Translations under genes and position numbers: made by a program
Virus record (IMG/VR): IMGVR_UViG_3300030099_004560
Span: 1-31,617 of that record
Length of the DNA: 31,617 nt
Strand: one strand, 5' to 3'
Origin: a virus
Notes under the pieces: model-generated
Databases searched by the model: none
Told to the model about the DNA's origin: nothing
What the model saw: the letters and a program-made list of their open reading frames with translations, nothing else
Part shown: piece by piece, positions 1 to 31,617 of the stretch
Layout of the letters: each line of letters begins with the position of its first letter
How positions within the stretch are numbered: position 1 is the stretch's first letter

Positions 1-2
1 CA

Positions 3-191
3 CATTCCGTTACTTTTGACAATGTGATGGCCTTTCTGGACGGCCGCGGTCCCGAGGGTGATCAATACATCAAAATTATCGGTAGCGCGTTAGTCGGTCT
101 GCGCTTGGATCTCGAGAACACGGAGCGAGCGAATATTCAGTTGCGCGAGACTATCGATAGAATGTCCGCGGCTGATCAGAAAACCGCCTGA
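3..191 (+). CDS. C-terminal part of an unknown protein (truncated by window start)
   Basis: The frame is open from position 3 to the TGA at 189-191 and gives 62 residues, with no need for a start inside the window. The visible part has a short acidic N-terminal stretch (DGRGPEGDQ) and then a probable helical region with heptad-like spacing (VGLRLDLENTERANIQLRETIDRM). This would suit a small oligomeric or DNA-associated phage protein. I do not recognise a family. A strong terminator follows 20 bases downstream, so this is the last gene of its transcription unit and is separate from the genes that follow. Confidence 0.6.
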   Translation, partial: HSVTFDNVMAFLDGRGPEGDQYIKIIGSALVGLRLDLENTERANIQLRETIDRMSAADQKTA

Positions 192-211
192 GCAATTCCG
201 GCTATCTTTTA

Positions 212-236
212 CCCCGCCTCGAGCGGGGTTTTTTTT
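212..236 (+). terminator. Rho-independent terminator
   Basis: A perfect 6-bp stem CCCCGC/GCGGGG (212-217 with 223-228) has a 5-base loop CTCGA and is followed by eight T (229-236). It closes the truncated gene ending at 191. The same hairpin design recurs at 808-834. Confidence 0.9.
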
Positions 237-301
237 GTCTGGCTTTTATCGCATACTGCGCTTGCCGCAATGTCGCGGTAAACATTTTGGAGACAGACAC
301 T

Positions 302-547
302 ATGTCGAATAACTTTCAAAACGAGCTAGAGCATGTTGGCGTTGCCAAGACCCGCGTCTGGGAACTGGCCACCGCCGCCGATCGAATCCACACTGCAGTC
401 TGCGCGCTGGATATCCAGAACCGAAAGGTACTGGCAAAGCATTACCCCGCCTTCCTGCAAGTCGCGGAAGAATTCGCGAAATTCGATGACACTCTGCTGG
501 CGGAAATGGGCGTAAAGTTTAAGCGCGCTAAGGGCGGCAAATCATGA
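302..547 (+). CDS. Small helical protein of unknown function
   Basis: 81 residues. I chose ATG 302 because GGAG (289-292) lies about 9 bases upstream; an in-frame TTG at 287 overlaps that ribosome site and is unlikely. The sequence is mostly alpha-helical in character, with alternating hydrophobic positions (VWELATAADRIHTAV, FLQVAEEFAKFDDTLL), and a short basic tail (KFKRAKGGKS). No family is recognised. Its TGA overlaps the ATG of the next gene by one ATGA unit, so the two are translationally coupled. It sits in its own two-gene unit bounded by terminators at 212-236 and 808-834, upstream of terL. A small terminase subunit would be expected near here, but neither this protein nor the next shows a clear helix-turn-helix or the usual length. 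Confidence 0.7.
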   Translation: MSNNFQNELEHVGVAKTRVWELATAADRIHTAVCALDIQNRKVLAKHYPAFLQVAEEFAKFDDTLLAEMGVKFKRAKGGKS

Positions 548-786
548 TCCGGATCGCACCGATTGATCAGATACACGGCGACATGATTGTGTGGGTCTGC
601 GTTAAACGTCTGGGCGACTTTAAACCGATTGATGGCGGGGAGTACGTGGTTCAGAAAACGCGCAAGGCACAGCCGCTGATATACCGAGCGGTTAACCGTA
701 GGCTGAAGCCCACGGGGGACACGCTGGCGCGGTGGGGGTTCTTTGATGGCCCCGAAGATGTGATCCGCATACCCGCCCGCCGCTGA
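544..786 (+). CDS. Small basic protein of unknown function
   Basis: 80 residues, starting at the ATG that overlaps the stop of the preceding gene (ATGA at 544-547). The protein has a beta-rich N-terminal half (MIVWVCVKRL, EYVVQKT) and an arginine-rich second half ending IRIPARR, which is compatible with a small nucleic-acid-binding fold. I do not recognise it. A strong terminator begins 22 bases after the stop. The GC-rich codons here, like those of its partner gene, contrast with the more AT-rich structural genes downstream, which suggests a different functional module. Confidence 0.65.
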   Translation: MIRIAPIDQIHGDMIVWVCVKRLGDFKPIDGGEYVVQKTRKAQPLIYRAVNRRLKPTGDTLARWGFFDGPEDVIRIPARR

Positions 787-807
787 CCAGTAGCGGCCAC
801 CACTGGA

Positions 808-834
808 CCCCGCCCTCGAGGCGGGGTTTTTTTT
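808..834 (+). terminator. Rho-independent terminator
   Basis: Perfect 7-bp stem CCCCGCC/GGCGGGG (808-814 with 820-826), loop CTCGA, then eight T (827-834). It has the same loop and almost the same stem as the terminator at 212-236. It ends the two-gene unit 302-786 and insulates it from the terL region. Confidence 0.9.
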
Positions 835-905
835 GCCTGCCGTCTCCGACACTTTTTGCTTCCAGACCGGGCGACCGTTCGGCAGCAAAACCTGGCGTCT
901 CATAC

Positions 906-928
906 CCCCGCGAGCCTAGTGTTTACGC
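906..928 (+). repeat. Imperfect direct repeat, copy 1
   Basis: Resembles 1447-1468, the terL leader. Both contain CTAGTGTTTAYGC, with only one difference in 13 bases, preceded by CCCCG and GAG. In this copy the position of the terL ATG reads ACG, so it is not a start site. The two copies flank the GC island and the parS-like site. Confidence 0.45.
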
Positions 929-1000
929 CATTCTGTTTCGCCGTTTTTGCACTAATCGCGAAAACGCATTCTCGAAACCACTTCAACTTGCACACGTAAC

Positions 1001-1180
1001 AACTGGCGCGGGGTCCGCGCCCCGAGCACCGCCCGAAACGTACCGCGCCCCCTGCCGCCGGTCCCATGGGCCGCGGCCCGCGGGCCGTTGCCGTTGTCAT
1101 GACGCCCCGCGCCCCGTGGGCCGCGGTCCGCGGGACCCAGTCCCCGATCGCGTCAGCGGGCCGTGGGCCGCGATTTTTGG
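1001..1180. repeat. GC-rich palindromic island
   Basis: By hand count about 142 of 180 bases are G or C (79%), far above the surrounding sequence. The motif GGGCCGCG recurs at about 1069, 1118 and 1164, the first two followed by GYCCGCGGG, and CCGCGG palindromes can pair into several alternative hairpins, for example GGTCC-GCG-GGACC near 1125-1137. It has no coding support. It may be a structured packaging, replication or protein-loading site. Confidence 0.6.
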
Positions 1181-1269
1181 CGAATTTTCCGCGAAACGCG
1201 CCCGCGCCTAAGCAAGCGGCAACTAATGCCATGTTTCTCACGAACAACAGAACAGAAAAACGATATCGA

Positions 1270-1285
1270 TGTTCCACGTGGAACA
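1270..1285. promoter_or_regulatory. parS: parS-like ParB-binding palindrome, site 1
   Basis: A perfect 16-bp palindrome, TGTTCCACGTGGAACA. It equals the bacterial parS consensus TGTTTCACGTGAAACA except for one symmetric pair of substitutions, and this variant is close to sites used by pseudomonad and some other proteobacterial ParB proteins. It lies in non-coding DNA about 180 bases upstream of terL, next to an A/T hairpin. Identical copies occur at 9508 and 12451. ParB binding here is inferred, not shown. Confidence 0.75.
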
Positions 1286-1421
1286 ATTTTTTCGGAAAAA
1301 ACCCGTAAGCCCCGAGCCGAGGTCCCTGAAACGTGTTACGGTTCAAAAAAAACGCGTACAGGAGTCCCAGAGCTTCAAAAATTTTGCAAAAAATTGAGAG
1401 CTACCGGATCGCATATATGTT

Positions 1422-1427
1422 TATAAT
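1422..1427 (+). promoter_or_regulatory. Candidate -10 element of a terL promoter
   Basis: A perfect TATAAT lies 38 bases upstream of the terL start, after an upstream terminator, where a promoter is expected. The only -35-like hexamer, TTGAGA at 1394-1399, is 22 bases away, which is too far for ordinary sigma-70 spacing. The -10 is plausible but the -35 is not convincing. Confidence 0.3.
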
Positions 1428-1446
1428 TGAAGTGAGTACTTACTAA

Positions 1447-1468
1447 CCCCGAGAGCTAGTGTTTATGC
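1447..1468 (+). repeat. Imperfect direct repeat, copy 2 (terL leader)
   Basis: Second copy of the element at 906-928. It contains the terL ribosome site (GAGAG, 1451-1455) and start ATG (1465). The intervening 520 bases carry the GC island and the parS-like site. Confidence 0.45.
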
Positions 1469-2943
1469 GGAGTAATGGTTCTAGTTTTGAGTCTTTAGAG
1501 GAAGCGGAAGAGAAGATTCTGAAGCTCGAATACCGGCTGGCGCAGATTGAGCAGGTTGAGTCGTGTCAGAGAGACTATTTGAGCTTTGTCCGGACGATGT
1601 GGCCCGAGTTTATTGCGGGTCGGCACCACAAGATCATGGCCGAGAAGCTTGAGCGAGTGGCCAGTGGGGAGTTGAAGCGGTTGATCATCAACATGCCGCC
1701 GCGTCACACGAAGTCTGAGTTTGCGAGTTTCCTGTTTCCGGCTTGGATGATTGGTAAAAACCCTGCAATGAAGATTATTCAGGCTACGCACACCACGGAA
1801 CTTGCGGTCAACTTTGGCCGGAAGATCAAGAATCTGCTGGAGAGAGATGATTATCTGGAGATTTTCCCTGATGCGGCGCTTTCTGCTGACTCGAAGGCGT
1901 CCGGTAGGTGGGACACGGCCCGTGGTGGTATGTATTACGGCGTAGGTGTGGGGTCAAACTTGGCGGGACGTGGTGGTGATTTGATCATTATTGACGATCC
2001 GCACTCTGAGCAGACGGCGATGTCGCTGAGTGGCTTTGATGATGCATGGGATTGGTACACAGGTGGTCCTCGACAGCGTTTGCAACCGGGCGGGGCCATC
2101 ATTGTGGTGATGACGAGGTGGTCAGAGAAGGATTTGACGGGTCAATTGATCCGGGCACAGGGTCGCGATGAGTTAGCGGACACTTGGGAAGTCATTGAGT
2201 TCCCGATGGAGATGCCTTCTGGGCAACCTTTGTGGCCGGAGTTCTGGTCATTTGAGGAAATGCAGGCGGTAAAGGGATCAATTCCCTTGCCCAAGTGGAA
2301 TGCCCAGTACCAGCAGAACCCTACTGGTGATGAAAACGCGATTATCAAGCGCGAGTGGTGGAATGTGTGGGATAAACAGCAGATTCCGCAGTTGCAATAC
2401 GTGATTCAGAGCTATGACACGGCTTTTTCCAAGAATACGCGGGCGGATTACAGTGCGATTACGACTTGGGGCGTGTTTTATCCTGAAGAAGGCACGGTTG
2501 CGGGGCTAATTTTGCTGGATGCAAAGAAAGGGCGCTGGGATTTCCCTGAATTGAAGCAAGTTGCGATGGAATCCTACAAATTTTGGGAGCCTGAGACGGT
2601 AATTATTGAGGCAAAGGCGAGTGGTATGCCTTTGACCCACGAACTACGGAACATGGGCATCCCTGTGGTAAACTTTACGCCGAGTCGCGGTAACGATAAG
2701 GTATCGCGAGTACACAGTGTTTCTCCGCTTTTTGAAAGCGGGATGATTTGGGCACCGGATGAGTCTTGGGCGCACGATGTGATAGAAGAGTGTGCGGCGT
2801 TCCCTAATGGGGAGTATGATGACTTGGTAGACAGCACCACGCAGGCGTTGATGCGATACCGACAGGGTAACTTTGTTCAGTTGCCATCAGATTATTGGGA
2901 AGATGAGAGTGCGAATCTTCGGCCAATGCAATATTACGGGTAG
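1465..2943 (+). CDS. terL: Terminase large subunit (DNA packaging ATPase and nuclease)
   Basis: 492 residues from ATG 1465, chosen because GAGAG at 1451-1455 is well spaced; GTG 1459 is too close to it. The N-terminal ATPase shows a Walker A-like MPPRHTKS (about 77-84), a Walker B LIIIDDPH (173-180) and a coupling-type motif VMTRWSEKDL (215-224). The C-terminal RNase H-like nuclease shows acidic residues in SYDTAF (D318), IIEAKASG (E382) and YDDLVDSTTQAL (about 451-462). The length is normal for the family. The enzyme pumps DNA into the prohead through the portal and cuts concatemers. It is the first gene of the head module. No recognisable small terminase subunit precedes it. Confidence 0.95.
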   Translation: MRSNGSSFESLEEAEEKILKLEYRLAQIEQVESCQRDYLSFVRTMWPEFIAGRHHKIMAEKLERVASGELKRLIINMPPRHTKSEFASFLFPAWMIGKNPAMKIIQATHTTELAVNFGRKIKNLLERDDYLEIFPDAALSADSKASGRWDTARGGMYYGVGVGSNLAGRGGDLIIIDDPHSEQTAMSLSGFDDAWDWYTGGPRQRLQPGGAIIVVMTRWSEKDLTGQLIRAQGRDELADTWEVIEFPMEMPSGQPLWPEFWSFEEMQAVKGSIPLPKWNAQYQQNPTGDENAIIKREWWNVWDKQQIPQLQYVIQSYDTAFSKNTRADYSAITTWGVFYPEEGTVAGLILLDAKKGRWDFPELKQVAMESYKFWEPETVIIEAKASGMPLTHELRNMGIPVVNFTPSRGNDKVSRVHSVSPLFESGMIWAPDESWAHDVIEECAAFPNGEYDDLVDSTTQALMRYRQGNFVQLPSDYWEDESANLRPMQYYG

Positions 2944-2948
2944 ATCTT

Positions 2949-4457
2949 ATGGGAAATAAAATGTTGATGTCCGGCATCGGTTCATATGCTCCTCAATACA
3001 TGAGCAACGGGGGTGGAGTACCGCTTGTTGGCGGCTCAAACCCTGCCGGATTAAATTTTTCCGGGGCTTTTAGTTACGACGCCTTGACGGAAGAACAAAA
3101 ACAACAGCTTGCCAATATGGGCATTGGTTACAACGTAACGGGAGCCACGGGCACCGGACGGGGTGGACAGGGTGGCGCTGGAGGGGCCAAAGCCGGACAA
3201 GGTCAGACGCCACTGCCTTCTTATTTGTACTTTGACGGCAACATGGTTGTACCGTACCGCGAAACCAATAACCGTCAGATGATAGACACGTTACGTCTTT
3301 TAGGTCTGGTAAGCGATGAGGACTACGCGTGGTTTAGTAATTATTTTAAAAATGAGCGCGGAGATGCTACGTGGCTCAATTCTTATTTTAATCGTCCGGA
3401 TGAGAACTTTCAGAGAGAACGGTTTTTTGAACGCACAGACTTTGACGATGAGACAGACGCGAGATGGAACCGGATATTTGATTCGATAGATGCGGCCAGC
3501 AAAACGGGCGGCTTTGCGACAGACGATAATTTCTTGATGCAGTATACCGACCAAGGGATTCGCTCTACTTTTGGCGCGGTGCGTCCTATGGGCGGTACGC
3601 CAAGGTCGCCCTTTTTTACGACTAGTGATGTGCTTGTTGATTCTTCGGAACAACCTAACCTTTACACTTACAACGATGGTCAGTTTGATCCCATGACCCA
3701 ACCGGCCCCGGTAAATCCATACCAGACTCCGGCGTCTGATTTAGCTTATCCGTATGTCCCACCCTCTGGCCCAACGCCCACATTGACTGCTACGACGGCT
3801 GACGCACAGCCGGTCAACTTGGAGGATACACAGGGCCGTGGAGATATTTACACGCCTACTGCCACGCCTACTCCCGTAACGCAAACTACTACTCCTGTCA
3901 CTACCGCCCCTACCCCTACCCCGACGCCCTTTGTTGACGAAGAGCTTATGGCATTGGATGACGAGCAGAAAAGTGTGTACGACGTTGTTAAATTTCTTGT
4001 GGAAAGCCGTCGGGGCGATCAGCTAACAAACGCTGAAGCCAACCAAATTTTGACGGCTTATGATGCAACAGGACGAGATTCAACAAAGCTTCAGAGTCTA
4101 ATTGCTGGGGATGTCAGCGGACAGGGCAATATTGACGTAGATCCCGGTGACGTGGCTTTGGCTCAAGGGCAAGCAATTTCGTCCACACCTTTTGTGCCTA
4201 CCGGTGGGACAGGATTAACTTCTACACAAGCCGCACTCAAAGCCATGGAAGAGCGTAAAGCCGCCGAAGCACAGGCGGGGCAGTTCGCTATGGGTGGCAT
4301 TGTGGATTTGACCGGCGGCATGGACATGTCGATGACCGGCCAAGGGTTAGAGACTTTCCTGAATCCAGAACGATCTAAAGCGACCCTTCGCCGTAACCTC
4401 GCGAAAACCGCACCACGGCCCACGATGCAAACGGGCATCATGCCCATGGCCCGATAA
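2949..4457 (+). CDS. Unknown phage protein with Pro/Thr-rich linker
   Basis: 502 residues, starting 5 bases after terL. The N-terminal part is glycine-rich (about 60-85) and is followed by a mixed domain rich in aromatic and acidic residues (about 95-215). A long Pro/Thr linker, roughly 270-330 (TPTPT, TTPVTTAPTP), leads to a helical segment. Around residue 387 the sequence GDVSGQGNIDVDPGD resembles a dockerin or EF-hand calcium loop with two extra residues. The C-terminus contains FAMGGIVDLTGG, a glycine motif also seen, as YAMGGEARY, near the end of the next gene. The place between terL and portal suggests a virion or packaging-associated protein, but I do not recognise a family. Confidence 0.75.
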   Translation: MGNKMLMSGIGSYAPQYMSNGGGVPLVGGSNPAGLNFSGAFSYDALTEEQKQQLANMGIGYNVTGATGTGRGGQGGAGGAKAGQGQTPLPSYLYFDGNMVVPYRETNNRQMIDTLRLLGLVSDEDYAWFSNYFKNERGDATWLNSYFNRPDENFQRERFFERTDFDDETDARWNRIFDSIDAASKTGGFATDDNFLMQYTDQGIRSTFGAVRPMGGTPRSPFFTTSDVLVDSSEQPNLYTYNDGQFDPMTQPAPVNPYQTPASDLAYPYVPPSGPTPTLTATTADAQPVNLEDTQGRGDIYTPTATPTPVTQTTTPVTTAPTPTPTPFVDEELMALDDEQKSVYDVVKFLVESRRGDQLTNAEANQILTAYDATGRDSTKLQSLIAGDVSGQGNIDVDPGDVALAQGQAISSTPFVPTGGTGLTSTQAALKAMEERKAAEAQAGQFAMGGIVDLTGGMDMSMTGQGLETFLNPERSKATLRRNLAKTAPRPTMQTGIMPMAR

Positions 4458-4458
4458 C

Positions 4459-4971
4459 ATGTCAGATGGAATAATGGGGTTAATTAATGAAGCGCGGGCT
4501 TACGCAGAATCAAAGTACGCGGCACATTTAGGAATGGACGACGACGCTATTGCTTGGGCCAATTCTGTTGGAGAAAAATACGGAAAAGCCGGTCAGTTTG
4601 ATGGAACAGCCGATGCCGCAAGACATATAGCTTTAGGGTGGCTAACTACGCAGACACCGGACCCAGAGCGCGCTTTTAAATCAATTCAAAACCGTGAAGA
4701 TTTTGGACTAGATCGTATTTCTGAATTTTTTAATCCCGAACATCGTGGTCGTCGGATGGATTTGCATAACAACCGGTTAGGTTACGAGCTTCCGGCTAAG
4801 ACAAGAGACGAAGCTGAAAAACTCATTAATCAGCTTATTCTTTCTAAAGAAGCTGAATATATGACCCCCGAAGAAAGCCGCAAAATGAGAGGCTATGCTA
4901 TGGGCGGTGAAGCGCGATATGATATAAGACGCGGCGTGGGCGCATTTGCCCCATACACTAGGAGTGCCTGA
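4459..4971 (+). CDS. Unknown protein with conserved His-containing motifs
   Basis: 170 residues; its TGA overlaps the portal ATG by one base. Two motif clusters stand out: TADAARHIALGW (about 50-61) and, after FNPEHRGRR, MDLHNNRLG (about 100-108). The combination of a DAxRH helix with a later D-x-x-NN-x-x-G recalls, from memory, small helical domains of the DUF6973 type found in phage and secreted proteins. I would not assign an activity. The C-terminus has YAMGGEARYDIRRGVGAFAPY, a glycine-arginine tail similar to the end of the preceding gene product. The gene context (terL, this gene, portal) argues for a head or packaging role. Confidence 0.75.
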   Translation: MSDGIMGLINEARAYAESKYAAHLGMDDDAIAWANSVGEKYGKAGQFDGTADAARHIALGWLTTQTPDPERAFKSIQNREDFGLDRISEFFNPEHRGRRMDLHNNRLGYELPAKTRDEAEKLINQLILSKEAEYMTPEESRKMRGYAMGGEARYDIRRGVGAFAPYTRSA

Positions 4972-7406
4972 TGGCCAATGGTGACGATAAAGCACAGCTA
5001 TCTTCGTTGATGGATAGCACGGCCCCTCGTTCTGAATTAGAAGATGCCGATCTTGAGTTGGACATTGAGATAGCCGCACCCGGTACTTTTGTAGGTAAAG
5101 TCAACGAGGTTTTGCCGGAAGGCATAGAGATTGAGGCCGAAGAAGATGGTGGAGTTACTGTCGATTTTGATCCTATGGCCATGGTTGGCCTTGATGACGG
5201 CGATTTCTATCGCAACTTGGCAGAGGAGTTGGACGATAGAGAGCTTGGCCGCCTATCTTCAGAGCTTTTAGGCGAGTTTGAAGCTAACAAATCTTCGCGT
5301 TCCGAGTGGGAGGACGCGTATTCCAAGGGCTTGGAGCTTTTGGGGTACAATTACGAAGAGCGCACAATGCCCTTTAGAGGGGCCACGGGCGTAACTCACC
5401 CATTGCTTGCAGAAGCGGCCACACAGTTTCAGGCACAGGCATTTAATGAGCTTTTGCCGCCGTCAGGGCCTGTTCGCACCCAGATTATTGGTGAAAAGAC
5501 GCGAGAAAACGAAGCGCAGGCGTTTCGTGTAAAAGAGTTTATGAACTACTACATCACCAACGTGATGGAGGAGTACACGCCTGAGTTTGATCAGATGCTG
5601 TTTTACCTGCCGCTGGCCGGTTCTACTTTCAAGAAAGTTTATTATGACGAGGCGATAGATCGCGCTGTCAGCAAGTTTGTCCCCGCAGAGGACATTGTGG
5701 TGCCGTATGGTGCCAGTGATTTAGATTCTTGTGAAAACATCACTCAGGTCGTGAAGATGACTTTAAATGATCTGCGTATCCGGCAGGTCATGGGTTTTTA
5801 CAGGGACATCCCCGTTATTCCGGCGCAAGGCGCAGAAGACGAGATTACGGGTGAGATCAATAAACTAGATGGGGTAGAACCCAGCAATCTGGATTATGAC
5901 TGCACTTTGCTTGAGTGCCACGTCAATCTGGACCTAGAAGGTTTTGAAGACACGGGGGAAGATGGCGAGCCAACGGGCATCAAAGTTCCGTATATCGTCA
6001 CGATAAGCGAAGATAGCGGCCAAGTTCTGTCTATTCGACGCAATTTTAAAGAAGAAGACGACGTAAAGAAAAAGATCCAGTATTTCGTGCACTACAAGTT
6101 TTTGCCGGGTTTTGGATTTTACGGCCTTGGTTTAATCCATACCATTGGTGGCCTGTCTCGCACAGCCACTGCGGCCTTACGTCAGTTGATTGATGCGGGT
6201 ACGTTGTCGAATCTACCGGCAGGTTTCAAGGCCCGTGGCCTACGGGTCAGGGACGATGAAGAACCGCTACAGCCCGGTGAGTTTAGGGATGTAGATGCGC
6301 CCGGTGGGGCTATCAGGGACTCTTTAATGCCGTTGCCGTTCAAGGGTCCAGACACCACGTTGTTCCAGCTTCTGGGCTTTGTGGTAGATGCGGGTCGTCG
6401 GTTCGCGACGATTACGGACATGAAAGTGGGCGATGGTAACCAGCAGGCGGCTGTCGGAACGACGGTAGCGTTGTTGGAACAGGGCTCACGGGTCATGAGT
6501 GCGGTGCATAAACGTCTGCACTATGGGATGCGTCAGGAGTTCAAGCTTCTCGCGCGGGTAATGTCCGAGTATTTGCCGCAGGAATACCCTTATGCGGTGA
6601 TGGGGGGTGATCGTGCGATCATGCAACGGGACTTTGATGACCGGATAGACGTTGTTCCGGTATCAAACCCCAACTCTTTCTCGCAGGCACAGCGTATTTC
6701 ACTGGCGCAAGCCCAGCTACAGATGGCCATGCAGGCCCCTCAAATGCATGATATGCATGAAGCATATCGTCGTATGTATGAGGCTTTGGGGGTCAATGAC
6801 GTAGACAAAATATTGATAGCGCCGTCCTCAGACGATCCAATACCAAAAGATCCCGCACAGGAAAACATGGATGTTCTTGATGGTGTTCAGTTGAAGGCCT
6901 TTGAGGGTCAGGACCATGATGCACACATTATGGCGCATTTAATTTTTTCGACTTCTCCTACATTACAGGCGATGCCTACTGCCGCGATAGCTCTTCAAAA
7001 GCACATCATTGAACATGTGAAATTGAAATGTCAGGAAATGGCTACGGCACAAATGTTGCAACGAACCGGTGGCCAACCTTTGAACGCGGACATGGAGCTT
7101 GAGTTAGAAGCCATGGTCGCTCAAATCAATGCACAAGAGTTTGCCAAGCTGAAACAGCTTACAGCACAGATCACGGGCCAGAACCAAGGTGACCCGCTGG
7201 TGCAACTCAAGCAACAGGAGCTTCAGTTGGATGCTCAGAAGCAACAGGCAGAGTTGCAGATGGATCAGGCAGAGTTGCAGATGGATCAACAACGTATGGC
7301 TAACAAGCAGACTGAGTTCCAGCAACGACTTGCTAGTCAGGAACGACAGACGCAGGCTAGAATCGACGCGGCTTTACAACGTGAATTGTTAAAACGAGGT
7401 AATTGA
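4971..7406 (+). CDS. Portal protein (P22-like head-tail connector)
   Basis: 811 residues, starting at the ATG overlapping the previous stop. The portal forms the dodecameric ring at the unique vertex through which DNA enters and leaves. Support comes from its position shortly after terL, the length typical of large podoviral portals and blocks such as FMNYYITNVMEEYTPEFDQ, LPLAGSTFKKVYYD and VPAEDIVVPYGASDL, which I know from P22-type portals in marine phages. Residues from about 735 form a glutamine-rich coiled coil (QQELQLDAQKQQAELQMDQ), partly encoded by a 21-base tandem duplication at about 7245-7288. Such a tail corresponds to the barrel region of P22 portals. It is probably translationally coupled to its upstream neighbour. 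Confidence 0.88.
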   Translation: MANGDDKAQLSSLMDSTAPRSELEDADLELDIEIAAPGTFVGKVNEVLPEGIEIEAEEDGGVTVDFDPMAMVGLDDGDFYRNLAEELDDRELGRLSSELLGEFEANKSSRSEWEDAYSKGLELLGYNYEERTMPFRGATGVTHPLLAEAATQFQAQAFNELLPPSGPVRTQIIGEKTRENEAQAFRVKEFMNYYITNVMEEYTPEFDQMLFYLPLAGSTFKKVYYDEAIDRAVSKFVPAEDIVVPYGASDLDSCENITQVVKMTLNDLRIRQVMGFYRDIPVIPAQGAEDEITGEINKLDGVEPSNLDYDCTLLECHVNLDLEGFEDTGEDGEPTGIKVPYIVTISEDSGQVLSIRRNFKEEDDVKKKIQYFVHYKFLPGFGFYGLGLIHTIGGLSRTATAALRQLIDAGTLSNLPAGFKARGLRVRDDEEPLQPGEFRDVDAPGGAIRDSLMPLPFKGPDTTLFQLLGFVVDAGRRFATITDMKVGDGNQQAAVGTTVALLEQGSRVMSAVHKRLHYGMRQEFKLLARVMSEYLPQEYPYAVMGGDRAIMQRDFDDRIDVVPVSNPNSFSQAQRISLAQAQLQMAMQAPQMHDMHEAYRRMYEALGVNDVDKILIAPSSDDPIPKDPAQENMDVLDGVQLKAFEGQDHDAHIMAHLIFSTSPTLQAMPTAAIALQKHIIEHVKLKCQEMATAQMLQRTGGQPLNADMELELEAMVAQINAQEFAKLKQLTAQITGQNQGDPLVQLKQQELQLDAQKQQAELQMDQAELQMDQQRMANKQTEFQQRLASQERQTQARIDAALQRELLKRGN

Positions 7407-7407
7407 T

Positions 7408-7608
7408 ATGAGAGTTAAAGTAGACGGCGCACCGCCCAAGAACCCCCCAAACCCTGTAGCCAAGGCCGATATTCAAGGTCAAGGCTCTATTCCTTATGCT
7501 GTAGCAAAAGAGGAAAAGACTCCGGATATTACGTTTGCCAAGGTAACTACAGGCAAAAAGCGTGGTATGGGGGCGGCTTTACGTGGCTCACGCTTCACTA
7601 ACGCTTAA
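7408..7608 (+). CDS. Small basic proline-rich protein, unknown
   Basis: 66 residues, beginning one base after the portal stop. The N-terminal half is proline-rich (GAPPKNPPNP) and the C-terminus is glycine/arginine-rich (KKRGMGAALRGSRFTNA). No family is recognised. The tight spacing places it in the same transcript as the portal, before the lysis cassette. The size and composition fit a minor virion component or an unstructured assembly factor, but this is only inference. Confidence 0.65.
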   Translation: MRVKVDGAPPKNPPNPVAKADIQGQGSIPYAVAKEEKTPDITFAKVTTGKKRGMGAALRGSRFTNA

Positions 7609-7622
7609 TTTAGGGGGTTTTG

Positions 7623-8024
7623 ATGCTACAAGCACTGATAGGTCCTGTTACCGGTTTACTGGATAAGTTTATACCGGACGCTGACGAAAAGGCGAAGCTT
7701 GCACATGAAATTGCAACAATGTCCGAGCGTCATGCTCAAGAGCTTGCAAAAGGTCAGATTGAGATTAACAAGGCCGAAGCGGCACACAAGTCTATGTTTG
7801 TCGCGGGCTGGCGACCATTTGTTGGGTGGACTTGCGGTGTTGCTCTGGCTTGGCACTTTGTCGGCCAGCCTATTGCTGTTTTTGTCATCACATTTGCTGG
7901 TGTGGAAGCCCCTCCGTTACCTGTGTTTGAAATGGAGAGCCTTCTTACAGTTTTGCTTGGGATGTTGGGCCTCGGTGGTCTACGGACCTTTGAGAAGACC
8001 AAACAGGTAGCTCGCGAAAAATGA
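7623..8024 (+). CDS. Holin, three-transmembrane gene-transfer-agent type
   Basis: 133 residues from ATG 7623, with AGGGGG at 7612-7617 five bases upstream; an in-frame TTG at 7620 is less likely. The soluble N-terminus (1-60) has a charged helix (ADEKAKLAHEIATMSERHAQEL). The hallmark GWRPFVGWTCG (62-72) opens the first membrane segment (about 66-92), and a second hydrophobic stretch covers 103-122. This pattern matches the 'holin of 3TMs, for gene-transfer release' family known from Rhodobacter-type GTAs. It would form the pores that time lysis. Its stop overlaps the next start (ATGA at 8021-8024), and a lytic peptidase lies two genes downstream. Confidence 0.88.
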   Translation: MLQALIGPVTGLLDKFIPDADEKAKLAHEIATMSERHAQELAKGQIEINKAEAAHKSMFVAGWRPFVGWTCGVALAWHFVGQPIAVFVITFAGVEAPPLPVFEMESLLTVLLGMLGLGGLRTFEKTKQVAREK

Positions 8025-8191
8025 AATGTTATGACTGCCAAACTGAACTGATCTGGGGCGGCGATCACGATAATGATCGTGACGATGAGCATTTAATCGA
8101 AACTAATCTTTCTTGTCCCGAATGCGGTGCGTTTGTAGTGGTTTGGTGGGGAAAGAAAGAGGACGAAAATCTTGACGCCAGAACAGCTTAA
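8021..8191 (+). CDS. Zinc-ribbon mini-protein
   Basis: 56 residues, start ATG overlapping the holin stop. Two CxxC knuckles (C3/C6 and C32/C35) with 25 residues between them predict a zinc ribbon. Between the knuckles lies an acidic stretch, GGDHDNDRDDEH, and the C-terminal part is beta-like (AFVVVWWGKK). I have seen closely similar proteins in marine cyanophages and other phages, without known function. Its 3' end overlaps the next gene by 20 bases, so it is translated within the lysis cassette although nothing suggests a lytic activity. It could be a small regulator or anti-host factor. Confidence 0.85.
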   Translation: MKCYDCQTELIWGGDHDNDRDDEHLIETNLSCPECGAFVVVWWGKKEDENLDARTA

Positions 8192-8366
8192 CGCGTGGCG
8201 TATCATCCCGCGGATACTCATGTTTGCCATGATTGCCATGACATACCGGACGGTTGAGTGGTTTATGTCTTTGCCTGACCCCAATCCCGAGCAAGCGGCA
8301 CTGGTGTCTGTGATGACGGGCGCTCTGACCGGCTCATTTGGTTTGTTTCTTGGGAAAAAAGAGTGA
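8172..8366 (+). CDS. Small two-helix membrane protein (holin-like)
   Basis: 64 residues from a TTG start at 8172, inside the end of the zinc-ribbon gene. The first hydrophobic segment spans about 10-32 (IIPRILMFAMIAMTY...), then the loop SLPDPNPEQAA, then a glycine-rich hydrophobic segment at 43-60 (VSVMTGALTGSFGLFLG) and a lysine tail GKKE. Two membrane spans with a charged tail fit a second holin, an antiholin or a pinholin-like partner of the upstream holin. The TGA overlaps the GTG of the peptidase gene (GTGA at 8363-8366), so the lysis genes are coupled. The exact start is uncertain because TTG is rare. Confidence 0.75.
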   Translation: MTPEQLNAWRIIPRILMFAMIAMTYRTVEWFMSLPDPNPEQAALVSVMTGALTGSFGLFLGKKE

Positions 8367-8713
8367 GCGAGTTTAAATACTTCAAGCTGTCTGATTTTAA
8401 CTGTCAGGAGACAGGTGAGAACGAGATGGACTTGGACTTTATCAGGAGTCTTGACGAGCTAAGAGAAGCCTGCGGCTTTCCGTTCATAGTTAACTCTGGA
8501 TTCAGGTCTGCCAGTCATAGCGTAGAGGCAAAGAAGTCAAAGCCGGGAATGCACAACTCGGGAGTTGCTGTTGACATATCAGTAGCAGACGGTGTGCAAA
8601 GACTGGCAGTTGTGCAAAAAGCTATAGAGCATGGATTTACAGGCATTGGCGTAGCCAAGACATTTGTTCATGTAGACAAAAGAACCTCTACTCCGGTGAT
8701 GTGGACATATTAG
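8363..8713 (+). CDS. Endolysin-type M15 peptidase (D-Ala-D-Ala carboxypeptidase-like)
   Basis: 116 residues from a GTG that overlaps the previous stop. The M15 zinc site is complete: H64 and D71 in GMHNSGVAVDIS, and H103 in FVHVD. SGFRSASH (45-52) is the usual loop before the site. The length matches compact single-domain phage peptidases (Peptidase_M15_3 type) that cut peptidoglycan cross-bridges. There is no signal peptide, so export depends on the holin upstream. It closes the lysis cassette, and a likely promoter starts one base after its stop codon. Confidence 0.9.
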   Translation: MSEFKYFKLSDFNCQETGENEMDLDFIRSLDELREACGFPFIVNSGFRSASHSVEAKKSKPGMHNSGVAVDISVADGVQRLAVVQKAIEHGFTGIGVAKTFVHVDKRTSTPVMWTY

Positions 8714-8742
8714 TTGCTCCTTTTAGACTGTCGTGGTATATA
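8714..8742 (+). promoter_or_regulatory. Candidate sigma-70 promoter for the head gene block
   Basis: TTGCTC (8714-8719) and TATATA (8737-8742) are separated by exactly 17 bases in the 56-base gap after the peptidase stop. It would drive the co-chaperonin, scaffold and capsid genes up to the terminator at 12430. The -35 matches the consensus at three or four positions only. Confidence 0.4.
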
Positions 8743-8769
8743 GATAAGACTTTCTGAGATGGAGCGCAT

Positions 8770-8967
8770 GTGGACTCATTACACCTAGTTCAATTTATAC
8801 AAAAGGTTATAAAGGAACGTCGCACACAAGTCTTAGAATTGTTGGAAAACAATAGCGTAAAGTCGATGGAGCAGTACCAAAACCTTATGGGGGAGCTATC
8901 GGCTTTGAATCATGTAGCACAGGAACTCTCGGGCCTGCTAGAAAAACAGGAGCAACTAAATGACTGA
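8770..8967 (+). CDS. Small helical protein of unknown function
   Basis: 65 residues from a GTG start with GGAG (8761-8764) five bases upstream; the ATG at 8768 is in another frame and stops at once. The whole protein appears alpha-helical (LVQFIQKVIKERRTQVLELL, LSALNHVAQELSGLLEKQEQ), forming a probable two-helix hairpin. It overlaps the co-chaperonin gene by 8 bases. I do not recognise a family; its position at the head of the capsid assembly block suggests an assembly role. Confidence 0.75.
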   Translation: MDSLHLVQFIQKVIKERRTQVLELLENNSVKSMEQYQNLMGELSALNHVAQELSGLLEKQEQLND

Positions 8968-9406
8968 TCTAGCTGAAGAAATTGACCTAGACGCCGCCGC
9001 AGAAGGCGTCAAATCCCTTTACAAAGCTCCACAGCCCAAGGTACTTGACCCCGAGGCCATGGACAAAAGTCTTTTGGAGCGTATGCCACAGCCCACCGGC
9101 TGGCGCATGTTAATCCTCCCATACCGCGGTAAAGAAACCACGGAAGGCGGTATTTATATTCCCAATCAAGTCTTGAACGACACTCAGCTTCAGACTGTCG
9201 TGGGATATGTCGTTAAGCAAGGCCCCCTTTGCTACAAAGACGCTGAAAAGTTCCCTGACGGCCCATGGTGCACCGAAAAACAGTGGGTAATCTTTGCTCG
9301 TTATGCTGGTTCTCGGTTCCGTATTGACGGCGGGGAGTGCAGGATTTTGAATGATGACGAAATCTTAGCGACTATTGACGATCCAGAAGACATTCTTAGT
9401 TTGTAA
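8960..9406 (+). CDS. GroES-like co-chaperonin (Cpn10)
   Basis: 148 residues. The Cpn10 fold starts near residue 43 (PTGWRMLILPYRG). The mobile loop follows (KETTEGGIYIP, 58-68), where GroES has the GGIVL motif that contacts GroEL. Later motifs VVGYVVKQGP, VIFARYAGSRFRIDG and ECRILNDDEILATI (to 139) match the family's C-terminal strands. An N-terminal extension of about 40 residues is not present in bacterial GroES. Phage co-chaperonins such as T4 gp31 replace host GroES so that GroEL can fold a capsid protein that does not fit the normal cage. The position just before scaffold and capsid supports this role. No GroEL gene is in the window. Confidence 0.88.
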   Translation: MTDLAEEIDLDAAAEGVKSLYKAPQPKVLDPEAMDKSLLERMPQPTGWRMLILPYRGKETTEGGIYIPNQVLNDTQLQTVVGYVVKQGPLCYKDAEKFPDGPWCTEKQWVIFARYAGSRFRIDGGECRILNDDEILATIDDPEDILSL

Positions 9407-9418
9407 AGGAGAAGCACC

Positions 9419-10339
9419 ATGGGAGAACCTGCTGAAGAACCTCAATTTGAATTAGATGTGGGAGATGCTGAAGCCACAGAGGTGGAGATTGAGCAACCTG
9501 AAGAAGATGTTCCACGTGGAACAACTGATTCGGAAGAACCTGTGATTGAGGTAGAGCAAGAAGCCTCGCCTGACGACGAAATGGCCGAGTACAGCGAATC
9601 TGTACAGAAACGCATTAATCGTTTGACTAAAAAAATGCGCGAAGCCGAGCGTCGTGAAGAAGAGGCCCTGAAGTTTGCACAAAATGTGCAGGCCGAATCA
9701 GAACAAATCAAACAGAGGATGCAAAACCTAGATCAAGGTTTTATGACCGAATACGGTCAGCGCATCCAACTCCAACAACAGCAGGCTGAAGCGGCCCTCA
9801 AACGCGCTGTTGAGTTAGGTGATGCAGAAGGAACCGTAGTCGCTCAGAAAGAACTGACGGATATCACCATTGCGGCTAACCAATATGCTCAAGCTCAGAG
9901 ACGTGCTGAAGCTAATCAACAGGTTCCGCAACAACAGGCTCCACAAGCCGCACCGCAACAACAAGCCCCACAACAGCCTCAAAGGCCTGATCCCAAAGCA
10001 GAGCAGTGGGCGGAAAAAAACTCTTGGTTTGGTCAAGACGAGGCAATGACTTTTGCCGCCTTTGGAATTCACAAAAAATTAGTGGAAGACGAGGGGTTTG
10101 ACCCGCAAGGGGATGACTACTACAATGAATTGGACTCTAGAATTAAGCGGGAGTTCCCGCATAAATTTGGAGAGGAGCAATCCACTGGCCGCAAGCCCGC
10201 TCAGAATGTTGCCGGTGTCTCACGCTCCACCAAAACTGGGCGCAGTGGTAAAAGGGTCAAACTCTCCCCGACCCAAGTAACAATTGCTAAAAAGTTGGGA
10301 GTGCCGCTTGAAGAATACGCGAAATACGTAAAGGAGTAA
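9419..10339 (+). CDS. Probable capsid scaffolding protein
   Basis: 306 residues with a strong ribosome site (AAGGAGA, 9406-9412) six bases before ATG. The N-terminal 55 residues are very acidic. Residues about 60-160 are charged helical coiled coil (QKRINRLTKKMREAERREEE), followed by a Q/P-rich linker (about 165-195). A C-terminal helical part ends in a basic stretch (STKTGRSGKRVKLSPTQVTIAKKL). Acidic, coiled-coil proteins with a basic end, encoded a few genes before the major capsid, are typical scaffolds that fill the prohead and bind the coat through the basic tail. A parS-like palindrome is embedded in codons 30-35 (D-V-P-R-G-T). Confidence 0.75.
   Translation: MGEPAEEPQFELDVGDAEATEVEIEQPEEDVPRGTTDSEEPVIEVEQEASPDDEMAEYSESVQKRINRLTKKMREAERREEEALKFAQNVQAESEQIKQRMQNLDQGFMTEYGQRIQLQQQQAEAALKRAVELGDAEGTVVAQKELTDITIAANQYAQAQRRAEANQQVPQQQAPQAAPQQQAPQQPQRPDPKAEQWAEKNSWFGQDEAMTFAAFGIHKKLVEDEGFDPQGDDYYNELDSRIKREFPHKFGEEQSTGRKPAQNVAGVSRSTKTGRSGKRVKLSPTQVTIAKKLGVPLEEYAKYVKE
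9508..9523. promoter_or_regulatory. parS: parS-like ParB-binding palindrome, site 2 (inside scaffold gene)
   Basis: Second perfect copy of TGTTCCACGTGGAACA, covering the last base of codon 30 to codon 35 of the probable scaffold gene and read as V-P-R-G-T. With one flanking base pattern (GA before, A after) it matches site 1 over 19 bases. The neutral or basic VPRGT interrupts an otherwise strongly acidic stretch, which suggests that the DNA site rather than the protein was selected. Confidence 0.75.
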
Positions 10340-10343
10340 GACT

Positions 10344-10826
10344 ATGTCCACAGAGAAGAAAGGCTTTGAGGGCATTAACCGCTCCTCACGTGAAACAGCG
10401 TCAAGGGAGACACAGGGACGGCGTAAGCCTTGGACTCCCCCGTCTATGTTAGACGCCCCGCCCGCACCAGAGGGCTTTAAACATCGTTGGATACGCGCCG
10501 AAGTAAGGGGTTTTGACGACACCAAGAATATTTCGGCAAGGTTGCGAGAAGGCTATGAGCTTGTTCGCCAAGATGAGTATCCAGATTTTGAAGCACCGGT
10601 AATTGATTCGGGTAAATATGAGGGTGTGTTTGGTGTTGGCGGATTGATGCTCGCTCGTATACCGTTGGAAACAGTAGAAGAACGCGCTGAGTATTTTGCT
10701 CAACGTAACGCGGACCAGATCGAAGCTGTGGAAAGCGATATGATGCGAGAAAACGCTCATCCAACGATGGCAATCGGTAAACCCGAACGCCAGAGTCGTG
10801 TAACTTTTGGCGGCCCCAAAAAATAG
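10344..10826 (+). CDS. Probable head-associated protein, unknown
   Basis: 160 residues, with AAGGAG before ATG and only 4 bases after the scaffold stop. The N-terminus is basic and serine-rich (GINRSSRETASRETQGRRKPW). The middle contains KHRWIRAEVRGFDDTKNISARLREGYELV, then a small beta region (IDSGKYEGVFGVGGLMLARIP) and a helical segment (ERAEYFAQRNADQIEAVESDMM). I know similar proteins placed between scaffold and capsid in marine T7-like and other short-tailed phages, annotated only as hypothetical. A role in head assembly is inferred from the position. A GC stem-loop overlaps its stop codon. Confidence 0.75.
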   Translation: MSTEKKGFEGINRSSRETASRETQGRRKPWTPPSMLDAPPAPEGFKHRWIRAEVRGFDDTKNISARLREGYELVRQDEYPDFEAPVIDSGKYEGVFGVGGLMLARIPLETVEERAEYFAQRNADQIEAVESDMMRENAHPTMAIGKPERQSRVTFGGPKK

Positions 10827-10832
10827 GGCCGC
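10810..10832 (+). promoter_or_regulatory. GC stem-loop in the capsid gene transcript
   Basis: GCGGCCC (10810-10816) pairs perfectly with GGGCCGC (10826-10832) around a 9-base A-rich loop. The hairpin spans the stop codon of the upstream gene and lies just before the leader of the next. No T-run follows, so it is not a classical terminator; it may be an mRNA processing or stability element. Confidence 0.5.
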
Positions 10833-10852
10833 ACAGAATGGAGAACTAAGTT

Positions 10853-11503
10853 ATGGCAAATCAAGAAACTGCCTTTGGTCTTCGTCCTGTAGGTCTGGTA
10901 GGAAGCGGTGTTAACAGCACCGGAGTTACTCAGTATGAAATTGCTAGTAACAACACTAATGCTATTTTTAACGGAAGCATCTGTGTTCCCACTGCCGCAG
11001 GCGTTATAGACCAAGCTGGAGCTACAAGTGGCGGCACTACGCAAGCCCTTGGCGTTCTGGTAGGGGTTGAATATCAAGACGCCACACAAAAGAAACCTGT
11101 GTTTCTTAATTACTGGCCCGGATCAGGAAGCGTATCGGTAGATACCAATTTTCCTGTAAAGGCTCTTGTGGCTGATAACCCTGATCAACTGTTCGTCGTT
11201 GCGGCGGATGCATCTCTCACTGACCGAGCTACTGCATTAACGGCTGTTTTTGCTAACGCAAGTCTGGGAACTTCTGCCCGTACCGGTTCTACCGATACAG
11301 GCAAGTCAAATTCTCAGCTTTCTGTAAGCAGTATTGCTGTTACTGCTACGCTACCTTTGCGTATCGTAGGTTTGGTTGATGATGAAGCTAATCAAGATTA
11401 CGCTTCAGTAGGGGCACATCTGCTTGTTCGATTGAACGCTCATTTCAACGCTGGCACACGTGGTTTTGCTTCACAAACCACTGCCGACTCAACCGGCATT
11501 TAA
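10853..11503 (+). CDS. Probable head decoration or capsid-associated protein
   Basis: 216 residues, good ribosome site (GGAGAA) before ATG. The start, MANQETAFGLRPVGLVGSG, is a pattern I associate with proteins encoded directly before the major capsid gene in marine phages. The rest is beta-rich, small-residue sequence (GSICVPTAAGVIDQAGATSGG, VSVDTNFPVKALVADNPDQLFVVAA), consistent with a virion surface or decoration protein. There are no membrane segments or catalytic motifs. It is 13 bases upstream of the capsid gene, so co-expression at high level is likely. The decoration role is inferred from composition and context. Confidence 0.75.
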   Translation: MANQETAFGLRPVGLVGSGVNSTGVTQYEIASNNTNAIFNGSICVPTAAGVIDQAGATSGGTTQALGVLVGVEYQDATQKKPVFLNYWPGSGSVSVDTNFPVKALVADNPDQLFVVAADASLTDRATALTAVFANASLGTSARTGSTDTGKSNSQLSVSSIAVTATLPLRIVGLVDDEANQDYASVGAHLLVRLNAHFNAGTRGFASQTTADSTGI

Positions 11504-11516
11504 GGGGGATTAAGTA

Positions 11517-12422
11517 ATGGCTATTTCTCGCGCACAGTTGGCGAAGGAACTTGAGCCGGGGCTTAACGCTCTTTTCGGACTTGAGTATGATCGCTACGAG
11601 CAAGAACACTCTGAAATCTTTGAAGAAGAGACTTCAGATCGTGCTTTTGAAGAAGAAGTAATGCTGTCTGGCTTCGGCACTGCGCCGGTTAAGTCAGAAG
11701 GTGGTGCTATTTCGTTTGATGACGCGCAGGAGACATTTACTGCACGTTATACTCACGAAACGATTGCACTGGCATTTTCAATCACCGAAGAGGCGATTGA
11801 AGACAACCTGTATGACCGCCTTGCTTCTCGTTACACTCGTGCTTTGGCACGATCCATGTCCCAGACCAAGCAGATTAAGGCCGCTTCAATTCTGAACAAC
11901 GCCTTTAGCACCGGTTCTCCTGTTGGAGATGGTGCCGCTCTCTGCTCTTCGGCTCACCCGTCCCTTTCAGGGAACCAGCGTAACTTGCTGTCAACTGCCG
12001 CTGACCTCAACGAGACTTCTCTTGAGCAGATGTTGATTGACATTGCCGGTTTCACGGATGAGCGTGGTCTGAAGATCGCGGTACGTGGTATGAAGTTGAT
12101 TATTCCTAAAGAACTGCAATTTATTGCGGAAAGAGTAATTAACTCTAACCTAAGAACTGCCACGGCGGACAACGACCTAAATGCCATGAAATCCATGGGC
12201 ATGCTCCCAGATGGGGCGGTAGTTAATCATTTCTTGACCGACACAGATGCGTTCTTCATTAAGACTGACGCACCTAACGGTTTTAAAATGTTTAACAGAA
12301 GCCCCATCAAGACTGCCATGGAAGGTGACTTTGATACTGGAAACATGCGTTTTAAAGCGCGTGAGCGATACAGTTTTGGAGTTTCCGATTGGCGTTGTGT
12401 TTTTGCCACACCGGGTGCTTAA
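11517..12422 (+). CDS. Major capsid protein
   Basis: 301 residues, preceded by GGGGGAT at an ideal distance. The protein fits an HK97-fold coat protein of the Mu gpT-like type: an N-terminal helical arm (RAQLAKELEPGLNALFGLEYDRYEQ), an E-loop-like region around FDDAQETFTARYTHETIALAFSITEEAIEDNLYDR, a long helix (LARSMSQTKQIKAASILNNAF) and a beta-rich P- and A-domain. It ends SFGVSDWRCVFATPGA. It follows scaffold and decoration genes, and its transcript ends in a strong terminator immediately after the stop, as is common for the most abundant virion protein. There is no separate protease gene, so the head may mature without cleavage. Confidence 0.88.
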   Translation: MAISRAQLAKELEPGLNALFGLEYDRYEQEHSEIFEEETSDRAFEEEVMLSGFGTAPVKSEGGAISFDDAQETFTARYTHETIALAFSITEEAIEDNLYDRLASRYTRALARSMSQTKQIKAASILNNAFSTGSPVGDGAALCSSAHPSLSGNQRNLLSTAADLNETSLEQMLIDIAGFTDERGLKIAVRGMKLIIPKELQFIAERVINSNLRTATADNDLNAMKSMGMLPDGAVVNHFLTDTDAFFIKTDAPNGFKMFNRSPIKTAMEGDFDTGNMRFKARERYSFGVSDWRCVFATPGA

Positions 12423-12429
12423 AAACAAA

Positions 12430-12451
12430 GCCGCCTTCGGGCGGCTTTTTT
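12430..12451 (+). terminator. Strong rho-independent terminator after the capsid gene
   Basis: GCCGCC (12430-12435), UUCG tetraloop (12436-12439), GGCGGC (12440-12445), then six T (12446-12451). The A-rich bases upstream (12420-12429) could make it work on both strands. The last T is the first base of a parS-like palindrome. Confidence 0.93.
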
Positions 12452-12466
12452 GTTCCACGTGGAACA
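12451..12466. promoter_or_regulatory. parS: parS-like ParB-binding palindrome, site 3
   Basis: Third perfect copy of TGTTCCACGTGGAACA, in the gap between the capsid terminator and the next gene. It is followed 10 bases later by TATAAA (12477-12482), which could be a -10 element, although no matching -35 is seen. Protein bound here could affect transcription of the downstream virion genes. Confidence 0.75.
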
Positions 12467-12536
12467 TTTATGTTAGTATAAATTTTTCCTGACAGCCTCA
12501 TACTGAGGTTGACACTGGCCACGACAGGAGAACCTC

Positions 12537-13019
12537 ATGGCTAATACTACGTTTAACGGTCCCGTCCGTTCCGAAAACGGTTTTTCAGATATCACCAAAA
12601 ACTCCACTACCGGCGCTGTAACCAGCACCATGACGCTTTCTACCTACGAAACTACTATCACGGTAGCTGACGGTGCCACTACGGGCAAAGAGTCTGCAAT
12701 TGGTATTCCAGATAATTTTATCCCTATGGGCGTTACAATTGCCGTTACTACCGCCGCCGCAAACTCTGTCACGCTTAATGATATCGGCACAGATGCTGAT
12801 ACTGACGGTTTTGTTGATGGTATTTCTGCCGCTCTAAATTCAACTGGTTTCAAGGGGTTTTTCCCATGTAACGGTGTCCTTGGCATGTCCGGTGGAACAA
12901 CCACTGCGGCTACTGGTACAGCGGACGAGGTTGAGCTTGTTGTTTCGGGAGATCCCGGCGGCGACACAGTTATTGTTTTGAAGTTTTTTGGAATTTCCAG
13001 CACTTCTGACGCATCATAA
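12537..13019 (+). CDS. Probable virion decoration protein
   Basis: 160 residues with AGGAG (12526-12530) six bases before ATG. Small-residue, threonine-rich beta sequence throughout (TTGAVTSTMTLSTYETTITVADG, IPMGVTIAVTTAAANSVTLNDIGTD), with GDPGGDTVIVLKFFGI at the end. This is the type of compact beta protein often found immediately after the major capsid gene in marine phages, and a head-surface role is likely. No catalytic features are visible. It is the first gene after the capsid terminator and begins a new block. A short hairpin (CCTCA-TAC-TGAGG, 12496-12508) lies in its leader. Confidence 0.7.
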   Translation: MANTTFNGPVRSENGFSDITKNSTTGAVTSTMTLSTYETTITVADGATTGKESAIGIPDNFIPMGVTIAVTTAAANSVTLNDIGTDADTDGFVDGISAALNSTGFKGFFPCNGVLGMSGGTTTAATGTADEVELVVSGDPGGDTVIVLKFFGISSTSDAS

Positions 13020-13031
13020 CGGGAGATTTCC

Positions 13032-13304
13032 ATGGCTAATTCAGACGTAAGATCAAAACGTCTGACCGGAACAGGCTCTGCTGGTGTAGGGCCTGCTCGT
13101 ATTCGTCAGATTCAAGTTTTTTCAGCATCTGGTACTCCAAGGCTAACCATTACTGACGCTAGTGGGGGTAGCACAGTACTAGATTTGGATTTTTCTGCGA
13201 GTGAAACACACTCAGTTAATATCCCTGATGAAGGCATAAAAGTGTCTGATATTTTTGTCAGTGTTTTAACTAACATTACAGCAATCACGGTGTTTTTTAG
13301 CTGA
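13032..13304 (+). CDS. Small beta-rich virion protein, unknown
   Basis: 90 residues, preceded by GGGAGA. The predicted strands RIRQIQVFSASGTPRLTI, GSTVLDLDF, HSVNIPDEGIKVSDIFV and TAITVFFS suggest a single jelly-roll-like or immunoglobulin-like domain. No family is recognised. It is 12 bases after its upstream neighbour, and its TGA overlaps the next ATG (ATG at 13304), so these three genes are coupled and probably function together in the virion. Confidence 0.7.
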   Translation: MANSDVRSKRLTGTGSAGVGPARIRQIQVFSASGTPRLTITDASGGSTVLDLDFSASETHSVNIPDEGIKVSDIFVSVLTNITAITVFFS

Positions 13305-13588
13305 TGGCCACCACCAAAGACGTAAAAAGGCTCCCCTCTGGTCGTTTAAGCTACCGAGGGGAAACTTTTTCGGGCTACAACAAGCCTAAAAAAACCCCCG
13401 GAAAGTCCAAAAAAAGTGCGGTTTTGGCTAAAAAAGGCAAGGAAGTAAAACTTGTTCGCTTTGGTGATCCGAACATGTCGATTAAAAAGTCACAGCCGGG
13501 CCGCAGAAGTAATTTTAGAGCGCGTCACAATTGTGATACGGCAAAGGATAAATTTTCTGCTAGGTATTGGTCCTGTAAAGCTTGGTAA
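13304..13588 (+). CDS. Small basic protein with conserved Cys-containing C-terminus
   Basis: 94 residues, very lysine-rich in the first half (KKTPGKSKKSAVLAKKGKEVKL). The second half contains LVRFGDPNMSIKKSQPGRRSNF followed by ARHNCDTAKDKFSARYWSCKAW, with two cysteines 15 residues apart. I know this C-terminal pattern as strongly conserved in small proteins of many marine phages, always uncharacterised. The charge fits nucleic-acid binding, possibly inside the head. It starts at an ATG overlapping the upstream stop. Confidence 0.8.
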   Translation: MATTKDVKRLPSGRLSYRGETFSGYNKPKKTPGKSKKSAVLAKKGKEVKLVRFGDPNMSIKKSQPGRRSNFRARHNCDTAKDKFSARYWSCKAW

Positions 13589-13593
13589 TCGCC

Positions 13594-13776
13594 ATGAGGT
13601 TAGAAGATGTTTTAGCCAAGCTAAACCAGCATGAGGCGGAATGTGCGCTTCGTTATGCTCGTATTGAAGAAAGGCTGGATGACCAAAAACAGTCTTTAAA
13701 CAAATTAGATATAAAAATTTGGGGTTTAGCTGTTTTGATTATAAGCGCCCCCATTTTTACTAAGATGATAGGGTGA
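13594..13776 (+). CDS. Small coiled-coil protein with C-terminal membrane anchor
   Basis: 60 residues from ATG 13594, five bases after the previous stop; an in-frame TTG at 13582 overlaps the neighbour and is less likely. Residues 1-40 form an acidic coiled coil (LEDVLAKLNQHEAECALRYARIEERLDDQKQSLNKL), and residues 43-58 a hydrophobic span (IWGLAVLIISAPIFTKM). This layout resembles haemolysin XhlA-type proteins that sit with holins in other phages. It may therefore assist lysis or membrane attachment, but it is separated from the lysis cassette by 5 kb. Confidence 0.7.
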   Translation: MRLEDVLAKLNQHEAECALRYARIEERLDDQKQSLNKLDIKIWGLAVLIISAPIFTKMIG

Positions 13777-13780
13777 TGTT

Positions 13781-14035
13781 ATGGGTATGGGGATTTCGGG
13801 CTCAAGGGTAAAAACAGGGCCAAAAAAATCAAAAGTCCAAGTCACTTACATGCGTAAAGGTGGTGCGGCGTCTAGTAAAAGCAAGGGCAGTAAAATTTGT
13901 CCTGAAGGTAAGGCGTGGGCAAAGCGAACTTTTGACACATACCCCTCTGCTTACGCTAATTTAGCCGCTAGTAAATATTGCAAAGACCCTAATTATGCTA
14001 AGAAATCAAAAGGTGGCAAAAGAAAAGGGAAGTAA
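13781..14035 (+). CDS. Small Lys-rich protein with conserved Cys motif
   Basis: 84 residues; ATG 13781 (a second in-frame ATG is at 13787). It is extremely basic at both ends (KTGPKKSKVQVTYMRKGG, KKSKGGKRKGK). The centre reads ICPEGKAWAKRTFDTYPSAYAN followed by LAASKYCKDPNYAK. This core, with two cysteines and an aromatic WAKRTF/PSAYA block, is a recurring small domain in cyanophages and other marine phages without a known function. The gene belongs to a run of basic proteins (13304-15817) that could be packaged with the DNA. Confidence 0.8.
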   Translation: MGMGISGSRVKTGPKKSKVQVTYMRKGGAASSKSKGSKICPEGKAWAKRTFDTYPSAYANLAASKYCKDPNYAKKSKGGKRKGK

Positions 14036-14044
14036 GGTTCTGAA

Positions 14045-14191
14045 ATGGCTGAATTAACTGTTGCTCAGAAACGAAAGATGATAGCTGAATTGCGTAAAGC
14101 ATCTAAACTACACGCTGGTCAAGCAGACCGTTTAGAAAAAACTTTGCCGGGTTCAAAAAAATCTGGAAAAAAAGGCAATGGGCGAACTTAA
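14045..14191 (+). CDS. Very small basic helical protein
   Basis: 48 residues: ATG at 14045 and TAA at 14189-14191. The N-terminal 34 residues form one charged helix (MAELTVAQKRKMIAELRKAS), and the tail is GSKKSGKKGNGRT. It overlaps the next gene by 14 bases. It was judged real because of the ordered spacing and overlap with its neighbours, and because its helical, lysine-rich character matches theirs. Function unknown. Confidence 0.6.
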   Translation: MAELTVAQKRKMIAELRKASKLHAGQADRLEKTLPGSKKSGKKGNGRT

Positions 14192-14501
14192 AAATTGGCT
14201 GGACCAAGATTGGGTCCGTATTGATAGCAGTGGAAACATTGTTGGTGAATGCGGCACCTCTAAAGATAAAAAACGTCCAGATCGTTGTTTGCCTCGTTCT
14301 AAAGCCAACAGCTTGAGCAAATCCGAACGTGCCTCTACAGCGCGTAAAAAGAAGCGTGAGGGCGCGAAAGGTAAGCAAGTCGTAGCTAATACTAAAGCCG
14401 CTAAAGTCCGCAAAGCCGCCAATGGTGGAGAAATACGTAAAAATCACCGGGGTTGTGGTGCCGTGATGCCGGAGCGTAGAAAAAAGACTAGGTATGACTA
14501 G
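14178..14501 (+). CDS. Basic phage protein of the 'LxxWxxxDWVxID' type
   Basis: 107 residues, starting inside the preceding gene. The N-terminal block MGELKNWLDQDWVRIDSSGN is followed by a cysteine pair around GECGTSKDKKRPDRCLPRSKA (C at about 26 and 38) and the helix LSKSERASTARKKKREG. I recall this arrangement as a conserved uncharacterised family in cyanophages (DUF5872-like; the exact name is from memory). The C-terminal 35 residues are basic with a further cysteine (NHRGCGAVMPERRKKTRYD). The strong positive charge and Cys motif suggest nucleic-acid or metal binding. Confidence 0.75.
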   Translation: MGELKNWLDQDWVRIDSSGNIVGECGTSKDKKRPDRCLPRSKANSLSKSERASTARKKKREGAKGKQVVANTKAAKVRKAANGGEIRKNHRGCGAVMPERRKKTRYD

Positions 14502-14503
14502 TC

Positions 14504-15097
14504 ATGGACCTAGAACAAAAAGTCATTGAAGAAATAAAAGAATGGGCAAACCAAGTTCTAGATAAGCCTAACTCTTTTTTTAACAACCTTCCGGCGTGTC
14601 CTTACGCCAGAAAAGCTTTTTTATCTGACAAAGTAGGTTTTTCGTTTAGTTACGAAAAATCTATGCACCACTTATACACAGTTTTGTCACAGTTTGATGA
14701 CACCTACGATGTAATTTTGTGTGTGCAATTTGATTTTGTGAGTGAATCACAAGAATTTCATGATTACATCGGGGCTTTGAATGACGCCATAGCTACAGGC
14801 ACTTTTGTGCAAAAAGACTTGTGGGTCATGGGCTTTCACCCGTATGACGAAGGCGAAGAGGCATTTGACCAAGAATTTGATTATTTAGTGGACGAGCCAT
14901 ACGCCATGTTTTTTGTGCAACGGCTTTCCACTATTGAAAAATCGGCAGAAATGCTGAGAGAAAAGGGGTACTATGATCAGTACCTAAATGACCCAGAAAC
15001 CGCTGGTTTGTGGGATGAGCGTCAGGAACTATATAGGAGACTCTGTGATGCCGGGAATGAGAAATGGTATGGCCAAGAAAAAAGCCAAGCCTGTTAA
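14504..15097 (+). CDS. Unknown acidic protein with CPYA motif
   Basis: 197 residues, beginning two bases after its neighbour. In contrast to the basic proteins around it, this one is acidic. Conserved-looking features are NLPACPYARKAFLSDKVGF (about 28-46), the aromatic-acidic stretch LWVMGFHPYDEGEEAFDQEFDYLVDEPYAMFFVQRLS (about 105-145) and LREKGYYDQYL. The 'LPxCPYAxKA' start recalls proteins of the DUF1415 kind, but I cannot confirm this. The last 50 bases overlap the next gene in another frame. Similar proteins occur in phages without assigned function; an enzymatic role on a small molecule is possible. Confidence 0.75.
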   Translation: MDLEQKVIEEIKEWANQVLDKPNSFFNNLPACPYARKAFLSDKVGFSFSYEKSMHHLYTVLSQFDDTYDVILCVQFDFVSESQEFHDYIGALNDAIATGTFVQKDLWVMGFHPYDEGEEAFDQEFDYLVDEPYAMFFVQRLSTIEKSAEMLREKGYYDQYLNDPETAGLWDERQELYRRLCDAGNEKWYGQEKSQAC

Positions 15098-15398
15098 GAA
15101 AATGCGTGGCGGTGGTAATCCAAAAGCGAAAGCCAAGCCTGTTAAGAAAAGAAACGGCGGCGAGGCCATGATGGACCCCCCGCCTAAAGCAAAAGCACTG
15201 CCTAAGAAAATGCGTGGCGGTGGCATGGCAATGAAGGACAAACCCCCCGGCCTAAGAGGCGGTGGTAATCCAAAAGCAAAAGCCAAGCCTGTTAAGAAAA
15301 GAGGTGGCGGCGGCGTAAAAGCCAAGAAAAAAGCCAAGCCTATTAAAAGAGGCATGGGCGGTGCCGTAGTCCGTAGTAGCTCAAAGAAGTCTTTGTAG
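15048..15398 (+). CDS. Repetitive lysine/glycine-rich, histone-tail-like protein
   Basis: 116 residues from ATG 15048, with AGGAGA (15035-15040) seven bases upstream; the frame is open further upstream but inside the preceding gene. Most of the protein consists of repeats of the form KAKAKPVKK-(M)RGGG, at least four times, with little other content and a final SSSKKSL. The composition (Lys, Ala, Pro, Gly, Arg) resembles histone H1 tails and would bind DNA or RNA non-specifically. Part is encoded by a 44-base DNA duplication. It overlaps its upstream neighbour by 50 bases. A role in condensing packaged DNA or as an internal virion protein is a guess. Confidence 0.75.
   Translation: MPGMRNGMAKKKAKPVKKMRGGGNPKAKAKPVKKRNGGEAMMDPPPKAKALPKKMRGGGMAMKDKPPGLRGGGNPKAKAKPVKKRGGGGVKAKKKAKPIKRGMGGAVVRSSSKKSL
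15108..15301 (+). repeat. Two 44-base direct repeats in the Lys/Gly-rich gene
   Basis: Bases 15108-15151 and 15258-15301 are identical except for one position (G at 15128, A at 15278). They encode the GGNPKAKAKPVKKR unit and show recent internal duplication by recombination or slippage. Confidence 0.85.
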
Positions 15399-15400
15399 CC

Positions 15401-15817
15401 ATGAAAAAGGACTTAAAGCCTGTTCCAAAGGGGAACAAAGGTTTGCCAAAACTACCGACTGAGGTCCGAAACAAGATGGGCTTCATGAAGCACGGTGGTC
15501 CGGTAAACGCACACAAACAGGAAGCTATGAGCCCTTGTCCAAAGCCACGGGTCCGAGGTTATGAAAAAGGTGGTGGTGTGACTCTGCCTAGGTCAGAAAC
15601 AACCATTATCCCTGATCACGAAGGTCCTAGAAAGGACAGTGATTATTATGATTACCTTAGCTCTGCTGAAAAATCGGGGTCGGCAGGGGCTGGAGCGGTA
15701 AGAGGTATTGGTTCTGGTTTAGGTAAAGGTAAGCCTGTTCTCCCGAAAAAAAAGCCTAAACGAAAAACTGACGACGAGCGATTGTTAGAGAAAATCAGAA
15801 AAAAGGCTAAAGAATGA
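15401..15817 (+). CDS. Basic disordered protein, unknown
   Basis: 138 residues, starting two bases after its neighbour and overlapping the next ATG by 4 bases. The N-terminal LPKLPTEVRNKMGFMKHGG is a block I associate with several marine phage proteins. The middle contains CPKPRVRGYEKGGG and ETTIIPDHEG, and the C-terminus is strongly basic and helical (KPVLPKKKPKRKTDDERL, then LEKIRKKAKE). Nothing suggests an enzyme. It ends the run of basic genes and precedes the head-tail adaptor genes, so a structural role near the connector is possible. Confidence 0.75.
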   Translation: MKKDLKPVPKGNKGLPKLPTEVRNKMGFMKHGGPVNAHKQEAMSPCPKPRVRGYEKGGGVTLPRSETTIIPDHEGPRKDSDYYDYLSSAEKSGSAGAGAVRGIGSGLGKGKPVLPKKKPKRKTDDERLLEKIRKKAKE

Positions 15818-16482
15818 CTACGTCAGGTTCAACAGACTTTGAGTTAGATGTAAGTGACTACATCGAAGAGGCTTATGAACGCTGTGGGCTAGAAGTCCGC
15901 ACGGGTTATGACCTTAAAACTGCAAAAAGGTCGTTGAACTTGATGTTGGCCGATTGGGCAAACCGGGGTTTGAATCAATGGACAATTGAGCAAACAACGG
16001 TTTCGCTTACCGAAGACACTGCTGAGTATACGCTTGGAGCATCCACCATTGACGTGCTGGACGCCGTCATACGAAGAAGTGGAACAGATTTTGCGCTGGA
16101 ACGGATTAGTAGGGGCGATTACATCAATATACCCACTAAAACGACCAAAGCACGTCCTTCTCAGTTCTTTGTAGATCGGCAAATCAACCCTGTGTTGAAG
16201 CTGTGGCCTGTACCTGAAAACAGCACAGACACAGTCATTATTGACAAGCTTGTACGTATGGATGACGCAGACACGTTTACAAACACCATGGATTTGCCGT
16301 TTCGGTTTTACCCTTGTTTGGCCGCAGGTTTGGCGTATTACCTTTCAATGAAACGTGCCCCTGAACGCGTACAGCTTCTCAAGGCGGTCTATGAAGAAGA
16401 GTTTGACAGGGCCGCATCTGAGGATAGGGACAGGTCTTCTTTTAACATTCAACCCTCAATGGCTTACTCAAGGATTCTGTAA
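15814..16482 (+). CDS. Head-tail adaptor / tail accessory factor (P22 gp4-like)
   Basis: 222 residues, overlapping the upstream gene by 4 bases. The features YIEEAYERCGLEVRTGYDLKTAKRSLNLMLADWANRGLNQW (about 16-57), a beta middle part (TAEYTLGASTIDVLDAVIRRSG) and a C-terminal helical block (FRFYPCLAAGLAYYLSMKRAPERVQLLKAVYEEEFDRA) match what I know of P22 gp4-type tail accessory factors. These form the first ring beneath the portal and close the vertex after packaging. The pairing with a P22-type portal and a later adaptor gene supports the call. Confidence 0.78.
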   Translation: MTTSGSTDFELDVSDYIEEAYERCGLEVRTGYDLKTAKRSLNLMLADWANRGLNQWTIEQTTVSLTEDTAEYTLGASTIDVLDAVIRRSGTDFALERISRGDYINIPTKTTKARPSQFFVDRQINPVLKLWPVPENSTDTVIIDKLVRMDDADTFTNTMDLPFRFYPCLAAGLAYYLSMKRAPERVQLLKAVYEEEFDRAASEDRDRSSFNIQPSMAYSRIL

Positions 16483-16841
16483 TGGCTAGGTTTGCTAACG
16501 GTAAGTTTGCATACGGCATATCAGATCGCTCGGGCTTTCGTTACAAGCTAAACGAAATGAAACGTGAGTGGACGGGGATGTTGGTGGGTCCTGATGAGTA
16601 TGAGCCAAAACACCCCCAGCTAGAGCCTCGTAGGAAAGCTGTGGACCCACAAGCTTTGTTAAACCCTAGACCACAGCCAGACAATCCAACCAGTGCTTTT
16701 TTGGTTAAGACTACAAATGGTATTAGCTATTTGGGTAATGGAAATTGGTCTACCTCGGGTGTAGCTCAGTTGCCATCAGAGCTTGATGCGACCGACGCTC
16801 TGACAGGCTCTGTAGGCTCAGTTACGGTGACTACCTCATGA
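16482..16841 (+). CDS. Small structural protein with GSVGSVTV tail
   Basis: 119 residues; start and upstream stop share TAATG. The first 55 residues are basic and aromatic (GKFAYGISDRSGFRYKLNEM, KREWTGMLVGPDEYEPKHPQLEPRRK), a pattern I know from small virion proteins of marine phages, followed by a proline-rich linker. The end, ALTGSVGSVTVTTS, is nearly the same as the end of the protein at 29352-29651 and matches the repeat of the protein at 25698-26483. It lies between two adaptor genes and is coupled to both, so it is probably part of the connector or tail. Confidence 0.75.
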   Translation: MARFANGKFAYGISDRSGFRYKLNEMKREWTGMLVGPDEYEPKHPQLEPRRKAVDPQALLNPRPQPDNPTSAFLVKTTNGISYLGNGNWSTSGVAQLPSELDATDALTGSVGSVTVTTS

Positions 16842-17485
16842 GTTTTACTTTTGGTGAATTAAAACAGGCCATAAAAGATTACACGGAAAACGACGAAACG
16901 ACGTTTACCAATAATCTCCCTGTGTTTATCCGCAATGCTGAAGAGCGCATTCTCAAAAATGTACAGCTTTCGGAGTTTCGTAAAAATGTGGTGGGGACTT
17001 CTACCGCTTCTAATCAGTTTTTAGATTGCCCGTCTGATTTTTTGGCCCCGTTTTCGCTTTCTTTTGAAGTTTCTTCGTCCAAAATTTTTGTTGAATATAA
17101 AGACGTTAATTTTTTGCAGACGTTTAACCCAAACAGTAGCACCACAGGGACGCCTAGATACTACGCGATGTTTGATAGCAGTAATTTTATTTTAGCGCCT
17201 ACTCCAGATGCCGCTTTGACCGCGGAGCTACACTATTACTACCGACCCGCCAGTTTGACCAGTTTGAGCGATACAAGTCAGTCATGGCTTAGTGAAAACG
17301 CGCCCTTGGCGCTGTTATACGGCAGTTTGCTAGAGGCGTACACCTTTATGAAAGGTGAGCAGGATGTTCTAGCTCTGTACACTGCTCAATTGCAAAACGC
17401 TCTTATTGGTATGAAGCAGTTTGGAGAATCTAAAGAAGTGACGGATCAATATATGACCGGCATGGTCATAAGGCCTAAACAATGA
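16838..17485 (+). CDS. Adaptor protein (tail connector, SU10/T7 gp11-like)
   Basis: 215 residues, overlapping the upstream gene by 4 bases. The N-terminal helix FGELKQAIKDYTENDETTFTNNLPVFIRNAEERILKNVQLSEFRK and the CPSDFLAPFSL turn fit the connector family that includes phage SU10 and T7 gp11-type adaptors. The same holds for the strand-rich middle (KIFVEYKDVNFLQTFNP, RYYAMFDSSNFILAPTP) and the C-terminal helical part (ALLYGSLLEAYTFMKGEQDVLALYTAQLQNAL). These form a ring between portal or first adaptor and the tail nozzle. Presence of two adaptors in tandem with gp10-like and P22-like proteins supports a short tail. Confidence 0.8.
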   Translation: MSFTFGELKQAIKDYTENDETTFTNNLPVFIRNAEERILKNVQLSEFRKNVVGTSTASNQFLDCPSDFLAPFSLSFEVSSSKIFVEYKDVNFLQTFNPNSSTTGTPRYYAMFDSSNFILAPTPDAALTAELHYYYRPASLTSLSDTSQSWLSENAPLALLYGSLLEAYTFMKGEQDVLALYTAQLQNALIGMKQFGESKEVTDQYMTGMVIRPKQ

Positions 17486-17772
17486 ACTTTGAAGGGGTTA
17501 CACTATCACCGGGCATAGTCGAAGTTCAGACTACTCAACATCGTGGTTTCACCCCGGAAGAGGTGGCTGACCGATGCTTAACCAAACTTCTTAGCGTTTC
17601 TGATACGGCACCGCCCGCTATCAGAGATCAAGCGATAGCTTATAAGGAGCATATGAGAGCGGTTCTTGTCTTCTACATGAAGGAAGCCGTTCAAAGCGAC
17701 AGGACTACTGTTAACAACGCTCTGCTTGATGCAGGGCACAAAGATTTGGCTGAACTTATCGGGAGATTATGA
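17482..17772 (+). CDS. Small helical structural protein, unknown
   Basis: 96 residues, overlapping the adaptor stop by 4 bases. The N-terminal motif EVQTTQHRGFTPEEVADRCLTKLLSVSDTAPPAIRDQAIAYKEHM is a recurring sequence of small phage proteins encoded near tail or connector genes. The rest is helical (LVFYMKEAVQSDRTTVNNAL, then DAGHKDLAELI). No enzyme motif is visible. The coupling to the adaptor gene suggests a virion or assembly factor; I do not know a proven function. Confidence 0.78.
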   Translation: MNFEGVTLSPGIVEVQTTQHRGFTPEEVADRCLTKLLSVSDTAPPAIRDQAIAYKEHMRAVLVFYMKEAVQSDRTTVNNALLDAGHKDLAELIGRL

Positions 17773-17773
17773 C

Positions 17774-18220
17774 ATGGCCTTCTCAGGAAATTTTATGTGT
17801 ACCAGCTTTAAGCAAGAACTGCTTCAGGCCAAACACGATTTTACAAATAGCTCTGGCGATACGTACAAGCTGGCAATGTACACCAACTCTGCTAGTTTTA
17901 ATGCGTCAACCACGGCGTATACAACCAGCAATGAGATTAGCGGAACAGGCTACTCAGCGGGTGGGGGAACACTGACCAACGTGACCCCGACCACTTCGGG
18001 AACTACGGCCTTGACCGACTTTGCCGATCTCACGTTCTCCAGTAGCACCCTGACGGCGCGTGGAGCCTTGATTTATAACACCACGACAGGTAGTGGCAGC
18101 GGAACTACTAACACCGTGCTTGTTCTGGATTTTGGCGCTGATAAGTCATCAAGCTCTGGTGACTTTACGATTGTGTTCCCAACGGCTGACGCATCTAACG
18201 CTATTATTAGGATCGCATAA
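17774..18220 (+). CDS. Small beta-rich tail or virion protein
   Basis: 148 residues from ATG 17774 (GGGAGA at 17761-17766 well spaced); an upstream in-frame ATG at 17726 lies within the previous gene and is less likely. Typical start MAFSGNFMCTSFKQELLQAKHDF, followed by thr/ser-rich beta sequence (YKLAMYTNSASFNASTTAYTT, GTGYSAGGGTL, LTARGALIYNTTTG, TVLVLDFG) and an end in FPTADASNAIIRIA. Proteins of this form are common in marine phage tail modules and are annotated as hypothetical. It comes just before the fibre genes, which suggests a tail component. Confidence 0.78.
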   Translation: MAFSGNFMCTSFKQELLQAKHDFTNSSGDTYKLAMYTNSASFNASTTAYTTSNEISGTGYSAGGGTLTNVTPTTSGTTALTDFADLTFSSSTLTARGALIYNTTTGSGSGTTNTVLVLDFGADKSSSSGDFTIVFPTADASNAIIRIA

Positions 18221-18222
18221 TC

Positions 18223-19248
18223 ATGGCCTTGGTCGTTGCTGATCGCGTAAAAGAAACCACCACATCGACAGGTACAGGCGCGATTACGCTCGGGGGTGCA
18301 GAATCCAACTTCCGCACCTTTTCGTCTGTCCTGTCGGATGCGGACACCACTTACTACGCCATCATTGATGACAACAACGTCGCTTTTGAGGTTGGTCTAG
18401 GCACTTATGCAAGTAGCGGTAACACGATAACCCGCACCACGGTTCTTGCCAGTTCCAATAGCAACAATGCCGTGAACTTTAGTGCGGGAACCAAAGATGT
18501 GTTCCTGACCTATCCTGCGGATAAGTCTGTAAACAGAGACGCCTCGGGTAATGTCTCGGTTAGCGGCGGTGTAACGGCAACATCTTTTACTGGCCCTGTC
18601 ACAGCTACTCAGGTAGACCTGACCGGACAGGGTGATCTTCGTTTACAAGATAGTTCTGGCGGCGAGTACGTGGCTTTGCAGGCGGCTTCGACGCTAGGCT
18701 CTAGCTACACGTTAACTTTGCCTACAAGCGATGGTAGTGCAGATCAAGTTCTTCAAACAGATGGGTCAGGAGTTTTAAGCTGGGTTACTCATGGCATTAC
18801 TCATTTAGATACTTGGCGAATAACGTCAAACATTACATCCGATGCAGTTCCAATTACTACTTGGTCAAATAGTGCAGCATATCCAAATTTGCAGCCTACT
18901 TTGGGTACGGCAATGTCTCTTAGCAGCGGACTTTTTACTTTTCCCGTTACAGGATATTGGGAAGTACAGTTTTTTGGACAATATTATAATACTGGAAGCG
19001 ATAATATGGGCATTGGTATACAAGCGTACGAAGCCGATGGAACTCTTAGGAGCGTGTCCGTCGCCGCTGTAGGAGAAACTGCTTCATATTATAATCAGAT
19101 AAATCTTACCTCTTATTTAAATATTACAAATGTTTCTACTCAAAAAGTACGATTTTTTGCAAATAGTATAGTAAGTGGAAGACTTGAAGGCGCCACAGAT
19201 CGAGATAAAACATATGTTGTATTCAAGCGCATTGCAGGCTCGGTTTAA
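18223..19248 (+). CDS. Tail fibre with C1q/TNF-like C-terminal domain
   Basis: 341 residues. The N-terminal domain (1-105: ALVVADRVKETTTSTGTGAI, FEVGLGTYASSGNTITRTT, VFLTYPADK) is a phage virion attachment domain. A fibre-shaft region follows (about 110-190, ending LQTDGSGVLSW). The last 150 residues (from about 194: WRITSNITSD..., GLFTFPVTGYWEVQFFGQYY, DKTYVVFKRIAGSV) have the strand pattern of C1q/TNF-like jelly-roll tips that bind receptors. Bases from about 18790 to 19248 are clearly richer in A and T than the N-terminal half, as expected of an acquired tip domain. The neighbour at 19331 is a paralogue lacking this domain. Confidence 0.8.
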   Translation: MALVVADRVKETTTSTGTGAITLGGAESNFRTFSSVLSDADTTYYAIIDDNNVAFEVGLGTYASSGNTITRTTVLASSNSNNAVNFSAGTKDVFLTYPADKSVNRDASGNVSVSGGVTATSFTGPVTATQVDLTGQGDLRLQDSSGGEYVALQAASTLGSSYTLTLPTSDGSADQVLQTDGSGVLSWVTHGITHLDTWRITSNITSDAVPITTWSNSAAYPNLQPTLGTAMSLSSGLFTFPVTGYWEVQFFGQYYNTGSDNMGIGIQAYEADGTLRSVSVAAVGETASYYNQINLTSYLNITNVSTQKVRFFANSIVSGRLEGATDRDKTYVVFKRIAGSV

Positions 19249-19330
19249 AAAAGACTAGGAGATAGCCAATAGTTGAAAGTTCTACTTCTTGGGAGCTGGT
19301 GGATTAAATCAAGGCTAATTGGAGAAAACA

Positions 19331-19993
19331 ATGGCACTTGTCATTAAAGACAGAGTAAAAGAGACAACAACGACCACCGGCACGGGAAACATTGCCTTGG
19401 GCGGCGCGGTCAACAACTTTGTCACGTTTTCTTCTGTTCTGTCAAACAGTGATACAACTTACTACGCGATTGTAGACAGCAATAACTCTGACTTTGAGGT
19501 GGGGCTGGGAACATACGCCAGTAGCGGCAACACAATCGCTAGAACCACCGTGCTTGCAAGCTCTAACAGCGGTTCTGCTGTTGATTTGTCAGCAGGAAGC
19601 AAGGTTATTTTTTGCGCCTTCCCAGCCGACAAAGCGGTGGTTGAAGACGCCAACGGTGTAGTGTCAATAGAAAATTTGCAGTTTGACACTAACGCGATCA
19701 AGTCTACAAACACCAACGGCAACATACAGCTATTTCCGTCAGGGACAGGCTTTACAGAGCTTTACGGCAATACCAATGCTGGTGCTATCCGGTTTAATTG
19801 CGAGTCAAACAGCCACGGTGTAACCCTTAAAGGGCCACCCCACAGTGCCTCTGCCACTTACAGCCTAGAGCTTCCAAATGCAGATGGAACAAGCGGTCAG
19901 GCGTTACTGACAGATGGCTCTGGCAAACTGTCATTTGGAGCCGCAGGGATTAACACAGGCAAAGCCATTGCGATGGCTATTGTATTTGGATAG
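19331..19993 (+). CDS. Tail fibre paralogue without the C-terminal tip domain
   Basis: 220 residues from ATG 19331, with GGAG at 19321-19324. The first 105 residues closely match the N-terminus of the previous gene (DRVKETTTTTGTGNIALGG; FEVGLGTYASSGNTIARTTVLASSNS; FPADK). A shaft part follows (NTNGNIQLFPSGTGFTELYG, YSLELPNADGTSGQALLTDGSGKLSFG), but instead of a C1q-like domain it ends after 15 residues in IAMAIVFG. It arose by duplication of the gene upstream, or lost its tip. It could serve as a spacer or hetero-oligomer partner of the longer fibre. Confidence 0.78.
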   Translation: MALVIKDRVKETTTTTGTGNIALGGAVNNFVTFSSVLSNSDTTYYAIVDSNNSDFEVGLGTYASSGNTIARTTVLASSNSGSAVDLSAGSKVIFCAFPADKAVVEDANGVVSIENLQFDTNAIKSTNTNGNIQLFPSGTGFTELYGNTNAGAIRFNCESNSHGVTLKGPPHSASATYSLELPNADGTSGQALLTDGSGKLSFGAAGINTGKAIAMAIVFG

Positions 19994-20003
19994 GAGCTAA
20001 GAG

Positions 20004-20378
20004 ATGGCGGCACCAAACATTGTCAATGTCAGTACAATTACAGGCAAATCGTTTTACCTTGCGCTAGCCAACACAAGCGCAACTGCGCTGGTCAGCAACG
20101 CTGCATCAAGTGGTAAAGTTTTCAAGATCAACATGATTCAGGTTGCCAATGTCGATGGGTCTGTAGCCTGTGATGTGACCGTTAAGTATCACACACAAGA
20201 TGATATTGGTGGCACGGGATATGCCTTGGTGTCTACCGTATCCGTTCCACAGGATTCGGCACTGGTTGTTTTAGACAAAAACACAGCCATGTATCTTGAA
20301 GAAGACCGATCCATCTCTGTCACAGCAGGGACGGCAAATGATCTTGAGGTTCTTGTTAGCTACGAAGAAATTAGCTAG
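20004..20378 (+). CDS. Small beta-rich virion protein, unknown
   Basis: 124 residues, with TAGGAG upstream of ATG. The sequence alternates strands and turns (FYLALANTSATALVSNA, KVFKINMIQVANVDGSVACDV, TVKYHTQDDIGGTGYALVST, SALVVLDKNTAMYLEEDRSISV, LEVLVSYEEIS). This arrangement is familiar from many marine phages, where the protein is located among tail fibre genes; it may form a small jelly-roll or Ig-like domain. No enzymatic features. It lies between the fibre pair and the three propeller-like genes. Confidence 0.78.
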   Translation: MAAPNIVNVSTITGKSFYLALANTSATALVSNAASSGKVFKINMIQVANVDGSVACDVTVKYHTQDDIGGTGYALVSTVSVPQDSALVVLDKNTAMYLEEDRSISVTAGTANDLEVLVSYEEIS

Positions 20379-20387
20379 GTCTGAGCC

Positions 20388-21818
20388 ATGAAGTTCTTGG
20401 GCAAAGACCCCAACATCATTGATGCCTATTACACCGCTACGGCTGAAGGCGCGATTACGGCTGGAAAACCTGTCATTGTTGAGGCAGATGGTGATGTAGC
20501 TCAAGTAGCGTTAGGTGGTTCAGAACTAGGTTCTGCCGCCGTTGTTGATAGCAATAATGTCTCTCAAACTCTAATAGCCTATGACTCAAGTGCGGGCAAG
20601 GTGGTTATTGCGTACAGAGACAATACAAACGCAAATAAAGGACAAGCCCGAGTAGGCACTGTTTCTGGAAGTTCAATTACTTTTGGTACAGAGGTTGCTT
20701 TTGCTGACGCGCAAACTACCCCTCTGGGCATTTCGTATGATGCGAATGCAGAAAAGGTGGTTATCATTTTTTATGACGATGACAACTCAAACTATGGCAC
20801 GGCTGTTGTCGGCACGATAAGCGGTACGGATATTAGTTTTGGCACAGAGGTTGTTTATAACTCTGCCAACTCATACGGCGGAGGCATAGCTTACGACATC
20901 AACGCTCAAAAACATTTGATTGCTTACAGAGATAGTGATAATCGCGGCAAGGCCCGCGTGGGCACGGTGTCGGGGACGAGTATTTCTTTTGGAACTGAGG
21001 CGCAGTTTGAGTCAAGTACTTTCTATTACGGCGAAGTAACCTACGACGAAACCGCACAAAAAAGTATTATTTTCTGGAATAGAGGGTTTGGTAGCGGTCA
21101 GGCAGTTGTCGCTACGATTAGCGGCACTGATGTCACTTATGGAAGCATTGCAGAGTTCTCGTCTAGCGCGTTAGGTTCTGAAGGCCCAGAGGGGGCTTAT
21201 GATGCAACATCACAAAAAGTAGTTGTTGCTTATGCAGACAACGGTAATTCTGGTTATGGCACTGCTAAAGTCTGCACTATTAGCGGAACAAGTGTAAGTT
21301 TTGGGAGCGCCCAAGTTTACAACTCTACCGCAGAGGCTATGACGGGTCTTGGGGCTGGTGGAGGAAAGCTCGTTGTGGCGTATTCAATCAACTCAACAAG
21401 CAAAGGAAAACTCAACGTAGGAACAGTGTCTGGGACATCCATATCGTGGGATTCCGCTGTAGAGTTTGAGGACGCACAAGTTGAAAATACTGCTGTTGCA
21501 TACGATTCCACAGCAGGCCGATTTGTCATTGCTTATCGAGATCAGGGAAATTCTAGCGCCGGTACATCAATAGTTTTTGCGGCTGTTACCGTAAACCTCA
21601 CCTCAGAAAACTACATAGGCATCGCCGCCGATACTTACTCTGACAATGAAGACTCAACGATTGGCATAGTCGGCTGCATAGATCGTAATCAAACCAGCCT
21701 GACAGCAGGCCAGCAATATTTTGTTCAGACTGACGGCACACTTAGCACCACAGCAGGATCGCCGTCTGTTCTGGCTGGCACTGCCATATCCGCTACTGAA
21801 CTGGTGGTGAAAGAATGA
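20388..21818 (+). CDS. Seven-repeat beta-propeller-like tail protein, paralogue 1
   Basis: 476 residues. After an N-terminal piece (AEGAITAGKPVIVEADGDVA, about 20-39), seven repeats of about 45-50 residues follow, each built on KVVIAYRD-x-NSxYGTAxVGTxSGTxISFG and a following strand. I count seven: KVVIAYRDN, KVVIIFYDD, KHLIAYRDS, KSIIFWNRG, KVVVAYADN, KLVVAYSIN and RFVIAYRDQ. The tail (about 398-476) has NLTSENYIGIA and LTAGQQYFVQTDGTLSTTA. Seven short four-strand-like repeats imply a seven-bladed propeller. A surface, possibly glycan-binding, role is inferred. It is the most divergent of three tandem paralogues. Confidence 0.78.
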   Translation: MKFLGKDPNIIDAYYTATAEGAITAGKPVIVEADGDVAQVALGGSELGSAAVVDSNNVSQTLIAYDSSAGKVVIAYRDNTNANKGQARVGTVSGSSITFGTEVAFADAQTTPLGISYDANAEKVVIIFYDDDNSNYGTAVVGTISGTDISFGTEVVYNSANSYGGGIAYDINAQKHLIAYRDSDNRGKARVGTVSGTSISFGTEAQFESSTFYYGEVTYDETAQKSIIFWNRGFGSGQAVVATISGTDVTYGSIAEFSSSALGSEGPEGAYDATSQKVVVAYADNGNSGYGTAKVCTISGTSVSFGSAQVYNSTAEAMTGLGAGGGKLVVAYSINSTSKGKLNVGTVSGTSISWDSAVEFEDAQVENTAVAYDSTAGRFVIAYRDQGNSSAGTSIVFAAVTVNLTSENYIGIAADTYSDNEDSTIGIVGCIDRNQTSLTAGQQYFVQTDGTLSTTAGSPSVLAGTAISATELVVKE

Positions 21819-23251
21819 AGGTCATAGGTGACAGTTTGCCAAGAAGGTTCAAGGCCAAGGCCAGCGGTTCGATTACTGCGGGTAAGCCTGTAATCGTTGA
21901 AGCTGACGGTGATGTAGCTCAAGTCGCTACATCGGCGGCGGCAGTTGGCACACCTGCCGTTTTTGAAAATTCTGAACTCGCTGATCCCTTTGTTGTTTAC
22001 GACTCTAACGCTCAAAAGGTCGTGATAGCTTATAGAGACAGGGGAAATTCTGATTACGGGACCGCAATTGTTGGCACTGTCAGCGATACATCCATTAGTT
22101 TTGGTAGTTCCGCAGTATTTGAAAGCGCGACTTCCACTTATATGTATGCCGCCTATGATGCCAATGCTCAAAAAGTGGTTATCGTCTATAGCGACGGCGG
22201 AAATTCTCAGTACGGCACAGCAGTTGTTGGAACAGTAAGCGGGACTTCGATTAGCTTTGGAACAGCGGTAGTTTTTGAAAGTGCGTTTATTGACTTTCCT
22301 TCAGTGGCCTACGATTCCAATGCTCAAAAAGTGGTCATAGCTTTTCGTGACGTTGGAAATTCCAACTACGGAACCGCCATAGTGGGAACAGTTAGTGGTA
22401 CGTCGATTAGTTTTGGTAGTGCCGCAGTATTTGAAAGCGCAAATACTAATGACGTTGAAGCCGTTTACGATGCTAGCGCCCAAAAAGTGGTCATTTTGTA
22501 CAGAGATAATGGCAACTCTGACTATGGAACCGGCATCGTAGGGACAGTGAGTGGGACATCTATCAGTTTTGGCAGTGCGGCTGTATTTGAAAGCGCGAAG
22601 AGTGAGTATATGTCTGCCGTTTATGATTCTAACGCTCAAAAAATTGTAGTAGCTTACAGAGACGGTGGAAACTCTAACTACGGGACCGCTGTTGTTGGGA
22701 CGGTAAGCGGGACTTCAATCACTTTTGGCAGTGCAACTGTATTTGAAAGTGCAGACATTCCCTTTCTCTCAGCCGTTTACGACTCTAAAAACCAAAAAGT
22801 GTTTATAGCCTATGAAGACACAGGAAATTCTAGCTATGGCACTTTCGTTTCTGGAACAGTCAGTGGAAATTCTATTAGTTTTGAATCACCAGCGGTATTT
22901 GACAGCACGGACTCTGACAAAATCGCGGCCGCTTATGATGCTAACGCCGAAAGGGTTGTCATCGCTTATAGAGACGGTGGAAATTCTGAGTACGGAACCG
23001 CTGTTGTAGTTCGCCCCGCTAGCACAAATCTCACCTCAGAAAATTTTATTGGTATTGCAGAGTACGCGGCGTCTGACACGGAAACAGCCACCGTGCTAAT
23101 CAAGGGCGGCGTCAGCACCACACAGTCCAGCCTGACGGCAGGTCAGACATACTTTGTGCAAGGTGATGGCACGATAGCAACGTCAGCGGATAGCCCTAGC
23201 GTTACTGCTGGCACGGCTGTTACATCCACCAAACTGATAGTGAAGGGCTGA
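21815..23251 (+). CDS. Seven-repeat beta-propeller-like tail protein, paralogue 2
   Basis: 478 residues, starting with an ATGA overlap with paralogue 1. Seven highly regular repeats, each with AQKVVIAYRDxGNSxYGTA and VGTVSGTSISFGSA-x-VFESA. The first begins near residue 60 and the last ends near residue 395. N-terminal piece SITAGKPVIVEADGDVAQVA; C-terminal NLTSENFIGIAEYAASDTET and SSLTAGQTYFVQGDGTIATS. The near-identical repeats suggest recent internal duplication or ongoing gene conversion. Predicted fold: seven-bladed propeller. It is coupled to the upstream paralogue, so all three are probably made together. Confidence 0.8.
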   Translation: MKVIGDSLPRRFKAKASGSITAGKPVIVEADGDVAQVATSAAAVGTPAVFENSELADPFVVYDSNAQKVVIAYRDRGNSDYGTAIVGTVSDTSISFGSSAVFESATSTYMYAAYDANAQKVVIVYSDGGNSQYGTAVVGTVSGTSISFGTAVVFESAFIDFPSVAYDSNAQKVVIAFRDVGNSNYGTAIVGTVSGTSISFGSAAVFESANTNDVEAVYDASAQKVVILYRDNGNSDYGTGIVGTVSGTSISFGSAAVFESAKSEYMSAVYDSNAQKIVVAYRDGGNSNYGTAVVGTVSGTSITFGSATVFESADIPFLSAVYDSKNQKVFIAYEDTGNSSYGTFVSGTVSGNSISFESPAVFDSTDSDKIAAAYDANAERVVIAYRDGGNSEYGTAVVVRPASTNLTSENFIGIAEYAASDTETATVLIKGGVSTTQSSLTAGQTYFVQGDGTIATSADSPSVTAGTAVTSTKLIVKG

Positions 23252-23252
23252 T

Positions 23253-24710
23253 ATGAGCTATATAGGCAGACAGCTTAATGTGCCAGCCAGCACGGTTGAG
23301 TTGACGGCGGAGGGTGCGATCACTGCTGGAAAACCTGTAGTTGTTGAGGCTGACGGTGACGTAGCTCAAATCGTCCAAACGAGCGTTACCCAAGGTGTTG
23401 GCTCCCCTGTAGTCTTTACTAGCACTGCCGCATACTCCAATGAACACGCGAGCGTGTTTGATAGCAATAACAACAAAGTTGTTTTTTGTTATAGCGATTA
23501 CGGCAACAGTGGTTACGGCACTGCTGTTGTAGGAACTGTGAGTGGAACAACGATCTCTTTTGGTACTCCAGTAGTTTTTGAAAGCGCACAGACGGGTACA
23601 GAAGTTTCAGCCGCTTTTGACTCTAGCAATAACAAGGTAGTAATTGCATATCGAGACGGCGGCAACTCAACCTATGGCACGGCTATTGTCGGCACGGTTT
23701 CGGGCGATAGTATCAGCTTTGGCGCAGCCGCAGTTTTTGAAAGCGCAATTACCTCGAAGATCGGTATTTGTTTTGATAGCTCCAATAACAAGGCGGTGAT
23801 TGTCTACACAGATCAAGGTAATTCAAATTACGGCACGGCTGTTGTGGCCACAGTCAGTGGGACATCAATCAGCTTTGGAACTCCTGTAGTCTATAGGTCT
23901 GCTAGGGCTGAAGACAATGTGGCAACATTTGATACTACTAACAACAAAGTTGTCGTCGCTTATGAATATAGAACAACCGGAGCAGGCGAGGCTGTTGTCG
24001 GGACCGTTATCGGTACAAGCATCTCGTTTGGTTCTACAGCAACTTTTGAGTCCGGCGACATTAAAGAATATCTAGCAATTACTTTTGACAGTAACACTGG
24101 TAAGGTTTTTATTAGTTATCAAGAAGGTAACAATCACCGTGGAATTGTTGGCACGGTTTCTGGTACAAGCATTTCATTCGGCTCTGCGGCAGACATCCAA
24201 AGTGGTGAGTCGTTATATGCGTCCTGTACTTTTGACAGCAGTGCAAATAAGGTGGTGGTCGCCTATGAAGATGGCGGTAACTCAAATTACGGCACTGCTG
24301 TACCAATAACGATAAGTGGCACAGGATTCAGCGTTGGCACGGCCACAGTTTTTGAAAGTGCAAACATTTCCTTTATTAGCTGCTGTTTTGATAGCAAGGC
24401 AAGCAAGGTTGCAATCCAGTATTCAGATACGGGTAACTCAAATTACGGCACTGGTGTGATTTTTCAAAACACGGACGCAATCACAAACCTTACCTCAGAA
24501 AACTTTATTGGCTTTGCAGAAAACGACTGCACCGATAACGGCTTGGCGACCATTCAGTTAGGCGGTTCAGTTAACGACAAACAGACCAGCCTGACGGCAG
24601 GGCAAACGTATTTTGTACAGACTGATGGCACAATAGGCACAAGTGCCGACTCGCCATCTGTGACAGCAGGCACAGCAGTTTCATCCACCGAAATTTTAGT
24701 AAAGGGCTAA
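23253..24710 (+). CDS. Seven-repeat beta-propeller-like tail protein, paralogue 3
   Basis: 485 residues, one base after paralogue 2. N-terminal AEGAITAGKPVVVEADGDVAQ, then seven repeats (KVVFCYSDY, KVVIAYRDG, KAVIVYTDQ, KVVVAYEYR, KVFISYQEG, KVVVAYEDG, KVAIQYSDT), then NLTSENFIGFAENDCTD and TSLTAGQTYFVQTDGTIGTS to the end. The repeats use FDSSNNKV where paralogue 2 uses YDSNAQKV, so each copy has its own dialect while keeping the fold. The conserved ends and variable faces fit a family of virion surface proteins that diversify their contact sites. Confidence 0.8.
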   Translation: MSYIGRQLNVPASTVELTAEGAITAGKPVVVEADGDVAQIVQTSVTQGVGSPVVFTSTAAYSNEHASVFDSNNNKVVFCYSDYGNSGYGTAVVGTVSGTTISFGTPVVFESAQTGTEVSAAFDSSNNKVVIAYRDGGNSTYGTAIVGTVSGDSISFGAAAVFESAITSKIGICFDSSNNKAVIVYTDQGNSNYGTAVVATVSGTSISFGTPVVYRSARAEDNVATFDTTNNKVVVAYEYRTTGAGEAVVGTVIGTSISFGSTATFESGDIKEYLAITFDSNTGKVFISYQEGNNHRGIVGTVSGTSISFGSAADIQSGESLYASCTFDSSANKVVVAYEDGGNSNYGTAVPITISGTGFSVGTATVFESANISFISCCFDSKASKVAIQYSDTGNSNYGTGVIFQNTDAITNLTSENFIGFAENDCTDNGLATIQLGGSVNDKQTSLTAGQTYFVQTDGTIGTSADSPSVTAGTAVSSTEILVKG

Positions 24711-24713
24711 AAC

Positions 24714-24980
24714 ATGAAAACCATTACCGAAAACGCAACCAAATTGTCGAAGTATCTTTTTGAGGACAGCAAGGCTGTGGCTATGGGTTCTGACAAGATT
24801 ACGGTTGGCGACCCGTCTTCACCGGACTTTTACGTTGCTGATCTAAACTCCAGCAATGCCACGCTGACTGAGAGTGTGACGGACGCGCCTAGCAACTGGT
24901 CAGGCAATCGGTACACCTACGACCCTAGTGCTGATCCAAAATGGGTAGCAAACCCAGATTGGGTCGATCCCAGTGCGTAA
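24714..24980 (+). CDS. Small acidic protein after the propeller genes
   Basis: 88 residues, 3 bases after paralogue 3. Recognisable pieces are ATKLSKYLFEDSKAVAMGSDKITVGD, then FYVADLNSSNATLTESVTDAP and an aromatic end YDPSADPKWVANPDWVDP. Proteins of this shape follow tail-fibre genes in marine phages, and their position suggests a fibre-associated chaperone or tip piece, but this is a guess. No enzymatic motif is visible. Confidence 0.7.
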   Translation: MKTITENATKLSKYLFEDSKAVAMGSDKITVGDPSSPDFYVADLNSSNATLTESVTDAPSNWSGNRYTYDPSADPKWVANPDWVDPSA

Positions 24981-24983
24981 TAT

Positions 24984-25184
24984 GTGGAAACAATCGTCCT
25001 GTATTTGGTGTTGGAAACCTACACTTATACATGGGCGATAGGCAGTAGAACACGGCTAGAACATTACCGGATTTGTCGATACAAGGAGCTAAATAGCACA
25101 TCGGATCAAACGTACACTTGGTACTTGCCGTATTTCAGTTCGTATTGTGATCCCTATGTAGTATACGAGGTTCCAAATGATTGA
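24984..25184 (+). CDS. Possible small aromatic-rich protein (uncertain)
   Basis: 66 residues from a GTG at 24984, two bases after the previous stop codon, ending in an 8-base overlap with the next gene. An ATG at 24982 lies in another frame and gives only 19 codons. The content is unusually rich in tyrosine, tryptophan and threonine (ETYTYTWAIGSRTRLEHYRI; YTWYLPYFSSYCDPYVVYEV). There is no clear ribosome site at this GTG. The frame fills the 200-base gap and ends exactly where the next gene begins, which favours a real gene, possibly with a non-standard start. A non-coding region cannot be excluded. Confidence 0.5.
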   Translation: METIVLYLVLETYTYTWAIGSRTRLEHYRICRYKELNSTSDQTYTWYLPYFSSYCDPYVVYEVPND

Positions 25185-25653
25185 CCCCATTACAGCGGCG
25201 GCGGCGGCGACCAAGGCGTATGCGGGGGTCAAAGCCTTTATTGAGGCGGGCAAAAGTATAGAAGATACCTTTTCCGTGGTGGCGCGTTGGCAAGCAAGCG
25301 CCTCAGACATTTTGTACGCTAGTCAGCGCCAGAAAAAACGCACAAATCCTCTAAAACAAGTGGTTTTTGCTCAGTCAGTTGAAGCAGAGGCCGCGCAGAT
25401 GTTTGCCGCAAAGAAACGCATAGAAAACCAACGCAAAGAAATAGTTACGCTGTTGCAGTATGCATACGGCAATGAGGGGCTTGAAGAGTACAGAAGATGT
25501 ATGAGAGAGGTGCAGGAGCAAAGGCAAAGGGAAGTTTATGCCCAGCAGGAAGCCAAGGACGCAATGGTTAAATCGTTCTGGATTGTTGTGTTAGTGGGGA
25601 TAGCAGGCGGCATCATAGCCTTTATTTTTGAGGCGGTGTCAAGTAAGGGGTAG
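25177..25653 (+). CDS. Coiled-coil protein with C-terminal membrane segment
   Basis: 158 residues, GAGG upstream of ATG. A small alanine-rich N-terminal segment (MIDPITAAAAATKAYAGVKA) and two helical regions rich in charge (about 60-135, AEAAQMFAAKKRIENQRKEI and YRRCMREVQEQRQREVYAQQ) precede a single hydrophobic span (about 134-152, SFWIVVLVGIAGGIIAFIF) and a short tail. I know this architecture from an uncharacterised but widespread protein in marine phages, sometimes suspected to be spanin-like or an internal virion protein. An anchoring role in the membrane at lysis or DNA entry is possible. It belongs to the tail module by location. Confidence 0.8.
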   Translation: MIDPITAAAAATKAYAGVKAFIEAGKSIEDTFSVVARWQASASDILYASQRQKKRTNPLKQVVFAQSVEAEAAQMFAAKKRIENQRKEIVTLLQYAYGNEGLEEYRRCMREVQEQRQREVYAQQEAKDAMVKSFWIVVLVGIAGGIIAFIFEAVSSKG

Positions 25654-25697
25654 TATACTGTGACAGCGCCCACTCAAAGCGGACCTAACTAACGCCT

Positions 25698-26483
25698 ATG
25701 TTTGGTTTAACCGGATTTTCAGCCACACCGTTTAGCACCCCTTCTGCGTTTGGTCCGGTGGGTGTCACGGGTGTTGCGGCTACAAGCGGTGTCGGTAGCG
25801 TATCCATAAATGGTGACGCCGATGCAGTTATCACCGGCCTTCAGGCTACCGCTTCTGGCGGCGTTTTAGTTTTTAACGAGTCTGTATCTGTATCTGTAAC
25901 AGGTTTAAACGGAACAGGTTCTGTAGGGTCTGTCGCTGCTGTTGAAGGTAAAACAGTAAACGTGACCGGGGTAGCGGCCTCCATGCCGATGACATCGTTG
26001 GAGGCGGGAGGCTCCCTGCTAGGTGGCTTGGCACTATCTGAAGAGCCGTTTGCCACGCTGTCTGATGACAGCCTTCAGATTAGCTTTGAGCAAGGCGTTG
26101 GGGCGTCTGTCACCGGCCTTGCCGCTACATCTGCGGTGGGCTCTGTTACGGTTACCGGTCTTGCCAATGTATCCTTAACCGGTATAGCAGGCACGGGTGG
26201 CGTTGGTTCTGTCACCGTAGATGCCGCAGGGCAAGTAGAAGTTACGGGAATAGCGGCCACGGGTGGTGTTGGCGCCGTCACTGTTACGCAGGGCACCGGC
26301 GTAAATGTGGCCCTCACGGGATCTTTTGCCGTGGGCCGGGTTGGAGTAGCCAGTGCAATAGGGGAAATACAAATTCAGGTCACGGGCGTGGCGGCGACAG
26401 GGGAAGTGGGTCAGGTTACCCCGTTTGCTTGGAACCCCATAGTTCCGGATCAGACTGCCAATTGGGTAGAAATAGCGGCGTAG
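25698..26483 (+). CDS. Repeat protein with 22-residue VTGxxATGxVGSVTV units
   Basis: 261 residues. It begins MFGLTGFSATPFSTP and then consists of about nine repeats of around 22 residues, with consensus VTGVAATGGVGSVTVxGxAxVx. Repeat 4 is interrupted by a unique insert (about 95-135: SMPMTSLEAGGSLLGGLALS, EEPFATLSDDSLQISFEQG). It ends with FAWNPIVPDQTANWVEIAA. Periodic beta-strand units with Gly turns point to a beta-solenoid or fibrous Ig-like stack in the tail. The GVGSVTV element also appears at the C-terminus of two other virion proteins here (16482-16841 and 29352-29651), so it may be a docking unit. Confidence 0.78.
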   Translation: MFGLTGFSATPFSTPSAFGPVGVTGVAATSGVGSVSINGDADAVITGLQATASGGVLVFNESVSVSVTGLNGTGSVGSVAAVEGKTVNVTGVAASMPMTSLEAGGSLLGGLALSEEPFATLSDDSLQISFEQGVGASVTGLAATSAVGSVTVTGLANVSLTGIAGTGGVGSVTVDAAGQVEVTGIAATGGVGAVTVTQGTGVNVALTGSFAVGRVGVASAIGEIQIQVTGVAATGEVGQVTPFAWNPIVPDQTANWVEIAA

Positions 26484-26493
26484 CGAGGACATT

Positions 26494-27465
26494 ATGCCTA
26501 GTACATATACGACAAACCTTGGTATTGAAAAGATTGCTACTGGCGAGCAATCAGGTACGTGGGGCACAACCACGAACACAAACTTTGATCTGATCGACAG
26601 CGCCATAGACGGCATTATTTCGGTCACTTTGTCCTCTGCAGGTAGTTCAGGTAGTCCCACCGACCTTCCTATAACGGACGGGTCCACGTCTAACGGGCGT
26701 AACAAGTTCATTGAATTTACAGACGGGGGTGATCTTGGCGGCACCGCATACGTACAGTTAACCCCTAACAATGCCGAAAAAATCGTTCATATTCGCAATT
26801 CTTTAAGTGGCAGTCGATCAATCATTATTTTTCAGGGGACTTACAACGCCTCCAATGATTTTGAGATTGCCAACGGAAAAGACGTTGTATTGAAGTTTAA
26901 TGGTGGCGGCACGGGCGCTACCGTAACGCAAGTGTTTGTTGATCTTGTAGCTACAAATGTTACCGGTAATTTGACGGGTAACGTCACGGGTAACGTCACG
27001 GGCGCGATTACGGGTAATGTCACAGGTGATTTGACAGGGAACGTCACGGGAAATGTTACTGGCAACGTCACAGGGAACATCACGGGTAACATATCTTCTA
27101 GCGGAACTTCTACTTTTGCCACGGTTGACATCAACGGTGGGGCGGTGGACGGTACTCCTGTTGGAGCTAATTCTCCTGCCACAGGCGCTTTTACTACTTT
27201 AAGCACTACGGGCACCGCTACTTTACCTACGGTAGATGTAGCTGGTGGTGAAATAGACGGCACAAACATAGGCGCATCGACGCCCGGTGCAGGAACTTTT
27301 AACGCCTTAGCCACTACCGGGGACAGCATTACGATACAAACATCACAAACCCCCGCAAGTTCTTCTGCTTCAGGAACAAAAGGTGAGTTAGCTTATGACA
27401 CAGAGTATTTGTACATTTGCGTGGCCACAAACACTTGGAAACGTGTAGCGGTATCTACGTTTTAA
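26494..27465 (+). CDS. Tail fibre with NVTG repeats
   Basis: 323 residues, GAGGA upstream of ATG. The N-terminal domain (PSTYTTNLGIEKIATGEQSG, TWGTTTNTNFDLIDSAIDGI) is a well-known virion-attachment domain of marine phage fibres. A beta domain follows (about 60-150), then about 12 short units of the form G-N-V/L/I-T (about 155-200) that build a thin shaft. C-terminal parts contain two related STFATVDINGGAVDGTPVG-type segments and the end GTKGELAYDTEYLYICVATNTWKRVAVS. The final domain resembles fibre C-terminal tips that assemble as trimers. It probably attaches to the distal part of the tail. Confidence 0.85.
   Translation: MPSTYTTNLGIEKIATGEQSGTWGTTTNTNFDLIDSAIDGIISVTLSSAGSSGSPTDLPITDGSTSNGRNKFIEFTDGGDLGGTAYVQLTPNNAEKIVHIRNSLSGSRSIIIFQGTYNASNDFEIANGKDVVLKFNGGGTGATVTQVFVDLVATNVTGNLTGNVTGNVTGAITGNVTGDLTGNVTGNVTGNVTGNITGNISSSGTSTFATVDINGGAVDGTPVGANSPATGAFTTLSTTGTATLPTVDVAGGEIDGTNIGASTPGAGTFNALATTGDSITIQTSQTPASSSASGTKGELAYDTEYLYICVATNTWKRVAVSTF
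26957..27092 (+). repeat. Tandem 12-base repeats encoding the NVTG shaft
   Basis: About 11 degenerate 12-base units related to GGTAACGTCACG, in frame, encoding GNVTGNLT-type peptides. Variation in copy number would change shaft length without breaking the frame. Confidence 0.85.
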
Positions 27466-27471
27466 CCAAAG

Positions 27472-29355
27472 ATGCCCCTAACAAAACTACAATTTAGACC
27501 CGGAATAAATCGCGAAACGACCTCATATACTAACGAAGGCGGGTGGTTTGATGGCGATAAAATACGTTTCCGGTTTGGGGTGCCTGAAAAAATAGGCGGC
27601 TGGGAACGAGCCACGGAAAGCACGTTTCTTGGCACTTGTCGTGCCCTCAAACCTTTTGTCGCGCTCGACGGCTCACGGTTCATGGGCCTTGGAACACACC
27701 TCAAGTACTACATTGAGGAAGGCGGCACCTATAACGACATTACGCCTATCCGTTCTACAACGAGCGCAGGGGATGTGACGTTTAGCGCCACCAACGGTTC
27801 TTCAACTATTACGGTAGCAGACACGGCCCACGGAGCAGTGGCAGGAGACTATGTCACCTTTTCAGGCGCGGCATCCTTGGGTGGCAATATTACGGCGGCA
27901 GTCTTAAACCAAGAATATCGCATAGATACGGTTGTTAACGACAACAGCTTTACCATCATAGCCAAAGATACGTCTGACGCCACCGTCACAGCTAACTCCA
28001 GTGACAGTGGTAATGGTGGTGGCTCTACGGTTGGCGCATATCAAATCAATACGGGTCTGGATACCTCCGTCAGGGGCACAGGCTGGGGCGTGGGAACGTG
28101 GGGTAGAGAAGGCTGGGGTGACGCCGCCGCCGCGACCGGCACGACCGCCATTCTACGTATCTGGACACATGACAACTTTGGCGAAGATTTGATTATAAAC
28201 GTCCGAGATGCGGGCATTTTTTATTGGGATAAGACCTTGGGACTGTCTTCACGGGCCGTGGCAATTTCAGACCGCACCAATGCGGACTCAACTACCCCGA
28301 CGATAGCCAAGCAAGTATTAGTATCTGACCGCGACCGGCACATCATTGCGTTTGGCTGCGATGCGGAAAATGCCATTGGCACCCAAGACCCTTTGTTGAT
28401 CCGGTTCAGTGACCAAGAAGACCCGACTACGTGGCAATCCTTGCCTTCTAATACAGCAGGCGACCTGCGTATTGGCTCGGGTTCCGAGATTGTGGCGGCG
28501 GTAGAAACACGTCAGCAAATCCTTGTATATACGGATGTTTCTCTACACGCCATGCAGTTTTTGGGGCCACCCTTCACTTTTGGTATCAGCTTGGTATCAG
28601 AAAACACCACGATCATGTCGCCTTTGGCTGCCATTGCACACGATGACGTGGTGTATTGGATGGGCTTTGAAGAGTTCTACGTGTTTAGTGGCCAAGTACA
28701 GCGTATTCCCTGTACGGTAAGGTCATACGTTTTTGATGATTTTAACCGTGAACAAAAGGAAAAGGTCTTTGCGGCGTCGAACTCGGCGTACAGCGAAATC
28801 TGGTGGTTCTACCCGTCGTCAACAGCTAATGAAATTGATCGCTACGTTGTATTTAATTATCAAGAAAATGCTTGGTATTACGGTACTTTGGTGCGTACAG
28901 CTTGGGTTGACCGTGGCATCAATGATTACCCGGTGGCTACGTTTACTGATGGCAGGCAATATTTCCAAGAACTGGGTCTGGATGACGCTACTTCTAGTCC
29001 TGCTGTTGCTATTAACGCCCACATAGAATCTAGCCAGATTGATCTTGCGGACGGTGAGCAGTTTGCCTTTATACGCCGCCTCATCCCCGATATAACCTTT
29101 GAAAACTCCACTGCGGCCTCGCCAAACGTCGTTTTTACCACCAAAGTCCGTGATTTCCCCGGCGGTAACTACGATTCAGAGGATGCGGCGACTGTTACAC
29201 GATCTGCAACTACCCCTGTAGAACAGTTTACAAATCAGGTACATTTACGTCTGAGAGGCCGTAGCTTTGCGCTTCGTATAGCCTCCTCTGACACTGAAAC
29301 GCAATGGCGGTTGGGCTCTGCCCGACTAGACGTGCGCCCGGATGGCCGCAGATGA
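27472..29355 (+). CDS. Large tail nozzle/stabilisation protein (P22 gp10-like)
   Basis: 627 residues. N-terminal LTKLQFRPGINRETTSYTNE and GGWFDGDKIRFRFGVPEKIG (about 3-45) with SRFMGLGTHLKYYIEEGG is a characteristic beginning of gp10-type packaged-DNA stabilisation or tail-nozzle proteins in short-tailed phages. A beta-rich centre with an insertion (about 95-190, bacterial Ig-like: SSTITVADTAHGAVAGDYVT) and the propeller-like C-terminal part (TQDPLLIRFSDQEDPTTWQSL, YWMGFEEFYVFSGQVQRIPC, NYQENAWYYGTLVRTAWVDR) follow. It acts below the adaptors to close the tail channel and support fibre attachment. Its TGA overlaps the next ATG. Confidence 0.82.
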   Translation: MPLTKLQFRPGINRETTSYTNEGGWFDGDKIRFRFGVPEKIGGWERATESTFLGTCRALKPFVALDGSRFMGLGTHLKYYIEEGGTYNDITPIRSTTSAGDVTFSATNGSSTITVADTAHGAVAGDYVTFSGAASLGGNITAAVLNQEYRIDTVVNDNSFTIIAKDTSDATVTANSSDSGNGGGSTVGAYQINTGLDTSVRGTGWGVGTWGREGWGDAAAATGTTAILRIWTHDNFGEDLIINVRDAGIFYWDKTLGLSSRAVAISDRTNADSTTPTIAKQVLVSDRDRHIIAFGCDAENAIGTQDPLLIRFSDQEDPTTWQSLPSNTAGDLRIGSGSEIVAAVETRQQILVYTDVSLHAMQFLGPPFTFGISLVSENTTIMSPLAAIAHDDVVYWMGFEEFYVFSGQVQRIPCTVRSYVFDDFNREQKEKVFAASNSAYSEIWWFYPSSTANEIDRYVVFNYQENAWYYGTLVRTAWVDRGINDYPVATFTDGRQYFQELGLDDATSSPAVAINAHIESSQIDLADGEQFAFIRRLIPDITFENSTAASPNVVFTTKVRDFPGGNYDSEDAATVTRSATTPVEQFTNQVHLRLRGRSFALRIASSDTETQWRLGSARLDVRPDGRR

Positions 29356-29651
29356 GCGGACGCCGCTTAGTATTACCTCAGTTTCCACGGGCACCGGAAC
29401 AATACGATGCCACGTATATGTCGGAGGTTGTGCGCTCATTCTCTGTATTTCTTGAGCTATTCAACAACCCCGGCGATGCACGGCACACGGAGCTTACTTT
29501 GACTAATTTACAGCAGAATGACTACAACCTAGAAACTGGCGCAGTGTTTCAGCAAGATGGCACGTTGAAAATAGTGATTGCCAATAAGCCGCATCCTGCC
29601 GGATTAGCGGGCACAGGTTCGGTAGGTTCTGTGACGGTATCAACCTCATAA
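29352..29651 (+). CDS. Small tail-associated protein with GSVGSVTV tail
   Basis: 99 residues from ATG 29352, which overlaps the previous stop (ATGA); an upstream in-frame start at 29304 lies inside the gp10-like gene. The N-terminal half is helical and basic (GRRLVLPQFPRAPEQYDATY, MSEVVRSFSVFLELFNNPGD), followed by LTNLQQNDYNLETGAVFQQDG. The last residues, AGTGSVGSVTVSTS, match the tail of the protein at 16482-16841 and the repeats of the protein at 25698-26483. Many marine phages encode such a small protein directly after the gp10-like gene. I infer a structural role without known function. Confidence 0.78.
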   Translation: MSGRRLVLPQFPRAPEQYDATYMSEVVRSFSVFLELFNNPGDARHTELTLTNLQQNDYNLETGAVFQQDGTLKIVIANKPHPAGLAGTGSVGSVTVSTS

Positions 29652-29690
29652 GGGCTTTGATACAATCGCTGATAATCATGGGATAGTTAT

Positions 29691-31541
29691 ATGACAGCCG
29701 CCGCACCCCGAAGTCCAGAGCCATATGAGGTCCCAGAAGGGGGCCTTGCGTCGTTTCTAACTGCAACAGTTGGAGATTGGTCAGACGAGGCGCTGAACGC
29801 CGACAACTACTATGACATTGTTAAGCCGACAGCAGAACAACTGGCGCAGTTTGGGCGAGAAGAAGATGATCGCATAGCGCACGTTGCCACTGGCGAAACC
29901 ATTATTCCCATGGCGGTCTTTGAAGAAGACCCCGAACTAAAAGAAGCTCTATTTACACGTATGCGAGAAATGGGCATTGACCCAGAGCGTTACATCGTGG
30001 GTAGCGATTTAAATAGCATCAACCCTGTCACAGGCCAGCCTGAGTTCTTCTTGAAGAAAATATTCAAGGGCGTCAAAAAAGCCGTCAAGGGCGTGGTCAA
30101 AGTATTTAAGAAAGTCGCGCCAATTATTCTTTCCACTGTGGGCTTCATAGTGGCTGGCCCTTTAGGCGCAAGTTTAGGTTCTGGGATTGGCACCTTAATT
30201 CAAGGCGGCAATCTTAAAGACGCCTTCAAATCTGCCTTAATCGCGGGAGCTACGGCGGGTATAACACAAGGTGCCATGGACGGCTTTGGCGCGGCAGGGC
30301 AAACGACGGGCGGCTTTGGTGCTAAATTATCTGCTGGAGTACAAGGCTTTGGAGAAAGTATAACCTCGGGGCTTTCTGGCGGTTATGTAGATCAGTTTAC
30401 ACAAGGTGTTGCAAATATAACGGGTCAAAGTGCGGCCCAAGCCGCTACTAACCAACCTGCGCTTACTGCGGCTGAAGCTGTGCAACAAGGTGCCGCTCCT
30501 GCCGGAGGTATTCCTACAAATATAGATATGACTCCACCCATAAGCGGTGGTCCGACAAATCTGAATATGACCGGTCCAACAAACCTAAATATGACCCCTG
30601 TCCCCGGTGCGGCTAAAGCACAGCTTGCTCGACAGGCAAAGACAGCCGCCGGAGGCATTCCCACGAATCTAGATATGACTCCTGTCCCCGGTGCGGCTAA
30701 AGCACAGCTTGCCCAAGGACCGACCGCCGCACAACTTACACAAATGCAAGCACCTACGCTTACAGAAACAGCTTCAACACAACTTGATCCTTTTGTTCCG
30801 GCAAGTGACGCCGCCACAACAACCGTCAGCGATATTCCCGATTTGCAAGGCACGGGCTCTTCTGATCCCGGCGGCATTAACTTTGGCGAGGTGGCCTCTA
30901 GCGGGATACAACAAAACGCAGATAGAACATTTCTGGAGAAAGTTACCGATTATCTGTTCCGTGCAGGGCAAACTCCTGCAGAAGTGGACGCCGCTGTATC
31001 TGCGGCTCGCTCGGATACATTAGCAAAAATGCTTAAAGATTATAATATTACTAGTATTACTCAAGCAGGTGAAGCGGGTCCGGTTATTGCAAAAGCTGTT
31101 GAAGCCGCCGCCGCAAAAGCGGGTCCGGGCATTATGGCAAGATTTGGCCCTAGTGCGCTGGCTTTAACCGGCATTGGCGCGGCGGCAGGGTTTTTTGACC
31201 AGCCTGAAATGGAGCCACTACCGGACGCCTTTGGCGGCATGACGGGTCAAAAGCTGATTGACATGTACCCGTCACAATACACTCTGTCGGCCCCCGGCGC
31301 ATATATAGCGCCCTCCATGGCGGCGGCTGACGGGGGTGGCATCGATACAAGCAAGTTCCCTCGCCGTAATGGCAGGATAAGCGGCCCCGGCACCGAAACC
31401 TCTGACGACATCCCCGCCATGCTGTCTGATGGCGAGTTTGTCATGACAGCCAAGGCAGTACGTGGCGCAGGAAACGGTAGCCGTGAGGCAGGAATGCGGA
31501 ACATGTACAACATGATGAGCCGCTTTGAGGGGAACGCGTAA
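29691..31541 (+). CDS. Large virion protein with membrane-active-looking segment
   Basis: 616 residues. An N-terminal globular part (61-112) contains RIAHVATGETIIPMAVFEED, MREMGIDPERYIVGSDLNSI and NPVTGQPEF, which I associate with a widespread marine phage virion protein. Residues about 119-142 form a strongly basic amphipathic helix (FFLKKIFKGVKKAVKGVVKV), followed by a Gly/Ala-rich hydrophobic segment (about 143-172: APIILSTVGFIVAGPLGASL). The middle is Ala/Gly/Pro-rich and disordered (200-420), with a duplicated NLDMTPVPGAAKAQLA. The C-terminus holds DDIPAMLSDGEFVMTAKAVRGAG. It may be ejected with the DNA and act on the membrane, but this is inference. Confidence 0.75.
   Translation: MTAAAPRSPEPYEVPEGGLASFLTATVGDWSDEALNADNYYDIVKPTAEQLAQFGREEDDRIAHVATGETIIPMAVFEEDPELKEALFTRMREMGIDPERYIVGSDLNSINPVTGQPEFFLKKIFKGVKKAVKGVVKVFKKVAPIILSTVGFIVAGPLGASLGSGIGTLIQGGNLKDAFKSALIAGATAGITQGAMDGFGAAGQTTGGFGAKLSAGVQGFGESITSGLSGGYVDQFTQGVANITGQSAAQAATNQPALTAAEAVQQGAAPAGGIPTNIDMTPPISGGPTNLNMTGPTNLNMTPVPGAAKAQLARQAKTAAGGIPTNLDMTPVPGAAKAQLAQGPTAAQLTQMQAPTLTETASTQLDPFVPASDAATTTVSDIPDLQGTGSSDPGGINFGEVASSGIQQNADRTFLEKVTDYLFRAGQTPAEVDAAVSAARSDTLAKMLKDYNITSITQAGEAGPVIAKAVEAAAAKAGPGIMARFGPSALALTGIGAAAGFFDQPEMEPLPDAFGGMTGQKLIDMYPSQYTLSAPGAYIAPSMAAADGGGIDTSKFPRRNGRISGPGTETSDDIPAMLSDGEFVMTAKAVRGAGNGSREAGMRNMYNMMSRFEGNA
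30597..30712 (+). repeat. Exact 32-base direct repeat in the large virion gene
   Basis: Bases 30597-30628 and 30681-30712 are identical and encode PVPGAAKAQLA in the disordered middle of the 29691-31541 product. Degenerate copies of the flanking NLNMT/NLDMT element surround them. The exact match suggests recent duplication. Confidence 0.85.
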
Positions 31542-31542
31542 C

Positions 31543-31617
31543 GTGGCTACTGAAACTACTCGCCAGATTATTCAGGAAGCGCCTGAGATAGAGGCAAAAC
31601 GCCTTGAACTTTTAAAC
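31543..31617 (+). CDS. Start of an unknown tail-module gene (truncated by window end)
   Basis: GTG at 31543, one base after the previous stop, is followed by an open frame to the window end: 25 codons beginning VATETTRQIIQEAPEIEAKR and continuing LELLN. The 'TRQIIxEAPxIEAxxLxLL' start is a pattern I know from conserved marine phage structural proteins encoded next to the large virion gene. Too little is present to say more. Confidence 0.65.
   Translation, partial: MATETTRQIIQEAPEIEAKRLELLN

Follow-up and report, generated by a model that had tools for sequence, protein, structure and literature searches.

Chromosome-type parS sites in a marine podovirus with no detected ParB point to a probable recruitment of the host segregation machinery

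The window, by which we mean the whole stretch of 31,617 nucleotides analyzed, is part of the genome of an HTVC023P-like podovirus, a marine phage that is of the lytic type judging by its replication genes. The genes and elements named here lie on the plus strand, apart from three 16-bp sites to which no strand was assigned. The gene for the large terminase subunit, terL (1459-2943; 494 aa), was identified through PHROG phrog_38 (E 2e-105) and by tblastn to phage terL. The portal gene (4971-7406; 811 aa; phrog_1216) encodes a protein 54-59% identical to those of DSL-LC04, 023Pt_psg01, HTVC023P and HTVC027P. Further along are genes for a GroES-like co-chaperonin (8960-9406; phrog_3188) and for the major capsid protein (11517-12422; 301 aa; phrog_371), the latter followed by an intrinsic terminator-like hairpin (12427-12448). 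Between the GroES and capsid genes is a gene (9419-10339) encoding a 306-aa protein that matches phrog_28737, a family of unknown function; from its location and an alignment we infer that it is scaffold-like. Its N-terminus is hypervariable and acidic. A tRNA scan found no tRNA.

An exact search of the window confirmed the three copies of the 16-mer TGTTCCACGTGGAACA reported in a preliminary description of this DNA. Site A (1270-1285) is located in the gap between terS and terL, 174 nt upstream of terL, and close to a conserved element, ATGTTTYTNNCRAAYA (1231-1246), that is kept upstream of terL with or without parS. Site B (9508-9523) lies within the scaffold-like gene, in the hypervariable N-terminal part, where it spans the codons GTT CCA CGT GGA ACA (VPRGT). 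Site C (12451-12466) is found about 30 nt past the major capsid gene, right behind the terminator hairpin. Thus, the three sites are not all intergenic, as site B is coding. Beyond the exact copies, the window contains no match to TGTTCCACGTGGAACA with up to three mismatches. Shuffled windows carried 0.24 such matches on average and never reached three, and the expectation for exact copies under a Markov-1 model is 9.7e-6. The earlier claim that chance expectation is tiny is borne out by these numbers.

The palindrome had been described as the parS consensus except for one symmetric pair, which is wrong: TGTTCCACGTGGAACA is identical to the chromosomal parS of Pseudomonas, both parS2/parS3 of P. 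aeruginosa (PMC4368675) and the consensus of P. putida (PMC7022226), and its sole difference is from the TGTTTCACGTGAAACA form of parS. A palindrome census of about 160 relatives found two 16-bp palindromes, and no others, that recur in unrelated contexts, namely TGTTCCACGTGGAACA (19) and TGTTTCACGTGAAACA (12); all other symmetric single-pair variants had no copies, and every other 16-bp palindrome was confined to a single context at most. The relatives also carry mixed half-sites, such as TGTTCCACGTGAAACA. That only these two forms recur, with the single-pair variants absent, agrees with what has been published on the sequence range of chromosomal parS, and the phage sites have both its 16-bp sequence, TGTTYCACGTGRAACA, and its tolerance of Y/R at positions 5/12 with the rest fixed. 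In IMG/VR, each of the two real parS forms was present in more than 120 stretches (a lower bound), versus 29 and 4 stretches for control versions of the TGTTCCACGTGGAACA palindrome in which position 5 is G or A, and no match for its reversed reading.

Such parS sequences are preferred by 17 ParBs from diverse bacteria (PMC7383237). Noc-binding sites (NBS) also have a reader related to ParB, in Firmicutes; at positions 1 and 6, which distinguish the two classes, however, every phage site has the parS bases and none has those of NBS (PMC7383237). The likeness to chromosomal parS of the ParB/Spo0J type (Pseudomonas, Caulobacter, Bacillus) covers the 16-bp sequence, the tolerance at positions 5/12 and occasional clustering. 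In contrast to those sites, which lie near oriC or parAB of a chromosome, the phage copies are located in packaging and structural modules, with neither parAB nor an adjoining chromosomal origin. In a Maricaulis MAG whose bin includes a 99%-identical terL, a binning that is weak evidence for the host, TGTTTCACGTGAAACA sits between what appear to be mnmE and mnmG, the classical location of parS near the origin.

Site B is an insertion in the scaffold-like gene, at a hypervariable protein segment, and was present in 10 distinct scaffold-like homologues and absent from 60 others. Across those 10 homologues, the fourfold codon positions of the site are invariant (5/5), versus 23/74 elsewhere and 3/25 nearby. 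The flanking sequence diverges among relatives, and the 16 bp are unchanged. These patterns indicate that the sites are maintained by selection acting on DNA, not on protein. Chance, or protein-level constraint alone, conflicts with both the synonymous-site test and the palindrome census. The shuffled windows, the Markov-1 expectation and the IMG/VR control palindromes oppose it as well, and we regard its probability as negligible. What might speak for it is a one-mismatch site of HTVC027P, which sits in an apparent unannotated ORF and may be a coincidence; this match was left out as evidence.

The positions of the sites turn over from relative to relative, with recurrent locations before terL, around the portal gene and after the capsid gene. 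The location of site A is common to five other loci (L007, L012, L013, L014 and L016), and that of site C to L242-L247, L249 and L251; the location upstream of terL is the more widely common one, compared with those of sites B and C. Sites B and C are mostly missing in capsid relatives beyond about 95% identity and are therefore young. Among the IMG/VR records of the family of at least 44 kb, 9/10 contain one or more sites, in one case with a mismatch. No site is present in the cultured relatives HTVC023P, DSL-LC04 and 023Pt_psg01, or in several IMG/VR clades, and some hosts hence do not require the sites. Among the matches listed, family relatives accounted for 30 of 119 and 38 of 118 of the loci found by the 16-mer alone. 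Unrelated phages with different gene sets carry the same sites, five of them in G035 and twelve in L431/G192. An exact parS is also present in a cultured phage, Alcaligenes phage vB_Af_QDWS535 (L211, 47934-47949).

As the palindrome can fold into a 6-bp stem with a 4-nt loop, it might act at the RNA level, as a transcribed terminator, processing or stability element. T-rich sequence follows sites A and C, both of which score as weak terminator-like hairpins, and in some other phages all copies lie between genes. A hairpin, however, would accept any base pair, whereas position 5/12 is only C-G or T-A in 31 contexts and the loop ACGT is fixed; moreover, the mixed form would break a stem pair (C-A) and is nevertheless kept, and site B is intragenic. 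In an Rfam scan, none of the three sites matched a family, and the sole match, Mu-gpT-DE, adjoined site C. An RNA-level function is therefore highly improbable: we rejected an RNA element on the lack of an Rfam match at the sites and on substitutions that go against RNA rules, and a terminator because it would not account for site B or for other contexts.

The window encodes neither ParA nor ParB, as the preliminary description had noted, and neither was detected in the 57.7-kb record of the same species (G002), which has the identical three sites. That description had also proposed searching the rest of the genome and related phages, where we found the same 16-mers and did not detect ParA or ParB. 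In near-full-length relatives, no ParB was found by ParB_N (PF02195), HTH_ParB (PF17762) or TIGR00180, and a six-frame scan of six genomes gave no ORF with a CTPase motif. Of the parS-bearing viral loci tested, 184/189 are without a ParB_N domain. The 20 G002 proteins scanned outside the window include polA, a helicase, an AEP primase, nucleases and terS; no integrase, repressor, plasmid replication or partition gene was found among them with PHROGs and Pfam, ParA being sought through PHROGs only. No clear origin beside the sites emerged from the GC skew of G002. Consequently, we rejected both parts of the earlier suggestion of a phage-encoded ParB located elsewhere and of persistence as a plasmid, the first on the empty HMM and CTPase-motif searches, the second on the lack of lysogeny or partition genes among those 20 proteins. 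Phage-plasmids (P1, N15 and the extrachromosomal mycobacteriophage prophages) likewise have centromere sites on the phage genome, but they encode partition proteins matched to those sites and have a plasmid state in lysogeny, neither of which was detected here. Several G002 genes are without an assigned function, and an unrecognised phage protein that converged on ParB specificity could read the 16-mer as an operator or structural site. We consider this improbable, since the permitted variants are those of chromosomal parS, the ParB-domain and CTPase-motif searches found no candidate ORF, and phages with other gene sets (G035, L431) share the sites.

Selection on DNA, the match to chromosomal parS including its Y/R tolerance, and the failure to detect ParA or ParB make recruitment of host ParB, one of the options raised in the preliminary description, the best reading, with both binding and purpose being inferred. 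Phages with exact parS but without ParB thus probably borrow the chromosome-segregation machine of the host. We are rather confident that host ParB would bind the phage sites. We favor, with some reserve, the further proposal that its loading there captures the host ParABS for positioning or partition, at the expense of the chromosome; that the chief benefit is hitchhiking or positioning together with capture of the host machine is an evenly balanced matter. After injection, ParB-CTP clamps of the host would load at the phage sites and slide onto phage DNA. Host ParA, possibly with SMC, would act on this ParB-phage DNA complex, and the phage genome would thereby be positioned or partitioned. 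As phage copies multiply, ParB would be drawn off the chromosomal origin, impairing host segregation and division. In Caulobacter, plasmid-borne parS lowers viability up to about 1000-fold, which was attributed to segregation of the plasmid instead of the chromosome (PMC5815017). Likewise, SGI1, a mobile element without its own ParB, hijacks the ParABS of IncC plasmids through parS mimics (PMC10954446); in contrast to SGI1, which mimics plasmid parS and targets a plasmid, the sites here are chromosome-type, on a lytic-type phage. Long-term partition would be of less obvious use to a phage with lytic-type genes, which counts against this explanation, as does the lack of a site in the cultured relatives and in several IMG/VR clades. 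We found no description of phage parS without ParB in the open-access literature searched.

The sites might instead serve mainly as a decoy, titrating ParB off the host origin and blocking segregation or division, with ParA unused for phage DNA. The toxicity of parS on plasmids in Caulobacter (PMC5815017), the multiplication of sites with phage copy number and their position-independent placement would all suit titration. Nevertheless, a pure decoy would favor many sites, whereas most genomes have one to three and five-site arrays are limited to certain related records (L388, L361), so we think a decoy unlikely. More doubtful still is a copy-number timer, in which ParB loading by the late (terL) promoter represses the late genes until replication dilutes ParB. 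In one clade, a perfect TATAAT precedes terL and parS begins about 8 nt past it, where transcription is predicted to start, and in P. aeruginosa promoters next to parS are repressed by ParB (PMC5521831). However, sites also occur within the scaffold gene, within further long ORFs and after a terminator, none of which is a promoter position, and in the window site A lies 174 nt from terL, with no promoter scored at the site. An influence on packaging or late transcription had been thought conceivable; a dedicated role of this kind could exist, but it is not required, because sites occur within coding sequence and far from terL, and their positions turn over.

ParB-parS is the main chromosome-segregation signal of bacteria, and parS-tagged phage DNA has been, to our knowledge, a laboratory trick until now. 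If a natural phage lineage retains parS in the absence of ParB, the implication is that viruses make use of the segregation machine; reading by host ParB would also explain why a segregation site lies in the coding sequence of a structural gene. We see about as much reason to accept as to doubt that carrying parS without ParB is a strategy common among viruses, in which host ParB, and perhaps SMC, may serve as a free device for positioning, condensation or takeover. It offers a simple sequence signature of dependency on host ParB, and, if the reading is true, infected cells would allow direct tests of how phage DNA is positioned, whether ParB is titrated and whether segregation fails.

A scan of the window confirmed the three exact copies of the 16-bp palindrome reported in the preliminary description, starting at 1270 (site A, before terL), 9508 (site B, inside the scaffold-like gene) and 12451 (site C, after the capsid gene), against an expected count of about 1e-5. 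No further copy was found in the window at up to 3 mismatches. The palindrome had been described as one symmetric pair away from bacterial parS, the centromere site read by ParB. This is valid for the TGTTTCACGTGAAACA form only, because the window 16-mer is identical to parS2 and parS3 of Pseudomonas aeruginosa (PMC4368675) and to the P. putida consensus (PMC7022226). Each of the two parS forms had at least 120 matches in IMG/VR, while the controls with position 5 changed to G or A had 29 and 4, respectively, and the reversed palindrome had none.

By portal and TerL, the window lies close to the pelagiphages HTVC023P and HTVC027P and to DSL-LC04 and 023Pt_psg01, with Roseobacter CRP-901 and Caulobacter phage RW more remote. 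The 57,663-bp viral record G002 agrees with the window at 31,596 of 31,617 positions and carries the identical three parS sites; judged by sequence, the two are one species. The part of G002 that extends beyond the window carries genes for DNA polymerase A, a helicase, an AEP primase, nucleases and TerS, along with others that have no assigned function. A GroES-like co-chaperonin gene (8960-9406), conserved family-wide, lies directly 5' of the scaffold gene.

The earlier statement that neither ParA nor ParB is encoded was borne out. A scan of 20 G002 proteins encoded outside the window, the one scan that covered ParA, turned up neither ParA nor ParB, and no integrase or repressor either. For ParB, there was no match to ParB_N in 14 family records, to HTH_ParB in 12 or to TIGR00180 in 16, and no ORF of six genomes scanned had the paired CTPase motifs. 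ParB_N matched 5 of 189 parS-bearing viral loci tested (one of the five below cut-off), a lower bound for ParB carriage because many loci are fragments, though dozens exceed 30 kb.

When the 16-mer was sought in relatives, it was present in many but absent from the cultured HTVC023P, DSL-LC04 and 023Pt_psg01. TGTTYCACGTGRAACA (at most 1 mismatch) occurred within 400 bp upstream of terL in 32 of the 73 TerL relatives with enough sequence there. In many, two sites stand 24 bp apart, one of the C-form and one of the T-form in no fixed order, and in the alignment parS stays constant within an AT-rich, divergent gap. Sites B and C were found in MCP relatives at 95% identity or above and are mostly gone in more distant ones. 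Among loci drawn solely by the 16-mer, the window's family accounted for 30 of 119 and 38 of 118 of the matches listed, with parS again close to terL, portal and capsid genes, and 9 of 10 IMG/VR family records of at least 44 kb had at least one site, one of these nine with a mismatch. Five exact TGTTTCACGTGAAACA copies lie at 10535-11462 in locus L388, all within 0.9 kb of terL, and five at 2657-3444 in locus L361 (about 0.9 kb span, 0.7-1.5 kb from a terL match); both arrays resemble the parS cluster at a chromosome's replication origin. The cultured phage vB_Af_QDWS535 of Alcaligenes faecalis is distantly related; its single exact parS (47934-47949 of locus L211) lies about 2.2 kb upstream of terL on the circular record, falls within a small hypothetical gene and codes D-V-P-R-G-T, as site B codes V-P-R-G-T. 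Separately, IMGVR_UViG_3300037423_000235 (23,269 bp; loci L343/L346) contains at least 5 copies of a parS-like palindrome, TGTTACACGTGTAACA, of which other members of the family have no copy; it is possibly the site of a ParB with altered specificity.

Unrelated phages carry parS as well. G035, a different phage with polA, UvsX, a Cas4-like exonuclease and queuine tRNA-ribosyltransferase (loci L337/L338), has five exact TGTTCCACGTGGAACA copies at contig positions 21745, 23729, 25556, 26582 and 27863, most of them in the short spacers that separate a stop codon from the ribosome-binding site that follows. The GC-rich viral contig G192 (116,662 bp; locus L431) has twelve intergenic sites at 8906-13863, of which 11 are TGTTTCACGTGGAACA, and the locus gave no ParB_N match.

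Selection targets the DNA and the identity of parS. Across all family loci, only TGTTCCACGTGGAACA (19 contexts, 56 copies) and TGTTTCACGTGAAACA (12 contexts, 33 copies) recur as perfect 16-bp palindromes in unrelated contexts, context counts being safer than copy counts because some loci overlap. No third palindrome occurred in more than one context and all other symmetric single-pair variants had 0 copies; mixed half-sites exist too, and outside the 16 bp only flanking A and T are preferred. Distinct parS contexts lie outside ORFs in 23 of 34 cases, versus 83% ORF coverage of these loci (P ~5e-11), although genuine coding-sequence sites also exist. Ten distinct homologues of the scaffold-like gene carry parS as a V-P-R-G-T insertion in their acidic, hypervariable N-terminus; another 60 lack it. 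All 5 codons are fourfold degenerate, with third positions identical across the ten sequences, compared with 23 of 74 invariant elsewhere in the gene and 3 of 25 within 300 nt (P ~0.003 from the whole-gene fraction, uncorrected for shared ancestry).

The non-coding gap before terL also holds GC-rich repeats of the GGGCCGCGG/CCCGCGGG type (about 1018-1185), and several relatives have similar GC-rich stretches. In many relatives, parS-positive and parS-negative, a conserved element, ATGTTTYTNNCRAAYA (1231-1246 in the window), precedes terL by 100-445 nt; it may be a late promoter or a site for packaging (pac or cos). Its distance from terL is often greater with parS (-148 to -277, versus -100 to -127 in several parS-less relatives; others without parS have it at -219 to -445), consistent with a parS-bearing segment having been gained or lost. 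Just 3' of site C, a Mu-gpT-DE RNA (Rfam RF03012, 62 bits) occupies 12487-12539, between the capsid gene and its downstream neighbour. A promoter-proximal role for parS is possible, given one clade in which it lies downstream of a TATAAT before terL, but the occurrence of sites in coding, intergenic and several modular positions, and the turnover of single sites with at least one kept in most genomes, point away from a local role. We therefore favour a genome-level function.

ParB-CTP clamps load at parS and then slide. ParBs from diverse bacteria, 17 of them tested, bind parS specifically (PMC7383237). In Caulobacter, a parS plasmid lowered viability up to ~1000-fold, which the authors attributed to segregation of the plasmid in the chromosome's place, and ectopic parS disturbed MipZ (PMC5815017). 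SGI1, which exploits a plasmid ParABS through parS mimics (PMC10954446), is functionally the nearest known case; the literature searched, which omits most subscription journals, described no phage that carries chromosomal parS yet lacks ParB. A Maricaulis MAG has a chromosomal TGTTTCACGTGAAACA flanked by apparent mnmE and mnmG, and a contig whose TerL is 99% identical was binned with it; such binning of phage contigs is at most a weak pointer to Maricaulis as a possible host. Under the genome-level reading, host ParB would load onto the phage genome, host ParA, and perhaps SMC, would become available to the loaded DNA, and rising phage copy number would draw ParB off the chromosome.

Follow-up and report, generated by a model that had tools for sequence, protein, structure and literature searches.

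That phages exchange recognition domains as modules is already known in general terms, and several described systems resemble parts of the locus considered here. Phages HTVC023P and 023Pt_psg01 hold, in the syntenic place of our array and after homologues of the MALV-type gene that precedes it, tandem proteins of 443-491 residues, four in the former and three in the latter (L082 21242-26938; L083 22472-26679). Three of these proteins were scanned, and in each tail-fibre-like regions are followed by a Gly_rich_2 domain (PF21722; E 1e-15 to 1e-20). They are like the array proteins in place, length and tandem number, and their N-terminal regions appear to be shared in order between both phages; both the distal fold and the N-terminal regions are, however, unrelated to those of the array. 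The Gly-rich proteins are possibly a parallel socket system carrying another head. Polyglycine adhesins of tail-fibre tips, such as gp38 of S16 and PP01, are a functional analogue.

Full-length homologues of the array proteins occur in Lentibacter phage ICBM2 (gp49) and in Marine virus AG-345-O18 (26% identity), in each case as a single copy behind an N-terminal extension rather than as a position-locked triplet. In ICBM2 a second protein, gp51, lies two genes from gp49 and belongs to a different class of repeats. Among solved structures, the PLL/PHL lectins of Photorhabdus are seven-bladed propellers built from near-equivalent blades of ~50 residues, and in the sugar sites of the PLL family a tryptophan stacks on the sugar (PMC6943638). 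In the nozzle of SU10, a virion protein, the chain likewise passes from a platform domain into a seven-bladed propeller and back again (PMC9509320). The nozzle is, however, a structural component of the tail channel and not an exchangeable head. The arrangement of anchors and propellers that we describe below was not found in the open-licence papers searched.

The array genes and their propellers

The window, by which we mean the whole 31.6-kb virus record analyzed, contains three consecutive open reading frames on the + strand: gene A (20388-21818, 476 residues), gene B (21815-23251, 478 residues) and gene C (23253-24710, 485 residues). The stop of A overlaps the start of B, B and C are almost contiguous, and together they take up ~14% of the window. 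A motif scan and a blade HMM identified seven repeats of ~52 residues in each protein, the motif being placed at residues 71, 123, 175, 225, 277, 327 and 378 in A, at 68, 120, 172, 224, 276, 328 and 380 in B, and at 75, 128, 180, 232, 284, 333 and 385 in C; one repeat per protein (A 327, B 224, C 385) departs from the strict regular expression. An earlier note on this DNA had described three successive paralogues of these lengths with seven repeats each, occupying about 14% of the window, and both the reading frames and the repeat scan agree with it. It had further assigned each copy its own linker style, which is true of B (YDSNAQK) and C (FDSSNNK), the linkers of A being mixed, and had correctly singled out the middle gene as the most uniform, mean blade-blade identity being 0.61 in B against 0.49 in C and 0.40 in A.

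The count of seven is not a chance result. Of the distinct complete proteins in related IMG/VR contigs, 86 have seven blades by the blade HMM and 17 have 14, other counts being mostly 5, 6, 12 or 13 in diverged or near-threshold proteins. A larger sample, which took in contigs fetched by anchor rather than by propeller, comprised 127 proteins with seven blades and 18 with 14, small numbers near threshold, and a few with none, two of them strictly classed. Closed rings are the simplest explanation for counts that step by seven. A protein of 2,353 residues with ~28 blades, approximately four sets of seven, lies in a contig (L234 2448-9506) binned as a euryarchaeal metagenome-assembled genome (MAG); it is probably viral or misbinned.

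An AlphaFold2 model of the gene B product, made with a 70-row alignment of relatives, is essentially all-beta, with a pLDDT of 95.2 and a pTM of 0.90, and supersedes a single-sequence model of pLDDT 63. In Foldseek searches the best full-length PDB folds for this model were the PLL/PHL lectins (TM by target 0.75-0.78, ~12% identity), with sialidases ranking below them (TM by target ~0.55-0.59), while matches in BFVD were phage proteins, including one of 474 residues (48% identity), one of 865 residues (51%) and ICBM2 gp49. The likeness to the lectins does not extend to sequence: neither phmmer nor profile searches with the 70-row alignment found a PDB relative of the propeller, PLL/PHL proteins included, and the repeat consensus has no conserved tryptophan of the kind borne by the PLL-family sugar sites between blades (PMC6943638). 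The anchor profile gave a weak match of 20-36 residues to PLL2/PLL3 (E 0.006-0.008). The earlier note had proposed closed seven-bladed propellers, with structure prediction as the check, and the model obtained for gene B is such a propeller. From this model, the Foldseek matches and the 7/14 blade counts, the prediction that all three genes encode closed seven-bladed beta-propellers, and that these form an array, is solid.

Two sets of database matches were set aside. PF18050 (Cyclophil_like2) exceeds its cut-off in gene A, as it does in several relatives, and is not among the matches of B or C; within the repeats the match covers only ~32-39 residues, and it was rejected as a repeat-driven false match, albeit one that would mislead automatic annotation. 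PHROGs matches of the array genes were short fragments with no named function.

Split anchors and propeller cassettes

Each propeller interrupts a small anchor, splitting it into ~44 residues ahead of the propeller and 73 behind it. In gene A the two halves of a class-A anchor (residues 1-44, 20388-20519; residues 404-476 and stop, 21597-21818) flank the cassette of seven blades (residues 45-403, 20520-21596). In gene B a class-B anchor (residues 1-44, 21815-21946; residues 406-478 and stop, 23030-23251) flanks residues 45-405 (21947-23029), and in gene C a class-C anchor (residues 1-48, 23253-23396; residues 413-485 and stop, 24489-24710) flanks residues 49-412 (23397-24488), all on the + strand. 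The N-terminal halves are class-specific and conserved between contigs, the middle of gene A being not so conserved, and bear the signatures MKFLGKD.. (A), MK.IGD.LPRRF.. (B) and MSYIGRQ.. (C); the C-terminal halves are identified from an anchor HMM and tree. The cassettes were recognized from their repeats in A and C and from the AlphaFold2 model and Foldseek in B, as well as from relatives on anchors of other classes. Invariant alignment columns fall mostly in the anchors, and the segments flanking the junctions, ITAGKPVIVEADGDVAQV and NLTSENYIGI, are similar in every class.

The order of the anchors is fixed. All 13 distinct arrays showing the three classes have them in the order A-B-C (in two of these arrays one gene runs off the contig edge), and a second lineage has the order D-E-F in 20 arrays. 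What the anchors hold varies. Four natural anchors are without a propeller (L149, L157, L166 and L181, the last of class C), and the 14-blade proteins consist of two propellers within one anchor. In L032 and L049 an unrelated repeat region (DGTKMY..YQYS) lies between the first propeller and the anchor end. Repeats of this kind, DGTKMY..YQYSLST, follow the propeller at L032 3871-6135 and L049 3892-6132 and form a protein of their own in ICBM2 (L080 3276-4487), two genes from its propeller gene.

Exchange of propellers between anchors

Anchors and propellers have different histories. Anchor identity is 85% within a class and 59% between classes; the propeller median is 41% for both. Trees were built from 52 proteins of three classes, for the most part sampled by way of the anchors. 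The anchor tree groups each class into a single clade and requires 2 class changes, the minimum possible, against a shuffled mean of 24.8 and with none of 1000 shuffles as low, whereas the propeller tree requires 21, against a shuffled mean of 24.9 and with 51 of 1000 as low. An earlier set of 46 proteins, sampled through propellers, gave 5 class changes on the anchor tree and 27 on the propeller tree.

All three propellers of the window recur on anchors of a different class in other contigs: that of A as a copy with 97% amino acid identity on a class-C anchor (L173), that of B as a 90% identical copy on a class-A anchor (L009), and that of C as 77-78% identical relatives on class-A anchors (L099, L100 and L107). 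At the nucleotide level, window A and the L173 gene are 58-78% identical over the first 120 nt, 85-100% over the propeller and 58-75% at the end; the profile of window C against the same L173 gene is the reverse. Both breakpoints lie at the anchor/propeller borders in the nucleotide profiles of window A with L173-C, window B with L009-A and L111-A with L120-B, and L044 and L045 are a further pair with breakpoints at the junctions. In several close pairs, moreover, synonymous divergence is higher in the anchors than in the propellers, which is a signature of exchange. Exchange of whole propellers, as cassettes between sockets, is well supported by comparison of sequences. The three genes are indeed paralogues, as the earlier note had called them, but position-specific anchors and independently exchanged propellers are not the product of simple triplication.

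Variation within the propellers

Overall selection on the array genes is purifying: whole-gene dN/dS was ~0.14-0.34 in 18 of 19 close pairs, the exception being a near-identical, uninformative pair, and no positive selection on whole genes was found across the 19. Positive selection on the faces of the repeats had been suggested as a check; the whole-gene ratios do not indicate it, yet the loops of one face do change faster. The D-A and B-C loops have pN/pS values of 0.53 and 0.46, compared with 0.12-0.24 in the strands and 0.24 and 0.26 in the other two loops, so that loops of one face, assigned from standard propeller topology rather than measured coordinates, are approximately three times more variable than strands. 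Entropy along the repeat peaks at the same loops.

The uniformity of the B blades had been taken to suggest gene conversion. Every B blade is, however, nearest to the same-numbered blade of the L009 propeller (85-96% amino acid identity) and not to its neighbours in B. Because the blades keep this positional identity, recent conversion among them is not supported, and we rejected it.

Genome context

The window encodes a portal of the podovirus-type family phrog_1216 and an SU10-type adaptor (PF24175), and its terminase is ~60% identical to those of 023Pt_psg01 and pelagiphage HTVC027P. These terminase relatives would point to a SAR11 host, which we did not accept because the GC content of the window is 0.49, against 0.35-0.37 in records of the pelagiphage group. 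Among cellular genomes there were matches in only three MAG contigs, which gave no clue to the host.

The module containing the array opens on the + strand with a fibre-like gene (19319-19993, likely ATG at 19331; phrog_31104) that encodes a 'MALVIKDRVKETTTTTG' domain and is homologous to 13109 of 023Pt_psg01, whose annotation reads 'tail fiber domain containing protein'. It is followed, on the same strand, by a small gene of 124 residues (20004-20378), which has homologues of 120 residues at the equivalent position in G007 and G011 (36-37% identity), and, beyond the array, by a gene of 88 residues (24714-24980) with homologues of 52-56% identity. In the D-E-F lineage the homologue of the 88-residue gene separates the first propeller gene from the second. 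The fibre-like gene and the gene adjacent to it (18223-19248) have a common N-terminal domain, MALV..DRVKETTT, and differing C-terminal parts.

Pfam and PHROGs scans of the array genes in the window yielded no recognised tail-attachment domain. A link to the tail comes from relatives. In L027 an anchor with its propeller makes up the C-terminal end of a protein whose N-terminal domain is that of T7 tail fibres (PF03906, E 4.5e-18), and in G004/L022, whose terminase is 58-59% identical to that of the window, one propeller is joined to the fibre-like MALV domain. We prefer a tail adhesin on account of these two proteins and of the Gly-rich proteins in the syntenic place; both the adhesin function and the tail location are read from sequence and should be taken as putative. 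A siphovirus-like context in G011 was left out as evidence since this contig may be chimeric. G011 (L091-L093) carries two portal families, a lambda-J-like protein and two propeller arrays, and is either a chimera or an unusual mosaic.

Alternative explanations

Other readings of the array must be weighed against an exchangeable tail adhesin. The array proteins might instead decorate the capsid, with cement-type anchors at (quasi-)threefold sites and propellers displayed on the head to bind glycans or particles without forming the primary receptor-binding tip. The joined anchors match PF09956 Phage_cement_2 (E 4e-4 for A, 8e-4 for C), PF22758 Phage_cement and PF23982 (XM1 gp53), and also PHROGs families of head decoration, scaffolding and virion structural proteins; most cement-type decorations are trimeric, and among decoration proteins several attach to cells or carbohydrates (PMC7602432). 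This likeness, which spans the joined anchor and includes E217 gp24 and Pam3 gp6, could indicate the capsid rather than the tail. All the cement matches nevertheless fall under the curated Pfam cut-off (for PF09956, 21.1 and 20.2 bits against 24), a natural empty anchor reaches only 16.2 bits (E 0.014), and the array anchors, unlike cement proteins, mostly carry one or two whole propellers between their halves. The module sits after fibre-like and SU10-adaptor-side genes and not after a capsid gene, it can end a T7-type tail fibre, and relatives have in its place Gly-rich proteins with tail-fibre-like N-terminal regions; a place on the capsid is therefore rather unlikely. It is far less probable that the propellers are enzymes, that is, sialidase- or depolymerase-like tailspikes cutting glycans of the host surface. 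Depolymerases are common among phage spikes and sialidases do appear among the Foldseek matches, but with TM scores below those of the lectins; the seven blades are near-equivalent, the invariant columns reveal no single conserved catalytic site, and the positions freest to change are the top-face loops.

The mosaic structure itself might have a trivial origin. Anchor sequence is common across classes, the contigs are metagenomic and G011 is suspect, all of which could favor mis-assembly at the junctions. The cross-class propellers are, however, mostly diverged (77-97%) and not identical copies, so mixing of reads within one sample offers no explanation; they occur in contigs from many separate IMG datasets, and the window array is identical across the 13.4 kb compared in contigs of other dataset accessions that match it at 100%. 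Mis-assembly is accordingly very improbable. Plain triplication, with neutral drift and gene conversion between repeats afterwards and no exchange system at all, could account for the common fold of the paralogues and for L019, where three similar propellers (75-77% protein identity) share a single contig. Given that anchor and propeller histories are strongly discordant, that a paralogue usually resembles its neighbours in the contig less than it does proteins from other contigs, and that blades retain positional identity, we attach almost no weight to it.

A model for the array

Genes A-C are, on balance, best explained as three adhesins of a podovirus-like marine phage, composed of fixed sockets with exchangeable propeller heads. 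Conserved, position-specific anchors would probably hold each protein at a site of its own on the virion, the propellers serving as exchangeable recognition heads that may bind a cell-surface glycan or other receptor. A conserved attachment part and a variable distal part, here anchors 85% identical within a class and propellers 41% identical, are as found in phage receptor-binding proteins. Whole propellers would recombine between sockets and between phages, with ITAGKPVIVEADGDVAQV and NLTSENYIGI probably acting as homology arms, and exchange would probably change which cell surface the virus grips; between exchanges, loops on one propeller face would drift fastest while the framework would be purified. 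The three sockets could then generate combinatorial specificity. The diversifying array envisaged by the earlier note is supported, and receptor binding is its best reading.

A bolder proposition, which we advance only tentatively, is a virus-borne cassette system in which three fixed, non-equivalent virion sockets draw propellers from a shared, cross-lineage pool for combinatorial receptor binding. Were this so, one, two or three specificities could be changed by homologous exchange at conserved anchor junctions, a socket could stack two propellers or stay empty, and receptor binding would become combinatorial with neither a specialised recombinase nor a diversity-generating retroelement. Scans of the window proteins brought no reverse transcriptase to notice. 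The model predicts that after propeller exchange between anchors specificity will follow the propeller and assembly the anchor.

Most genes for host recognition in uncultured marine phages are labelled 'hypothetical', and one family of them now has a fold, a described architecture and a mode of diversifying, in which a whole toroidal domain can serve as the unit of exchange. A practical rule for annotation suggests itself: anchor profiles detect the array whatever propeller is present, even none. Elsewhere in the window, positions 25698-26483 encode a protein of short VTGVAATGGVGSVTV-type repeats, and positions 8960-9406 a GroES-like phage co-chaperonin (phrog_3188) common to the HTVC023P group.
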